From the NCBI RefSeq assembly GCF_018323885.1, contig NZ_AP024585.1:868001-932000 (forward strand): DNA of 64,000 nt, in the 5' to 3' direction. Positions 1 to 64,000 of the stretch are shown in pieces; positions within the stretch are counted from its first letter, which is position 1, and each line of letters opens with the position of its first letter. Position numbers and translations under genes: made by a program. The stretch is from Citrobacter amalonaticus. Lineage in GTDB: Bacteria; Pseudomonadota; Gammaproteobacteria; Enterobacterales; Enterobacteriaceae. The notes under the pieces are model-generated. The model searched no databases. It was given only the letters and a program-made list of their open reading frames with translations, and was not told the DNA's origin.

Positions 1-2
1 TC

Positions 3-953
3 GCTCTGCAGGACGCTGGCCTGTCCGTATCTGATATCAACGACGTTATCCTCGTGGGTGGTCAGACGCGTATGCCAATGGTGCAGAAGAAAGTAGCTGA
101 GTTCTTTGGTAAAGAACCGCGTAAAGACGTGAACCCGGACGAAGCCGTGGCGATCGGTGCTGCCGTTCAGGGTGGTGTATTGACCGGTGATGTGAAAGAC
201 GTACTGCTGCTGGACGTTACCCCGCTGTCTCTGGGTATCGAAACCATGGGTGGTGTGATGACGGCGCTGATCTCCAAAAACACCACTATCCCGACCAAGC
301 ACAGCCAGGTGTTCTCTACTGCGGAAGACAACCAGTCTGCGGTAACCATCCATGTGCTGCAGGGTGAACGTAAACGTGCGTCTGATAACAAATCTCTGGG
401 TCAGTTCAACCTGGATGGAATCAACCCGGCACCGCGCGGCATGCCGCAGATCGAAGTGACCTTCGATATCGATGCTGACGGTATCCTGCACGTTTCCGCG
501 AAAGACAAAAACAGCGGTAAAGAGCAGAAGATCACCATCAAGGCGTCTTCTGGTCTGAATGAAGAAGAAATTCAGAAAATGGTTCGCGAAGCGGAAGCGA
601 ACGCCGAGTCTGACCGTAAGTTCGAAGAGCTGGTTCAGACCCGCAACCAGGGTGACCATCTGTTGCACAGCACTCGCAAGCAGGTTGAGGAAGCCGGCGA
701 ACAACTGCCAGCTGACGACAAAACCGCTATCGAGTCTGCACTGAGCGCACTGGAAACGGCGCTGAAAGGTGAAGACAAAGCGGCTATCGAAGCGAAGATG
801 CAGGAGCTGGCGCAGGTTTCCCAGAAACTGATGGAAATCGCTCAGCAGCAGCACGCGCAGCAGCAGGCAGGTTCCGCTGACGCTTCCACAAACAACGCGA
901 AAGATGATGATGTTGTCGACGCTGAGTTTGAAGAAGTGAAAGACAAAAAATAA
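3..953 (+). CDS. dnaK: Chaperone DnaK (Hsp70), C-terminal half, truncated by window edge
   Basis: The reading frame is open from base 3 and carries the last ~316 residues of the ~638-residue cytosolic Hsp70. It starts at the end of the ATPase domain ([21 protein letters not shown]), passes the hydrophobic linker ([15 protein letters not shown]), the beta-sandwich substrate-binding domain and the helical lid, and ends in the acidic DnaK tail ([16 protein letters not shown]). DnaK binds exposed hydrophobic segments of unfolded proteins in an ATP-driven cycle with DnaJ and GrpE. dnaJ follows 85 bp downstream on the same strand, the usual heat-shock operon. The sigma-32 promoter would lie left of the window. 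An internal GTG at 54 is not the start: the reading frame continues upstream of it. Confidence 0.98.
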
Positions 954-1038
954 TCGCCCTTTGAACGGGTAATTACTGGCACGGGCGAAGAGGTTTCCTC
1001 TCCGCCCGTGCATGCATGTTAAGGGCAGATAAAAAGAG
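954..1038 (+). ncRNA. dnaK-dnaJ intergenic hairpin (tpke11 position)
   Basis: The 85-bp gap contains a strong stem: GCACGGGCG (979-987) pairs with CGCCCGTGC (1003-1011), and GAGG/CCTC extends it inward around a TTT loop. No T-run follows, so it is not an ordinary terminator. In E. coli the small RNA tpke11 is annotated in exactly this gap. The position is conserved, but whether a separate RNA is made here, or the stem merely tunes dnaK/dnaJ mRNA ratios, cannot be told from sequence. Confidence 0.4.
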
Positions 1039-2172
1039 ATGGCTAAGCAAGACTATTACGAGATTTTAGGCGTTTCCAAATCAGCGGAAGAGCGTGAAAT
1101 CAAAAAGGCCTACAAGCGCCTGGCCATGAAATTTCACCCAGACCGTAATCAGGGTGATAAAGAGGCCGAAGCCAAGTTTAAAGAGATCAAAGAAGCGTAT
1201 GAAGTCCTGACCGACTCGCAAAAACGCGCCGCTTACGACCAGTACGGACATGCTGCGTTTGAGCAAGGCGGTATGGGTGGCGGCGGCGGTTTTGGCGGCG
1301 GCGCTGACTTCAGCGATATCTTTGGTGACGTTTTTGGCGATATCTTTGGCGGTGGTCGGGGTCGTCAACGTGCTGCGCGTGGGGCCGATTTACGTTACAA
1401 CATGGATCTCACCCTGGAAGAAGCCGTACGTGGCGTGACCAAAGAGATCCGCATTCCGACGCTGGAAGAGTGTGATGTTTGCCACGGCAGTGGCGCGAAA
1501 GCGGGGACTCAGCCGCAGACCTGTCCGACCTGTCATGGTTCCGGTCAGGTGCAGATGCGCCAGGGGTTCTTCGCGGTTCAGCAAACCTGTCCGCACTGTC
1601 AGGGACGCGGTACGCTGATCAAAGATCCGTGCAACAAGTGCCACGGCCATGGTCGCGTCGAGAAGAGCAAAACGCTGTCGGTTAAAATCCCGGCTGGCGT
1701 GGATACCGGCGACCGCATTCGTCTTTCAGGCGAAGGTGAAGCTGGCGAGCACGGCGCACCGGCAGGGGACCTGTACGTTCAGGTTCAGGTGAAACAGCAC
1801 CCGATCTTCGAACGTGAAGGTAACAACCTGTACTGTGAAGTGCCGATTAACTTTGCGATGGCTGCACTTGGCGGTGAGATTGAAGTTCCGACGCTGGATG
1901 GCCGCGTGAAGTTGAAAGTGCCCAGCGAAACGCAGACCGGAAAACTGTTCCGCATGCGTGGCAAAGGCGTGAAGTCAGTCCGTGGTGGCGCGCAGGGCGA
2001 TTTGTTGTGCCGCGTCGTGGTCGAAACACCGGTCGGTCTGAACGAGAAGCAGAAACAACTGCTGAAAGACCTGCAGGAAAGCTTTGGCGGCCCAACCGGC
2101 GAAAATAACAGCCCGCGCTCCAAGAGTTTCTTTGACGGTGTGAAAAAGTTCTTTGACGATTTGACCCGCTAA
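1039..2172 (+). CDS. dnaJ: Co-chaperone DnaJ (Hsp40)
   Basis: A 377-residue type I J-protein that stimulates the DnaK ATPase and delivers unfolded clients. All domains are visible: the J domain with the HPD triad (KFHPDRN, about residues 33-35), the Gly/Phe-rich linker (about 75-105), four CxxCxGxG zinc-binding repeats ([32 protein letters not shown], about 145-205), and the two C-terminal beta domains. The length matches the E. coli protein (376). The ATG at 1039 is preceded by AAAAAGAG, a weak purine-rich ribosome site. It is co-transcribed with dnaK and ends at the terminator at 2201-2238. Confidence 0.98.
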
Positions 2173-2200
2173 TCACTGGCTAACGACGTTCTCATTGAGT

Positions 2201-2238
2201 AAAAACCGGTATTCCCTGTGAGGGGATACCGGTTTTTT
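2201..2238 (+). terminator. Rho-independent terminator of dnaKJ
   Basis: An inverted repeat, AAAAACCGGTATTCCC / GGGGATACCGGTTTTT, with a TGTGA loop and a terminal T-run, 28 bp after dnaJ. The A-run on the left arm makes it potentially bidirectional. Confidence 0.9.
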
Positions 2239-2523
2239 ATTATCTGGACCCCACTGTTTGTTTATAAAAATGAATGTGATTTTTATAACAAGCTGAATAA
2301 ACAGGTATACGGCACCAGAATAAAATAATAAATGAGTCTTTATTAAAAGTGATGGACTTAGCATCTCTAAAACAACATTTTTTGACACCTTGTTTTTGGC
2401 AGGCTTTAACTCTTCTGATGTGAGATTTACATCACTCTTCTTCGATTCTGTTCAGTTAGTATTTGTCGCCGTGGTAAAGGGGTTTTACTGCGGAATAAAA
2501 TATAGCTATGAGGAATAGATTAA
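2239..2523 (+). promoter_or_regulatory. Upstream region of the Tsx-like/sulfatase genes, with CRP-like palindrome
   Basis: An A+T-rich stretch without a convincing gene. A palindrome TGATGT-N7-ACATCA lies at 2416-2434, about 90 bp before the porin start. It resembles a degenerate CRP-type site, but the half-site spacing does not fit the TGTGA-N6-TCACA consensus, so the assignment is tentative. The short minus-strand reading frame across 2173-2388 overlaps the dnaJ terminator and has no recognisable features. Confidence 0.4.
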
Positions 2524-3288
2524 ATGCCTCGGATAAAAAACGTATTATTAACCAGTCTGGTGCTGGCTGCGCCTTCTCTTTTTAGCCACTCCGCACAGGC
2601 GCTGGAATATAAAAATGCGTTCGGTTCAATTAATGCGGGTTATGCTGACTGGAATAGCGGGTTTGTCAATGTTCATCGTGGCGAAGTCTGGAAAGCGACA
2701 GCAGATTTCGGTATCAATTTTAAAGAGGCTGAGTTTTATTCATTTTATGAAAGCAATGTCTTAAATCACTCTGTTGCCGGGCGTAACCATACGGTATCAG
2801 CCATGACCCATGTCCGCCTGTTTGATTCCAACTATACCTTCTTCGGCAAACTTTATGGTCAGTGGGAAAACACCTGGGGCGATGACCTTGATATGTTTTA
2901 TGGCCTGGGCTATCTCGGCTGGACAGGTAATTGGGGGTTCTTTAAACCGTATATTGGATTACATAATCAATCTGGCGATTATGTTTCGCAGAAATACGGG
3001 CAAACCAGTGGCTGGAACGGTTATGTGCTGGGATGGACTGCGGCCTATAATTTTACGCTTCTTGAGGAGAAATTCGTTCTCTCAAACTGGAATGAAATTG
3101 AATTCGATCGCAATAACGCTTACGCGGAACAGCAATATGGTAACTATGGCATTAATGGCGGTCTGACGCTGGCATGGAAATTCTATCCCTGCTGGAAGGC
3201 GACGGTCACCTGGCGTTATTTCGAAAATAAATTAGGTTACGACGGTTTCGGTGACCAGATGATTTATATGGTCGGATATGAATTTTAA
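2524..3288 (+). CDS. Tsx/OmpK-family outer-membrane channel protein
   Basis: A 254-residue protein with a clear signal peptide (about residues 1-26, cleavage after SAQA), then alternating short amphipathic strands rich in Trp, Tyr and Gly, ending in a C-terminal Phe (VGYEF) as beta-barrels do. The pattern (N-terminal EYKNAFGSINAGYADWN, repeated W-x-G-Y segments) is that of the nucleoside-specific channel Tsx/OmpK family, though it is shorter than E. coli Tsx (294). The ATG at 2524 is preceded by GAGGAATAG. The sulfatase gene starts 20 bp downstream, so the two are probably co-transcribed. The channel may import the sulfatase substrate or its desulfated product; that is inference. Nucleoside specificity should not be assumed. 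Confidence 0.8.
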   Translation: MPRIKNVLLTSLVLAAPSLFSHSAQALEYKNAFGSINAGYADWNSGFVNVHRGEVWKATADFGINFKEAEFYSFYESNVLNHSVAGRNHTVSAMTHVRLFDSNYTFFGKLYGQWENTWGDDLDMFYGLGYLGWTGNWGFFKPYIGLHNQSGDYVSQKYGQTSGWNGYVLGWTAAYNFTLLEEKFVLSNWNEIEFDRNNAYAEQQYGNYGINGGLTLAWKFYPCWKATVTWRYFENKLGYDGFGDQMIYMVGYEF

Positions 3289-3308
3289 TAAAAGGCAAAG
3301 GAGTTGAA

Positions 3309-4802
3309 ATGAAAAGAACAATCGTTGCCAGTATGATTGGTCTGGCGTTATGTGCCGGAAGCACATTGCAAACCGTGCAGGCGGCGTTGGATAAACGGCC
3401 TAATCTGGTCATTATTATGGCTGATGATCTGGGCTATGGTGATTTGGCCACTTATGGACATCAAATCGTAAAAACTCCTAATATCGACAAACTGGCGCAG
3501 GACGGGGTGAAATTCACCGACTACTATGCGCCCGCTCCGTTGTGTTCTCCTTCTCGGGCCGGGTTATTAACCGGACGAATGCCATTTCGCACCGGGATCC
3601 GCTCCTGGATCCCGGAAGGAAAAAATGTCGCACTGGGCCGTAACGAACTGACGATTGCCAACCTGTTAAAGCAGCAGGGTTATGACACGGCGATGATGGG
3701 GAAATTACACCTCAATGCGGGAGGTGAGCGTACCGATCAGCCGCAGGCAAAAGATATGGGCTTTGACTACAGTCTGGTGAATGCGGTGGGGTTCGTGACA
3801 GATTCCACGTTAGATAATGCAAAAGAACGACCGCGTAACGGCATGGTGTATCCGACCGGATTTTTGCGTAATGGCAAACCCATTGGTCGAGCGGAAACTT
3901 ACAGCGGTGAACTGGTCAGTTCAGAAGCGGTTAACTGGCTGGATAACAAAAAAGATGATAATCCGTTTTTCTTGTATGTCGCCTTTACGGAGGTACACAG
4001 CCCGTTGGCTTCTCCGAAAAAATACCTCGATATGTATTCGCAGTATATGAGCGCTTATCAGAAACAGCATCCGGAGGAGTTCTACGGTGACTGGGCGGAT
4101 AAACCCTGGCGCGGCACGGGAGAATATTACGCGAACATCAGTTACCTGGATGCCCAGGTCGGTAAAGTGCTGGATAAGATAAAAGCAATGGGTGAAGAAG
4201 AGAACACCATTGTGATTTTTACCAGCGATAACGGCCCGGTGACGCGTGAGGCGCGTAAAATATATGAACTGAATCTCGCGGGTGAGACGGATGGGTTACG
4301 TGGCCGTAAAGATAACCTGTGGGAAGGTGGGATTCGTGTTCCGGCAATCATTAAGTATGGCAATCATCTTCCACAGGGAATGGTCACGGATACACCGGCT
4401 TACGGTCTTGACTGGCTGCCGACGCTGGCAAGCATGATGAATTTTAAACTGCCAACCGATCGTACTTATGACGGGCAATCCCTGGCTCCCGTACTGGCGC
4501 ATAAAACCTTAAAACGCGAAAAACCGATGATCTTTGGTATTGATATGCCTTTACAGGATGATCCGACCGATGAATGGGCGATTCGGGATGGCGACTGGAA
4601 AATGATCATCGATCGTGAAAATAAACCCAAGTATCTTTATAACCTGAAAAAGTATCGTTCCGAGACGCTTAATCAGTTGGGTAAACAGCCTGAAATCGAA
4701 AAAAGAATGTATGGCGAATTCCTGAAATATAAACAGAACATTGATAACGATTCTTTAATGAAGGCTCGCGGTGATAAACCGACACCGGTTACCTGGAGTT
4801 AA
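3309..4802 (+). CDS. Periplasmic Cys-type sulfatase (arylsulfatase family)
   Basis: A 497-residue type I sulfatase with a signal peptide (about 1-25). The metal-binding start IIMADDLGYGD (about 35-45) and the signature C-S-P-S-R-A-G-L-L-T-G-R starting at Cys79 are intact. Cys79 must be oxidised to formylglycine for activity, and the radical-SAM enzyme needed for this in anaerobes is encoded next door. The second metal motif FTSDNGPV is also present. It hydrolyses sulfate esters, perhaps of host glycans, aryl sulfates or sulfated sugars; the exact substrate cannot be read from sequence. The start at 3309 follows GGAGTTGAA. It resembles the sulfatases found in this chromosomal position in Salmonella and E. 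coli YdeN. Confidence 0.88.
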   Translation: MKRTIVASMIGLALCAGSTLQTVQAALDKRPNLVIIMADDLGYGDLATYGHQIVKTPNIDKLAQDGVKFTDYYAPAPLCSPSRAGLLTGRMPFRTGIRSWIPEGKNVALGRNELTIANLLKQQGYDTAMMGKLHLNAGGERTDQPQAKDMGFDYSLVNAVGFVTDSTLDNAKERPRNGMVYPTGFLRNGKPIGRAETYSGELVSSEAVNWLDNKKDDNPFFLYVAFTEVHSPLASPKKYLDMYSQYMSAYQKQHPEEFYGDWADKPWRGTGEYYANISYLDAQVGKVLDKIKAMGEEENTIVIFTSDNGPVTREARKIYELNLAGETDGLRGRKDNLWEGGIRVPAIIKYGNHLPQGMVTDTPAYGLDWLPTLASMMNFKLPTDRTYDGQSLAPVLAHKTLKREKPMIFGIDMPLQDDPTDEWAIRDGDWKMIIDRENKPKYLYNLKKYRSETLNQLGKQPEIEKRMYGEFLKYKQNIDNDSLMKARGDKPTPVTWS

Positions 4803-4849
4803 TGGACGAATAATAAGAACAGTAAGTATGCCACTTAGGGCGCTGCCCG

Positions 4850-4888
4850 CCTGATTCAGTACATCGTGCTGAATCAGGTCATTTTATT
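4850..4888 (+). terminator. Hairpin between sulfatase and maturase genes
   Basis: CCTGATTCAG (4850-4859) pairs perfectly with CTGAATCAGG (4869-4878) around a 9-nt loop and is followed by TCATTTTATT. The weak T-run suggests partial termination, which would give less maturase than sulfatase. The GTG at 4866 lies inside the hairpin, which argues against it as the maturase start. Confidence 0.6.
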
Positions 4889-4901
4889 AATGGGTCTGGT
4901 G

Positions 4902-6098
4902 ATGCAAAGAAAAAGCTGTCAGGTCATGGTGAAACCAACAGGATCGGTCTGCAATCTGGACTGTAAATACTGTTTTTATCTGGAGAAAGAGAAGCTCTAT
5001 CCCGATAGAAAAAGTCATTACAGAATGTCAGATGAGATACTTGAATTATTCGTCAAACAGCATATCGCCGCACAGGATGTGGATGACGTTATTTTTGCGT
5101 GGCAGGGAGGAGAGCCTACGCTGATGGGGATTGCGTTTTATCGACGGGCCGTTGAACTCCAGCAGCGTTATGCGGCCGGAAAAACAATCATTAATACCTT
5201 TCAGACGAACGGCATTTTGATCGACGATGCATGGGCGCGTTTTTTCAGGCAACAGGATTTTCTGGTCGGCATCTCTATTGATGGTGATGCTGCATTGCAT
5301 GATGAATGGCGGGTGACGCGTGCCGGCAAATCGACGCATGCTAACGTTGTCCGGGCGCTTCAATGTCTGGTGCGCCATGATGTTGAATTTAATACGCTCA
5401 CGGTGGTGAACGGCACGAATATGCACCATCCACTCCTGGTCTATCAGTTTCTGAAAAGTATCGGGAGTCGCTATATGCAGTTTATTCCACTGGTCGAACG
5501 AAGGTCTGCCAGTAATAATTCGATGCTGGCGACGCCTGCGGATAAGCAAGCCGCAGTGATGCCATGGTTTGTTGAATCCCTGGCATTTGGCCAGTTTCTT
5601 AATGCCATTTTTGATGTCTGGCTCCGTCAGGATATTGGCGATATCGGTATACAGTTATTTGAGCAGACGCTGGCGGCCTGGTGTGGGTTGCCGCCGCAGG
5701 TATGCGTATTTTCTCCAACGTGTGGCAGTGCTTTTGCAATGGAAATGAACGGTGATGTCTATAACTGCGATCACTTTGTTTATCCGCAGTACGCGTTGGG
5801 AAATATTAAGAACACGACACTGCGTGCGATGAATAACAGTGAGCAAAATATGCGGTTTGGCGATGAGAAGCGTCGAACCATGGCGCAGGAGTGCCATTCC
5901 TGTCCGTGGCAGTTTGCCTGTCACGGCGGCTGTCCTAAGCACCGCTTTTTGCCGACCGACTTCGGCTCTTTTGCACAAAACTACCTGTGCGCGGGCTACC
6001 AGGCCTTTTTTGCCCACACCGCACCCGCAATGAAATCAATGAAAGCGCTCTATGAAAAAGGTATTTCACCTTCAGAGATAAAATCGTTATTCGCTTGA
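4902..6098 (+). CDS. Anaerobic sulfatase-maturating enzyme (radical SAM, SPASM)
   Basis: A ~398-residue radical-SAM enzyme that converts the active-site Cys of sulfatases to formylglycine in the cytoplasm before export. The SAM [4Fe-4S] motif C-N-L-D-C-K-Y-C is near the N-terminus, WQGGEPT follows, and the C-terminal SPASM-type auxiliary cluster cysteines are visible (CGSAF...YNCDHFVYP, CHSCPWQFACHGGCPKHRF). I chose the ATG at 4902 (MQRKSCQVMVKPTGSVCN), which matches the usual anSME beginning; the ATG at 4890 is possible and the GTG at 4866 is unlikely. It lies downstream of its presumed substrate and resembles E. coli AslB/YdeM. Length and motifs appear complete. Confidence 0.92.
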   Translation: MQRKSCQVMVKPTGSVCNLDCKYCFYLEKEKLYPDRKSHYRMSDEILELFVKQHIAAQDVDDVIFAWQGGEPTLMGIAFYRRAVELQQRYAAGKTIINTFQTNGILIDDAWARFFRQQDFLVGISIDGDAALHDEWRVTRAGKSTHANVVRALQCLVRHDVEFNTLTVVNGTNMHHPLLVYQFLKSIGSRYMQFIPLVERRSASNNSMLATPADKQAAVMPWFVESLAFGQFLNAIFDVWLRQDIGDIGIQLFEQTLAAWCGLPPQVCVFSPTCGSAFAMEMNGDVYNCDHFVYPQYALGNIKNTTLRAMNNSEQNMRFGDEKRRTMAQECHSCPWQFACHGGCPKHRFLPTDFGSFAQNYLCAGYQAFFAHTAPAMKSMKALYEKGISPSEIKSLFA

Positions 6099-6122
6099 AG
6101 GCGATATTCGCAGGGAGTGAAT

Positions 6123-7385
6123 ATGTTTTCACGTATTAATGTCGATGCATGCAAAACGTCAGGCTGTAAAAACCTCGGCGTGTTGAATAGCCCTGACTAT
6201 TCGGTGCAGGGGAAATATGTCCTGTGTCGTGCGTGTGGATTTTTGTTCCCTCTGATTTCTGAACGTTCACTGAACCTTTTTCGCCAATCGGCTAATCAGC
6301 TATGGTCAGGTCTGATTAAAGTTTGCCCGGGCTGTGGAGGGGCCACATTAAAGAAATATGGCTTTTCCACACAGGGAGCGCCGCGGCTCTATTGTCTCCA
6401 GTGCCATAAAACTTTTATTTCTCCCGTTGGGGATAAAACCGATCCTCGCCAGGAAGCGCTCGCCAGGCTTATTCAAGAAGGACACTCGCTGGCAGATATT
6501 CGTACCTCGTTAACGCTCGATAGCACGGGCCTGAACCGGCTATTACAAAAATTATCCCGCCAGTCGAATCAGGTGGAACGTGCGTATATTTTCCAAAAAT
6601 TGGATTTAATCATGAGTACCCGTGCTTTTCGGGTAAAGTTTAACGGCGGCGACGGCTGTTTGTATGTTCTGGTCACGGCAGAGGAGAACAGTGGCAGGGT
6701 GATTGCCGTCACCACGAATTATTCAACGCTGCCTGTAGAAGACGAATACCGGTACACATCTTATTATGAAGAGCGCCTCGCACCCGGCACATTAACGCAT
6801 CTCGTCCAGCGTAAAGAGCTGATCATCATGCGCCGCAATATCTTATTCGATGTGGACTATGGCCCCGCGTCGCTGCATAAAAACGATCCAGGGATGTTGG
6901 TCAAACCGGTTCTGCCTGCTTACCGACATTTTGAGTTAGTGAAAGCGTTGACGGATGAACGTTCCCTCAACGTTCAACATTACATAGAACAGGAATGTTT
7001 TATCTTTGGTGGATGCCTGATGGCGAATTTGCAGCATGTTCAGCAAGGCCGTTGCCATATTTCCTTTGTGAGAGAAAGAGGGTGTTCAGCGCGGCAAAAC
7101 GACATTCCGTACCGAATGTTTCAGAGTGGCGGTATTCGTAACAATGTCTGGCGCACCTTTTCTACCCGGGATTATGCACTGGCGATATGTAATCTCACCG
7201 GTACTAAAAAAACGAGCATGTTGCGCTATGCCACGCTTGCTGGCGCAACGGCGTTCATTCAATACATCAATAATCATCCGTTTCTACCGCAGCTTAATCG
7301 TATGTCCCCAGCCAATGTCACCGCCACGCTGGACTACCTCCGCTACACCTTCAATCGTCTGTGCAACGAACAGTACGATCGCTGA
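6123..7385 (+). CDS. Double zinc-ribbon protein of unknown function, transposase-like
   Basis: A 420-residue protein I cannot name. Two N-terminal zinc ribbons are visible: C10-x4-C15 with C35-x2-C38, and C68-x2-C71 with C91-x2-C94. A helix-turn-helix-like segment follows (about 110-147, ARLIQEGHSLADIRTSLT). This layout resembles the DNA-binding end of IS1-type transposases. The middle part (residues about 170-200, YVLVTAEENSGRVIAVTT) faintly recalls the first strands of a DDE/RNase-H fold, but no full catalytic triad is evident and no inverted repeats flank the gene. The ATG at 6123 has a good AGGGAG site 5 nt upstream; a GTG at 6117 lies inside that site. It starts 25 bp after the maturase, so it belongs to the sulfatase operon, perhaps as its regulator. 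Confidence 0.6.
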   Translation: MFSRINVDACKTSGCKNLGVLNSPDYSVQGKYVLCRACGFLFPLISERSLNLFRQSANQLWSGLIKVCPGCGGATLKKYGFSTQGAPRLYCLQCHKTFISPVGDKTDPRQEALARLIQEGHSLADIRTSLTLDSTGLNRLLQKLSRQSNQVERAYIFQKLDLIMSTRAFRVKFNGGDGCLYVLVTAEENSGRVIAVTTNYSTLPVEDEYRYTSYYEERLAPGTLTHLVQRKELIIMRRNILFDVDYGPASLHKNDPGMLVKPVLPAYRHFELVKALTDERSLNVQHYIEQECFIFGGCLMANLQHVQQGRCHISFVRERGCSARQNDIPYRMFQSGGIRNNVWRTFSTRDYALAICNLTGTKKTSMLRYATLAGATAFIQYINNHPFLPQLNRMSPANVTATLDYLRYTFNRLCNEQYDR

Positions 7386-7517
7386 TTCCGTCATACTTCA
7401 TGACACAATTCACTCGAAAAAACCGATCGTTTAACCATATATAATCTAATTTTAACGATGAGTTGTGAGGAGTATGATAGTAATTACGAAGTATTCACCT
7501 TATAGAGAGAATAAAAA
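7386..7517 (+). promoter_or_regulatory. nhaA promoter region
   Basis: A perfect -10 hexamer TATAAT is at 7440-7445, but the position 17 bp upstream (7417-7422) is an A-run rather than a -35 hexamer. That fits a promoter needing an activator, as E. coli nhaA does with NhaR and Na+. A long leader of about 65 nt would follow. Confidence 0.5.
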
Positions 7518-8684
7518 GTGAAACATCTGCATCGTTTCTTCAGCAGTGATGCCTCTGGGGGCATCATTCTTATCATCGCCGCCGCACTGGCCATGCTGAT
7601 GGCCAACATGGGTGTAACCAGTGGATGGTACCACGCCTTTCTCGAGACGCCTGTCCAACTGCGCGTTGGTGCGCTTGAGATCAATAAAAACATGCTGTTA
7701 TGGATCAATGACGCCCTGATGGCAGTGTTTTTCCTGTTGATTGGCCTTGAGGTTAAGCGTGAGCTGATGCAGGGCTCACTGGCGAGTCTGCGTCAGGCGG
7801 CTTTCCCGGTGATTGCTGCCATCGGCGGAATGATTGTCCCGGCGCTGCTGTACCTGGCCTTCAACTATGCCGATCCGATCACTCGCGAAGGCTGGGCGAT
7901 CCCGGCCGCCACGGATATTGCGTTTGCACTGGGCGTTCTGGCGCTGCTCGGCAGTCGGGTGCCGTTGGCGTTGAAAATTTTCCTGATGGCGCTGGCGATA
8001 ATCGACGATCTCGGCGCGATAGTCATTATTGCTCTGTTTTATACCAACGATCTGTCGATGGTTTCGCTGGGCGTTGCGGCGTTCGCCATAGCATTGCTGG
8101 CGATTCTGAATCTGTGCGGCGTCCGGCGCACGGGGGTGTACATCCTCATTGGCGCAATACTGTGGACCGCGGTGCTGAAATCCGGCGTCCATGCGACGCT
8201 GGCAGGGGTGATCGTCGGCTTTTTCATTCCATTGAAAGAGAAACACGGGCGTTCCCCGGCAAAGCGTCTGGAACATGTTCTGCATCCGTGGGTGGCGTAT
8301 CTGATCCTGCCGCTGTTTGCTTTTGCCAATGCGGGCGTTTCATTGCAGGGCGTGACGATGGACGGACTGACGTCCATTCTGCCGCTCGGCATTATTGCGG
8401 GCCTGCTGGTAGGTAAGCCGCTGGGGATCAGCCTGTTCTGTTGGTTGGCGCTGCGTCTGAAGCTGGCGCAACTGCCGGAAGGAACCTCATTCCCGCAAAT
8501 CATGGCGGTCGGCATCCTGTGCGGCATTGGTTTTACGATGTCGATCTTTATCGCCAGCCTGGCCTTTGGCAGCGTGGATCCGGAGCTGATTAACTGGGCG
8601 AAGCTGGGGATCCTGATTGGCTCCTTGCTGTCAGCGGTGATTGGCTACAGCTTGCTGCGCGCACGTTTACGCCCGTCAGTCTGA
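7518..8684 (+). CDS. nhaA: Na+/H+ antiporter NhaA
   Basis: A 388-residue inner-membrane antiporter that expels Na+ (and Li+) in exchange for two protons at alkaline pH. Twelve hydrophobic segments are apparent. The paired aspartates of the ion site are in [19 protein letters not shown] (Asp163/Asp164 in E. coli numbering), and the [17 protein letters not shown] segment with the unwound helix is intact. The length equals E. coli NhaA. nhaR, its activator, follows 64 bp downstream after a terminator-like stem. Confidence 0.97.
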
Positions 8685-8698
8685 TTGGGTGAGTTAGC

Positions 8699-8724
8699 AG
8701 GGGAGCCTCGTTCGGCTCCCCCTT
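8699..8724 (+). terminator. Stem-loop after nhaA
   Basis: AGGGGAGCC / GGCTCCCCCT with a TCGTTC-type loop and a short T-run (TTTG). It probably attenuates read-through from nhaA into nhaR rather than stopping it fully. Confidence 0.6.
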
Positions 8725-8748
8725 TGTGATATTTATCAGAGAGAGTGT

Positions 8749-9648
8749 ATGTCCCACATTAATTACAACCATCTCTATTACTTTTGGCACGTCTATAAGG
8801 AGGGGTCCGTGGTCGGTGCGGCGGAAGCGCTTTATTTAACGCCGCAAACTATCACCGGACAGATTAAAGCGCTTGAGGAACGCCTGCAGGGCAAACTCTT
8901 CAAGCGTAAGGGGCGAGGTCTGGAGCCCAGCGAGCTCGGTGAGCTGGTTTTTCGCTATGCGGATAAAATGTTTACTCTCAGCCAGGAGATGCTGGATATC
9001 GTGAACTACCGCAAAGAGTCCAATCTGTTATTTGATGTGGGGGTGGCGGATGCGCTGTCGAAGCGACTGGTCAGCAACGTACTGGATGCCGCCGTCGTTG
9101 AAGGGGAACAGATCCACCTGCGCTGTTTTGAATCAACCCACGAAATGCTGCTGGAACAGCTCAGCCAGCATAAGCTGGATATGATTATCTCGGATTGCCC
9201 GATTGACTCGACGCAACAGGAAGGGCTGTTTTCGGTGAAGATTGGCGAGTGTAGCGTGAGCTTCTGGTGTACCCAGCCGTTACCGGAAAAATCCTTCCCG
9301 GCCTGTCTGGAAGAGCGACGTTTGCTGATCCCCGGCCGGCGTTCGATGTTAGGACGCAAGTTGCTGAACTGGATTAATTCCCAGGGGCTGAAGGTCGAGA
9401 TTCTGGGAGAGTTCGATGACGCCGCATTGATGAAAGCCTTTGGCGCAACGCACAACGCGATTTTCGTGGCCCCGACGCTCTATGCGCATGACTTTTACGC
9501 AGACGATTCGGTGGTCGAAATTGGTCGCGTGGAGAATGTGATGGAGGAATACCATGCCATCTTTGCTGAGAGGATGATTCAGCATCCGGCGGTACAGCGT
9601 ATCTGTAATACGAACTATTCGGCGTTATTTACGCCCCAGAACAAATAG
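8749..9648 (+). CDS. nhaR: LysR-type activator NhaR
   Basis: A 299-residue LysR-family regulator that activates nhaA in response to intracellular Na+. The N-terminal winged helix-turn-helix ([39 protein letters not shown], described here by its span, residues 4-42) is followed by the substrate-binding domain. The ATG at 8749 follows GAGAGAGTGT. It shares its terminator with the convergent rpsT. Confidence 0.96.
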
Positions 9649-9657
9649 TCCAGACAT

Positions 9658-9685
9658 AAAAAAACCCGCTTGCGCGGGTTTTTTC
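9658..9685. terminator. Bidirectional terminator between nhaR and rpsT
   Basis: AAAAAACCCGC / GCGGGTTTTTT with a short TTGC loop. A-runs and T-runs on both sides let it stop transcripts arriving from either convergent gene. Confidence 0.9.
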
Positions 9686-9708
9686 ACAAAGCAACAATCA
9701 ACAGGCGA

Positions 9709-9993
<285 letters not shown>

Positions 9994-10019
9994 CTATATG
10001 GACAATTCAAAGGCCGAGG

Positions 10020-10048
10020 AATATGCCCTTTTAGCCTTCTTTTGTCAA
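10020..10048 (-). promoter_or_regulatory. Sigma-70 promoter of rpsT
   Basis: On the minus strand, TTGACA (10048-10043) is separated by exactly 17 bp from CATATT (10025-10020), about 50 bp before the rpsT start. A GC-rich stretch follows the -10, as expected for stringently controlled ribosomal genes. E. coli rpsT has two promoters; a second one further right (to about 10150) is likely but I could not fix it. The rest of the 9973-10300 gap holds the ribF leader and no gene. Confidence 0.8.
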
Positions 10049-10300
10049 TGGATTTGTGCAAATAAGCGCCGTTAATCTAGCGGCACTCGTTACGTAGTGA
10101 TGGCGCAGGATTCTACCAGCTTGCGGTCTGTGAATACAGCTTTTCAGCGATAAAAATTGAATTGCTTTGTCAGTTTGTGGTCGGTATTTGCCTCAGGGTA
10201 ATGAAATCCATCTGCTTTCTGTTTCGCCACATCAATCGCCGGTTAACCTTGACCGCCGTACAAGGTATACTTTGGCGATTTTCACTGTTTTGAGCCAGAC

Positions 10301-11239
10301 ATGAAGCTGATACGCGGCATACATAATCTCAGTCAGGCCCCACACGGGTGTGTGCTGACTATTGGTAATTTCGACGGCGTGCATCGTGGTCATCGTGCGC
10401 TGCTGCAAGGTTTGCAGGAAGAAGGGCGCAGGCGTGGCTTACCGGTGATGGTGATGATTTTTGAGCCGCAGCCGCTCGAACTGTTTGCGACAGACAAAGC
10501 CCCTGCGCGGCTGACCCGCCTGCGTGAAAAATTGCGTTATCTCGCGCAATGCGGCGTCGATTACGTGCTGTGCGTGCGCTTTGACCGCCGTTTCGCCGCC
10601 CTGACGGCACAGACCTTTATCAGCGAACTGCTGGTGAATCGTCTTGGGGTGCAATTTCTCGCGGTGGGGGATGATTTCCGCTTTGGCGCTGGTCGCGAAG
10701 GCGATTTCTTGTTATTACAGAAGGCGGGTGTGGAATATGGTTTCGATATTACCAGCACCCAAACCTTCTGCGACGGCGGCGTGCGTATCAGCAGTACCGC
10801 CGTGCGTCAGGCGCTGGCACAGGACAACCTGGCCCTCGCCGAAAGCCTGTTGGGCCATCCGTTTACCATTTCAGGCCGTGTTGTACACGGTGATGAACTC
10901 GGGCGCACCATTGGTTTCCCGACGGCAAACTTACCGCTGCGTCGTCAGGTTTCCCCGGTAAAAGGGGTCTATGCGGTAGAAGTGATGGGGCTTGGCGAGA
11001 AGCCATTGCCCGGCGTGGCGAACATCGGGACCCGTCCGACGGTTTCGGGCGTGCGCCAGCAACTGGAAGTGCATCTGCTGGATGTTGCAATGGACCTCTA
11101 TGGTCGCCATATAGATGTAGTGCTGCGTAAAAAAATACGCAATGAACAGCGATTTGCTTCGCTGGATGAACTCAAAGCGCAGATTGCGCGAGATGAATTA
11201 ACTGCCCGTGATTTTTTTGGGCTATCAAAACCGGCTTAA
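10301..11239 (+). CDS. ribF: Bifunctional riboflavin kinase / FAD synthetase
   Basis: A 312-residue cytosolic enzyme making FMN then FAD. The N-terminal nucleotidyl-transferase domain has [10 protein letters not shown] (about 22-31) and the [10 protein letters not shown] motif (about 164-173). The C-terminal flavokinase domain has [11 protein letters not shown] (about 202-212) and the [10 protein letters not shown] motif. The length matches E. coli RibF (313). It starts the ribF-ileS-lspA-fkpB-ispH operon, and ileS begins 34 bp downstream. Confidence 0.97.
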
Positions 11240-11273
11240 AGGCCTGGGTAATCAATACGGAACCGAGAATCTG

Positions 11274-14090
11274 ATGAGTGACTATAAATCAACCCTGAAT
11301 TTGCCGGAAACAGGGTTCCCGATGCGCGGCGATCTCGCCAAGCGTGAACCGGGAATGCTGGCGCGTTGGACTGATGATGACCTGTACGGCATCATTCGTG
11401 CGACCAAAAAAGGCAAAAAAACCTTCATTCTGCATGATGGCCCTCCTTATGCGAATGGCAGCATTCATATTGGTCACTCGGTTAACAAGATTCTGAAAGA
11501 CATTATCGTGAAGTCCAAAGGACTCGCGGGATATGACTCGCCTTACGTTCCGGGTTGGGACTGTCACGGTCTGCCGATCGAACTGAAAGTGGAGCAGGAA
11601 TTCGGCAAGCCGGGCGAAAAATTCACCGCGGCGGAGTTCCGTGCGAAGTGCCGTGAGTACGCTGCAACTCAGGTTGACGGGCAACGTAAAGACTTTATCC
11701 GTCTGGGCGTGCTCGGCGACTGGTCGCATCCGTATCTGACGATGGACTTCAAAACGGAAGCCAACATCATCCGCGCGCTGGGCAAAATCATCGGCAATGG
11801 TCATCTGCATAAAGGCGCGAAACCGGTGCACTGGTGCGTAGACTGCCGTTCTGCGCTGGCAGAAGCGGAAGTGGAATACTACGACAAAACCTCTCCGTCG
11901 ATCGACGTGGCCTTTGTTGCAGCGGATCAGGACGCGGTGAAGGCAAAATTTGGCGTGGCGAATGTCAACGGGCCAATCTCGTTGGTCATCTGGACCACCA
12001 CACCGTGGACGCTGCCGGCAAACCGCGCGATTTCCGTGGCGCCGGACTTTGACTACGCGCTGGTACAAATCGACGGTCAGGCGGTGATCCTGGCAAAAGA
12101 TCTGGTTGAAAGCGTGATGCAGCGCATTGGCGCGACAGACTATACCGTTCTCGCCACCGTAAAAGGGGCGGAGCTTGAACTGCTGCGCTTTACCCATCCG
12201 TTTATGGGCTTCGACGTTCCGGCGATTCTCGGCGATCACGTGACGCTGGATGCCGGTACTGGCGCGGTACATACCGCGCCAGGCCATGGTCCGGATGACT
12301 ATGTCATCGGCCAGAAATACGGTCTGGAAGTTGCTAACCCGGTAGGTCCGGACGGCGCTTATCTGCCGGGTACTTATCCGACACTGGACGGTGTGAACGT
12401 CTTTAAAGCGAACGATATTGTGGTTGCGCTGCTGACCGAAAAAGGTGCGCTGCTGCACGTTGAGAAAATGCAGCACAGCTATCCGTGCTGCTGGCGTCAC
12501 AAATCACCTATCATCTTCCGTGCAACCCCGCAGTGGTTCATCAGCATGGATCAGAAAGGTCTGCGCGAGCAGTCTCTGAAAGAGATCAAAGGCGTGCAGT
12601 GGATCCCGGACTGGGGTCAGGCGCGTATCGAATCGATGGTAGCGAACCGTCCTGACTGGTGTATTTCTCGTCAGCGTACCTGGGGCGTGCCGATGTCTCT
12701 GTTCGTTCACAAGGACACTGAAGAGCTGCACCCGCGCGCCATCGAACTGATGGAAGAAGTGGCAAAACGCGTTGAAGTTGACGGTATTCAGGCCTGGTGG
12801 GATCTCGACCCGAAAGACATTCTGGGTGACGAAGCCGATCAGTACGTGAAAGTGCCGGATACCCTGGACGTCTGGTTTGACTCTGGTTCAACGCACTCCT
12901 CCGTCGTGGATGTCCGCCCGGAGTTCGCCGGTCATGCTGCGGATATGTATCTGGAAGGCTCCGACCAGCATCGTGGCTGGTTCATGTCGTCTCTGATGAT
13001 CTCTACCGCGATGAAAGGCAAAGCGCCGTATCGCCAGGTACTGACGCACGGTTTTACCGTCGATGGTCAGGGCCGCAAGATGTCCAAGTCTATCGGTAAC
13101 ACCGTTTCGCCGCAGGATGTGATGAACAAACTGGGCGCTGACATTCTGCGTCTGTGGGTGGCATCAACCGACTACACTGGTGAAATGGCGGTATCGGATG
13201 AGATCCTCAAACGTGCTGCCGACAGCTATCGTCGTATCCGTAACACCGCGCGCTTCCTGCTGGCGAACCTGAACGGGTTTGATCCGGCGAAAGACATGGT
13301 GAAACCGGAAGAGATGGTGGTACTGGACAGATGGGCGGTGGGCTGCGCGAAAGCGGCGCAGGAAGACATTCTGAAAGCGTACGAAGCCTACGATTTCCAC
13401 GAAGTGGTACAGCGCCTGATGCGTTTCTGCTCCGTCGAAATGGGGTCGTTCTATCTCGACATCATCAAAGACCGTCAGTACACCGCGAAAGCGGAAAGCC
13501 GGGCGCGTCGCAGCTGTCAGACCGCGCTGTACCATATCGCGGAAGCGCTGGTACGCTGGATGGCGCCGATCATGTCCTTCACCGCAGATGAAATCTGGGG
13601 CTACCTGCCGGGTTCTCGTGAGCAGTATGTCTTCACCGGTGAGTGGTACGAAGGCTTGTTTGGTCTGGCGGACAGCGAAGCGATGAACGATAGCTTCTGG
13701 GACGAGCTGCTGAAAGTGCGTGGCGAAGTGAACAAAGTGATCGAACAGGCGCGTGCGGATAAGAAAGTGGGCGGTTCTCTGGAAGCGGCAGTCACCCTGT
13801 ACGCCGAACCTGAACTGGCTGCGAAGCTGACCGCACTGGGCGATGAATTACGATTTGTCCTGTTGACCTCCGGGGCGAAAGTCGCTGACTATGCCGGGGC
13901 TCCTGCAGATGCGCAGCAGAGCGAACTGCTCAAAGGGCTGAAAATCGCCCTGAGTAAAGCCGAAGGTGATAAGTGCCCGCGTTGCTGGCATTACACGACG
14001 GATGTCGGCAAGGTAGCGGAACACGCAGAAATTTGCGGACGCTGTGTCAGCAACATCGCCGGTGATGGCGAAAAACGTAAGTTTGCCTGA
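11274..14090 (+). CDS. ileS: Isoleucyl-tRNA synthetase
   Basis: A 938-residue class Ia synthetase that charges tRNA-Ile and edits mischarged valine. The HIGH motif ([16 protein letters not shown]), the CP1 editing domain ([13 protein letters not shown], about 245), the KMSKS motif ([10 protein letters not shown], about 600) and the C-terminal zinc site (CPRCWHYT...CGRCVSN) are all present. The ATG at 11274 ([19 protein letters not shown]) is the E. coli start; the frame remains open upstream inside ribF but that part overlaps it. The last base of its stop is the first base of the lspA ATG. Confidence 0.98.
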
Positions 14091-14578
14091 TGAGTAAGCC
14101 TCTTTGTTCAACAGGGCTACGCTGGCTGTGGCTGGTGGTAGTCGTGCTGATTATCGATTTGGGCAGCAAGTACCTGATCCTCCAGAATTTTGCTCTGGGG
14201 GATACGGTGCCGCTGTTCCCGTCGCTTAATCTGCATTATGCGCGTAACTATGGTGCGGCATTTAGCTTCCTCGCCGATAGCGGCGGCTGGCAGCGCTGGT
14301 TCTTTGCCGGTATCGCGATCGGTATCTGTGTCATTCTGGCGGTGATGATGTATCGCTCCAGCGCGACGCAAAAGCTGAATAATATCGCGTATGCGCTAAT
14401 CATTGGCGGCGCGCTGGGGAACCTGTTCGACCGCCTGTGGCATGGTTTCGTGGTCGATATGATCGATTTCTACGTCGGGGACTGGCATTTTGCTACGTTT
14501 AACCTCGCCGATAGTGCGATCTGTATCGGCGCTGCAATGATTGTCCTGGAAGGATTCCTGCCGAAAAAGCAGGCGTAA
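14090..14578 (+). CDS. lspA: Lipoprotein signal peptidase II
   Basis: A 162-residue inner-membrane aspartyl peptidase that cuts signal peptides from diacylglyceryl-prolipoproteins. It has four membrane spans. The conserved blocks [15 protein letters not shown] and the two catalytic-Asp motifs GNLFDRL and FNLADSAI are present. The start overlaps the ileS stop by one base (TGATG), indicating translational coupling. Confidence 0.97.
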
Positions 14579-14583
14579 TACAG

Positions 14584-14667
14584 TGCCGGATGGTGGCGTA
14601 ATCGCCTTATCCGGCCTATAAAATAGCGCGATCCTTGTAGGCCCGATAAGTGCAAGTGCCATCGGGC
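14584..14667. repeat. REP pair (BIME-like) between lspA and fkpB
   Basis: Two head-to-head palindromic units: GCCGGATGGTGGCG...CGCCTTATCCGGCC and GTAGGCCCGATAAGTGCAAGTGCCATCGGGC. They are typical enterobacterial REP elements. They may stabilise the upstream mRNA inside the operon. Confidence 0.85.
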
Positions 14668-14700
14668 TAACTGGTGAGTCACAACAAGTGAGCAACCTGC

Positions 14701-15150
14701 ATGTCTAAATCAGTACAGAGTAACAGTGCGGTGCTGGTGCACTTCACCTTAAAACTCGACGATGGCTCCACCGCAGAGTCAACCCGTAATAACGGCAAGC
14801 CCGCGCTTTTTCGCCTGGGGGATGGTTCTCTGTCTGAAGGACTGGAGCAACATCTTCTCGGACTGAAAGACGGCGATAAAACCACTTTTTCCCTGGAGCC
14901 GGATGCCGCGTTTGGCATCACGACGCCTGACCTGATTCAGTATTTCTCGCGCCGCGAATTTATGGACGCCGGCGAACCTGAAATCGGGGCTATTATGCTC
15001 TTTACCGCAATGGACGGCAGTGAGATGCCTGGTGTGATCCGTGAAATCAACGGTGACTCGATCACCGTCGATTTTAACCATCCGCTGGCCGGGCATACCG
15101 TTCATTTTGATATTGAAGTGCTGGAAGTCGATCCGGCACTGGAGGCGTAA
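14701..15150 (+). CDS. fkpB: FKBP-type peptidyl-prolyl isomerase SlpA/FkpB
   Basis: A 149-residue cytosolic FKBP with an inserted chaperone flap. FKBP landmarks are visible: [12 protein letters not shown] at the N-terminus, [25 protein letters not shown], and the C-terminal [16 protein letters not shown]. It assists proline isomerisation and folding. Together with lspA upstream and ispH 1 bp downstream of its stop it forms the conserved operon end. Confidence 0.95.
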
Positions 15151-15151
15151 A

Positions 15152-16102
15152 ATGCAGATCCTGTTGGCCAACCCGCGCGGTTTTTGCGCTGGTGTAGACC
15201 GCGCTATCAGCATTGTTGAAAACGCGCTGGCCATCTACGGCGCGCCGATTTACGTTCGTCATGAAGTGGTACATAACCGCTACGTGGTCGACAGCCTGCG
15301 CGAACGCGGGGCGATTTTCATCGAGCAGATCAGCGAAGTGCCAGACGGCGCGATCCTGATCTTTTCCGCGCACGGCGTCTCTCAGGCGGTGCGCAACGAA
15401 GCGAAAGGCCGTGACCTTACCGTCTTTGATGCGACCTGTCCGCTAGTAACCAAAGTGCATATGGAAGTGGCGCGCGCCAGTCGTCGTGGCGAAGAGTCGA
15501 TCCTGATTGGTCACGCCGGACACCCTGAAGTGGAAGGCACAATGGGGCAGTACAGCAACCCGGCAGGGGGCATGTACCTGGTTGAATCGCCGGAAGATGT
15601 TTTTTCGCTCAAGGTGAAAAACGAAGGCAAGCTCTCCTTTATGACCCAGACCACGCTCTCCGTGGACGATACCTCAGACGTGATTGACGCACTGCGTCAG
15701 CGCTTCCCGAAAATCGTCGGACCGCGTAAAGATGACATTTGCTACGCCACTACCAACCGTCAGGAAGCGGTGCGCGCGCTGGCGGAGCAGGCGGATGTTG
15801 TGCTGGTGGTGGGCTCAAAAAACTCATCGAACTCCAACCGTCTGGCTGAACTGGCGCAGCGGATGGGGAAAGCGGCATTTCTGATTGACGATGCGACCGA
15901 TATCCAGGAAGCCTGGGTGAAAGAGGCGAAATGCGTGGGCGTGACTGCAGGCGCGTCAGCGCCGGATATTCTGGTGCAAAACGTCATCGCTCGCCTACAG
16001 GAACTCGGCGGCGGCGAAGCGGTTCCGCTGGAAGGCCGCGAAGAGAATATTGTCTTCGAAGTGCCAAAAGAGCTGCGACTCGACATTCAGCAGGTTGATT
16101 AA
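15152..16102 (+). CDS. ispH: 4-hydroxy-3-methylbut-2-enyl diphosphate reductase
   Basis: A 316-residue [4Fe-4S] enzyme, the last step of the MEP pathway, giving IPP and DMAPP. The cluster cysteines are in [12 protein letters not shown] (Cys12), [12 protein letters not shown] (about 96) and VTAGASAP's preceding helix segment with Cys near 197 ([11 protein letters not shown]). The HGVS and GHPEVEGT motifs are also intact. The ATG at 15152 gives the E. coli length; the longer frame from 15041 overlaps fkpB and is rejected. Confidence 0.97.
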
Positions 16103-16105
16103 AAT

Positions 16106-16130
16106 GCGGGGAGCCTGGCTCCCCGTTTTG
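16106..16130. terminator. Terminator between ispH and the convergent SDR gene
   Basis: GCGGGGAGCC / GGCTCCCCG with a T-run (TTTTG) on the plus strand, and AAAA before it (TTTT on the minus strand). It can end both the ribF-ispH operon and the long accessory operon running from the right. Confidence 0.85.
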
Positions 16131-16913
16131 CTATTCGTCGTCTTCATCCTGCATGATGGCGCTACGTCCCCCGTCCATCACGATAGTAGTGCCCGCAATA
16201 AATCCGGCTTTTTCGCTGCTTAAAAACAGACACAGTTCACCCACTTCTTCCGGCCTGCCGATGCGTCCAACCGGATGCTTCTTCACCGTTTTTTCCCGGG
16301 CAATTCGGGCATCTGGGTGCCCGTCAAACCACGCCTGATTGCCAGCGGTATCAATAAAGCCCGGCGCGATACCGACGGTGCGGATCGCCGGTCCCCATTC
16401 GATAGTCAGACTTTGCACTAACGATAGCAGTGCACGCTTGGTAATGTTGTACGGCGCACAGCCGGGCATGGTGGAAAATGCGTGATTGGAGGTGATCACC
16501 AGAATCACACCGCGGCTTTTTTGCAGCGCCGGGCGGGCGCATTTCGCCAGATACCAGTGCGAACGCAGATTCAAATCCAGATTATGCGACCAGTCGCTCT
16601 CTTCACAGTCGATACCTTTGAACACGTTTTTCCCGGCATTGGAAACCACGATATCAATGCGTCCAAACAGCTTCTCCGCATCGATGACGAACTGTTTGAT
16701 TGCCGCCGTTTGCGTCACATCGACGGAAAAGTAGTGATAGCGGCCAGCAAATTCCTCCAGCATCTGACGGGCGGCGGGGGCTTTCTCCAAAGAGGAAAAT
16801 GCGCAGCCAATCACGATATCACCGTGTTGCAAAAAGGTACGAGCGATGGCTTCGCCGATGCCCTGGCTGGTGCCGGTTACCAGCACGACGCGGGGCGTAT
16901 GTTGCGTGGTCAT
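16131..16913 (-). CDS. SDR-family NAD(P)-dependent dehydrogenase (probable sugar 1-dehydrogenase)
   Basis: A 260-residue classical short-chain dehydrogenase. The cofactor motif T13-G-T-S-Q-G-I-G20, the N-A-G block (VVSNAGKN), the catalytic Y-N-I-T-K and the PGFIDT segment are intact. It is the last gene of the accessory operon and lies 9 bp after the DapA-like gene. With a lactonase in the same operon, oxidation of an aldose at C1 to its lactone is the most economical role (galactose or fucose dehydrogenase type). A reductase acting on a keto-deoxy acid, as in some oxidative fucose pathways, is the alternative. The substrate is inferred from context only. Confidence 0.75.
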   Translation of the reverse strand: MTTQHTPRVVLVTGTSQGIGEAIARTFLQHGDIVIGCAFSSLEKAPAARQMLEEFAGRYHYFSVDVTQTAAIKQFVIDAEKLFGRIDIVVSNAGKNVFKGIDCEESDWSHNLDLNLRSHWYLAKCARPALQKSRGVILVITSNHAFSTMPGCAPYNITKRALLSLVQSLTIEWGPAIRTVGIAPGFIDTAGNQAWFDGHPDARIAREKTVKKHPVGRIGRPEEVGELCLFLSSEKAGFIAGTTIVMDGGRSAIMQDEDDE

Positions 16914-16922
16914 GTTTATCCC

Positions 16923-17831
16923 TTACGCTAAGTTAAAATCATGGATCAGTTGGGTAATCGCCTGTCGATCGACTGTGTTAAGCACCCAGCCAGGACGGCG
17001 ACAGTAGTCGCTGGCGATAATACCGCGCTGCATCAGCAGCGTTTTTTCCGCCTGAATGATGTATTCGCAATGGCTCATCCAGCGCTGAATAAACGGCAAC
17101 AGTTGCTGGTGCAAAGCCTGCGCCTGCTCAACTTCGCCTGCTTGCCAGTGGCGATAAATCTGCACATACACCTCGGTAAACGAACAGCCGGGCATCACAC
17201 CTTTGCCGCCCGCGTCCAGCATTTGCAACATATACAAACCAGCATAGCCGTTCAGAACGCAGGCTTGTGGCGCATGACGCAGGAATTCGCGGGTGTATTC
17301 CACAGGTGGGTTGCACTCGATTTTAAATACCGCATGTGGATAACGTTCCGCCACGGCGGCGAGCTGTTCCGGCGTAATCGGCAACCCGGTTTCGCCTGGC
17401 GCATATTGCACTATCACCGGAATATCAACGGCTTCCAGTACCGTGTAGATATGTGCCTGAATCGCCTGAGGGCTGGGCGAGAGAAAAAACGGTGGCAGCA
17501 GCATCAGTGCATCGGCACCCAGCGCCTGATAGCGCTTTGCCCGCTTGATAGCAATTTCTGTACTGTGATCCGTCACGGAAAAGGCGCGATACAGCGAACT
17601 ACCCGCCAGGGTGCCGACCATCAGTTGCGCCAGACGATCACGCTCGCTGTCATCCAGCTTGGGAAATTCACTGGCGATGCCAAACAGCGTTGCCCCATTC
17701 GCGCCGCTGGTGGCGAGATGTTCCAGCAGGCGAACAAAGCTGCGTTCGTCGATCTCGCCCTGCGGTGTAAACGGCATGGCGACAATAGGATTCACGCCGA
17801 TGATGTCTGCGGCGGTGTATTGCGTACTCAT
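16923..17831 (-). CDS. DapA/NanA-family aldolase (probable 2-keto-3-deoxy sugar acid aldolase)
   Basis: A 302-residue class I aldolase of the dihydrodipicolinate synthase / N-acetylneuraminate lyase family. The N-terminal strand [17 protein letters not shown], the phosphate/carboxylate-loop GIASEFPKL (replacing the usual GTTGE), the catalytic Tyr in VIVQYAPGE (about 140) and the Schiff-base Lys in AVFKIECNP (about 168) can be seen. It would cleave a 2-keto-3-deoxy acid to pyruvate plus an aldehyde, or dehydrate it. The start overlaps the dehydratase stop as ATGA. True DapA is excluded by context and divergent motifs. The exact substrate is unknown. Confidence 0.75.
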
Positions 17832-19540
17832 TCCATCTCCTCCCTGTCGGCCAGTACCGCGCCCTGTGCAGCGGGCAGCGCCCAGCGGCGATAAAGGCGT
17901 AGAAAACCGCGTGGCACTTCTTTATAGACCGGCTTCCAGTTTTCACGGCGTTGGGTGAGAGTCTTTTCATCAACATGCAGAGTGAGCAAACGTGTTGGGA
18001 TGTCGATGGAGATTTCATCGCCATCCGCTACCAACCCCAGTGCACCGCCTTCCGTGGCTTCCGGGGAAATATGGCCGACGAACAGACCACGGTTAGAACC
18101 CGAGAAACGTCCATCGGTGATCAGCGCGCACGTATCTGAGAGTCCCATTCCTTCGAGGCACTTCATCGGTTTATACATTTCCGGCATGCCAGGCCCGCCT
18201 TTGGGGCCTTCGTAGCGGAGCACCAGCACGCTGCCCGGCTGAATATTTCCTGACATGATGGCGTCGACCGATTCCTGTTCGCTGTTGAATACTACCGCCG
18301 GGCCACGGAAGGTCATCAAATTTTCAGGGACGGCGGCGGGTTTCACTACGCAGCCCAGTGGTGACAGATTGCCATGCAGAACGGCTACGCCTGCTTCACT
18401 GCGTACCGGGATTGCCAGCGAACGAATGACTTCCGGACGCGTGGTTTTGTGTCCTTCCGCCAACAGTTCTGCTTTGGTTTTTCCGACCACGGTCAGCGCA
18501 TCGCGGTTCATCAGCGCAGCAATTTCATGCTCAACGGCGCGAACGCCATCCGCTTCCCAGAAATCGATCATGTCATGTTCCGAAGCCGGATAGAGCGACG
18601 CGACCAGCGGCACCTGATGGCTAAGTTTGTCAAAAGCGGAGAGAGGCAAGTGCCCCAACTCTGCTTCGTAATGAATAGCCTGAAGATGGAGAATTGCGTT
18701 GGTGGAGCCGCCGGTCGCCAGCAGATAGACCATGGCGTTATGAATGGATTCTGGCGTGATTATCTGGCGCGCGTTAATTCCTTCGCGCACCAGTGTCACG
18801 GCCTGCTTTCCGGTTTCTACTGCACAGTCGCGTCGTTCCTGCGAAATGGCGGGCAACGTGCTGCTGCCCGGCAGGCTCATACCCAGCACTTCCGCGATAC
18901 AGCACATGGTGTTCGCTGTGCCGTACATGGTGCAGGAACCCGGGCCAGGCTCGGCGATATTTTCGATGTGGGCAAACTCTTCTTCGGTGATTTCGCCGCG
19001 TTTTTTCCAGCCGATGGCTTCCGTGACGATATTGCCGTCCCAGTGCTTGCCCTTGTATTCTGCAGGGTACATTGGGCCACCGTTAACCATAATGGCCGGA
19101 ATATCCAGACGCGCGGCGGCCATCAGCATGGCAGGCACGATTTTGTCACACGAACCAAGTAACACCATGCCATCAAAGCGGTGAGCGCGCATCATGCTCT
19201 CAATCGACATAGCGATCACTTCACGGGCAGCGAGAATATAGCGCATCCCCAGATGCCCTTCGGCAATACCGTCGCAGGGGGCAATAGTGCCGAAGACCAT
19301 CCCTACGCCACCTGCTTCGTCGATGCCTTTCAGCACGTTTGCCGTCAGTTCATTGAGATTGGCATGTCCGGCGGTGGCATTGGTGTAGCTGTTCACCACG
19401 GCAATCACCGGACGACGCAGTTGTTCGTCCGTATGGCCCATGGATTTGTAGAGTGCGCGCTTTAACGCGCCGTCATCACCCTCGAGGATGGAGCTGAAAT
19501 GCGTGCCGCAACTGGCACATCCTCCACATTCACTCTTCAT
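17828..19540 (-). CDS. IlvD/Edd-family sugar-acid dehydratase
   Basis: A 570-residue Fe-S dehydratase that would turn an aldonate into a 2-keto-3-deoxy acid. Family blocks are visible: [16 protein letters not shown] (about 44-59), [12 protein letters not shown] with cluster Cys131, [12 protein letters not shown] with Cys203, and the C-terminal [10 protein letters not shown]. The first cluster Cys of [2Fe-2S] members is Gly58 here, as in [4Fe-4S] IlvD. Unusually the N-terminus is C5-x2-C8-x2-C11. I chose the ATG at 19540 because it has AAGAGAG just upstream; ATGs at 19555/19558 and 19588 lack a site. It takes the place that DgoD (enolase superfamily) holds in E. coli dgo. True valine/isoleucine IlvD is unlikely in this setting. 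Confidence 0.82.
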
Positions 19541-19560
19541 AGCACTCTCTTTCATCATGA

Positions 19561-20916
19561 TTAATTGGTGTGTTGGGAAACGTCGCACCGCCCATTGAAT
19601 TGTTCAGGGCGCGGCTGACGTTTTGGGTTGGCAAGCCGGGCGGGTAACAGCAGGATCAGCGGCACGACGAGTAGCAGGAAACCGGCAAGAATGTACAGCC
19701 CGCCATCGGTGCTGCCGGTAGTGTCTTTCAGCCAGCCCAGCACTGTAGGACCAAAGAATCCGGCGAGGTTACCGACAGAGTTCACCAGTGCAATCCCTGC
19801 GGCGGCGGCCGTTCCGGAAAGCATCGCGCCCGGCAGGCTGATATAGGTTGGGATAAGCGCAAGCGTCCCGGACATGGCAAGACAGATCCACGCCATCATC
19901 CAGAAGGTGGAACCGCTGCAATAGGCGCTGAGCGCCAGACCCACGCAGCCGATCAATGCTGGAATGGCGATGTGCCAGCGGCGTTCCTGTTTAAGATCGG
20001 AGTGGCGGCTGTTCCACACCATAAATGCCGCGCCAAATACGTAGGGCAGCGCCGCCAACAGCCCAATGTGCAGGTCATCGCTGATGCCGGAACTTTTGAT
20101 GATCGACGGCAGCCAGAAGTTGATGCCGTAATAGCCAATGTTGAAGCTGAAGAAAATCAGCGCCAGCAGCCAGACATAGCCGTTGCGGAACATGGCGCTT
20201 AACGTACTGTTGGCTTTACCCGCGCTGGCCTGCTCCCGATTGTTGGCATCGCGCGCCAGGTCGGTGAGAATGACCTGCTTTTCAGCATGGCTCAGCCATT
20301 TGGCGGACTTCACATCGTTGTCGAGATAGCGCAGCACCACGAAGGCCAGCACAAATGAAGGGATGGCTTCGACCAGGAACAGCCACTGCCAGTTATGCAG
20401 GCCGTCCACACCTTCAAACAGTTTCAGGATAAGGCCGGAAAGCGGACTGCCAATAATCGTCGACAGCGGTGTAACCAGAATAAACAGCCCCAGCGTGCGT
20501 GCCGAGCGCCATGACGGGAACCACAGCGTCAAATAGAACACGATCCCCGGGAAGAAGCCCGCTTCCGCCACACCGAGCAGGAAACGCAGCACGTAAAACT
20601 GTGTTGGCGTGGTGACGAAGATCATCCCGGCGGAAAGGATAGCCCACGTGGCCATAATACGGGCTATCCAGAAGCGCGGGCCAAAGCGCTGCATCAGGAG
20701 GTTGCTGGGTAACTCAAACAGAAAGTAGCCGATAAAGAAGATACCCGCGCCAAGTCCATACACCGTATCGCTGAAATTCAGCGCATCCTGCATGTGCAGT
20801 TTGGCGAACCCAACGTTGACGCGGTCGAGATAGGCAAAGAAATAGCAGAGGATCAAAAACGGGATCAGTCTGCGCGTAACTTTGCGGTAAACGCTGTCTT
20901 CAGTAGTCGTTGTCAT
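19561..20916 (-). CDS. MFS anion:cation symporter, sugar-acid permease type
   Basis: A 451-residue major facilitator of the ACS family (phthalate/galactonate/glucarate permeases). The first helix segment ([25 protein letters not shown], residues about 15-39, with the family D-R-x-N-x-G-F/A motif) and twelve hydrophobic spans are visible. It most likely imports a sugar acid such as galactonate with protons, feeding the dehydratase directly. It lies 14 bp after the GalP-like gene. DgoT of E. coli belongs to the same family. Confidence 0.85.
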
Positions 20917-20930
20917 TTTTGTGCTCTCGC

Positions 20931-22346
20931 TTAGTTAACCGCCGGGCGGTTTTCAGGCTGAGGGATGTCACGCTGTCCGATATCGCGAAGTGCAGCGCCG
21001 CTCATCAGATTGCGTTCGATATGTTCCAGAGAGATATTTTTGGTTTCAGGGACAAACAGAATGGTCAGGCCGATACAGATAACGTTGAGCACGCCATACA
21101 GCCAGAAGGTATTTGGGCTGCCGATAGTGTCGATAAGCGTCAGGAACGTTGCGCCGATGATCATGTTGGCGATCCAGTTCGCCATGGTGGAACAGGTGAC
21201 GCCGAAATCACGTCCGGCAAGCGGTTGGATCTCCGAGCACAACACCCAGATCAGCGGGCCTGCGCTCATCGCAAAACCGGTGATAAAGATCAGCAGTACG
21301 GCAACGGCGACATATTGTTCAGTCAGGCCAGCGATCCCGCTGTAGAACATATAACCGAGGATCCCCATGCATATCGCCATCACGGCATAACCCAGTTTCA
21401 GTATTGGCTTGCGACCCCAGCGATCCACCAGACCAATGGCGATAAACGTGGCTAAAACGTTGGTCAATCCGGCGATCACCGTGCCCCACATTTGCTCATG
21501 AACGGTAGCGAAACCGGCAATCTCAAAAATCTTTGGCGCGTAGTACATGATGACGGTCATGCCGGTGAACTGCTGCATAAACTGCAGCAGAATTCCCAGG
21601 CCGGTTGAGCGACGGAAATGGCGGTTATTGCGAAATAACTGCCAGCCGCGCTGTTTCATCTTCACGCTTTCCCGAATCTGATCCAGTTCATCTCTGGCCT
21701 CGCGTTGGCTGTTACGCAGCAGACATAGCACTTTTTCCGCCAGCGCGTGCTTGTCTTTCATCGCCAGCCAGCGAGGACTTTCCGGTAACGTCAGCACGCC
21801 AATAAACAAAATGATCGCCGGGAAGGTGATCACGCCAAGCATCCAGCGCCAGTGACCGCCTCCACTTAACAGAGTGTCGGAAATAAAGGCGGCCAGAATG
21901 CCGATGGTGATCATCAGTTGATAAAGAGAAATCATGCTGCCGCGGATGTTTTCCGCTGCGATTTCAGACAGGTACAGCGGCGCGGTGAAAGAGGCAACGC
22001 CCACCGCCAGCCCAAGAATAAAGCGAGAAATGGCAAGCACTTCCATGCTGGCTGAAAACGCGCAGCCGACGGAGCCGATAATAAACAGCAATGCGCCGAG
22101 CAGCAGGCTTTTACGACGACCGAGCGCAGAGGACATCGGGCCGCTGCCCAGCGCGCCGAGTGCCGCACCGAACATCATGATGCTGACCACGATTTCCTGT
22201 TGGTGGCTGCTGAGCTGAAATTCCTGGGCGAGAAACGGCAGCGCGCCCGCGATAACGCCCATATCCAGACCAAACAGCAGTCCTGCCAGGGCCGCCAGGA
22301 AGCAGACGATAAGTGCCTGCCGGTTGAGAGAAGAAGATGTCGTCAT
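20931..22346 (-). CDS. MFS sugar:H+ symporter (GalP/AraE/XylE type)
   Basis: A 471-residue inner-membrane sugar porter with twelve spans. Diagnostic motifs of the family are GLLFGLDMGVIAGAL in helix 1, SALGRRKSLLLG after helix 2, PESPRWLAM at the end of helix 6, LQFMQQFTGMTVIMYYAPKIF (residues about 260-280) in helix 7, DRWGRKP, and PETKNISLE at the C-terminus. GalP and AraE carry hexoses or pentoses of galacto/arabino configuration. A free-sugar porter in the same operon as lactonase and SDR implies that oxidation occurs inside the cell. Confidence 0.88.
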   Translation of the reverse strand: MTTSSSLNRQALIVCFLAALAGLLFGLDMGVIAGALPFLAQEFQLSSHQQEIVVSIMMFGAALGALGSGPMSSALGRRKSLLLGALLFIIGSVGCAFSASMEVLAISRFILGLAVGVASFTAPLYLSEIAAENIRGSMISLYQLMITIGILAAFISDTLLSGGGHWRWMLGVITFPAIILFIGVLTLPESPRWLAMKDKHALAEKVLCLLRNSQREARDELDQIRESVKMKQRGWQLFRNNRHFRRSTGLGILLQFMQQFTGMTVIMYYAPKIFEIAGFATVHEQMWGTVIAGLTNVLATFIAIGLVDRWGRKPILKLGYAVMAICMGILGYMFYSGIAGLTEQYVAVAVLLIFITGFAMSAGPLIWVLCSEIQPLAGRDFGVTCSTMANWIANMIIGATFLTLIDTIGSPNTFWLYGVLNVICIGLTILFVPETKNISLEHIERNLMSGAALRDIGQRDIPQPENRPAVN

Positions 22347-22370
22347 AACATTACCTTTCTTATTACCCGG

Positions 22371-23237
22371 TCAGAGCCTGAAGCGGCGCTCAGGCATGCC
22401 TGTGTAGGGGGTTTTTATACGGATAACTGCACCGTCGAAACGACCAGGATTGGGCATTCCGTCGCGTGCGGATGTAATAAAAAGATCGGAAAGTTCAGGA
22501 CCGCCAAACGTACAACTGCTGGGTTGGCAAACGGGTAGCGGCAGGTCATAGAGCGGCGTCATGGTGGTTTGCTTCAACGCAGCAACGGCCAGCAAAGACG
22601 ATCCCCAGCGAGCGTTTATCAACAGGCCATCGGTGGTTAACGCCGAACCGTCCGGAATGCCGGGAACGCAGTAGGTCTGCTGGATGGTCAGTGCATTGGC
22701 CGTTTCTTTTGCACAATGAATTTGATGACGAAGAGAATCAGCAAACCAGACATAGTCGTCATACCATCGAAGCGTGTTGGGCACCTGCTGTGCGCCCAGC
22801 ATCTTTTTCGCTTCACCACCCGCGGCATCCAGCCGATACCACGTGCCAGAGGTCTCTATCGCCTTTGGATCCATCGTGCTGAACCACAGCGATCCGTCTG
22901 GCGCTATCGTCGCTTCATTGGGACGCTTCCCTTTTTCCGTTTCTGGCCATGGGGAAAGTAATGTTTTAGCGAGGTTTACGTAGTCATAACACCAGATCCC
23001 GCTTTGACTTACCGCAATGAACACGTCCTGAAGCGTGGTTAACAGCACGGCGCTGGTAAACACGGGCATCTCGTGTATTTCAGTACGTTGAGCCTGCGGC
23101 CAGTAGCGCAGCAGTTTTCCCGCCAGAATGTCGACCCACAACAGAGAAGCGCTGCGATCGCACCAGATCGGCGTTTCGCCAAGCTGTGCCCGGTAGTCGC
23201 TAACACAACGCAGGTTGTCTGCCAGCAAGCGGTTCAT
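22371..23237 (-). CDS. SMP-30/gluconolactonase-family sugar lactonase
   Basis: A 288-residue six-bladed beta-propeller hydrolase. Family features are LGETPIWCDRSASLLWVDI near the N-terminus (metal Glu of the GE-x-P motif), NEATIAPDGSLWFSTMD (Asn metal ligand), VPNTLRW and GIPDGSALTTDG (Asp ligand). It would open the lactone made by the SDR dehydrogenase. The ATG at 23237 is 2 bp after the aldolase stop; the longer frame from 23258 overlaps that gene and is not preferred. Confidence 0.88.
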   Translation of the reverse strand: MNRLLADNLRCVSDYRAQLGETPIWCDRSASLLWVDILAGKLLRYWPQAQRTEIHEMPVFTSAVLLTTLQDVFIAVSQSGIWCYDYVNLAKTLLSPWPETEKGKRPNEATIAPDGSLWFSTMDPKAIETSGTWYRLDAAGGEAKKMLGAQQVPNTLRWYDDYVWFADSLRHQIHCAKETANALTIQQTYCVPGIPDGSALTTDGLLINARWGSSLLAVAALKQTTMTPLYDLPLPVCQPSSCTFGGPELSDLFITSARDGMPNPGRFDGAVIRIKTPYTGMPERRFRL

Positions 23238-23239
23238 CG

Positions 23240-23884
23240 TTATTGCACCTGCTCCCATGCCTGGCGGTATGCGCCGGCGCGTTTCGTCAGCTCATCCATC
23301 GGCATTCCAGCCTGATAAAGTGCACCACCCAGCCCGAAACCGTTGGCTCCGGCCTGCACGTAGCGCTGCATTTGCTCCGTATCCGGACGGATCCCGCCCA
23401 CGGGCAGGCAGGCCAGGTTACGGGGCAGAACGGCGCGAAAGGCTTTCAGTAATTCAGGCGAAAACTGCTCTGCGGGGAAAAACTTCAGCGCGCTGGCACC
23501 TGCATGCAGTGCGGCAAAGGCCTCTGTCGGCGTTATGACACCTGGCAAACTCACCATGTTGTGATGACGAGTACGCTGGATGACGGCGGCATCGGCATTC
23601 GGAGAGACGATAAGCTCGCCGCCTGCCGCCGCCACCTCATCCACTTGTTGCACGGTCAGTACGGTGCCTGCGCCCACTCTGGCGCGGTCACCCGCAACCT
23701 GGCGCATCAATTGGATGGACTCCAGTGCCGATGGGCTGTTCAGCGGGACTTCCAGCCAGCGGAATCCCGCTTCAATCAGAATTTCTGCGGCGCTTACCGC
23801 ATCCTTTGGCGTGATGCCGCGAAGAATCGCGATCAGCGGCAGCGGTTCTTCTCGCCAGTGTTCAAAAAAAATCTCAGGGGTCAT
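23240..23884 (-). CDS. dgoA: 2-dehydro-3-deoxy-6-phosphogalactonate aldolase
   Basis: A ~214-residue class I KDPG/KDPGal aldolase (E. coli DgoA is 205). Motifs are PLIAILRGI at the start (catalytic Glu/Arg region), GFRWLEVPLNSP, VGAGTVLTVQQVDEV, the LIVSPNAD block, and the Schiff-base Lys in ASALKFFPAEQF. It cleaves KDPGal to pyruvate and glyceraldehyde 3-phosphate. The ATG at 23884 overlaps the dgoK stop as ATGA; the 40-residue upward extension runs inside dgoK. The galactonate assignment rests on the DgoK partner and strong similarity to DgoA. Confidence 0.88.
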   Translation of the reverse strand: MTPEIFFEHWREEPLPLIAILRGITPKDAVSAAEILIEAGFRWLEVPLNSPSALESIQLMRQVAGDRARVGAGTVLTVQQVDEVAAAGGELIVSPNADAAVIQRTRHHNMVSLPGVITPTEAFAALHAGASALKFFPAEQFSPELLKAFRAVLPRNLACLPVGGIRPDTEQMQRYVQAGANGFGLGGALYQAGMPMDELTKRAGAYRQAWEQVQ

Positions 23885-24783
23885 GCGTGTGTCTCCGGAA
23901 GCTGTGCATAAAAGGCGGCCATTCCCCGCAGGAAGCAGGTATCGCCATCGGCAGTGCGTAAAGGGATGTCCAGGGCCTGTGCGGCGAGCAGATAGCGCTC
24001 GCAAAGGGAAGGTGAGCCAACAACCCAGCTCTCTTTTTCTGCTGACATCGTGGAAAGCTCATAGCCAATCAACAACCCTGAGAGATAGCTGTGAACCGCA
24101 CTGAGTGCGATTTCGCCATTCAGACGACGGGTACGGGCAGAAAAAATGAGATGGTTGAAGGGGATGCCCGCGTTGGCGGTCAACACGCCTTCCACAAATG
24201 CGGTGCTGTTATCCTGCTGTTCAGGTAACGCGCGACCCAGCAATGAATGCTGGCTGAGCAGTGAAAAGAGTTCGCCCGTCATCAGCGTGGAGAAGTGAGT
24301 AATTTCACCTTTCCGCAACAGCGCGTGCTTGCTGTGAGTCCCCGGCAAAATAGCGTGATGCTCATGAGCCGGGTGAAGGGCATTGAGCCCCAGCAGCTGG
24401 ACTTCTTCACCGCGCATAACATCGGGAAGGCCATAGGCACTGGCCGAGCTAACGCCGGGCACAATCCACGCTGGGCTTCCCCATGGCGTAGAAAGGGGAA
24501 GCGCGTTTTTCCGCAGCTTAACGGCATTCGCCGGAGCGGCGACATACGGTACTTCCTGCCACCCTTGCTGTGAACCGACCATGCCCGCCATAACGATGGG
24601 TAACGCACCCAGCTCAGTCAGCCAGGGAGCCAGATGCTGGTGAAGCGTAGCGGCAAACGCGTCTTTAGACAGGGTAAGCAGACCGCAAGGCTGTGCCACA
24701 GATGCGATAACCTGCTGTTCATTGAGCAAAAATGCACGAAAGTTGGTCGTGCCCCAGTCGACGGCGATCCAGTGTTTTTTCAT
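23881..24783 (-). CDS. dgoK: 2-dehydro-3-deoxygalactonokinase
   Basis: A ~300-residue sugar kinase of the DgoK family that phosphorylates 2-keto-3-deoxygalactonate at C6. The ATP-binding start IAVDWGTTNFRAFLL (residues about 4-18), the VMAGMVGSQQGWQEVPYVAAP block, and LPGTHSKHALL are typical. E. coli DgoK is 292 residues. The ATG at 24783 (MKKHWIAVDW) fits the family; the frame open to 24819 would run through the operator sites. It is the first structural gene of the operon. Confidence 0.9.
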   Translation of the reverse strand: MKKHWIAVDWGTTNFRAFLLNEQQVIASVAQPCGLLTLSKDAFAATLHQHLAPWLTELGALPIVMAGMVGSQQGWQEVPYVAAPANAVKLRKNALPLSTPWGSPAWIVPGVSSASAYGLPDVMRGEEVQLLGLNALHPAHEHHAILPGTHSKHALLRKGEITHFSTLMTGELFSLLSQHSLLGRALPEQQDNSTAFVEGVLTANAGIPFNHLIFSARTRRLNGEIALSAVHSYLSGLLIGYELSTMSAEKESWVVGSPSLCERYLLAAQALDIPLRTADGDTCFLRGMAAFYAQLPETHA

Positions 24784-24786
24784 TTC

Positions 24787-24820
24787 ATGTAATACAAATA
24801 TGTTAATCTTGTAATACAAG
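24787..24820. promoter_or_regulatory. Two DgoR-type operator palindromes before dgoK
   Basis: TGTAATACA occurs twice, at 24788-24796 and 24810-24818, exactly 22 bp apart (two helical turns). The right copy is part of a perfect palindrome CTTGTA-A-TACAAG (24808-24820). FadR-subfamily GntR proteins bind sites with a GTnnAC-like core, and E. coli DgoR binds TTGTA-N-TACAA-type repeats as I recall. The sites sit immediately before the dgoK start, so bound repressor would block the structural operon. Confidence 0.75.
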
Positions 24821-24881
24821 AATGCTAGAGCAAAAAAACACCACGTTCTGTGAGAGAGATCGAAATTATGTCAGTGAAGGA

Positions 24882-25613
24882 TCAAAGAAGGTGATCAACG
24901 CAGGCTGGACGATCCTGCCAGATACTTTTTCCGGCGGCATGCAGCAGAATACTGCGCATAAATGCCCTTGCGTCATCTGCCTGGCGCAGGCGAATGGCTT
25001 CAAACAATTGAAAATGCTCATCCACCGCCGTTTTAGTTTCATGCAGGTCTTCTTCCAGCGTCTGACGGAATGAGAGTACCATCGCGGCGCTAAGCGCATT
25101 GCCCAGCGCCAGCAGGAAAGGATTGTGTGTGGCCCGGAGTAGCGCCTGGTGAAAGGCCACATCGCCGGCTTCAAATTTGGCTTTTTCAGCTTCTAACTGA
25201 CCGCTTCGCATCAGTGTGAGCGCATCTTCCATCGCGGCCAGATCGTGACCATTGGCATTCAGCGCCGCAAGCGTGGCGACATTGGGTTCAAACATCAGAC
25301 GCGTGACCATCAGTTGTTCCACCAGTTCGGCATCGACTTTACCTGTCGCCAGCCAGTTCAGGACATCGATATCCAGTAAACTCCACTGATCGCGGGCATT
25401 GACGGTACTGCGCTTTTTCGCCTGAATGGAGATAAGCCCTTTGGCGGCGAGTGTCGCCAGGGCATTGCGCAGCGAGGTACGCGAGACGTTGTACTCTGTC
25501 GCCAGTTCATTTTCGCCAGGTAGCGCGCTGCCTGCTGCCAGTTCGCCGCGCAGAATGCGCCCGGCAAGATGCTGAGTAACAGATTCGGAGAGACTGGTCT
25601 GCACGACTTTCAT
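24882..25613 (-). CDS. GntR/FadR-family regulator, DgoR-like
   Basis: A 243-residue regulator with an N-terminal winged helix (residues about 10-70: HLAGRILRGELAAGSALPGE, then NVSRTSLRNALATLAAKGLI) and an all-helical FadR-type FCD effector domain (about 90-230), where D, H and H metal ligands are expected (EAGDVAFHQALLRATHN). E. coli DgoR (229) has the same layout and senses D-galactonate. It is transcribed in the same direction as dgoK, 98 bp upstream of it, so it may be both autoregulated and the controller of the operon. Confidence 0.85.
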   Translation of the reverse strand: MKVVQTSLSESVTQHLAGRILRGELAAGSALPGENELATEYNVSRTSLRNALATLAAKGLISIQAKKRSTVNARDQWSLLDIDVLNWLATGKVDAELVEQLMVTRLMFEPNVATLAALNANGHDLAAMEDALTLMRSGQLEAEKAKFEAGDVAFHQALLRATHNPFLLALGNALSAAMVLSFRQTLEEDLHETKTAVDEHFQLFEAIRLRQADDARAFMRSILLHAAGKSIWQDRPACVDHLL

Positions 25614-25707
25614 TGCATTTCCTGGCTAAATACCTTCACAGTGATGGGCTATATAGTAAGCTAAATAACAGCAAAATGGCTAATAAACGCATAAGGGAGA
25701 ATCACTT
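25614..25707. promoter_or_regulatory. Divergent promoter region between the DgoR-like gene and rihC
   Basis: A 94-bp A+T-rich gap from which the regulator gene runs left and rihC runs right. TATATAGTA (near 25650) is a candidate -10 area. I saw no clear second copy of the TGTAATACA operator here. The ribosome site of rihC is AAGGGAGAATC just before 25708. Confidence 0.5.
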
Positions 25708-26625
25708 ATGGAACGTCTGCCCATTATTCTCGACACCGATCCGGGCATTGATGATGCTGCGGCGATTGCTGCTGCGCTGTTTGCCCCTCATCTCGATCTG
25801 CAACTGATGACCACGGTCGCCGGTAATGTTTCCGTGGAAAAGACCACCCGCAACGCCCTGCAACTGCTGCATTTCTGGAATGCCGACATTCCCCTCGCCC
25901 AGGGGGCCGCCACGCCGCTGTTACGTCCGCTACGCGATGCCGCCTATGTTCACGGCGAATCCGGCATGGAAGGCTATGATTTTGTCGAGCATGACCGACA
26001 ACCGCTGGCGAAACCGGCGTTTATCGCCCTTCGTGACGCGCTGATCAGCGCCCCGGAGCCGATCACGCTGGTGGCGATTGGTCCGCTGACGAATATTGCG
26101 CTGCTGCTGATGCACTATCCGGAGTGCACCTTCAACATCCGCCGTCTGGTGATCATGGGCGGTTCTGCCGGACGGGGAAATTTCACCCCTAACGCTGAAT
26201 TCAATATCGCCGTCGATCCGGAAGCCGCAGCGCGCGTATTCGAAAGTGGCATTGAGATTGTGATGTGTGGGCTGGATGTCACAAACCAGGCGATGTTGAC
26301 GCCGGATTATCTGGCCTCGCTGCCCACCCTCAATCGCACTGGAAAGATGTTACATGCCTTGTTCAGCCACTATCGCAGCGGGACAATGCGCACCGGCGTG
26401 CGAATGCACGATCTCTGCGCGATTGCCTGGCTGGTGCGTCCGGATCTGTTTACCGTCAAGCCGTGCTTTGTCGCGGTTGAAGCCCGGGGGGACTATACCG
26501 CCGGGATGACCGTGGTGGATATTGAAGGGCGGATGAACAGACCAGCAAACGTGCAGGTCGCTCTGGAAATTAATGTTGCAGGGTTCCAGAAATGGGTGGC
26601 AGAAGTTCTGGCACTGGCACCGTAA
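25708..26625 (+). CDS. rihC: Non-specific ribonucleoside hydrolase RihC
   Basis: A 305-residue cytosolic hydrolase that splits purine and pyrimidine ribonucleosides to base and ribose. The Ca2+-binding [12 protein letters not shown] motif (about 9-20) opens the protein. [22 protein letters not shown] and the active-site His region [10 protein letters not shown] follow. The length matches E. coli RihC (304). In E. coli it lies between ispH and dapB. Here accessory islands flank it on both sides. Confidence 0.96.
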
Positions 26626-26665
26626 GAAGTGTGATGCGCACCGCACTCTGTGGACGGAACTGGTA

Positions 26666-26681
26666 GGTTAATCGATTAATC
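26666..26681. promoter_or_regulatory. LacI-type operator before the cupin isomerase genes
   Basis: GGTTAATCGATTAATC, a near-perfect 16-bp palindrome 43 bp before the first cupin gene. Its exact reverse complement is at 32444-32459, in front of the oppositely oriented isomerase/PTS operon. The central CG step is typical of LacI-family operators. Confidence 0.8.
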
Positions 26682-26723
26682 TGCTAATCTGATTCTGTTG
26701 TTCTCCTCGGGCCGGAGACACAT

Positions 26724-27287
26724 ATGAATCTTACTTTTATCCAGCCACCGCAGGTGGAATGGGCGAGTGGCGCGTTGTCAAAAGGACCGCTGTTACGTAA
26801 ATCAACCCGCATTCAGGATCTCATTGAGGTTTTTGCCGATGAGCCTGCCCGGCAACAGTTGGCGGGCGAACACGTGGTGTATGACGTTGAGATGCTGGCG
26901 ACCTCTTCGGCGGAAGGCGAACTCTATACGGGCGTGACGCATCTTTATCCCGGACATGTCGGCGGTGAATACTTTATGACCCGCGGGCATTTCCATGCGC
27001 GCCGTGAACAGGGCGAAGTCTATTTTGGCCTGCGCGGAAAGGGACTTTTGCTGCTGCAAAATGAGCACGGGCAGGCGCGACTGGAAAACGTTTTCGCCGG
27101 ATCCATTCATATCATCCCAGGTTTTACCGCACACCGCTTAATCAACACCGGAAATGAGGTGCTCTCCGCGCTTGCAGTCTGGCCTGCTATCGCCGGACAT
27201 GATTATGCGGCGCTGGCGAAGGGGTTCACCCTCAGGGTCTTTGAGGAAAATCAGCAGATTCAAGTAAGGGAGGTGCAGAATGGTTGA
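26724..27287 (+). CDS. Archaeal-type cupin phosphoglucose isomerase family protein (1)
   Basis: A 187-residue cupin of the glucose-6-phosphate isomerase (GPI_cupin) family, otherwise known from Pyrococcus and some bacteria. The metal ligands line up with those of the Pyrococcus furiosus enzyme: H89-x-H91, E98 and H137 (in GHFHARREQGEVYFGL and IIPGFTAHRLI). The TGVTHLYPGHVGGEYF block before them is also typical. It presumably interconverts an aldose 6-phosphate and a ketose 6-phosphate. The next gene overlaps its end by 8 bp. Since the cell has its own Pgi, a different sugar phosphate is likely. Confidence 0.85.
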   Translation: MNLTFIQPPQVEWASGALSKGPLLRKSTRIQDLIEVFADEPARQQLAGEHVVYDVEMLATSSAEGELYTGVTHLYPGHVGGEYFMTRGHFHARREQGEVYFGLRGKGLLLLQNEHGQARLENVFAGSIHIIPGFTAHRLINTGNEVLSALAVWPAIAGHDYAALAKGFTLRVFEENQQIQVREVQNG

Positions 27288-28062
27288 CTCTGCCTCTCTT
27301 TATGGTCTGGATATGACCGTGCATCGTCATCCGCTTGGGTTCAGTTATGGGGATGACGTGACCGGGCCTATGCCGGAAATTCGCCGACTCGATCAGATTC
27401 GTGCTTCGCTGCGTGATCCGCAGTGTGAGGGACCGGAAGAGGTATACGCTATCGCGATGGACGTGGCGCGTCTGCAGGATCGCGAGGAGCTAAAAAAACG
27501 CATGCTGTTGTTCGGTGTGGTGACCTATGCCGCGGGTCGGTTGGGTGAAGAACCGATTCGTAGTCAGGGACATGTGCATCGTGTGAGTCAGCACAGCGGG
27601 TGGTCTCCGCCAGAGTTGTATGAGATCTGGCAGGGGAAAGCGATCATCTACATGCAGGAATATGTTGGGGACGATCCTGGTCGCTGCTTTGCGGTGATCG
27701 CAGGACCCGGTGAAAAAGTGCTGGTGCCGCCCGGTTGGGGACATGCGACGATATCCGCCGATCCGAATGAGCCGTTAACCTTTGGCGCGTGGTGCGATCG
27801 GGAATATGGTTTTGAATATGAGGCTGTGCGGGCGCATAAAGGGCTGGCGTGGTATCCGTTATTACAGGGTGACCACGTCATCTGGCAGCACAACCCGCGC
27901 TATATTGCCGGGCGATTGCAGGCCGTCACGCCTCGTCAGTATACGGAGTTTTCACTGACTTCAGCGCCAATCTATCAGCAATTTATATCCGACCCGGGGC
28001 GCTTTCAGTTTATCTCTCGCCCGGATAAATGCGCAGGGCTGTGGCAGAACTTCCATCCATGA
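27280..28062 (+). CDS. Cupin isomerase family protein (2), divergent GPI_cupin
   Basis: A 260-residue second cupin overlapping the first gene by 8 bp. The pattern is that of a GPI-type cupin: G-H98-V-H100, then ELYEIWQGKAIIYMQE (Glu ligand about 112-115), then VPPGWGHATIS with His155, followed by FGAWCDREYGFEYE. It is longer than copy 1, with extra N- and C-terminal segments of about 70 and 75 residues. The two proteins may form a hetero-oligomer or act on different intermediates. A separate function cannot be read from sequence. Confidence 0.75.
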   Translation: MVDSASLYGLDMTVHRHPLGFSYGDDVTGPMPEIRRLDQIRASLRDPQCEGPEEVYAIAMDVARLQDREELKKRMLLFGVVTYAAGRLGEEPIRSQGHVHRVSQHSGWSPPELYEIWQGKAIIYMQEYVGDDPGRCFAVIAGPGEKVLVPPGWGHATISADPNEPLTFGAWCDREYGFEYEAVRAHKGLAWYPLLQGDHVIWQHNPRYIAGRLQAVTPRQYTEFSLTSAPIYQQFISDPGRFQFISRPDKCAGLWQNFHP

Positions 28063-28085
28063 AAAACCGGGGCATTGCCCCGGTA
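28062..28085 (-). terminator. Terminator of the PTS operon, between convergent operons
   Basis: ACCGGGGCAATGCCCCGGT on the minus strand, followed by a T-run (TTTTTC). It lies between the convergent cupin and PTS operons and reads best as the end of the leftward one. Confidence 0.75.
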
Positions 28086-28102
28086 GTTCCGTCTTTTCGC
28101 GA

Positions 28103-28921
28103 TTAACCTGCAAACAGACCTGTTGCGACGCCAAGCGCGGCCAGTATCAGCAGTAAAACCATCGCTTTTACCGGTGAGACACCGCGTTTTGCCATCAGAT
28201 ACCAGGTACCGAGAACGACGACCAGCGGCAGCAATTGCGGGAAAATGCCATCCAGCATCTGCTGAACATGGATATTCACACCATCTTTGGTAATAAACTC
28301 CATCCCGGTTCCAAGCTTCACGTAGCTGGCTGCGACGCCCCCCATAACGAAAACACCTAACAGCGATAAGGCTTCGCGCAGACGAGTGGACTTGCTGCTC
28401 ACCAGTATTTCTACCGAGCCGGAGCCCATTTTGTAGCCTTTCAGAAACAAGAACCATGAGCCGGGAATGATGATCGCAAGCCAGGCGACGGTATAAAACA
28501 AGGGACCGAGGATATTGCCGCCTGCCGCCAGCGCCATGCCGATACTGAGCAGGATGGGGATCAACATCCCAGGGATCATGGAATCACCGATCCCGGCAAT
28601 GGGACCCATTAAACCCACCTTAAGGGTGTTGATCGTCTCTCCGTCGATCGGCTCCCCGTTCGCTTTTTTCTCTTCCAGCCCCAGCGCCATTCCATTCACA
28701 ATGGCGCCAATCTGGGGTTCGGTATTGTAGAACGAGGCGTGTCGACGCAACATTTCGGTTCGTTGTGCGGCATCGGGATAGAGCTTTTTCGCCACCGGCA
28801 ACATGCTCAGACAAAATCCAAAAGATTCCAGACGTTCAAAACTCATCGACGATAAGTTATGCATCATCCAGGCCCGCCAGCAGCGGCGAAGATCTTTACG
28901 GGTCAGCGTACGTTCTTCCAT
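28103..28921 (-). CDS. PTS system, mannose/fructose/sorbose family, IID component
   Basis: A 272-residue membrane protein. The IID hallmarks are an amphipathic N-terminal part (LTRKDLRRCWRAWMMHNLSS, about 5-24), the ERLESFGFCLSMLPV block, the GPIAGIGDSMIPG motif (about 120), and C-terminal hydrophobic spans. With IIC it forms the permease that moves the sugar while it is phosphorylated. The ATG overlaps the IIC stop by one base. It is last in the five-gene operon. Confidence 0.93.
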   Translation of the reverse strand: MEERTLTRKDLRRCWRAWMMHNLSSMSFERLESFGFCLSMLPVAKKLYPDAAQRTEMLRRHASFYNTEPQIGAIVNGMALGLEEKKANGEPIDGETINTLKVGLMGPIAGIGDSMIPGMLIPILLSIGMALAAGGNILGPLFYTVAWLAIIIPGSWFLFLKGYKMGSGSVEILVSSKSTRLREALSLLGVFVMGGVAASYVKLGTGMEFITKDGVNIHVQQMLDGIFPQLLPLVVVLGTWYLMAKRGVSPVKAMVLLLILAALGVATGLFAG

Positions 28922-29721
28922 CAGAATTCATCCTCATCATCGCGGGTAACCGACGTCGCGTTTGCAGCCTGCGGCGGTTCCGGCTTGTAGTTATAGTGGA
29001 TCAGCGCCAACAGTGAACCGACGATCACCAGCGCGACCATGTTGAGTTTTAAAAAGACGATGCAGACGAAACCGACGAGGAAGTAGATCAACATGGTGTA
29101 ATTTTTGATGATCTGCTTGAGCAGAATTGCAATCCCGACGGCGGGCAGAATGCCGCCCAGTACGTTCATTGTCGACAACACCATCTTCGGCAGGCTGTCC
29201 ATAAAACCGCTGATGTACTGTGCGCCAAAGTAAACCGCAATAAAGGTGGGCACAAAACGCAGGACAAAGTTTGTCACCTGAGGCCAGATGGCGCTGTTCA
29301 GGTAAATTCCCCGCTCATCGCCCCGATCCAGTGCCGCATCGGCACGATGGTTCCAGAAAGAGTTCAGTACCATCATCGCATTAAATAAGATGGTCCCGGC
29401 AATCCCGATGGTAGCGGCTAAGGCGACCGCGACCTCCGGGCCTTTGCCTGAGAGGATCCCCAATGCAATGGCCGGGTAAGCCACAAAGTTGAGATCGGCA
29501 GGCATTGAGCCGCCGGGCGTGACCATCGCGATATATACTGCCTGAACCGCAACGCCAATCATGATCCCGGTTTTCATGTCACCGAGAATAATCCCGACCA
29601 ACGTGCCGGAAATCAGCGGTCGAGTGATTAAATACCAGCCGCCCGTCAGTCCCAACAGCCAGGGGCTGCTGAGGGCGCCGAGATAACACAGAATGCCAAT
29701 CAACATCGCTTCGATAATCAT
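28921..29721 (-). CDS. PTS system, mannose family, IIC component
   Basis: A 266-residue polytopic IIC subunit. It contains GILCYLGALSSPWLLG, LVGIILGDMKTGIMIGVAVQAVYIA and the conserved G-x-x-x-P-A-D-x-x region (GGSMPADLNFVAYPAIALG). About eight hydrophobic spans can be counted. It follows the IIB gene by 10 bp. Substrate specificity in this family lies largely in IIC/IID, and the sequence does not match ManY, SorA or AgaW closely enough for me to name the sugar. Confidence 0.93.
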   Translation of the reverse strand: MIIEAMLIGILCYLGALSSPWLLGLTGGWYLITRPLISGTLVGIILGDMKTGIMIGVAVQAVYIAMVTPGGSMPADLNFVAYPAIALGILSGKGPEVAVALAATIGIAGTILFNAMMVLNSFWNHRADAALDRGDERGIYLNSAIWPQVTNFVLRFVPTFIAVYFGAQYISGFMDSLPKMVLSTMNVLGGILPAVGIAILLKQIIKNYTMLIYFLVGFVCIVFLKLNMVALVIVGSLLALIHYNYKPEPPQAANATSVTRDDEDEF

Positions 29722-29731
29722 CGTCCGCTCC

Positions 29732-30226
29732 TTATTTCAGCTTCTGGCGCGCATCCTGCCAGCTGTAACAACTGGCATCCGGCACCAGCCGGAATTCAAC
29801 CTGATGCCCGCGCTGCGTCAGCCAGTCAAAGGCGGCGATCTCCTGTGCATTGACTGATTGATTAGGGCCAATTGTCGTGGTGTCGGCGCGCGCACTCATT
29901 GGACCGACGTTAATTTTGCCGTTGGCGTTGTGCAGACTGATACCCGCTTCTTCGATGCGCATCAGCGTGACCGGCGATTTGCCAATCACGAAATAACGTT
30001 TCTCACTGGCGATGACTTTGGGCAGTTTCTCAATCGCGGTGGCGGTATCAAACAACCAGACTTTGGTGTCCTGCACGGCGCCTTTCATCACCGAGGAGAG
30101 CAGGGGATCGGCCGCGACGGCATCGTCAATGGCGACAATGCCATCGCAGGGCAGCTCTTTGGCCCAACGTGTGACGAGCTGCCCATGAATAACGCGGTCA
30201 TCGATACGGACAAAAGAAATACTCAT
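29732..30226 (-). CDS. PTS system, mannose family, IIB component
   Basis: A 164-residue cytosolic IIB subunit. The phosphorylated histidine is H14 in VRIDDRVIHGQLVTRW, the family signature. It accepts phosphate from IIA and hands it to the incoming sugar. It is a separate polypeptide here, unlike the fused IIAB of ManX. The gene starts 11 bp after the IIA stop. Confidence 0.95.
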   Translation of the reverse strand: MSISFVRIDDRVIHGQLVTRWAKELPCDGIVAIDDAVAADPLLSSVMKGAVQDTKVWLFDTATAIEKLPKVIASEKRYFVIGKSPVTLMRIEEAGISLHNANGKINVGPMSARADTTTIGPNQSVNAQEIAAFDWLTQRGHQVEFRLVPDASCYSWQDARQKLK

Positions 30227-30237
30227 AGCGGTTTCCT

Positions 30238-30666
30238 TTAAAAATCATCTGACTGCACGGAAAAAACCGGGGCAGCCTTCGTCAACGTGGGGGCAGTTAA
30301 CGCCAGCAGGGTATCGGCTGCGGCATGGACATCCATGAATGGAAGCACTTCCTCGCTTAACAGCAGCATCGGCAGATTCACTCCTGCCACAACGGCGATG
30401 GGAGGCAACGTTTGTGGTGAAAAAGCATGCTGGCAGGCGACGTTCCACGGCGTGCCACTTTGCATATCGCAGAGCACCAGTACTCCGTCAGCGTGTTGTC
30501 CCGCCTGTGCCAGTACTTCGCTAAAGCGCGTTTTAAACCCTTCGATACCGGCCTGTTCGCTTAGTGTCACGGCGTAAACATGCGGTAATTCGCCGTAAAC
30601 CATGCGTCCGCTGGTAAGAAGCGCTTCCGCCAGAGGACCGTGACTGGCAACAATAATGTGGATCAT
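30238..30666 (-). CDS. PTS system, mannose family, IIA component
   Basis: A 142-residue IIA subunit with the active His9 in IIVASHGPLAEALL. LCDMQSGTPWNVACQ is the usual D-x-x-G-x-x-P block. It accepts phosphate from HPr. It lies 4 bp after the isomerase-like gene, so the five genes are one transcript. Confidence 0.95.
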   Translation of the reverse strand: MIHIIVASHGPLAEALLTSGRMVYGELPHVYAVTLSEQAGIEGFKTRFSEVLAQAGQHADGVLVLCDMQSGTPWNVACQHAFSPQTLPPIAVVAGVNLPMLLLSEEVLPFMDVHAAADTLLALTAPTLTKAAPVFSVQSDDF

Positions 30667-30670
30667 CGGC

Positions 30671-32416
30671 TTATCCTCTTACCCAGGCTTTGATCGTCGC
30701 CAGAGGCTGGTCAACGCTGTCGCCTGAAGGTGAAATTCGGTATTCCCCAACGGCTGCCGGGATGATAAAGGTCTCTGCATAGTGAACGATGAAGGGAGCA
30801 AATGCGCCGCTCGGACTATCGACCACGGCTTGCGCACCTTCGACCAGGTTCAGAACGTTCACACCACCCTGAGTATGGTGTGTCACTGGGGCAGTAAACC
30901 AGTGACGGCGGGTTTCGATAAACTCACGTTCGTGCATCCCGGTTCTTTCTTCCCGCCAGCCGTCCCCTTCAGCAATGGGCTCAATACGGTTGATCAGATT
31001 GTCTTGAACCCATTGTGTATCGCGCTGCCAGTCAATGACTTGTTGACCGTGGTCAAGATGGACAGGACGCGGCAATCCGTCCAGACCCAGACGCCCCCAG
31101 TCCCACAGTTTGAAGGTGAAAATATACGGCGTGGCACTGATCTCCAGGACCATTGTCCCGGCGCCTGAGCAATGGACGGTTCCGGCAGGGATGAGAAAAT
31201 GATCGTGCTTACGGGCAGGGAATTGATTGACAAACCGCTCGTCATCAAATGCTTTCTCGCCTCGTCCCGCCGCGCGTAAATCGTCCAGCATCTCGCCTGG
31301 TACGATCCCGGTTTTTGTGCCCAGGTAGACCACCGCATCTGGCTCTGCTTCAAGGATGTAGTAACTCTCATCCTGGGTATAGTGCATACCAAATTGCTGT
31401 TGGATGTATTCAGTAACCGGATGAACCTGGAAGCTCAGGTTCTGACCGCCAATGGTATCGAGAAAGTCAAAACGAATCGGAAATTCCGCGCCAAAACGAG
31501 CATGAACTTTCTCGCCAAGCAGGGCGCGGGGATACGTCAGCACCAGGTCCTGAGAGGGGATCTCGATCCGCACATGACCAAAACGCAGTAACAGGCTGTT
31601 TTCCTCGGGCACGCAATCAAAACACCACGCGTAGTTGGGCGCTGAGGGATCGAGATCGAATTGTTGTTTCATCCACTGCCCGCCCCAGACGCCAGGGTCA
31701 AAGAAGGGGGCGACGCGAAACGGTTGCGTGGTGGTTTGTTGCAACCCGGCGCGTAGCGCTTCGCCGCTGACCATTGCGGGCGCGCCTGCGACCGTCGTAT
31801 CCAGCAAATAATCAGCGCGTTTGAGCAGCGGCGTTTTGTGCCGGTCAAAGACTCGCCATTCAATAAAAAAGGCGCGTTTATAGCGACGAAGAATATCTTC
31901 ATTCTGGTTTTTTGCGCCCCAGTTACCGAGACCGTCATGACGCATACGCTGTTGAATTTCCCAGCGCGGCAGATCGGCATACACCAACACATCGCCGGGA
32001 TGCGCCAGCGCCGCGCCTGGCCCATATACCACCACGAGACCTTCGGGGATGGCTTCAATCTGTTGACGCATCCGGTTGAGCTTGTCGGGATCAAAAAACT
32101 CATCAAGATGGTGACAGGAGAGAACGCCAAAGACGCGGTCATCGGTCAGATTACGCGCCAACAACTCATGCAGCGCCTGCTCATCCCGTCGCGCGGATTC
32201 AACATTAATCACTACGGTGGCGTTTAGCGCGGCGAAGAGGTGTTGCTCCAGCTCATCCAGTCGCACGCCCGGATAACAATCGATAATCAGTACGGTTTTA
32301 GGCGATTCAGAAACCCGGCTGCGAAGTACCGAATGGACCGACGCCCAGCCTTGCCAGGCCTCGTCGTCATAGCCCTGAACATAAACCTCAGGGAATTTAT
32401 TATAGGTTGTACGCAT
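30671..32416 (-). CDS. Class I mannose-6-phosphate isomerase-like protein with N-terminal extension
   Basis: A 581-residue protein. Residues from about 230 on are a class I phosphomannose-isomerase-like cupin: QNLSFQVHP with Gln330 and His332, Glu350 in TQDESYYILE, and FLIPAGTVHCSGAG with His415 form the expected Zn site. Residues 1-215 have no counterpart in E. coli ManA (391 aa). They recall a nucleotide-kinase fold (TVLIIDCYPGVRLDEL, where a P-loop would be, but the GK[ST] is missing; VVYGPGAALAHPGDVLVYADLP). It probably isomerises the sugar phosphate delivered by the PTS. The role of the extra domain is unknown. Confidence 0.75.
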   Translation of the reverse strand: MRTTYNKFPEVYVQGYDDEAWQGWASVHSVLRSRVSESPKTVLIIDCYPGVRLDELEQHLFAALNATVVINVESARRDEQALHELLARNLTDDRVFGVLSCHHLDEFFDPDKLNRMRQQIEAIPEGLVVVYGPGAALAHPGDVLVYADLPRWEIQQRMRHDGLGNWGAKNQNEDILRRYKRAFFIEWRVFDRHKTPLLKRADYLLDTTVAGAPAMVSGEALRAGLQQTTTQPFRVAPFFDPGVWGGQWMKQQFDLDPSAPNYAWCFDCVPEENSLLLRFGHVRIEIPSQDLVLTYPRALLGEKVHARFGAEFPIRFDFLDTIGGQNLSFQVHPVTEYIQQQFGMHYTQDESYYILEAEPDAVVYLGTKTGIVPGEMLDDLRAAGRGEKAFDDERFVNQFPARKHDHFLIPAGTVHCSGAGTMVLEISATPYIFTFKLWDWGRLGLDGLPRPVHLDHGQQVIDWQRDTQWVQDNLINRIEPIAEGDGWREERTGMHEREFIETRRHWFTAPVTHHTQGGVNVLNLVEGAQAVVDSPSGAFAPFIVHYAETFIIPAAVGEYRISPSGDSVDQPLATIKAWVRG

Positions 32417-32603
32417 TTTCTCTCTCCGTGTTGGCTAATTAAAGATTAATCGATTAACCTTATTTTCATAGGGTGGTTAACGCGATTAACCCGCCATAAT
32501 CAGAAACCAGGGCGGTAAAAAGCTCATCAGCGTGATGAGAATCACACGTACTGGCACATTAGTGAGGTTATTCGATTAACCTTTGCGAGAAACAGGAGAA
32601 GTC
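32417..32603. promoter_or_regulatory. Divergent control region with three LacI-type operators
   Basis: Three palindromes of one family sit in the 187 bp between the divergent isomerase and regulator genes: GATTAATCGATTAACC (32444-32459), GGTTAACGCGATTAACC (32475-32491, one base longer in the centre) and GGTTATTCGATTAACC (32566-32581). The first is 28 bp from the isomerase start and the last is 23 bp from the regulator start. That implies repression of the PTS operon and autorepression. TGAGAATCACACGT near 32536-32549 contains a CRP-like half site. Confidence 0.8.
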
Positions 32604-33611
32604 ATGACAACCATTACCCTGGCGCAGGTTGCGGAACGCGCTGGCGTCTCCACGGCGACCGTGTCGATGGTACTGCGTAATCGGGGGCGTATTTCACAGG
32701 CAACGCGTGAACGCGTACTTAAAGCGCTGGATGATTCTGGCTATGTCTATAACCAGACCGCAGCGAATTTGCGTAATCGCAGCAGCAATCAGGTCGGGCT
32801 CTTGTTGCATGATATTACTAACCCATTTTATGGCGAGATGACGGCGGGGCTCAGTCATGAAATGGAGCGGCACGATCTGCTGTTGTTTCTGGCGAACAGC
32901 GAAGAGTCCGGCGAGCGCCAGCAAAAGTTTGTTGATTCCCTGATGCGCAATAACGCCTGCGGTATGGTGCTCTGCGCGGCGCGGGAAACACCGACCTCGT
33001 TCTTTGAAGCGCTTAAACGGCGTAATATTCCCGCTATCATGGTGGTTCGCCCGCTTAGCGATCCGGACTTTGATTTTGTCGGCACCGATAATTTTCTCGG
33101 GACGCAAATGGCAACGACCCATTTAGTTAAACTGGGGCACAAAAATATCGCCTTCATCGGCGGCAGCCCGAATTCAGGGAGCCGGGCGCAGCGCATTGGC
33201 GGATTTACCAGCACACTACTGGAATATGGCATTTCACCGAATCCGCAGTGGATCGTTGCCACTCAGGCCAGCCAGATTGATGGCGCGAAAGTGGCGGAGT
33301 CTCTGCTGATGCAACATCCACAAATTACTGCCGCGGTGTGTTATCAGGATATTGTGGCATTGGGGGTAATGCAGGCGCTACGTAAAATGGGGCGTGAACC
33401 CGGGCGCGACTTTGCATTAGTCGGGTTCGATGATATTACCGAAGCGGCGTTGGTTCAGCCTGCGCTGACCACCGTGTCGGTCGCGGCAAAAGAGATTGGT
33501 CGTAAGGCGGGAGAGTTACTTTACAGTCGTATTCAGGGGAACGATGAGCCGGCGAAACGCATTATTCTGCCTCCGGCACTGGTGGTCAGAGAATCATGTG
33601 GTTTTCGCTGA
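32604..33611 (+). CDS. LacI-family transcriptional regulator of the PTS/cupin cluster
   Basis: A 335-residue LacI/GalR repressor. The N-terminal helix-turn-helix TLAQVAERAGVSTATVSMVL, the hinge region (VYNQTAANLRNRSSNQVG) and a periplasmic-binding-protein-like core (VGLLLHDITNPFYGEMTAGL to ILPPALVVRESCGF) are all present. It resembles MalI in layout. The ATG at 32604 has AGGAGAAG upstream; the ORF opening at 32583 lies over the operator. Its own promoter and both structural operons carry the same operator, so it is the local repressor. The inducer is probably the sugar or its phosphate. Confidence 0.9.
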   Translation: MTTITLAQVAERAGVSTATVSMVLRNRGRISQATRERVLKALDDSGYVYNQTAANLRNRSSNQVGLLLHDITNPFYGEMTAGLSHEMERHDLLLFLANSEESGERQQKFVDSLMRNNACGMVLCAARETPTSFFEALKRRNIPAIMVVRPLSDPDFDFVGTDNFLGTQMATTHLVKLGHKNIAFIGGSPNSGSRAQRIGGFTSTLLEYGISPNPQWIVATQASQIDGAKVAESLLMQHPQITAAVCYQDIVALGVMQALRKMGREPGRDFALVGFDDITEAALVQPALTTVSVAAKEIGRKAGELLYSRIQGNDEPAKRIILPPALVVRESCGFR

Positions 33612-33729
33612 TCGTCATGTCTTTTACTGATATCTCTCGCTGTTTATCATTAAATTCTAATTATCGACGTTTTTGGCTAGCGGCATGACGACGTGCTGGT
33701 TAATCTGAAAACGATTTACATCATTTTAA

Positions 33730-34566
<837 letters not shown>

Positions 34567-34620
34567 TTAATTATTACCTTTCGTGATGTGGTTATTGTAA
34601 TCTCAATGCATTGATTACAT

Positions 34621-34650
34621 GGGGCAATATTTTTATTGCCCTTTTATTTT
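34621..34650 (+). terminator. Rho-independent terminator of dapB
   Basis: GGGGCAATA / TATTGCCC with a short T-rich loop and a following TTTTATTTT tract, 55 bp after dapB. Confidence 0.85.
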
Positions 34651-35023
34651 ACCTGTTACAGATTGCTTTCATTACAAATGGCGTAAAAATCTATCTTTTC
34701 TCTCTTTTTTACGTTGCCTGAATGTAAATTTTGACCAAGTGGTCCACTTTTTCGAAGCATGAGACTATTTTCTACGCATAATTGTTCACGCAAGCGTTTT
34801 CCTGCCAGGGTTAGCTGATCTTTTTGCCTGTTAAATCCGTTGATTTCATCCTGGGTCGCAAAAGAATATAAAAAATACCGCCTTTAAGTTGACTTTTGCC
34901 TGCCTTATCTCCAGAATGCCGCCGTTTGCCAGAAATCCACGGGTAAGCAAATTTGCATTGATTCATGCTATGCGAATGCATTAATATGCAAATAAAGTGA
35001 GTGAATATTCTCTGGAGGGTGTT
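34651..35023 (+). promoter_or_regulatory. carAB control region with PurR box
   Basis: ACGCAAGCGTTTTCCT at 34788-34803 matches the PurR consensus AnGCAAnCGnTTnCnT at every fixed position. E. coli carAB has an upstream pyrimidine/purine-controlled promoter P1 and a downstream arginine-controlled P2. The A+T-rich stretch 34948-34990 (TTGCATTGATTCATGC and following) is where the ArgR boxes of P2 should lie, but matches to the ARG-box consensus are weak by eye. No gene is present. Confidence 0.8.
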
Positions 35024-36172
35024 TTGATTAAGTCAGCGCTATTGGTTCTGGAAGACGGAACCCAGTTTCACGGTCGGGCCATAGGGGCAACAGGTTCGGC
35101 GGTAGGGGAAGTCGTTTTCAATACTTCAATGACCGGTTATCAAGAAATCCTCACTGATCCTTCCTATTCCCGCCAAATCGTTACTCTTACTTATCCCCAT
35201 ATCGGTAATGTCGGCACCAATGCCGCCGATGAAGAATCCTCCCAGGTCCATGCGCAAGGCCTTGTCATTCGTGACCTGCCGCTGATTGCGAGCAACTTCC
35301 GCAATACCGAAGACCTCTCTTCTTACCTGAAACGCCATAACATTGTGGCGATTGCCGATATCGATACCCGTAAGCTGACACGTCTGCTGCGCGAGAAAGG
35401 GGCGCAAAACGGTTGCATTATCGCGGGCGATAACCCGGATGCGGCGCTGGCGCTGGAAAAAGCGAAAGCCTTCCCGGGCCTGAACGGCATGGATCTTGCC
35501 AAAGAAGTGACCACCACGGAATCTTACAGCTGGACCCAGGGGAGCTGGACGCTGGCGGGCGACCTGCCGGAAGCAAAGAAAGAAGACGAACTGCCGTTCC
35601 ATGTTGTCGCCTATGACTTTGGCGCCAAGCGCAACATTCTGCGCATGCTGGTGGACAGAGGCTGTCGCCTGACGGTTGTCCCGGCAAAAACGTCGGCAGA
35701 AGATGTGCTGAAGATGAATCCGGACGGGATCTTCCTGTCGAACGGCCCTGGTGACCCGGCGCCATGCGATTACGCTATCGACGCAATTCAGAAATTCCTC
35801 GAGACCGATATTCCGGTGTTTGGCATCTGCTTAGGCCATCAGCTTCTGGCGCTGGCGAGTGGGGCAAAAACCGTGAAGATGAAATTCGGTCACCACGGTG
35901 GTAACCATCCGGTCAAAGATATCGACAACAATACGGTGATGATTACGGCCCAGAACCACGGCTTTGCGGTGGATGAAGCGTCCATGCCGGCCAATCTGCG
36001 CGTGACCCACAAATCGCTGTTCGATGGCACCCTGCAAGGGATTCATCGCACCGACAAACCGGCATTCAGCTTCCAGGGCCACCCGGAAGCGAGCCCGGGT
36101 CCTCACGATGCCGCGCCATTGTTCGACCACTTTATCGAGTTAATTGAGCTTTACCGTCAGTCCGCGAAATAA
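35024..36172 (+). CDS. carA: Carbamoyl-phosphate synthase small subunit
   Basis: A 382-residue glutaminase subunit that feeds ammonia to CarB for arginine and pyrimidine synthesis. The class I amidotransferase nucleophile is in [13 protein letters not shown], and the catalytic His/Glu in [11 protein letters not shown]. The start codon is TTG at 35024 ([15 protein letters not shown]), as in E. coli, with GGAGGG 4-9 nt upstream. The frame from GTG 34997 would add nine residues without a site. carB begins 18 bp downstream. Confidence 0.97.
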
Positions 36173-36190
36173 TCAGGAGTTAAGAGAGCC

Positions 36191-39100
36191 ATGCCAAAAC
36201 GTACAGACATAAAAAGTATCCTGATTCTGGGCGCGGGTCCGATTGTTATTGGTCAGGCGTGTGAGTTTGACTACTCCGGCGCGCAGGCGTGTAAAGCGCT
36301 GCGTGAAGAGGGGTACCGCGTCATTCTGGTGAACTCCAACCCCGCGACCATCATGACCGACCCGGAAATGGCCGATGCGACCTACATCGAGCCGATTCAC
36401 TGGGAAGTCGTGCGCAAGATTATTGAGAAAGAGCGCCCGGACGCGGTGCTGCCGACTATGGGCGGTCAGACGGCGCTGAACTGTGCGCTGGAACTGGAGC
36501 GCCAGGGCGTGCTGGCCGAATTCGGTGTGACCATGATTGGTGCGACCGCCGATGCGATTGATAAAGCCGAAGACCGTCGTCGCTTCGATATCGCGATGAA
36601 GAAAATCGGTCTCGACACCGCGCGTTCGGGCATTGCCCATACGATGGAAGAGGCGCTGGCGGTAGCGGCTGACGTCGGCTATCCGTGCATCATCCGCCCG
36701 TCCTTTACCATGGGCGGCACCGGCGGCGGTATCGCCTACAACCGCGAAGAGTTTGAAGAAATTTGTACTCGCGGTCTGGATCTCTCCCCAACCAACGAGC
36801 TGCTGATTGATGAATCGCTGATTGGCTGGAAAGAGTACGAGATGGAAGTGGTGCGTGATAAAAACGACAACTGCATCATCGTCTGCTCTATTGAGAACTT
36901 CGACGCCATGGGCATTCACACCGGTGACTCCATCACTGTGGCTCCGGCCCAGACGCTGACCGACAAAGAATATCAAATCATGCGTAACGCCTCGATGGCG
37001 GTACTGCGTGAAATCGGCGTAGAAACCGGCGGTTCAAACGTGCAGTTCGCGGTGAACCCGAAAAACGGTCGCCTGATTGTGATCGAAATGAACCCGCGCG
37101 TATCCCGTTCCTCCGCGCTGGCGTCAAAAGCCACCGGCTTCCCGATTGCGAAAGTGGCGGCGAAACTGGCGGTGGGTTACACCCTTGATGAGCTGATGAA
37201 TGACATCACTGGCGGTCGTACCCCGGCATCGTTCGAACCGTCCATCGACTACGTGGTCACTAAAATCCCACGCTTCAACTTCGAAAAATTCGTTGGTGCT
37301 AACGACCGTCTGACAACCCAGATGAAATCGGTCGGCGAAGTGATGGCGATTGGCCGCAGCCAGCAGGAATCTCTGCAAAAAGCGCTGCGCGGTCTGGAAG
37401 TGGGTGCCACCGGCTTCGATCCGAAAGTGAGCCTGGATGACCCGGAAGCGCTGACGAAAATCCGCCGCGAACTGAAAGACGCGGGCGCTGAGCGTATCTG
37501 GTATATCGCCGATGCCTTCCGTGCGGGCCTCTCCGTTGACGGCGTGTTTAACCTGACCAACATTGACCGCTGGTTCCTGGTTCAAATTGAAGAGCTGGTG
37601 CGTCTGGAAGAGAAAGTGGCAGAGCTGGGCATTAACGGCCTGACCCCTGACTTCCTGCGCCAGCTGAAACGCAAAGGCTTCGCCGATGCGCGTCTGGCTA
37701 AACTGGCCGGTGTCCGTGAAGCGGAAGTTCGCAAACTGCGCGACCAGTACAATCTGCACCCGGTCTACAAGCGTGTGGACACCTGCGCGGCAGAATTCGC
37801 CACCGATACCGCCTACATGTACTCCACGTATGAAGATGAGTGCGAGGCGAACCCGTCCGTTGACCGCGACAAAATCATGGTGCTTGGCGGCGGTCCAAAC
37901 CGTATCGGCCAGGGGATCGAATTTGACTACTGCTGCGTACATGCCTCTCTGGCGCTGCGTGAAGACGGTTACGAAACCATCATGGTCAACTGTAACCCGG
38001 AAACGGTCTCTACTGACTATGACACTTCCGACCGCCTCTACTTTGAGCCGGTCACGCTGGAAGATGTGCTGGAAATCGTGCGCATTGAGAAGCCGAAGGG
38101 CGTGATCGTGCAGTACGGCGGCCAGACTCCGCTGAAACTGGCGCGTGCGCTGGAAGCAGCAGGCGTACCGGTTATTGGTACCAGCCCGGACGCAATTGAC
38201 CGCGCAGAAGACCGTGAGCGTTTCCAGCATGCGGTGGACCGTCTGAAGCTGAAACAACCGGCCAACGCCACCGTGACGGCTATCGAACAGGCTGTCGAAA
38301 AAGCGAAAGAGATTGGTTACCCGCTGGTGGTGCGTCCGTCCTACGTGCTGGGCGGCCGGGCGATGGAAATTGTCTACGACGAAGCTGATCTGCGCCGCTA
38401 CTTCCAGACCGCCGTTAGCGTTTCCAACGACGCACCGGTTCTGCTCGACCGCTTCCTGGATGACGCGGTTGAAGTGGACGTTGACGCCATCTGCGACGGT
38501 GAAATGGTGCTGATTGGCGGCATCATGGAACACATCGAACAAGCGGGCGTCCATTCGGGTGACTCTGCCTGTTCTCTGCCGGCCTACACGCTGAGCCAGG
38601 AAATTCAGGATGTGATGCGCCAGCAGGTACAGAAACTGGCCTTCGAACTGCAGGTTCGCGGTCTGATGAACGTCCAGTTTGCAGTGAAAGATAACGAAGT
38701 CTACCTGATTGAAGTGAATCCACGTGCGGCGCGTACCGTACCGTTCGTCTCTAAAGCGACCGGCGTACCGCTGGCGAAAGTGGCGGCGCGTGTGATGGCC
38801 GGTAAATCGCTGACCGAACAGGGCGTGACCAAAGAAATTATCCCGCCGTACTACTCGGTGAAAGAAGTGGTGCTGCCGTTCAACAAATTCCCGGGCGTCG
38901 ACCCGCTGTTAGGGCCAGAAATGCGCTCCACCGGGGAAGTGATGGGCGTGGGGCGTACCTTTGCGGAAGCGTTCGCCAAGGCGCAACTGGGCAGCAGTTC
39001 TACCATGAAAAAACAGGGCCGAGCGCTGCTCTCCGTACGTGAAGGCGACAAAGAGCGCGTGGTTGACCTGGCGGCGAAACTGCTGAAGCAGGGCTTTGAA

Positions 39101-39415
39101 CTGGACGCCACCCACGGTACCGCGATTGTGCTGGGTGAAGCAGGTATCAACCCACGTCTGGTGAACAAGGTGCATGAAGGTCGTCCGCACATTCAGGACC
39201 GTATCAAGAATGGCGAATACACCTACATCATCAACACCACCGCAGGGCGTCGCGCCATTGAAGACTCCAGGGTGATTCGCCGTAGCGCACTACAGTACAA
39301 AGTGCACTACGACACCACGCTGAACGGCGGCTTTGCCACCGCGATGGCGCTGAATGCCGATGCAACAGAGAAAGTCATCTCCGTTCAGGAAATGCACGCG
39401 CAAATTAAAAAATAA
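36191..39415 (+). CDS. carB: Carbamoyl-phosphate synthase large subunit
   Basis: A 1074-residue enzyme with two homologous ATP-grasp halves: carboxyphosphate synthesis (about 1-400) and carbamate kinase (about 550-930). They are joined by an oligomerisation domain and end in the allosteric domain for ornithine, UMP and IMP. Internal duplication is plain from [19 protein letters not shown] (about 12-30) versus [18 protein letters not shown] (about 560-577). The length is one residue more than E. coli CarB. It ends at the strong terminator 39443-39473. Confidence 0.98.
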
Positions 39416-39442
39416 GCGGCGGCATCATTTGCCCCGGTTTTA

Positions 39443-39473
39443 AAAACGGCTCCGGAAACGGAGCCGTTTTTTT
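39443..39473 (+). terminator. Rho-independent terminator of carAB
   Basis: AAAACGGCTCCG / CGGAGCCGTTTT with a GAAA loop and a seven-T run, 28 bp after carB. Confidence 0.95.
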
Positions 39474-39665
39474 ATGCACTCAGTTCATTCCTGGAGATAT
39501 ATTGCGCAACAGGACAATTTTCATTGTAACAAGCAAGATTTGGCTCACACTAATGCGCCGCTAAGTTGCTTACTATCATTGAATCCCACAATTTAAATAG
39601 GGTCTTGTTTTGTATTTTTACGGACAGGGCATAACAAGATTTTTAATTTGTGAAATGGTGTGCTT

Positions 39666-40055
39666 ATGTGTGAAAAATATGTTGAAAAGCCGCTTTATCT
39701 GTTAATTGCCGATTGGGTGATGGCAGAAAAGCGTTGGGTAAGTGCGAAAGAGATCGCGAAGCACTTTAATATGGATCACTGCAAAGCGATCAATACCGTC
39801 TCTTATATTCTCGCTGAGGTCGGGGAGATTAATTGCGAGACTAAGACTATCCCTAATCAACTGGAAGGTCGTGGATGTCAGTGTCAGCGCCTGGTCAGAG
39901 TGACGCATATTGATCCACAGCTGTATGCCCGCCTTGGGCATAGCGCGCAGGTGAAGATGGTCAGCAAATCGCCGCGGATGTCGGCGGTGCCGCCATCAGA
40001 ACTAAACCGCGAGCAAAAATGGCAGATGATGTTGTCAAAAAGTATGCGTCGATAA
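39666..40055 (+). CDS. caiF: Carnitine operon activator CaiF
   Basis: A 129-residue DNA-binding activator needed with CRP for the divergent cai and fix operons under anaerobic conditions with carnitine. It matches E. coli CaiF (131) along its length: VEKPLYLLIADW at the start, a helix-turn-helix (AKEIAKHFNMDHCKAINTV, about 27-45), the basic GRGCQCQRLV block and the identical end REQKWQMMLSKSMRR. The ATG at 39666 agrees with E. coli; a GTG two codons upstream is possible. The caiF-type sites are seen at 47454-47601. It converges on caiE across a REP element. Confidence 0.95.
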   Translation: MCEKYVEKPLYLLIADWVMAEKRWVSAKEIAKHFNMDHCKAINTVSYILAEVGEINCETKTIPNQLEGRGCQCQRLVRVTHIDPQLYARLGHSAQVKMVSKSPRMSAVPPSELNREQKWQMMLSKSMRR

Positions 40056-40064
40056 GTTCGGTTT

Positions 40065-40096
40065 TGCCGGATGGTGCCTTGCGCCGCCATCCGGCA
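40065..40096. repeat. REP palindrome between caiF and caiE
   Basis: TGCCGGATGG (40065-40074) pairs perfectly with CCATCCGGCA (40087-40096). It is a single REP unit in the convergent gap and may serve as a bidirectional stop for RNA decay. Confidence 0.85.
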
Positions 40097-40099
40097 TGA

Positions 40100-40696
40100 T
40101 TACATGGCCGATTTAGGCTTCACCTCCGTTGTGCCCTTCAGGCGCGGCCGGTTTGCTTCAACCGCCGTTAATGGCAACGTTTCCCGTAGCGATGCCCGAC
40201 AGCGTACGGCGAGATCCTGATATTCCTGAGTATTCAGCCGCTTCCAATGCAGTTCCTGTTCGCTGACCTCACGCATGACGCGGGCTGGCGTGCCGACCAG
40301 CAACTGTCGTGTGGCGCCAGTAAATCCGGCTTTGACGAAACTCATGGCGGCGACAATGCTTTCGTCGCCGATCACCGCACCGTCCATGATCACGCAGTTC
40401 ATGCCGACCAGTGCGTCCCGGCCTATCACGCAACCGTGCAGGATAGCACCGTGTCCGATGTGTCCATTCTCGCGTACCACCGTGTCTGTATCGCAGTAGC
40501 CATGCATAATGCAGCCATCCTGAAGGTTGGATCCCGCTTCAAGGATTAAGCGGCCATAGTCCCCGCGCAGTGAGGCGAGCGGGCCGACGTATACGCCAGC
40601 CCCTACGATGACATCGCCAATCAGTACTGCGCTGGGATGCACATACGCCTCGGGATGAACCACGGGAATTAAGCCTTCAAAGGCGTAAAAACTCAT
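40100..40696 (-). CDS. caiE: Carnitine operon protein CaiE (left-handed beta-helix)
   Basis: A 198-residue hexapeptide-repeat protein of the gamma-carbonic-anhydrase/transferase type. The repeats run from about residue 18 to 130 (for example [20 protein letters not shown]). In E. coli it raises CaiB and CaiD activity, perhaps through synthesis or loading of a CoA-type cofactor. The ATG at 40696 (MSFYAFEG) is preferred: GAGGA is 6 nt upstream, whereas it abuts the ATG at 40702. It is the last gene of caiTABCDE. Confidence 0.95.
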
Positions 40697-40718
40697 CGGC
40701 ATTCCTCAATTGTTTTTT

Positions 40719-40743
40719 GCCGGATAAGCGCAGCACCATAAGG
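40719..40743. repeat. REP-like element between caiD and caiE
   Basis: GCCGGATAAGCGCAGCACC followed by ATAAGGC, an imperfect REP unit inside the cai operon and 2 bp from the caiD stop. Confidence 0.65.
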
Positions 40744-40745
40744 CA

Positions 40746-41531
40746 TTAGCGTCTTTTCCAGACCGGATCGCGTTTTTCAGCAAACGCCTGCGGCCCTTCG
40801 AGCGCATCTTCGGAGTGCAGTACGGACGGATAGTGTTTCAGCACGCCGCTACGGATGAAACGATAAGCCTCTTCCACCGGCATTTCACTGGTTGTGCGGT
40901 AAATCTCTTTCAGCGCGGCGATGGCCAGTGGTGCGCTGTTCACCAGCTGTTGTGCCAGTTCACGCGCGCTGTCCATCAGTTCCTGCTGGCTGACCACGCG
41001 ATTGACGATCCCCCAGCGCTGCGCTTCATCTGCATCCATGCGTCTGCCGGTCATGATCATTTCATTGACGATGGCCGGGGGCAGTATTTTCGGCAGACGC
41101 AGGACGCCGCCGCTGTCCGGTACGATGCCGAGTTTGGCTTCAGGGAGGGCAAAGCTGGCGTTATCGGCACAGACAATAAAGTCTGCGGCCAGCGCCAGTT
41201 CAAAGCCACCGCCGAATGCATAGCCATTGACGGCAGCGATCACCGGTTTGTCGAGATTGAAGATTTCAGTCAGGCCAGCGAATCCGCCAGGGCCAAAATC
41301 GGCGTCTGGTGCTTCACCTTCCGCCGCGGCTTTTAAATCCCAACCGGCGGAAAAAAACTTCTCGCCTGCGCCGGTGACAATCGCCACGCGCAGTTCGGGA
41401 TCGTCACGAAAATTAAGAAAAACCTCACCCATCTGGAAACTGGTTTTGGCATCGATCGCATTTGCTTTTGGTCGATCCAATATAATTTCCAGAATCGATC
41501 CGTTGCGGGTTAAATGTAAAGATTCACTCAT
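40746..41531 (-). CDS. caiD: Crotonobetainyl-CoA hydratase (carnitinyl-CoA dehydratase)
   Basis: A 261-residue crotonase-fold enzyme that interconverts L-carnitinyl-CoA and crotonobetainyl-CoA. The oxyanion-hole motifs [15 protein letters not shown] and [17 protein letters not shown], with the catalytic Glu in [14 protein letters not shown], are intact. The length equals E. coli CaiD. CaiC follows upstream in the operon with a 52-bp gap. Confidence 0.97.
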
Positions 41532-41583
41532 GGTTCATCTCCAAAAATAGGATGTCTGGCAGGGGTTATTCCTGCCTGTAGGG

Positions 41584-43137
41584 TTATTTCAGGTTTTTTT
41601 TGATTATTTTTCCTGAACAATTTCGCGGCAGGTCGGTTCTAATCTCCATAATTGAAGGGACTTTAAATTTCGCCATATTTTTTTCGCAGAAGCTGAAAAA
41701 CTCTTCTTCACTGAGCGTTTCACCCTCGTTGAGAACTACAAAGGCTTTTATCGCTTCGTCACGAATTGAATCGTTAATTCCAATAACGACGATGTCCTGA
41801 ATTTTGGGGTGTGCCGAAATAATATTTTCCAGCTCCACGCAGGAGACGTTTTCTCCCCCTCGTTTAATCATGTTGCAGCGGCGATCGACAAAATAGAAAA
41901 AACCGTCTTCGTCGCGATAGCCGGAATCACCGGTATGCAGCCAGCCGTTCGGCTCGAGCGCTTTGGCGGTGGCATCCGGCCTGCCGTAGTACTCTTTGAA
42001 AATCGTTTTACCCGGCACGCCCTTAATACAGATTTCCCCAATTTCACCGGCGGGCAGCGCACGGTTTTGCTCATCGCGAATTTCTGCTTCGTAACAAAAA
42101 CCGGGGCGTCCAATAGAGGGCCAGCGTCGCTTATCACCGGGGCGATCGCCGATGATGCCGACAATGGTTTCCGTCATGCCGTAAGAGGTCAGCAGACGCA
42201 CACCGAAGCGTTCAACAAATGCATCTTTTTCCTGCACTGACAGGTTGAGGTAATACATCACTTCCCGTAAACAGTGCTCTCTGTCCAGCGGTGATACGGG
42301 TTGAACCATCAGCGTTCTGATCATCATCGGGATGCATTCCGTGACGGTCGCGCGGTATTTACGCACTTGTCCCCAGAAAGCGCGGGCGCTGTATTTCTCT
42401 ATCAGCACAAAGGTTGCGCCCACCGAGAAGGCGGCCATGGCGGCAGTGCACTGACAGTCGATATGAAACGCAGGCATGACCGTCAGGTAAACATCGTCAT
42501 CACGCAGGGCGCATTGCCACGACGAGTAGTAGCCGGCAAAACGCAGGTTGTAATGGGTGATCACCACGCCTTTAGGGCGGGAAGTGGTGCCGGAGGTAAA
42601 CAGGATCTCGGCCATGTCGTCCGTGGACAACGGTGGGGTATAGCGCAATGTCGTCGGCTGCTGATCCTTCAGCGTCGTGAAATGGCTTACGCCATCAGCG
42701 ATCGGCAACGCCTCACCAATCAGGCAGATATGGCTAAGCGGCGTCGTCTTTGCCTGTTGGATCTGCCGATACATCGGATAAAAAGCGGCGCTGGTTACCA
42801 GCAACTGAACGTCACTGTTTTGCAGGATCCACGCGCTTTCTTCACGCAGCAGACGGGCATTGATCGGCACCATGACCGCGCCAATTTTCGCCAGCCCGAA
42901 CCAGCAAAAGAAAAACTCCGGGCAGTTATCCAGATGCAGGGCGACCTTATCACCTTTGCGAATGCCCAACGAGTGGAAAAGGTTTGCCGTCCGATTGATC
43001 TCCTCGTTAAGCGAGGCGTAGCTGTACTGGCGCACGTCCCCTTCGCTGGATTCGCAAATCAGCGCTGTTTTACTGCCATAAACTTCGGCCAGATCGTCCC
43101 ACATCTGGCGTAAGTGTTGTCCGCCAACGATATCCAT
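41584..43137 (-). CDS. caiC: Carnitine/crotonobetaine CoA ligase CaiC
   Basis: A 517-residue ATP-dependent acyl-CoA synthetase (ANL family). The AMP-binding signature [17 protein letters not shown] (about 170-186), [11 protein letters not shown], the [21 protein letters not shown] block and the C-terminal catalytic Lys ([12 protein letters not shown]) are present. It primes the CoA cycle. The ATG at 43137 has AGGAG six bases upstream and gives the E. coli length. ATGs at 43152 and 43158 would add 5-7 residues with a poorer site. Confidence 0.96.
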
Positions 43138-43199
43138 TGCACTCCTGTCCATTTTCACAGGCGTTGTGCTAACCGGGCGAGCCGGTCAGCATTTCGCAT

Positions 43200-44501
<1,302 letters not shown>

Positions 44502-45644
44502 TTAACGGTATTGTTTCAGCACGGCACGACCGAGCGTCAGGATCTGCATTTCGTCAGAGCCGCCGGATACGCGGTCAACGCGCAGGTCACGCCAGAAGCG
44601 GGTGATGCGGTGGTTACCCGCAATCCCAACACCACCGAGAACCTGCATGGAGGTGTCCACGACTTCAAACGCCGCGTTGGCGCAGAAGTATTTACACATC
44701 GCCGCATCACCCGAGGTGATGGTACCGTTGTCGGCTTTCCATGCCGCTTCTAACAGCATGTTTTTCATGGAGTTTAATTTGATCGCCATATGGGCGAACT
44801 TCTCCTGGATCAACTGGAAACGACCGATCGTTTCGCCAAACTGCACGCGCTGGTTGGCGTAGCGCGCCGCATCTTCAAAGGCGCACATTGCTGTACCGTA
44901 GTTGGTGAGGGCTACCAGGAAACGTTCGTGGTCGAACTCTTCTTTTACGCGGTTAAAGCCGTTACCTTCCCGACCGAACATGTCTTTTTCGTCCAGCTCG
45001 ACATCGTCAAAGTTGATTTCACAGCAGCTGTCCATGCGCAGACCCAACTTCTCAAGTTTGTTGACCTTGATGCCGGGTTTACTCATGTCGACAAACCATT
45101 CGGTATAGACAGGTTTATCCGGGGAAGCGCCGTCTCTTGCCATCACCACGATATAAGGGGTGTAGGCGCTACTGGTGATAAAACACTTACTACCATTAAG
45201 ATAAACCTTACCATTTTTGCGGGTATAAGTGGTTTTCAGACTACCAACATCCGATCCCGCTCCCGGTTCGGTGATGGCGGAGTTCCACATTTGTTTCCCG
45301 GTTCCCTGGAACGCCATGATTTTATCGATCTGCTCCTGGGTGCCTTCGCGCAGGAAGGTATTAAACCCGCCCGGCAGCTGATACAGCACGTACGTAGGCG
45401 CACCGAGGCGTCCCAGTTCCATCCAGACGGCAGCCACGGTGACGAATCCGGCTTCCAGGCCGCCATGTTCTTCCGGGATCAGCAGGCTATCGATGCCCAT
45501 GTCCGCCAGCGCTTTCACGAAACGCTCCGGATACACGCTGTCGCGATCGCATTCGGCAAAATAGGCTTCCCAGTTCTCACTGGCCATCAGTTCACGAATA
45601 CCGGCGACAAACAGTTCCTGCTCATCATTGAAATTGAAATCCAT
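44502..45644 (-). CDS. caiA: Crotonobetainyl-CoA reductase CaiA
   Basis: A 380-residue FAD enzyme of the acyl-CoA dehydrogenase family, working as a reductase to give gamma-butyrobetainyl-CoA during anaerobic respiration. [20 protein letters not shown] and the C-terminal [22 protein letters not shown] blocks are typical. FixAB/FixCX are thought to feed it electrons. The length equals E. coli CaiA. Confidence 0.97.
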
Positions 45645-45676
45645 CTTCTAACCTCTATGTCATGGGGTAATTAGGT

Positions 45677-47221
<1,545 letters not shown>

Positions 47222-47341
47222 TTATTTAGCGTTCCCGTTTGTTTTATTTTTGTTTATTTTTATTAAATATTTGTTGATACCCGTTTAACCTCAGGACGCG
47301 TTGGCGAGTAACTCATAATGGGTATTCGTTTTGCGGCATTC

Positions 47342-47357
47342 TGTAATCTTCGTCACA
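47342..47357 (-). promoter_or_regulatory. CRP site and promoter of caiTABCDE
   Basis: On the minus strand the sequence reads TGTGA-CGAAGA-TTACA, 9 of 10 matches to the CRP consensus. Its centre (47349.5) is about 30 bp from a -10-like CATTAT at 47315-47320. That places the start point near 47308 and the CRP site near -41.5, the class II position described for E. coli cai. Confidence 0.8.
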
Positions 47358-47453
47358 CTTTTTGTTTGGGGTGTTTTGGTGCGGACAGCTCTTAAAAATG
47401 TATATTTATCATTTGGTTAAATTCTAATTTGTTGGGTTTTTCACCGTTTGGCG

Positions 47454-47601
47454 TTCAATATTGGTGATCTGCCAGACAATATTGAAAATATTTCTTTTGG
47501 ACGTCGGGTTTCAATATTGGTGAGGTGCTTAACAATATTGAAAGTTGCGAATATCAGTGTGTGACATTTTCAATATTGGTGATTATGGTTTTATTTCCGA
47601 A
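47454..47601. promoter_or_regulatory. Three CaiF-type inverted repeats between caiT and fixA
   Basis: TTCAATATTG-N13-CAATATTGAA occurs perfectly at 47454-47486 and again at 47510-47542. A third copy starts at 47569 with a perfect left half, but the right half (47592-47601, TATTTCCGAA) matches at only 5 of 10 bases. Two inverted half-sites separated by 13 bp is the CaiF target described in E. coli. The remaining part of the 478-bp gap (47195-47672) is A+T-rich and has no gene. TGTGACATTTT at 47559 is a CRP half site. Confidence 0.85.
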
Positions 47602-47672
47602 TTAAAGAGCGTGATATCTGTATTTAACACCGCCGATATATATACGTTTCCTTCATGATTTCTGGAGATGCA

Positions 47673-48446
47673 ATGAAGATAATTACTTGCTACAAGTGCG
47701 TACCTGATGAACAGGATATTGTCGTCAATCACGCAGATGGTTCATTAGATTTCAGCAAAGCAGATGGCAAAATCAGCCAGTACGACCTGAATGCGATTGA
47801 AGCGGCCTGCCAACTGAAACAGCAGACCAGCGACGCGCAGGTGATCGCCCTGAGCGTGGGCGGCAAGGCGTTAACCAACGCGAAAGGGCGTAAGGATGTC
47901 CTCTCCCGCGGCCCGGACGAACTGGTGGTCGTCATTGACGATCGGTTCGAGCAGGCATTGCCACAGCAAACCGCCGCAGCGCTGGCTGCTGCCGCGCAAA
48001 AGTCGGGTTTTGATCTGATTCTCTGCGGCGATGGTTCCTCCGATCTCTACGCCCAGCAGGTCAGCCTGCTGGTAGGCGAAACGCTGAACATTCCCGCCAT
48101 CAACGGCGTGAGCAAGATCCTCTCACTGACGGAAAGTACGCTGACCGTTGAACGTGAACTGGAAGATGAAATTGAAACGCTGAGCATTCCGCTGCCGGCG
48201 GTCGTGGCCGTTTCCACCGATATTAACTCTCCACAAATACCATCGATGAAAGCCATTCTGGGGGCGGCGAAAAAACCGGTTCAGGTCTGGTCAGCGGCGG
48301 ACATTGGCTTTAGCGCCGGGGATGCCTGGTCCACGCAAACGGTGGCCGCACCGAAACAACGTGAGCGCCAGCGCATTGTGATTGAAGGCGATGGTGAAGA
48401 ACAGATCGCTGCGTTTGCCGATAGTCTGCGCAAAATCATTAATTAA
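47673..48446 (+). CDS. fixA: Electron transfer flavoprotein beta-type subunit FixA
   Basis: A 257-residue ETF beta-family protein. [14 protein letters not shown] opens it, ALSVGGKAL and [16 protein letters not shown] follow. With FixB it forms the ETF that passes electrons to CaiA in carnitine respiration. The ATG at 47673 has GGAG 5 nt upstream; the frame to 47655 adds six residues that do not belong to the family. Confidence 0.96.
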
Positions 48447-48458
48447 GAAGGGGATGTT

Positions 48459-49400
48459 ATGAGCAAGTTTTCCAGCGTCTGGGTATTCAGCGATACCGTG
48501 TCTCGCCTGCCGGAACTGATGAGCGGCGCGCAGATTTTAGGTGAACAGATTAACGCATTTGTGCAAAGCGCCGATGAGGCGACCACGGCCATTCAGTTGG
48601 GCGCACATCACGTCTGGCAACTGAGCGGCAAGCCGGACGATCGTATGGTGGAAGATTATGCGGACGTGATGGCACAGACCGTTCGTCATCAGGGTGATTC
48701 TGGCCTGTTGCTGCTGCCCAACACCCGTCGCGGCAAACTGCTGGCGGCAAAACTGGGCTATCGCCTTGCCGCAGCGGTTTCTAATGATGCCAGCACCGTG
48801 ACGCAGCAGGATGGCCGGGCGACGGTCAAACACATGGTGTATGGCGGCCTGGCGATGGGCGAAGAGACGCTCTCCACGCCGTTTGCGGTACTGACGCTCA
48901 GCAGCGGCACTTTTGAGGCGCAACAGCCTGATGCGACCCGCAGCGGCGAGACGCACAGCGTAGCCTGGCAGGCGCCGGAAATTACCGTCACGCGCACTGC
49001 CACGCAGCCACGTCAGAGTAACAGCGTTGATCTCGATAAAGCCCGGCTGGTGGTCAGCGTGGGACGCGGTATCGGCAGCAAAGAGAATATCTCACTGGCG
49101 CAAGCGCTGTGTCAGGCCATTGGCGCGGAGCTGGCCTGCTCGCGTCCGGTCGCCGAAAACGAGAAGTGGATGGAGCATGAGCGCTATGTCGGGATCTCGA
49201 ATCTGATGCTCAAGCCGGAATTGTACCTGGCGGTGGGGATCTCCGGGCAGATCCAGCACATGGTGGGGGCAAACGGCGCGCAGACTATTTTTGCCATCAA
49301 CAAAGACAAAAATGCGCCGATATTTCAGTACGCGGATTACGGCATTGTCGGCGATGCGCTGAAAATCCTGCCCGCGCTGACGACCGCACTGGCACGCTAA
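48459..49400 (+). CDS. fixB: Electron transfer flavoprotein alpha-type subunit FixB
   Basis: A 313-residue ETF alpha-family protein. The C-terminal FAD-binding domain is clear: [22 protein letters not shown] (about 195-216), [30 protein letters not shown] (about 267-296) and [17 protein letters not shown]. The length equals E. coli FixB. It starts 12 bp after fixA. Confidence 0.97.
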
Positions 49401-49422
49401 ACCATTCAGGCAGGGAGTACGT

Positions 49423-50709
49423 ATGTCCGAAGATATCTTTGATGCCATCATCGTGGGCGCGGGGCTTGCCGGTTCCGTCGCCGCCCTGGTGCTCGCCCGC
49501 GAAGGGGCCCAGGTGTTGGTTATCGAGCGCGGAAATTCCGCTGGCGCGAAGAATGTCACCGGTGGGCGCATCTATGCTCACAGTCTGGAGCGCATTCTTC
49601 CAGGCTTTGCTCAGCAGGCCCCTGTTGAACGGGTCATTACCCATGAAAAACTCGCCTTTATGACCGATAACGGGGCGATGACCGTGGACTATCTCAACGG
49701 TGAAAAGGCTGGCCCGTCGCAGGTCTCTTATTCGGTGTTGCGCAGTAAATTTGACGCCTGGCTGATGGAGCAGGCGGAAGAGGCGGGCGCGCAGTTGATC
49801 ACCGGGATCCGCGTGGATAACGTCGTGCAGCGCGATGGCAAAGTCGTTGGTGTAGAAGCGGACGGCGACATCATCGAATCGAAAGTGGTGATCCTCGCCG
49901 ATGGCGTTAACTCCCTGCTGGCGGAAAAACTGGGAATGGCAAAACGCGTTGAGGCCTCGCACGTGGCGGTCGGCGTGAAAGAGCTGATCGAACTGCCGAA
50001 ATCGGTGATTGAAGATCGCTTCCAGTTGCAGGGTAACGAAGGGGCGGCCTGTCTGTTCGCGGGATCGCCCACGGATGGCCTGATGGGCGGTGGCTTCCTG
50101 TATACCAACGAAAACACCCTGTCACTGGGGCTGGTATGCGGGCTTCATCATCTGAAAGAGGCGAAAAAATCGGTCCCGCAAATGCTGGAAGATTTTAAAC
50201 AGCATCCGGCCGTTGCCCCGCTGATCGCGGGTGGCAAGCTGGTGGAGTACGCGGCACACGTGGTGCCGGAAGCAGGGATGAACATGCAGCCTGAGCTGGT
50301 GGGCGACGGCGTGCTGATTGCGGGCGACGCGGCGGGTATGTGTATGAATCTCGGCTTCACGATTCGCGGGATGGATCTCGCGGTGGCAGCAGGTGAAGCG
50401 GCGGCGAAAACGGTGCTTTCCGCCATGCAAAGCAACGACTTTAGCCGTCAGGGGCTGGCGGAATATCGCCAGCATCTCGACAACGGTCCGATGCGCGATA
50501 TGCGTATGTACCAGCGGTTGCCGGCGTTCCTCGATAACCCGCGCATGTTCACCCGCTACCCGGAAATGGTTGTTGGTATCGCCCGTGACCTCTTTACCGT
50601 CGATGGTAGTGCGCCGGTGCCGATGCGTAAGACGATCCTGCGCCATGCGAAGAAAGTGGGCTTCATCAACCTGATGAAGGATGGCATTAAAGGAGTGACC
50701 GTATTATGA
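49423..50709 (+). CDS. fixC: FAD-dependent oxidoreductase FixC (ETF-quinone oxidoreductase type)
   Basis: A 428-residue flavoprotein. The N-terminal dinucleotide fold DAIIVGAGLAGSVAALVLA (about 7-25), the GVNSLLAEKLG block and the GDAAGMCMNLGFTIRGMDLA motif (about 301-320) are present. It links FixAB to ferredoxin-like FixX and probably the quinone pool or another donor. The length equals E. coli FixC. fixX overlaps its stop as ATGA. Confidence 0.97.
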   Translation: MSEDIFDAIIVGAGLAGSVAALVLAREGAQVLVIERGNSAGAKNVTGGRIYAHSLERILPGFAQQAPVERVITHEKLAFMTDNGAMTVDYLNGEKAGPSQVSYSVLRSKFDAWLMEQAEEAGAQLITGIRVDNVVQRDGKVVGVEADGDIIESKVVILADGVNSLLAEKLGMAKRVEASHVAVGVKELIELPKSVIEDRFQLQGNEGAACLFAGSPTDGLMGGGFLYTNENTLSLGLVCGLHHLKEAKKSVPQMLEDFKQHPAVAPLIAGGKLVEYAAHVVPEAGMNMQPELVGDGVLIAGDAAGMCMNLGFTIRGMDLAVAAGEAAAKTVLSAMQSNDFSRQGLAEYRQHLDNGPMRDMRMYQRLPAFLDNPRMFTRYPEMVVGIARDLFTVDGSAPVPMRKTILRHAKKVGFINLMKDGIKGVTVL

Positions 50710-50993
50710 CTTCTCCCGTCAACGTAGACGTCAAGCTGGGCGTCAACAAATTCAATGTCGATGAAGAGCATCCGCACATCATCATGAAAACCGCGCCGGA
50801 TAAGCAGGTGCTGGAAGTGTTGATCAAAGCCTGTCCGGCCGGGTTATACAAAAAGCAGGATGACGGCAGCGTGCGCTTTGATTATGCCGGATGCCTGGAG
50901 TGCGGAACGTGTCGAATTCTCGGACTTGATACGGCGCTGGAAAAATGGGAGTACCCACGCGGTACCTTTGGCGTGGAGTTTCGTTACGGTTAA
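50706..50993 (+). CDS. fixX: Ferredoxin-like protein FixX
   Basis: A 95-residue ferredoxin-like partner of FixC. Cluster cysteines are in IKACPAGLYKK and YAGCLECGTCRILG. The length equals E. coli FixX. It is translationally coupled to fixC and followed by a REP pair. Confidence 0.97.
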   Translation: MTSPVNVDVKLGVNKFNVDEEHPHIIMKTAPDKQVLEVLIKACPAGLYKKQDDGSVRFDYAGCLECGTCRILGLDTALEKWEYPRGTFGVEFRYG

Positions 50994-51015
50994 TGAGTAC
51001 AGGTATACGCTCCAC

Positions 51016-51090
51016 TGCCGGATGGCGGCGAAAACGCCTTATCCGGCCTACGGGGATAAGTAGGCCTGATAAGCGCAGCGCCATCAGGCA
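51016..51090. repeat. REP pair (BIME-like) between fixX and yaaU
   Basis: GCCGGATGGCGGCGAAAACG...TTATCCGGCCTAC, then TAGGCCTGATAAGCGCAGCG...CCATCAGGCA. These are two opposite REP units of the classical type. Confidence 0.9.
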
Positions 51091-51131
51091 GTTAAGCACT
51101 AATGCCGAATGTCGGCAAACAGGACATTGCC

Positions 51132-52463
51132 ATGCAACAGCCCAGGAACTTTGATGACATCCAGTTCTCCTCTATTCACCGCAGAATCATGCTGTGGGGA
51201 AGCGGTGGACCGTTTCTGGACGGTTATGTGCTGGTGATGATTGGCGTCGCGCTGGAACAGCTCACGCCTGCGCTGAAGCTGGATGCTGAGTGGATTGGCC
51301 TGTTGGGCGCGGGGACGCTGGCCGGGCTGTTTGTCGGCACCTCTTTGTTTGGTTATATCTCGGACAAAGTGGGGCGGCGCAAAATGTTTCTTATCGATAT
51401 CATCGCTATTGGGGTGATATCGGTGGCCACTATGTTTGTCTCATCTCCGGTTGAACTGTTGGTGATGCGGGTGCTGATTGGCGTGGTGATTGGTGCGGAT
51501 TATCCCATTGCCACCTCGATGATCACCGAATTTTCCAGTACCCGCCAACGTGCCTTCTCTATAAGCTTTATTGCGGCGATGTGGTACGTCGGCGCGACCT
51601 GCGCCGATCTGGTTGGTTACTGGCTCTATGACGTCGAGGGCGGCTGGCGCTGGATGCTGGGCAGCGCGGCGATCCCTTGCCTGTTGATCCTGATTGGTCG
51701 CTTCGATCTGCCCGAGTCTCCGCGCTGGCTGTTGCGTAAAGGCCGGGTCAAAGAGTGTGAAGCGATGATGATCAAGCTGTTCGGCGAGCCGGTTGCGTTC
51801 GATGAAGACACAGCGCAGGAGACGCGCTTTTTACAATTGTTTAATCGTCGCCACTTCCCGTTTGTGCTGTTTGTCGCCGCGATCTGGACCTGTCAGGTGA
51901 TCCCGATGTTTGCCATTTACACCTTTGGTCCGCAGATCGTCGGCCTGTTGGGACTGGGGGCCGGGAAGAGCGCAGCGCTGGGGAATGTGGTGATCAGCCT
52001 GTTCTTTATGCTGGGCTGTATTCCGCCAATGTTCTGGCTGAACAGCGCGGGGCGGAGGCCGCTGCTGATTGGCAGCTTCGTGATGATGACGCTGGCGTTG
52101 GCGGTGCTGGGGCTGATCCCGGAAATGGGGATCTGGCTGGTGGTGACGGCATTCGCGGTGTACGCCTTTTTCTCTGGCGGACCGGGGAATTTGCAATGGC
52201 TCTATCCCAATGAACTGTTCCCGACCGACATCCGCGCCTCCGCAGTGGGGGTTATCATGTCGTTGAGTCGTATCGGTACCATCCTCTCGACCTGGGCGCT
52301 GCCTATTTTCATTACTAAATATGGTATTAGTCAGGTGATGCTGATGGGGGCGGGGATCTCGTTGGTCGGGTTGCTGGTCTCCATTGCCTTCGCGCCAGAA
52401 ACGCGCGGTCTGACGCTTGCCCAGACCAGTACGATGACGATTCGCAGGAAACCGTTGTGTTAA
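51132..52463 (+). CDS. yaaU: MFS transporter YaaU
   Basis: A 443-residue major facilitator of the metabolite:H+ symporter group, very similar to E. coli YaaU throughout (NFDDIQFSSIHRRIMLWGSG near the start). The motif SDKVGRRKMFLID after helix 2 and PESPRWLLRKG before the central loop identify the sugar-porter-like superfamily branch. The substrate is not known. Position next to fixX suggests a link with carnitine or betaine metabolism, but this is only context. The ATG at 51132 gives the E. coli length. Confidence 0.93.
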   Translation: MQQPRNFDDIQFSSIHRRIMLWGSGGPFLDGYVLVMIGVALEQLTPALKLDAEWIGLLGAGTLAGLFVGTSLFGYISDKVGRRKMFLIDIIAIGVISVATMFVSSPVELLVMRVLIGVVIGADYPIATSMITEFSSTRQRAFSISFIAAMWYVGATCADLVGYWLYDVEGGWRWMLGSAAIPCLLILIGRFDLPESPRWLLRKGRVKECEAMMIKLFGEPVAFDEDTAQETRFLQLFNRRHFPFVLFVAAIWTCQVIPMFAIYTFGPQIVGLLGLGAGKSAALGNVVISLFFMLGCIPPMFWLNSAGRRPLLIGSFVMMTLALAVLGLIPEMGIWLVVTAFAVYAFFSGGPGNLQWLYPNELFPTDIRASAVGVIMSLSRIGTILSTWALPIFITKYGISQVMLMGAGISLVGLLVSIAFAPETRGLTLAQTSTMTIRRKPLC

Positions 52464-52565
52464 GGTGAGTCTTCAGAGTGTTCTGTATTTCCCCTCAACC
52501 TCAGTCAGTGCGTCTACAGTTAATGGGTATATCACTGAAAATGACTGAAAAGCAGGGAGAACACC

Positions 52566-52799
52566 ATGCAAAAGAAACTATTAATCGCTTCCCTTTTCGC
52601 CGCAGCAACCGTCTTTACTCTCGCAGGCTGCTCCTCGAACCAGGCTGTGCGTACGACCGATGGCCGAACCATTGTCACCGACGGTAAACCGCAGGTAGAC
52701 GATGACACGGGCCTGGTCTCCTACAAAAATGCCGAAACGGGTCAGACGGAGCAAATTAACCGCGATCAGGTGAAAAATATGAGCGAGCTGGATAACTAG
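52566..52799 (+). CDS. Small lipoprotein of the YgdI/YgdR (DUF903) family
   Basis: A 77-residue protein with a lipoprotein signal (FTLAGC, lipobox L-A-G-C near residue 21). It is followed by the DUF903 fold pattern: RTTDGRTIVTDGKPQVDDDTG, quoted in part as IVTDGKPQ, then LVSYKNAETGQ and a C-terminal QINRDQVKNMSEL. Ser-Ser follows the lipidated Cys, so outer-membrane sorting is expected. AGGGAG lies 6-8 nt upstream. It is absent from this place in E. coli K-12 as I recall. The function is unknown. Confidence 0.85.
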   Translation: MQKKLLIASLFAAATVFTLAGCSSNQAVRTTDGRTIVTDGKPQVDDDTGLVSYKNAETGQTEQINRDQVKNMSELDN

Positions 52800-52902
52800 T
52801 TCAATTTTCCCCATTCATCTGCTCAATAATATTCACTATTAGCCTGTTGGTTTACTGACTACACTCTCTTATAAAACAGAGTGGTAAAATAACAGGCTAA
52901 TC

Positions 52903-53433
52903 ATGATTCTTATCATTTATGCGCATCCTTATCCGCAGCATTCGCATGCGAATAAACGGATGCTTGAGCAGGCAAGGACGCTGGAAGGCGTCGAAGTTCG
53001 TTCTCTCTATGAACTCTACCCTGATTTCAATATTGATATCGCTGCGGAACAAGAGGCGCTTTCTCGCGCTGACCTGATCGTCTGGCAGCATCCCATGCAA
53101 TGGTACAGCGTTCCCCCCCTACTCAAACTGTGGATGGATAAAGTGCTTTCCCACGGCTGGGCCTATGGTCACGGCGGGACCGCGCTGCGCGGTAAGCAGG
53201 TCATGTGGGCGGTGACTACTGGCGGCGGCGATAATCACTTCGATATCGGCTCGCATCCGGGGTTTGACGTACTCTCACAGCCGCTCCAGGCGACAGCCAT
53301 CTACTGCGGGCTCAACTGGCTTGCGCCGTTTGCAATGCACTGTACGTTTATTTGCGACGACGAAACGCTGCAGGCGCAGGCGCGTCATTACAAGCAACGA
53401 CTGATGGCATGGCAGGAGGCGCACAATGGATAG
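52903..53433 (+). CDS. kefF: KefC ancillary quinone oxidoreductase KefF
   Basis: A 176-residue flavodoxin-like NAD(P)H:quinone oxidoreductase that activates KefC. The start [19 protein letters not shown] (about 3-21), the [19 protein letters not shown] block and WAVTTGGG are family marks. Its end overlaps kefC by 8 bp. Confidence 0.96.
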
Positions 53434-55288
53434 CCATACGCTCATACAGGCGCTGATTTATCTTGGGTCGGCGGCGCTCATCGTGCCGATTGCCGTCCGG
53501 TTGGGCTTAGGCTCGGTGCTGGGTTATCTCATTGCGGGGTGCATCATCGGCCCCTGGGGGTTACGTCTGGTGACCGATGCCGAATCTATTCTGCACTTTG
53601 CTGAAATCGGCGTGGTGCTGATGCTGTTTGTCATTGGCCTGGAGCTTGATCCCCAGCGGCTATGGAAACTGCGCGCTTCAGTGTTTGGCGGCGGCGCGCT
53701 ACAGATGGTGGTCTGCGGCGGCCTGATTGGTCTGTTTTGTATGTTCCTCGGTCTGCGCTGGCAGGTGGCGGAACTGATTGGTATGACGCTGGCGCTCTCC
53801 TCCACGGCGATAGCTATGCAGGCGATGAATGAGCGCAACCTGACCGTTTCGCAGATGGGACGCAGCACCTTTGCTGTGCTGCTGTTCCAGGACATCGCGG
53901 CGATTCCGCTGGTGGCAATGATTCCGCTACTGGCGACCAGCGGGGCGTCAACCACGCTTGGCGCATTCGCGCTGTCGGCACTGAAAGTGGCTGGTGCGTT
54001 AGTCCTGGTGGTACTGCTGGGGCGCTATGTGACCCGCCCGGCGCTGCGTTTCGTTGCGCGTTCTGGCCTGCGCGAAGTCTTCAGCGCCGTGGCGCTGTTT
54101 CTGGTCTTTGGCTTCGGGCTGTTGCTTGAAGAAGTTGGGCTGTCGATGGCGATGGGGGCGTTCCTGGCTGGCGTATTGCTGGCAAGCTCTGAGTATCGCC
54201 ACGCGCTGGAAAGCGACATAGAGCCGTTTAAGGGGCTGCTGCTGGGGCTGTTTTTCATCGGTGTCGGCATGTCTATCGACTTCGGGACGCTTATCGATAA
54301 TCCGCTCCGTATCATCATTCTGCTGGTCGGTTTCCTGGTGATTAAAACCGGGATGCTATGGCTGATTGCCCGTCCTTTACAGGTGCCGAATAAGCAGCGC
54401 CGCTGGTTTGCGGTACTCCTCGGACAGGGCAGTGAGTTCGCGTTTGTGGTCTTTGGCGCGGCGCAGATGGCGAACGTGCTCGATCCACAATGGGCGAAGG
54501 CGCTGACGCTGGCGGTGGCACTGTCGATGGCCGCGACGCCGATTTTCCTGGTCATCCTTACGCGAATGGAGAAATCCGCTTCCGGTGAAGAGCGGGAAGC
54601 CGATGAAATTGATGAAGAACAGCCGCGGGTGATTATTGCCGGATTTGGCCGCTTCGGGCAGATCACCGGTCGTTTACTGCTCTCCAGCGGTGTGAAGATG
54701 GTCGTTCTCGATCACGATCCGGACCACATCGAGACGCTGCGTAAATTTGGCATGAAGGTGTTCTACGGTGATGCGACGCGGATGGACCTGCTGGAGTCCG
54801 CCGGGGCGGCGAAAGCGGAAGTGCTGATCAATGCCATTGACGATCCGCAAACCAACCTGGAGCTGACGGAGATGGTAAAAGACCATTTCCCGAACCTGCA
54901 AATTATTGCCCGGGCACGCGATGTCGATCATTACATTCGGTTGCGCCAGGCGGGCGTCGAGCAACCAGAACGTGAAACGTTTGAAGGCGCGCTTAAAACC
55001 GGGCGTCTGGCGCTGGAAAGTCTTGGGCTTGGCCGCTATGAAGCGCGTGAACGTGCGGACCTGTTCCGTCGCTTTAATACGCAAATGGTAGAAGAGATGG
55101 CGAAAGGTGAAGATGATGCCACCTCCCGTGCGGCAGTCTATAAACGGACCAGCGCGATGCTGAGCGAAATCATCACCGAGGATCGCGAACATCTGTCGTT
55201 GATTCAGCGTCATGGCTGGCAGGGGACTGAGGAAGGCAAACACACGGGAGACGTTGCCGATGAGCCAGAAGTTAAACCGTCAACCTAA
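53426..55288 (+). CDS. kefC: Glutathione-gated K+/H+ antiporter KefC
   Basis: A 620-residue inner-membrane protein. The N-terminal CPA2 transporter domain (about 1-380, including [13 protein letters not shown] and [12 protein letters not shown]) is followed by a cytosolic KTN/RCK domain (about 400-520) with the nucleotide motif [18 protein letters not shown]. Glutathione adducts open it to acidify the cell and protect against electrophiles. The length matches E. coli KefC. Confidence 0.97.
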
Positions 55289-55354
55289 GTCAAAAATGTG
55301 ATGTACTGCAAACTTTACTGTTAACCAATTGTTTTTGAACTACTGTAATGCCGG

Positions 55355-55965
<611 letters not shown>

Positions 55966-55973
55966 GCGATGAG

Positions 55974-56051
55974 TGCCGGATGGCGACGCTTAGCGTCTTA
56001 TCCGACCTACGAGATGGTTTGTAGGCCGGATAAGCGTAGCGCCATCAGGCA
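55974..56051. repeat. REP pair between folA and apaH
   Basis: GTGCCGGATGGCGACGC...GTCTTATCCGACC and GTAGGCCGGATAAGCGTAGC...GCCATCAGGC. Two opposite REP units fill the convergent gap. Confidence 0.88.
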
Positions 56052-56057
56052 AACAGA

Positions 56058-56906
56058 TCAGGCGTTAACGGCTTCGCCTTCATTCAGATCCATCTGCCGG
56101 TTTGACGGCTGCACAAAGTACTGCTTATCTTCCCAGCGCAGGCAGGTTAAATTTCCTCCCCAGCAGCACCCGGTATCCAGCGCATAGATTCCCTCCGGCG
56201 TTCCTTTTCCTTCCAGAGACGCCCAGTGACCAAACGCAATGCTGTAGGCTTCGCTGACCGGTCCGGGAATGGCAAACCACGGTTTCAACGGTGCCGGGGC
56301 ATCCTCCGGGGACTCTTTGCTGTACATATCCAGTTGCCCGTTCGGGAAGCAGTAACGCATCCGGGTAAAGGCGTTGGTGATAAAGCGCAGGCGTGCCAGT
56401 CCGGTCAGTTCCGGCGTCCAGTTATTTGGCATGTCGCCATACATGGCGTCGAGGAAGAAGGGGTAAGAGTCACTCGACAGCACCGCTTCAACATCGCGCG
56501 CGCAGTCTTTGGCAGTCTGCAAATCCCACTGCGGTGTGATACCCGCATGCGCCATCACCAGTTTTTTCTCTTCATCTATCTGCAACAGCGGTTGGCGACG
56601 CAGCCAGTTGAGCAGTTCGTCTGCGTCCGGCGCTTCCAGCAGCGGACTCAGGCGGTCTTTCGGTTTGTTACGACTGATACCGGCGAAGACCGCCAGCAGA
56701 TGCAGGTCGTGATTACCCAGCACCAGGCGCACGCAGTCACCGAGTGATTTCACATAACGCAGCACGTCCAGTGAACCTGGGCCACGAGCAACCAGATCCC
56801 CCGTCAGCCACAGGGTATCGCTTTCAGGGGTAAAATTGACTTGTTGTAGCAATGCGATCAGTTCGTCGTAGCAACCGTGAACGTCGCCAATAAGGTATGT
56901 TGCCAT
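56058..56906 (-). CDS. apaH: Diadenosine tetraphosphatase (symmetrical)
   Basis: A 282-residue metallophosphoesterase that splits Ap4A to two ADP and also removes NpN caps from RNA. The five metal motifs are visible: [40 protein letters not shown] and the late GHWASL. The ATG at 56906 ([11 protein letters not shown]) is the E. coli start; the frame to 56990 overlaps apaG. It is the last gene of the lptD operon. Confidence 0.97.
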
Positions 56907-56916
56907 AGCTATTGTT

Positions 56917-57294
56917 TTAGTGAATGAGAGTGGAAACGGCGAGTCGGAAAACCGGAATATCGATGGTAAAGGCGACGCCGTTCTCATCAATCATTTCGTA
57001 ATGACCCTGCATCGTGCCCAGCGGCGTTTCGATAACAGCGCCGCTGGTGTACTGGTACTCTTCGCCAGGCTCAATGTGCGGCTGAACGCCAACCACACCT
57101 TCTCCCTGGACTTCAGTTTCTCGGCCATGACCGTTGGTGATCAACCAATAGCGTCCCAGTAGCTGCACGGGCGCTCGCCCCAGATTGCGGATGGTTACGG
57201 TGTAGGCAAAAACGTAACGGTCATCTTCAGGTGAGGATTGCGCCTCGATATAGACGCTTTGGACCTGAATACACACTCGGGGCGAATTGATCAT
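56917..57294 (-). CDS. apaG: ApaG protein
   Basis: A 125-residue protein with an immunoglobulin-like/fibronectin III fold of the DUF525 family. The GRHWLITNG-like block ([11 protein letters not shown]) and the [19 protein letters not shown] motif are typical. Its role is not settled. It starts 2 bp after rsmA and ends 10 bp before apaH. Confidence 0.95.
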
Positions 57295-57296
57295 GC

Positions 57297-58118
57297 TTAA
57301 CTCTCCTTCGATGGCGCGTGTTCTGACAGATAGTTCGCCATCTGGCAGTACTGCGCGACAGAGATATTTTCCGCTCGCATTGCCGGGTCAATACCCAGTT
57401 CCGTCAAGACCTCAACGCTGAACAGATTGCCGAGGCTGTTACGAATCGTTTTACGGCGCTGGTTGAACGCTTCTGTGGTGATGCGGCTCAACAGGCGAAT
57501 ATCGTTGACCGGATAGGGCATCGTAGTGTGCGGCACCAGGCGCACCACGGCGGAATCGACTTTTGGCGGCGGCGTGAAGGCGGACGGCGGCACTTCAAGC
57601 ACCGGGATCACGTTGCAATAATATTGCGCCATGACGCTTAAGCGACCATACGCCTTACTGTTTGGTCCTGCAACCAGACGATTCACCACCTCTTTTTGCA
57701 ACATAAAGTGCATATCGGCAATGGCATCAGTATAGCTAAACAGGTGGAACATCAGCGGCGTAGAGATGTTATAAGGCAGGTTACCGAACACGCGTAGCGG
57801 TTGACCCATCTTTTCAGACAATTCGCCGAAATTCATGGTCATGGCGTCCTGCTGATAGATAGTCAGCTTGGGGCCCAGGAAGGGATGCGTTTGCAGACGC
57901 GCGGCCAGATCGCGGTCCAGTTCAATGACCGTCAGCGCATCCAGACGTTCGCCAACCGGCTCCGTCAACGCAGCCAGACCGGGGCCGATTTCGACCATCG
58001 CCTGACCCTTCTGCGGGTTAATGGCGGAGACAATGCTGTCGATCACAAACTGATCGTTGAGGAAGTTTTGCCCGAAGCGTTTACGGGCTAAGTGGCCCTG
58101 ATGGACTCGATTATTCAT
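57297..58118 (-). CDS. rsmA: 16S rRNA dimethyladenosine transferase RsmA (KsgA)
   Basis: A 273-residue SAM methyltransferase that dimethylates A1518 and A1519 near the 3' end of 16S r[13 protein letters not shown], the SAM motif [14 protein letters not shown] and the catalytic [10 protein letters not shown] are visible. Loss gives kasugamycin resistance. The start overlaps the pdxA stop by 4 bp. Confidence 0.98.
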
Positions 58119-59104
58119 TGGGTATTAACAATCATTTTGATGGCGAGATTAAGCGCCGTAATAAAACTGCCGACATCAGCTTCACCCCGGCCCGCCAGTT
58201 CAAGCGCGGTACCGTGATCCACCGAGGTACGAATAAAAGGCAGGCCCAGCGTGATATTCACGCCGCGACCAAATCCCTGGTATTTTAGCACGGGGAGACC
58301 CTGATCGTGGTACATCGCCAGTACCGCATCAGCATGTTGCAGATATTTGGCCTGAAACAACGTGTCGGCGGGTAATGGACCTGTCAATTTCATCCCCTGC
58401 GCGCGGAGCGTATCGAGCACCGGAACGATCGTGTCGATCTCCTCGCTGCCCATATGCCCCCCTTCACCGGCATGCGGATTCAGACCACAGACCAGCACGT
58501 GCGGATCGTCCACGCCAAATTTGGTGCGCAGATCGTGATGCAGAATGCCAATCACTTCGTGCAGCAGTGCTGGTGTAATGGCATCGGCGACATCACGCAG
58601 CGGCAGATGGGTCGTTGCCAGTGCGACGCGTAACTCCTCCGTCGCCAGCATCATCACCACTTTTTTCGCCTGTGAGCGCTCTTCAAAAAACTCGGTGTGA
58701 CCGGTGAAAGGCACGCCCGCGTCGTTGATAACGCCCTTATGCACAGGGCCCGTAATCAGCGCCGCAAATTCACCCTCTACACAACCGTCACAGGCACGGG
58801 CCAGCGTCTGCACCACATACTCGCCATTCTCCACGGCCAACTGCCCAGGAACGACGGGCGCACGAAGCGAGACCGGTAACAGCGTAAGCGTGCCGGCAGT
58901 CTGCGGTTTAGCAGGCCTTTGCGGGGAGTAAGGGCGTAACGTGAGGGGAAGACCGAGCATTGCTGCCCGGTCAGTCAATACCGTGGCATCGGCACAGACC
59001 ACCAGTTCAACCGGCCAGTCGCGCTGGGCAAGTTGAACGACGAGATCCGGACCAATCCCGGCGGGTTCGCCGGGAGTGATCACTACGCGTTGAGCAACCG
59101 TCAT
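58115..59104 (-). CDS. pdxA: 4-hydroxythreonine-4-phosphate dehydrogenase
   Basis: A 329-residue enzyme of the DXP-dependent pyridoxal phosphate pathway. [13 protein letters not shown] (about 9-21), [10 protein letters not shown] with a metal His, [16 protein letters not shown] and [17 protein letters not shown] contain the conserved ligands. The length equals E. coli PdxA. The first base of its ATG is the last base of the surA stop. Confidence 0.98.
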
Positions 59105-60390
59105 TAATTGCTCAGGATTTTAACGTAAGCGCTGGCGCGTTGTTCCTGCATCCAGGTTGCTGCTTCTTCTGAGAACTTCCGGTTCATCAGCATACGGTAA
59201 GCGCGATCTTTCTGCGCGGCGTCGGTTTTATCGACGTTACGCGTATCCAGCAGTTCGATCAGGTGCCAACCGAAAGAGGAGTGCACCGGTGCGCTCATCT
59301 GGCCTTTGTTCATGCGGGTTAACGCATCACGGAATGCCGGATCGAAAATGTCCGCAGCCGCCCAGCCCAGATCGCCGCCCTGGTTAGCCGAGCCGGGATC
59401 CTGAGAAAACTCTTTCGCTGCGGCAGCAAAGGTGGTTTTACCGCTCTTAATATCAGCGGCGATTTGCTCAAGCTTCAGACGCGCCTGCTGATCGGTCATG
59501 ATCGGCGACGGCTTCAACAGAATATGGCGGGCATGAACTTCGGTCACGGAGATGCTCTGGCTCTGGCCGCGCATATCATTCACTTTCAGGATATGGAAGC
59601 CGACACCTGAACGAATCGGGCCAACGATGTCGCCTTTCTTCGCGGTACTCAGCGCCTGAGCAAAAATGCCTGGCAGTTCCTGAATACGACCCCAACCCAT
59701 CTGGCCGCCTTTCAGCGCCTGCTGGTCAGCAGAGTAGGTGATCGCCAGTTTGCCGAAGTCGCTGCCGTTACGGGCTTGATCGACAATGGAACGCGCCTGA
59801 GATTCTGCTTCGTTCACCTGGTCAGACGTTGGGTTTTCCGGCAGTGGGATCAGGATGTGACTCAGGTTCAGCTCCGTACTGGCATCATTTTGATTGCCAA
59901 CCTGCTGCGCCAGCGCATCCACTTCCTGCGGCAGGATCGTCACGCGGCGGCGCACTTCGTTGTTACGCACTTCAGAGATGGTCATCTCTTTACGGATCTG
60001 ATTACGGTAGGTTGAGTAGCTCAGACCATCGTAAGCCAGACGGCTTCGCATCTGGTCCAGCGTCATGTTGTTCTGTTTAGCGATATTGGCAATCGCCTGA
60101 TCAAGCTGTTCGTCAGAGATTTTTACGCCCATCTTCTGACCCATCTGCAGGACAATCTGATCCATGATCAGACGTTCCAGGATCTGATGACGCAGCGTAG
60201 CGTCGTCCGGAAGCTGTTGACCTGCCTGGTTGGCGTTCAATTTGACAGACTGCATCAGGCCATCAACGTCGCTTTCCAGTACCACACCGTTATTTACGAC
60301 GGCTGCGACTTTATCGACTACCTGCGGGGCAGCGAAACTGGTATTCGCGATCATGGCGATACCGAGAAGCAGCGTTTTCCAGTTCTTCAT
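59104..60390 (-). CDS. surA: Periplasmic chaperone and prolyl isomerase SurA
   Basis: A 428-residue periplasmic protein with a signal peptide ending in TSFA-AP (residue 20). The N-terminal SurA chaperone domain, two parvulin domains (about 170-270 and 280-380; [16 protein letters not shown] and [16 protein letters not shown]) and a C-terminal helix are present. It escorts outer-membrane proteins, including LptD encoded just upstream, to the Bam machine. Confidence 0.98.
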
Positions 60391-60443
60391 ACTTTTTCCA
60401 TTTCAATTAACCGCACTGCGGATTACGTGGTAAATCAATCAGA

Positions 60444-62798
60444 TCACAAAGAGTTTTGATACGGCAAAATGTTGGAACGTAACATCTCGCTCGTGCCGAG
60501 ACCATAGTTGGAACTCAGACCACGAAGTTCAATGTTAAAGCCAATCACGTTGTCATACACCGCGTGTTCTTTATCGCTATCCCAACCGTTCAGCTTACGC
60601 TCGTAACCGACGCGGATCGCATAACAGCAGGAGTTGTACTGCACACCTAACATCTGGTCGGCGGGTTTATTCACGTTAGTGTCGAAGTAGTAGGCACCCA
60701 CAATCGACCAGCGATCGGCAATCGGCCAACTGGCGACGGTACCGATCTGGCTAATCCCGTTTTTGTACTGCTCTGCCGTGGAATATCTTGCTGGCAATGT
60801 CGCCTGAATATACTCCGGGCTGGCGTAACGGTAGTTCAACTGAACCAGACGGTCTTCATCACGACGATATTCGATACTGGAACTGCTGGTGGCGACGCTA
60901 TCCAGACGGGTGTCGTACTGAATACCGCCACGTAGCCCCCAACGATCCGAAATACGCCAGTAGGTGTCACCCGCCCATACTAATGAACCTGTCTGGTCAT
61001 CGTTCTCCCATTGGATGTTGTCATCGCCAGTGCGAGACTCCGTGAAATAGTAGATTTGACCAACAGAAACGTTAAAACGTTCAACCGCTGTCTCATCATA
61101 TATGCGAGATGTGACGCCCGTCGTGACCTGGTTGGCGGAGGCAATGCGGTCCAGACCGCCATAGCTGCGGTCACGGAACAGGCCGGTATAGTCAGATTGC
61201 AGCAGGGAAGAGTCGTAGTTGTAGATGTTGCTCTGGTCGCGATACGGCACGTACAGATACTGCGCGCGCGGCTCCAGCGTCTGGGTATAACCCGGCGCGA
61301 GCATGTTCATATCCCGTTCAAACACCATCTTGCCGTCGACTTTGAACTGCGGCATCACACGGTTGGCGGTATCATCCAACTGAGTGGTATTACGGTTGTT
61401 ATACCAGTCCAGATTGGTTTGCTGATAATGGGTTGCCAGCAGTTTCGCTTCGGTATTGATGCTGCCCCACTGGTTTGACAACGGCAGGCTGACAGTCGGC
61501 TCCAGGTGCAGGCGCGTCGCTTCCGGCATGTTGTCTTTGGTATTCACAAAATGCACGGCCTGGCCATAAATACGGGTATCAAACGGACCCAGGTCGTTCT
61601 GATAGAAGTTGACGTCTAACTGTGGTTCAGCGGAATAACTGCTGGTGTTTTGATCGCTGAACACCTGGAACTGTTTGGTTGAGACAGTGGCGTCAAAGTT
61701 CTGCACCGCATAGCCGACGCTGAATTTCTGCGTCGCGTAACCGTCGGTACTTGAACCGTACTTGTTATCGAAATCATTAAAGTAGCTGGAGTCGCTCACT
61801 TTGGTGTAGTCGACGTTGAAACGCCACACCTGATCCATCACTCCCGCATGTCGCCAGTAAAACAGCCAGCGGCGCGAGTTGTCATCGTTCGGATGCTCAT
61901 CGTCGTAGACGCGATCGGAGTTCAGATAGTCGAATTCCATAATACCGGCGCCGGCCTGGCTCAGGTAGCGGAATTCGTTCTCCCACATTACGCCGCCGCG
62001 ACGGTGCATATAGTGCGGCGTCAGGGTCGCATCCATGTTTGGCGCAATGTTCCAGTAATACGGCAGATAGAACTCAAAATAGTTCTTCGACGAGTACTTG
62101 GCGTTGGGGATCAGGAAACCGGAGCGGCGTTTATCCCCGACCGGCAATTGCAAATACGGACTGTAAAAGACAGGAACCGGGCCCAGCTTAAAGCGGGCGT
62201 TCCAGATTTCTGCGACCTGTTCTTCACGGTCATGGATCACTTCGCTACCGACGACGCTCCAGGTATCAGAACCTGGCAGACAGGAGGTGAAACTCCCGTT
62301 CTCAAGAATGGTATAGCGGTTTTCGCCGCGCTGTTTCATTAGATCCGCTTTACCGCGGCCCTGACGGCCCACCATCTGGTAGTCGCCTTCCCAGACGTTG
62401 GTGTCTTTGGTGTTCAGGTTCGCCCAGCCCTTCGGTCCTTTCAGGATAACCTGGTTGTCATCGTAATGGACGTTGCCGAGCGCATCGACGGTACGTACAG
62501 GCTCAGGCTGACCCTGAGCCTCTTTCTGATGAAGCTGCACCTCGTCGGCCTGCAGACGGCTGTTGCCCTGCATGATATCCACATTGCCGGTAAACACCGC
62601 GTCGTCAGGATAATTTCCTTTCGCATGATCGGCATTAATCGTGACGGGGAGTTCATTTGTCTCGCCCTGCACCAGAGGACGGTCATAGCTTGGCACGCCT
62701 AACATACATTGTGAGGCGAGACTGGCTGCCAGACCCTGTTGACTGTAAAGGGCAGTGGCAATCATGGTGGCCAGGAGGGTGGGAATACGTTTTTTCAT
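60444..62798 (-). CDS. lptD: LPS-assembly outer-membrane protein LptD
   Basis: A 784-residue protein that inserts lipopolysaccharide into the outer leaflet with LptE. A signal peptide (about 1-24) leads to the jellyroll domain ([20 protein letters not shown], about 53-72) and a large C-terminal beta-barrel. The four cysteines of the essential disulfides are present: Cys31 (SQCMLG), one in TSCLPGSD near 173, and the NSCCYAI pair near 724. It is the first gene of lptD-surA-pdxA-rsmA-apaG-apaH. Confidence 0.98.
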
Positions 62799-63053
62799 AC
62801 GTTGTATTTTATTGTTCCATCATCAGTAGCGTCGCGCGTGACAAACCGCCACAGCCTAACTTACTCATGTTCGTAGCGCTAGTGTTAATCCTGCCGCTAT
62901 AGCGTCTGTGGTGTTAGTCACGGCTGTGAATGACAGGTATGATAATGCAAATTATAGGCGATGTCCCACAATTGACCGTAGCCGAAAGATCGTTAAAAGC
63001 CGCTTATTTTGTGGGACCTGGCCTCACCGAGAGTGAGACAAATTGGGGAGTCT
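62799..63053. promoter_or_regulatory. Divergent lptD-djlA promoter region
   Basis: A 255-bp gap between divergent genes. E. coli lptD has a sigma-E promoter here; a convincing GGAACTT/TCTGA pair could not be fixed by eye. A 7-bp direct element GTGGGAC/GTCCCAC recurs as inverted arms (62962-62968 and 63011-63017), of unknown meaning. No coding sequence is evident. Confidence 0.4.
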
Positions 63054-63869
63054 ATGCAGTACTGGGGAAAAATAATTGGTGTGGCCGTGGCTCTGCTCAT
63101 GGGCGGCGGCTTTTGGGGCGTGGTGCTGGGGCTGTTGGTTGGCCACATGTTCGACAAAGCCCGCAGCCGCAAAATGGCGTGGTTTGCCAACCAGCGTGAG
63201 CGTCAGGCGCTGTTTTTTGCCACCACCTTTGAGGTGATGGGGCACTTAACCAAATCGAAAGGACGGGTTACCGAAGCCGATATCCATGTCGCCAATGTGC
63301 TGATGGACAGGATGAATTTGCACGGTGAATCGCGATCGGCTGCGCAAAATGCGTTTCGTATCGGAAAATCAGATAATTACCCGTTACGTGAAAAAATGCG
63401 CCAGTTTCGTAGCGTCTGTTTTGGTCGCTTCGATCTTATTCGTATGTTTCTTGAAATTCAGATTCAGGCGGCGTTTGCCGATGGTTCACTGCATCCCAAC
63501 GAGCGTGAAGTGCTGTATGTGATTGCCGAAGAGTTGGGCATTTCCCGCACTCAGTTCGATCAGTTCCTGCGCATGATGCAAGGGGGAGCCCAGTTTGGCG
63601 GTGGTTATCAGCAGCAGTCCGGCGGCGGTGGCTGGCAGCAGGCGCAACGCGGCCCGACGCTGGAGGACGCCTGCAACGTCCTCGGGGTTAAATCTACTGA
63701 CGATGCGACTACCATTAAACGTGCTTACCGTAAGCAGATGAGCGAGCACCATCCGGATAAGCTGGTGGCGAAAGGTCTGCCGCCGGAAATGATGGAAATG
63801 GCGAAGCAAAAAGCGCAGGAAATTCAGAAGGCTTACGAGCTGATCAAAGAGCAGAAAGGCTTTAAATAA
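63054..63869 (+). CDS. djlA: Membrane-anchored DnaJ-like co-chaperone DjlA
   Basis: A 271-residue J-protein. One N-terminal membrane span ([24 protein letters not shown], about 6-29) is followed by a TerB-like cytosolic domain (about 55-180), a Gly/Gln-rich linker (about 182-205) and a C-terminal J domain with the HPD triad (SEHHPDKLV). It acts with DnaK and influences the Rcs capsule pathway in E. coli. The ATG at 63054 (MQYWGKIIG) gives the E. coli length; upstream codons to 63009 do not fit. Confidence 0.97.
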
Positions 63870-63879
63870 ATATACACGG

Positions 63880-64000
63880 CATCCTTCAAGCTGCCTCTTT
63901 GTTGGCCGCGCTGTGAAACCCCAGTCACATAGTTATCTATGCTCCTGGGGATTTCTTCGCTTGCCGCCTCGATGCGTCTCGAATGATTTGTGTCTATTCG
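63880..64000. repeat. Enterobacterial palindromic repeat after djlA, cut by window edge
   Basis: The gap after djlA holds a sequence unlike REP. CCCCAG (63919-63924) and CTGGGG (63945-63950) close a stem with CATAG/CTATG inside, and the outer arms (CATCCTTCAAGCTGCC on the left, CGCCTCGATGCGTCTCGAA on the right) are loosely inverted. Similar ~120-bp palindromic elements are scattered in many enterobacterial genomes. I cannot assign a family name with certainty, and the right end is beyond the window. Confidence 0.6.

Follow-up and report, generated by a model that had tools for sequence, protein, structure and literature searches.

The sugar gene cluster lying between rihC and dapB in Citrobacter amalonaticus is a conserved module, and not a chance cluster. 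It is predicted, from its promoter sites, to form a regulon under LacI and CRP control, and we give even chances to the proposal that it imports a hexose, likely mannose-configured, as the 6-phosphate, which three isomerases would then bring to fructose 6-phosphate.

The window analysed is a 64,000-nucleotide stretch of this genome, and positions below refer to it. As a sequence-only reading had described, two convergent operons and a LacI regulator are found between rihC and dapB. The plus-strand operon encodes two GPI-type cupins, whose reading frames share 8 bases: cup1 (26724..27287, 187 aa), cupin-PGI-like by PDB sequence matches and ligands, and cup2 (27280..28062, 260 aa), of a separate subfamily by fold, ligands and changed signature residues. 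The other operon, on the minus strand, encodes a 581-aa PMI-like protein with a class I PMI domain (30671..32416), followed by PTS IIA (30238..30666; PF03610, E 1.1e-17), IIB (29732..30226; PF03830, E 8.9e-37), IIC of the mannose/sorbose family (28921..29721; PF03609, E 6.4e-66) and IID of the mannose family (28103..28921; PF03613, E 2.9e-87). A GC-rich, terminator-like hairpin lies between the two operons (28066..28084, a feature without strand, listed on the minus strand). The LacI-family regulator (32604..33611, plus strand, start codon picked by hand) belongs to the MalI subfamily by score (NF007449, 317.3 bits for a cut-off of 310, scored on a 342-aa reading from the TTG at 32583), and malX and malY do not adjoin it. 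The window copy of the cluster is intact, and its gene content bears out the earlier statement that it holds neither kinase nor aldolase.

The palindrome GGTTAATCGATTAACC precedes cup1 (26666..26681, a sequence match reading GGTTAATCGATTAATC), the PMI-PTS operon (32444..32459) and lacI (32566..32581, pointing to autoregulation), all given on the plus strand, and these sites are predicted to be LacI operators. At up to 3 mismatches, 3 matches were found within the window for 0.18 expected. At up to 1 mismatch, the three cluster promoters carry the only sites of the 5.07-Mb genome. One site with 2 mismatches, at genome position 1602784, was rejected, being inside open reading frames and having no recognised sugar gene behind it. 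At 3 mismatches there are 29 more sites genome-wide, the reversed pattern giving 11. Among the best 80 of 278 relatives, at least 14 of the 16 operator positions match upstream of cup1 in 62 of the 66 enteric loci. Sites at 15/16 precede MngA/MngB-like genes in the relatives L047/L106, L095, L099, L112, L114 and L140, and sites at 13 to 15/16 lie between LacI and PMI, or between mtlD and PMI, in L033, L063, L067 and L069. In L105, no site of at least 12/16 was detected within 330 bases before GH38, and in another C. amalonaticus locus (L041) the sequence upstream of GH38 ends at the cut.

A CRP-like site with one mismatch is located at 32531..32546 (plus strand). Such sites are no more numerous across the whole window than expected by chance, and this one was accepted because of its conservation in enterics, not because of its window count. 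In 43 of 60 enteric loci the PMI-lacI gap contains TGTGA-N6-TCACA without mismatch, and all 60 have a CRP-like site there at up to 2 mismatches, compared to 37 of 600 random stretches.

By Pfam, the mannose-family PTS is complete from IIA to IID, with its phospho-accepting histidines, His9 of IIA in the SHGPLA motif and His14 of IIB in the DDRVIHGQ motif, which we take to be the phosphorylated residues. The same genome encodes a full-length Pgi and ManA, and has six IID genes, five of them outside the cluster, so that neither mannose nor glucose as such would require the cluster. Because of this redundancy, and of the residue changes in cup2 reported below, a non-standard hexose phosphate, such as the rare epimer or ketose suggested earlier, is at most a plausible substrate.

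The PMI-like protein has the class I PMI fold and the metal ligands Q330, H332, E350 and H415. Its N-terminal domain (about residues 1-225) is without family assignment: residues 1-227 had no sequence match in the PDB (best E 1.3), and in the structure comparison, where one domain fills the match list, this part is barely covered. PMI orthologues adjoin GH92 and a sugar kinase, annotated as N-acetylglucosamine kinase, in Hymenobacter, GH92 and a ROK kinase in Parabacteroides, where GH38 is also present, and GH92 and ROK, fused, in Flammeovirga. In the tree, PMIs of the module and those outside it are intermixed, and do not form separate clades (AU p 4e-35, the groups having been defined with knowledge of a first tree). 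This tree leaves out Flammeovirga, the long or redundant rows L039, L040, L186 and L152, and the second L099 copy; an earlier tree, made before these exclusions, likewise had the two groups intermixed. Since the family serves alpha-mannosidase loci and its tree is intermixed, mannose 6-phosphate is the likely substrate, and the protein is probably a true mannose-6-phosphate isomerase. The family and place earlier assigned to it are correct, but taken alone it gives no evidence for an odd sugar, as its family serves alpha-mannosidase loci.

The best PDB match of cup1, among the PGIs of T. litoralis and P. furiosus, has an E of 4e-38, and its metal ligands H89, H91, E98 and H137 align with H88, H90, E97 and H136 of the P. 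furiosus enzyme. Two cupin-PGI signatures were reportedly given by Hansen et al. in 2005, TX3PX3GXEX3TXGHXHX6-11EXY and PPX3HX3N. The first is present in the window cup1, and its regular expression is found in 90 of 110 cup1 matches, a set that includes some genomes twice. The second is changed in the window to PGFTAHRLIN, its second P being replaced by G, and the exact PP form occurs in 14 of the 110. Two residues of cupin PGI, Tyr152 and His158, are termed critical in a passage of PMC6627849. Module cup1 retains His158 and has Trp at the Tyr152 position in 8 of 8 aligned rows; by pattern, W stands there in at least 96 of the 110 matches. Cup1 keeps most of the cupin-PGI signature and is predicted to be an isomerase. 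In Tenebrionibacter (L052/L124) the protein is strongly diverged, with 38% identity.

For cup2, the cupin-PGI fold (predicted model, pLDDT 93) and metal ligands (H98, H100, E112 and H155) were likewise found. Its 12 best PDB matches range from E 2e-12 to 3e-11 overall, 11 of them being the P. furiosus or T. litoralis PGI and the twelfth the engineered protein 3sxw. The TXGHXH and PPX3HX3N signatures are absent. At the positions of T71, T85, N140, Y152 and H158 of P. furiosus PGI, module cup2 has V, S, S, C and F. SQGH was found in 111 of 125 cup2 matches (some genomes counted twice), with S replacing N in 110 of those 111, and the remaining 14 retain T and N. In housekeeping-like relatives of cup2, T71, T85 and N140 are retained in 8 of 8 aligned rows, and Y152 and H158 are absent. 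Judged by these alignments, cup2 forms a subfamily of its own, in which positions of the PGI signature have changed in a conserved way, and possibly has one new isomerase activity. A sequence that reads as a cup1-cup2 fusion (P0132) was given no weight, as it is a single one on a 3.1-kb contig and may be a frameshift.

A cup2 scan kept the best 80 of 278 relatives, comprising 66 enteric and 14 other-phylum loci, with cup2 present by construction. Within these best 80 of 278, the three isomerases are found as a set in 65 of the 66 enteric loci, with the same gene set as in the window, and in 11 of the 14 others, and cup1 accompanies cup2 in 66/66 and 13/14, respectively. None of the four PTS genes IIA to IID was detected in the 14 other-phylum loci, 8 of which have a ROK kinase; GH38 was found in only 8 of the 66 enteric loci. 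The co-occurrence of GPI_cupin pairs with a mannose-family IID, for which a search had been suggested earlier, is thus seen in the enteric loci (65/66) but not in the 14 other-phylum loci of this set (0/14). The genes for cup2, IIB, IIC and IID are strongly conserved from genus to genus, and their place between rihC and dapB is often the same. These data speak for a sugar module that is dedicated and conserved and has predicted operators in common, and support the earlier view that the sugar, once phosphorylated by the PTS, would be isomerised.

Outside the 80-locus set, a Bacillota locus (L186) has the order GntR-IIA-IIB-IIC-IID-PMI-cup2, and L187 has cup1, ROK, PMI (56%) and cup2 in one row. 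In the stretches read, no 580-aa PMI accompanies the cupin pair of Parabacteroides L072, where the pair adjoins a beta-galactosidase-like GH2, of Cohnella L148, where it adjoins an FGGY kinase and a dehydrogenase, both without mannosidases, or of Acidobacteria L153. Genome counts for cup2 were 6 of 398 in Pseudomonadota, all Enterobacteriaceae, 2 of 296 in Bacteroidota and 22 of 398 in Bacillota (2 close, 20 distant); the 20 distant ones were not counted as module members, and 13 of them were read, their neighbours being named by eye from translations. Megablast found no counterpart of the PTS-PMI stretch among 20,395 E. coli RefSeq records, so the cluster cannot be annotated from E. coli K-12. 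The module is present in one contig titled E. coli (L087) and in Escherichia whittamii (L086).

We propose the following route, which builds on the observed gene content, conservation, shared operators, CRP-like site, co-occurrence, fold and ligands, and in which binding, enzyme activities and substrate are predicted. Phosphoryl groups from PEP would pass via IIA and IIB to the sugar at IIC/IID, yielding a hexose 6-phosphate inside. The PMI-like enzyme would turn mannose 6-phosphate into fructose 6-phosphate, and the PGI-like cup1 would be paired with cup2 on a second hexose 6-phosphate, poorly or not handled by Pgi, giving fructose 6-phosphate as well. As the route would end at this compound, no dedicated kinase or aldolase would be needed. 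In relatives, the same operator may add to this hub MngA/MngB-like mannoside transport and hydrolysis, or a GH1 6-phospho-glycosidase; mannoside use would not be direct in the present strain, because its cluster lacks a glycosidase. The place of the PTS would often be taken, in other phyla, by a ROK kinase together with either a sugar porter or an ABC transporter. More tentatively, and well short of even chances, cup1 and cup2 may perform a cross-phylum two-step isomerisation of a hexose with as yet undescribed catabolism, supplied in enterics by the PTS and elsewhere through ROK or FGGY kinases. Cup2 would then be a catalytic type new among cupins, either a ketohexose-6-phosphate 3-epimerase or a C2-C3 carbonyl shifter.

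Alternatively, both cupins could be ordinary PGIs, perhaps a mannose-6-phosphate-tolerant local supply of glucose 6-phosphate, and the operon a second mannose system of the glucomannan type. The ligands and first signature retained by cup1 agree with this, as do the apparent PGM, GAPDH, PFK or GalU genes noted by eye near distant Bacillota cup2-like genes, a setting expected of housekeeping PGIs, and the local PMI of B. subtilis gmu can duplicate ManA, according to a passage of PMC11669640. We nevertheless find this reading doubtful, given the five replaced residues of module cup2 and the redundancy of two different PGIs beside a full Pgi. These conserved cup2 changes, together with the Tyr152 to Trp change in module cup1, would suit a pathway for hexoses epimeric at C3 (allose, allulose, altrose), where cup1 would convert allose 6-phosphate to allulose 6-phosphate and cup2, as a metal-dependent ketohexose-6-phosphate 3-epimerase, would yield fructose 6-phosphate, the PMI serving mannose 6-phosphate or altrose 6-phosphate. 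The near-constant cup1-cup2 pairing among the best 80 of 278 relatives suggests consecutive steps, and redundancy with Pgi and ManA points to a sugar that these do not handle; the Cohnella cup2 and cup1-type cupin, accompanied by ABC, dehydrogenase and FGGY kinase genes, would suit a polyol-to-ketose path, and the L072 ROK has allose kinase as its second-best model, with a score far under the cut-off. We consider this route unlikely, as none of the clusters read held a gene recognised as specific for allose or allulose, the glycosidase families present (GH38, GH92, GH1 and GH2) are to our knowledge not known for allosides, and we know of no epimerase of the cupin type of cup2.

A decaying or selfish sugar operon without current function would account for the divergence of cup1 in Tenebrionibacter and for broken relatives such as G054 (L066), which has stops in the PMI gene, a split IID and no cupin found in the stretch. 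With an intact window copy, and cup2, IIB, IIC, IID, operators and CRP-like site all conserved, this is very improbable.

Across dozens of enteric species and several phyla, the isomerases are the constant part of the module and the uptake route is the variable one. A substrate assigned to the module would extend to many genes whose present annotation goes no further than glucose-6-phosphate or mannose-6-phosphate isomerase. Should the cup2 reaction differ, those annotations would be incorrect in more than one phylum, and a new sugar-phosphate chemistry would be added to what metal-dependent cupins can do; should all three be plain PGI and PMI, the puzzle would be what use a further set is to bacteria that already have Pgi and ManA.

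No description of this gene set was found in the open-licence PMC literature, as covered by titles and abstract starts, in keeping with the earlier suspicion of a system not yet characterised. In E. coli, mngAB encodes the PTS and hydrolase for 2-O-alpha-mannosyl-D-glycerate, with mannose 6-phosphate as product. Relatives of the cluster resemble it in that the GH38 proteins scored (L047, L063, L041) match the curated mannosylglycerate hydrolase model best, and the fructose-type PTS proteins scored (L099, L033, L041) the transporter model, all below cut-off; the window cluster differs, having a mannose-family PTS and neither a MngA-type PTS nor GH38. The B. subtilis glucomannan operon gmuBACDREFG combines a PTS with a local mannose-6-phosphate isomerase (passage of PMC11669640). 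A similar set is seen in Salibacterium L151, where PMI, a GntR-like regulator, PTS EIIC and GH1 are found beside both cupins, whereas gmu lacks cupin PGIs; the window cluster has a mannose-family PTS and LacI, without cellobiose-type PTS, GH1, ROK, GntR or mannanase. With ManXYZ and ManA it shares a mannose-family PTS that would feed mannose 6-phosphate to a PMI, but it has separate IIA and IIB genes, two cupins and its own LacI, and its PMI is of a second lineage with an extra N-terminal domain, ManA being encoded elsewhere in the same genome. Fold and metal ligands are common to cup1, cup2 and the cupin PGIs of P. furiosus and T. litoralis, from which cup2 differs by the loss of several signature residues, and the window genome also has a classical Pgi. 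Finally, in an enteric plasmid island of Salmonella (L074: PtsG-like, GPI-cupin, HxlB, HxlA) a PTS gene also adjoins a GPI-cupin gene; the partner enzymes differ, and this cupin is 24% identical to cup2, with T85 and N140 kept.

All eight genes of the cluster between rihC and dapB were intact and matched the families named for them in the sequence-only reading. On the plus strand, cup1 and cup2 encode archaeal-type glucose-6-phosphate isomerase (PGI) family cupins of 187 and 260 aa, respectively, and the two genes overlap by 8 bases. The PMI-like protein, IIA, IIB, IIC and IID are encoded by one operon on the minus strand, which converges with the cupin genes at a GC-rich hairpin, and the gene of a LacI-family regulator is divergent from the PMI gene. 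The genome holding the window (868001-932000 of contig 1) is 5.07 Mb in size. The top match of the PMI-like protein (gene at window 30671-32416) was a Citrobacter koseri record, at 90%. Residues 1-225 of this protein form an alpha/beta N-terminal domain without family assignment, for which a PDB sequence search returned no match, and its fusion to PMI recurs across phyla.

The PMI-like gene was found in 36 of 295 genomes sampled from the family of the window. For 31 of those 36 the locus was fetched with its flanks, and both cupins were also present in 26 of them, the exceptions being L059, L063, L066 (decayed), L067 and L069. A profile scan for cup2, with one genome per species, yielded 278 confirmed relatives, of which the best 80 were analysed, corresponding to 66 enteric and 14 other-phylum loci; L090, from an assembly titled Chryseobacterium, was placed with the enterics on gene order. 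Among these best 80 of 278, where cup2 is present by construction and close relatives are numerous, cup1 was found in all 66 enteric loci, the PMI-like gene together with IIA, IIB, IIC and IID in 65, and LacI in 64. In the 14 other-phylum loci of the same best 80 of 278, cup1 was present in 13, the PMI-like gene in 12, all three isomerases together in 11 and a recognisable ROK sugar kinase in 8, while IIA, IIB, IIC and IID were sought and none was found (0/14). The gene order is cup1-ROK-PMI-cup2 in Persicobacter, and such orders also occur in Acidobacteria (L142), which means that the kinase occupies the place held by the PTS in enterics. A GntR-IIA-IIB-IIC-IID-PMI-cup2 row in a Bacillota genome (L186) indicates that the PTS version extends beyond enterics; L187 carries PMI. 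We conclude that the module is a conserved unit.

The palindrome GGTTAATCGATTAACC is present, with one mismatch, upstream of cup1, of the PMI operon and of lacI. At up to 3 mismatches the window contains 3 sites, against 0.18 expected, and a whole-genome search at one mismatch revealed none beyond these three. In enterics, at least 14 of the 16 operator bases were kept in 62/66 upstream regions of cup1, 62/64 of PMI and 64/64 of lacI, compared to 25/970 random stretches, which can themselves overlap true sites. The PMI-side exceptions, L095 and L106, have extra genes between PMI and the operator site. None of the 14 other-phylum loci had an operator at this threshold. The PMI-lacI gap also contains a CRP-like site, which matched exactly in 43 of 60 loci and with no more than 2 mismatches in all 60 (background, 37/600 random stretches); the copy in the window has one mismatch. 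By these sites, the genes of the cluster look like one regulon.

The metal ligands are retained in both cupins. In cup1, the first cupin-PGI signature is present and the second reads PG instead of PP. His158 and Tyr152 are described as critical in PMC6627849. The position of Tyr152 of P. furiosus PGI is a Trp in cup1 in 8/8 aligned module rows. In cup2, residues T71, T85, N140, Y152 and H158 of P. furiosus PGI are replaced by V, S, S, C and F, N140 being kept in one of 8 aligned module rows. The S-for-T change was found in 111 of 125 cup2 matches, a count in which some genomes enter twice; the other 14 retain T and N, and their motifs identify them as the distant Bacillota proteins and the Salmonella plasmid protein. 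With the T- and N-keeping relatives set apart, cup2 is a defined subfamily, which need not function as a PGI and whose reaction may be new. The distant Bacillota proteins, whose neighbours read as glycolytic genes, look like housekeeping PGIs. In L188-L200 (Bacillota genomes), such a distant long GPI-type cupin is encoded near genes reading as PGM, GAPDH, PFK, GalU or polA and probably serves these bacteria as their housekeeping PGI.

The genome of the cluster also encodes a full Pgi and a ManA, and its IID genes number six with the one described here; plain mannose or glucose is for this reason unsatisfying as an answer. There is nothing unusual in a second, local PMI, as B. subtilis has gmuF in addition to manA (PMC11669640); two additional PGI-like cupins, in contrast, are unusual. 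Given this redundancy and the extra cupins, we favour, at about even chances, a hexose 6-phosphate hub centred on mannose. Mannose 6-phosphate would be handled on the PMI side, and the cupins would act as a pair on a second, candidate hexose phosphate. Two rival readings, each unlikely and with nearly equal odds, are that the cupins are redundant PGIs and that the cluster is a route for a C3-epimer hexose. The finding is real and conserved; the cluster combines known protein families in a new way, and no prior description of it was found in searches of an open-licence library.

In three loci, L072, L148 and L153, cup1 and cup2 stay together even though the stretch examined has no 580-aa PMI; in the strain of L072 a PMI of this type lies on another replicon (L036). 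In L072 (Parabacteroides distasonis), SusC/SusD-type genes, a GH2 enzyme and a PF12876 cellulase-like protein, the latter matching PDB 3gyc over 392 residues (E 6e-281), lie beside cup1-ROK-cup2. This polysaccharide locus could reveal the sugar of the cupins.

Other sugar genes adjoin the module or its relatives. On the minus strand of the window, 16131-25613 encodes, as judged from the translations, an SDR, a DapA-like aldolase, an IlvD/EDD-family dehydratase, an MFS protein, an AraE/GalP-like sugar porter, an SMP-30 lactonase and DgoA-, DgoK- and GntR-like proteins, which together resemble a sugar-acid island of the oxidative, De Ley-Doudoroff type, adjoining rihC. DgoA, DgoK and GntR homologues adjoin rihC in several Buttiauxella loci too. 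In another Citrobacter amalonaticus locus (L041, 115-6524), a MngA-like PTS, a GH38 enzyme and a sucrose-phosphorylase-like protein, scoring below the model cut-off, adjoin lacI; in Pseudocitrobacter (L105, 1851-6466), GH38 and a sucrose-phosphorylase-like protein lie between rihC and cup1. One guess for their substrate is a mannosyl-glucosyl compound. Two diverged PMI copies occur in one Superficieibacter electus locus (L099), one in a MngA/MngB-like operon and the other in the PTS operon, with the operator upstream of each. A further mannose-family PTS cluster of enterics was seen in L067 and L069, where it includes a 580-aa PMI, a mannitol-1-phosphate-dehydrogenase-like protein, an AGE-family protein, a dehydrogenase and a fructose-type PTS; its operator is similar, yet LacI identity is only 36-37%. 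Finally, a Salmonella enterica IncHI2A plasmid (NZ_CP110658.1, L074) has consecutive genes for a PtsG-like IIBC, a GPI-type cupin, HxlB and HxlA, then glucitol-type PTS genes, which would represent a plasmid-borne PTS tied to enzymes of the ribulose-monophosphate pathway.
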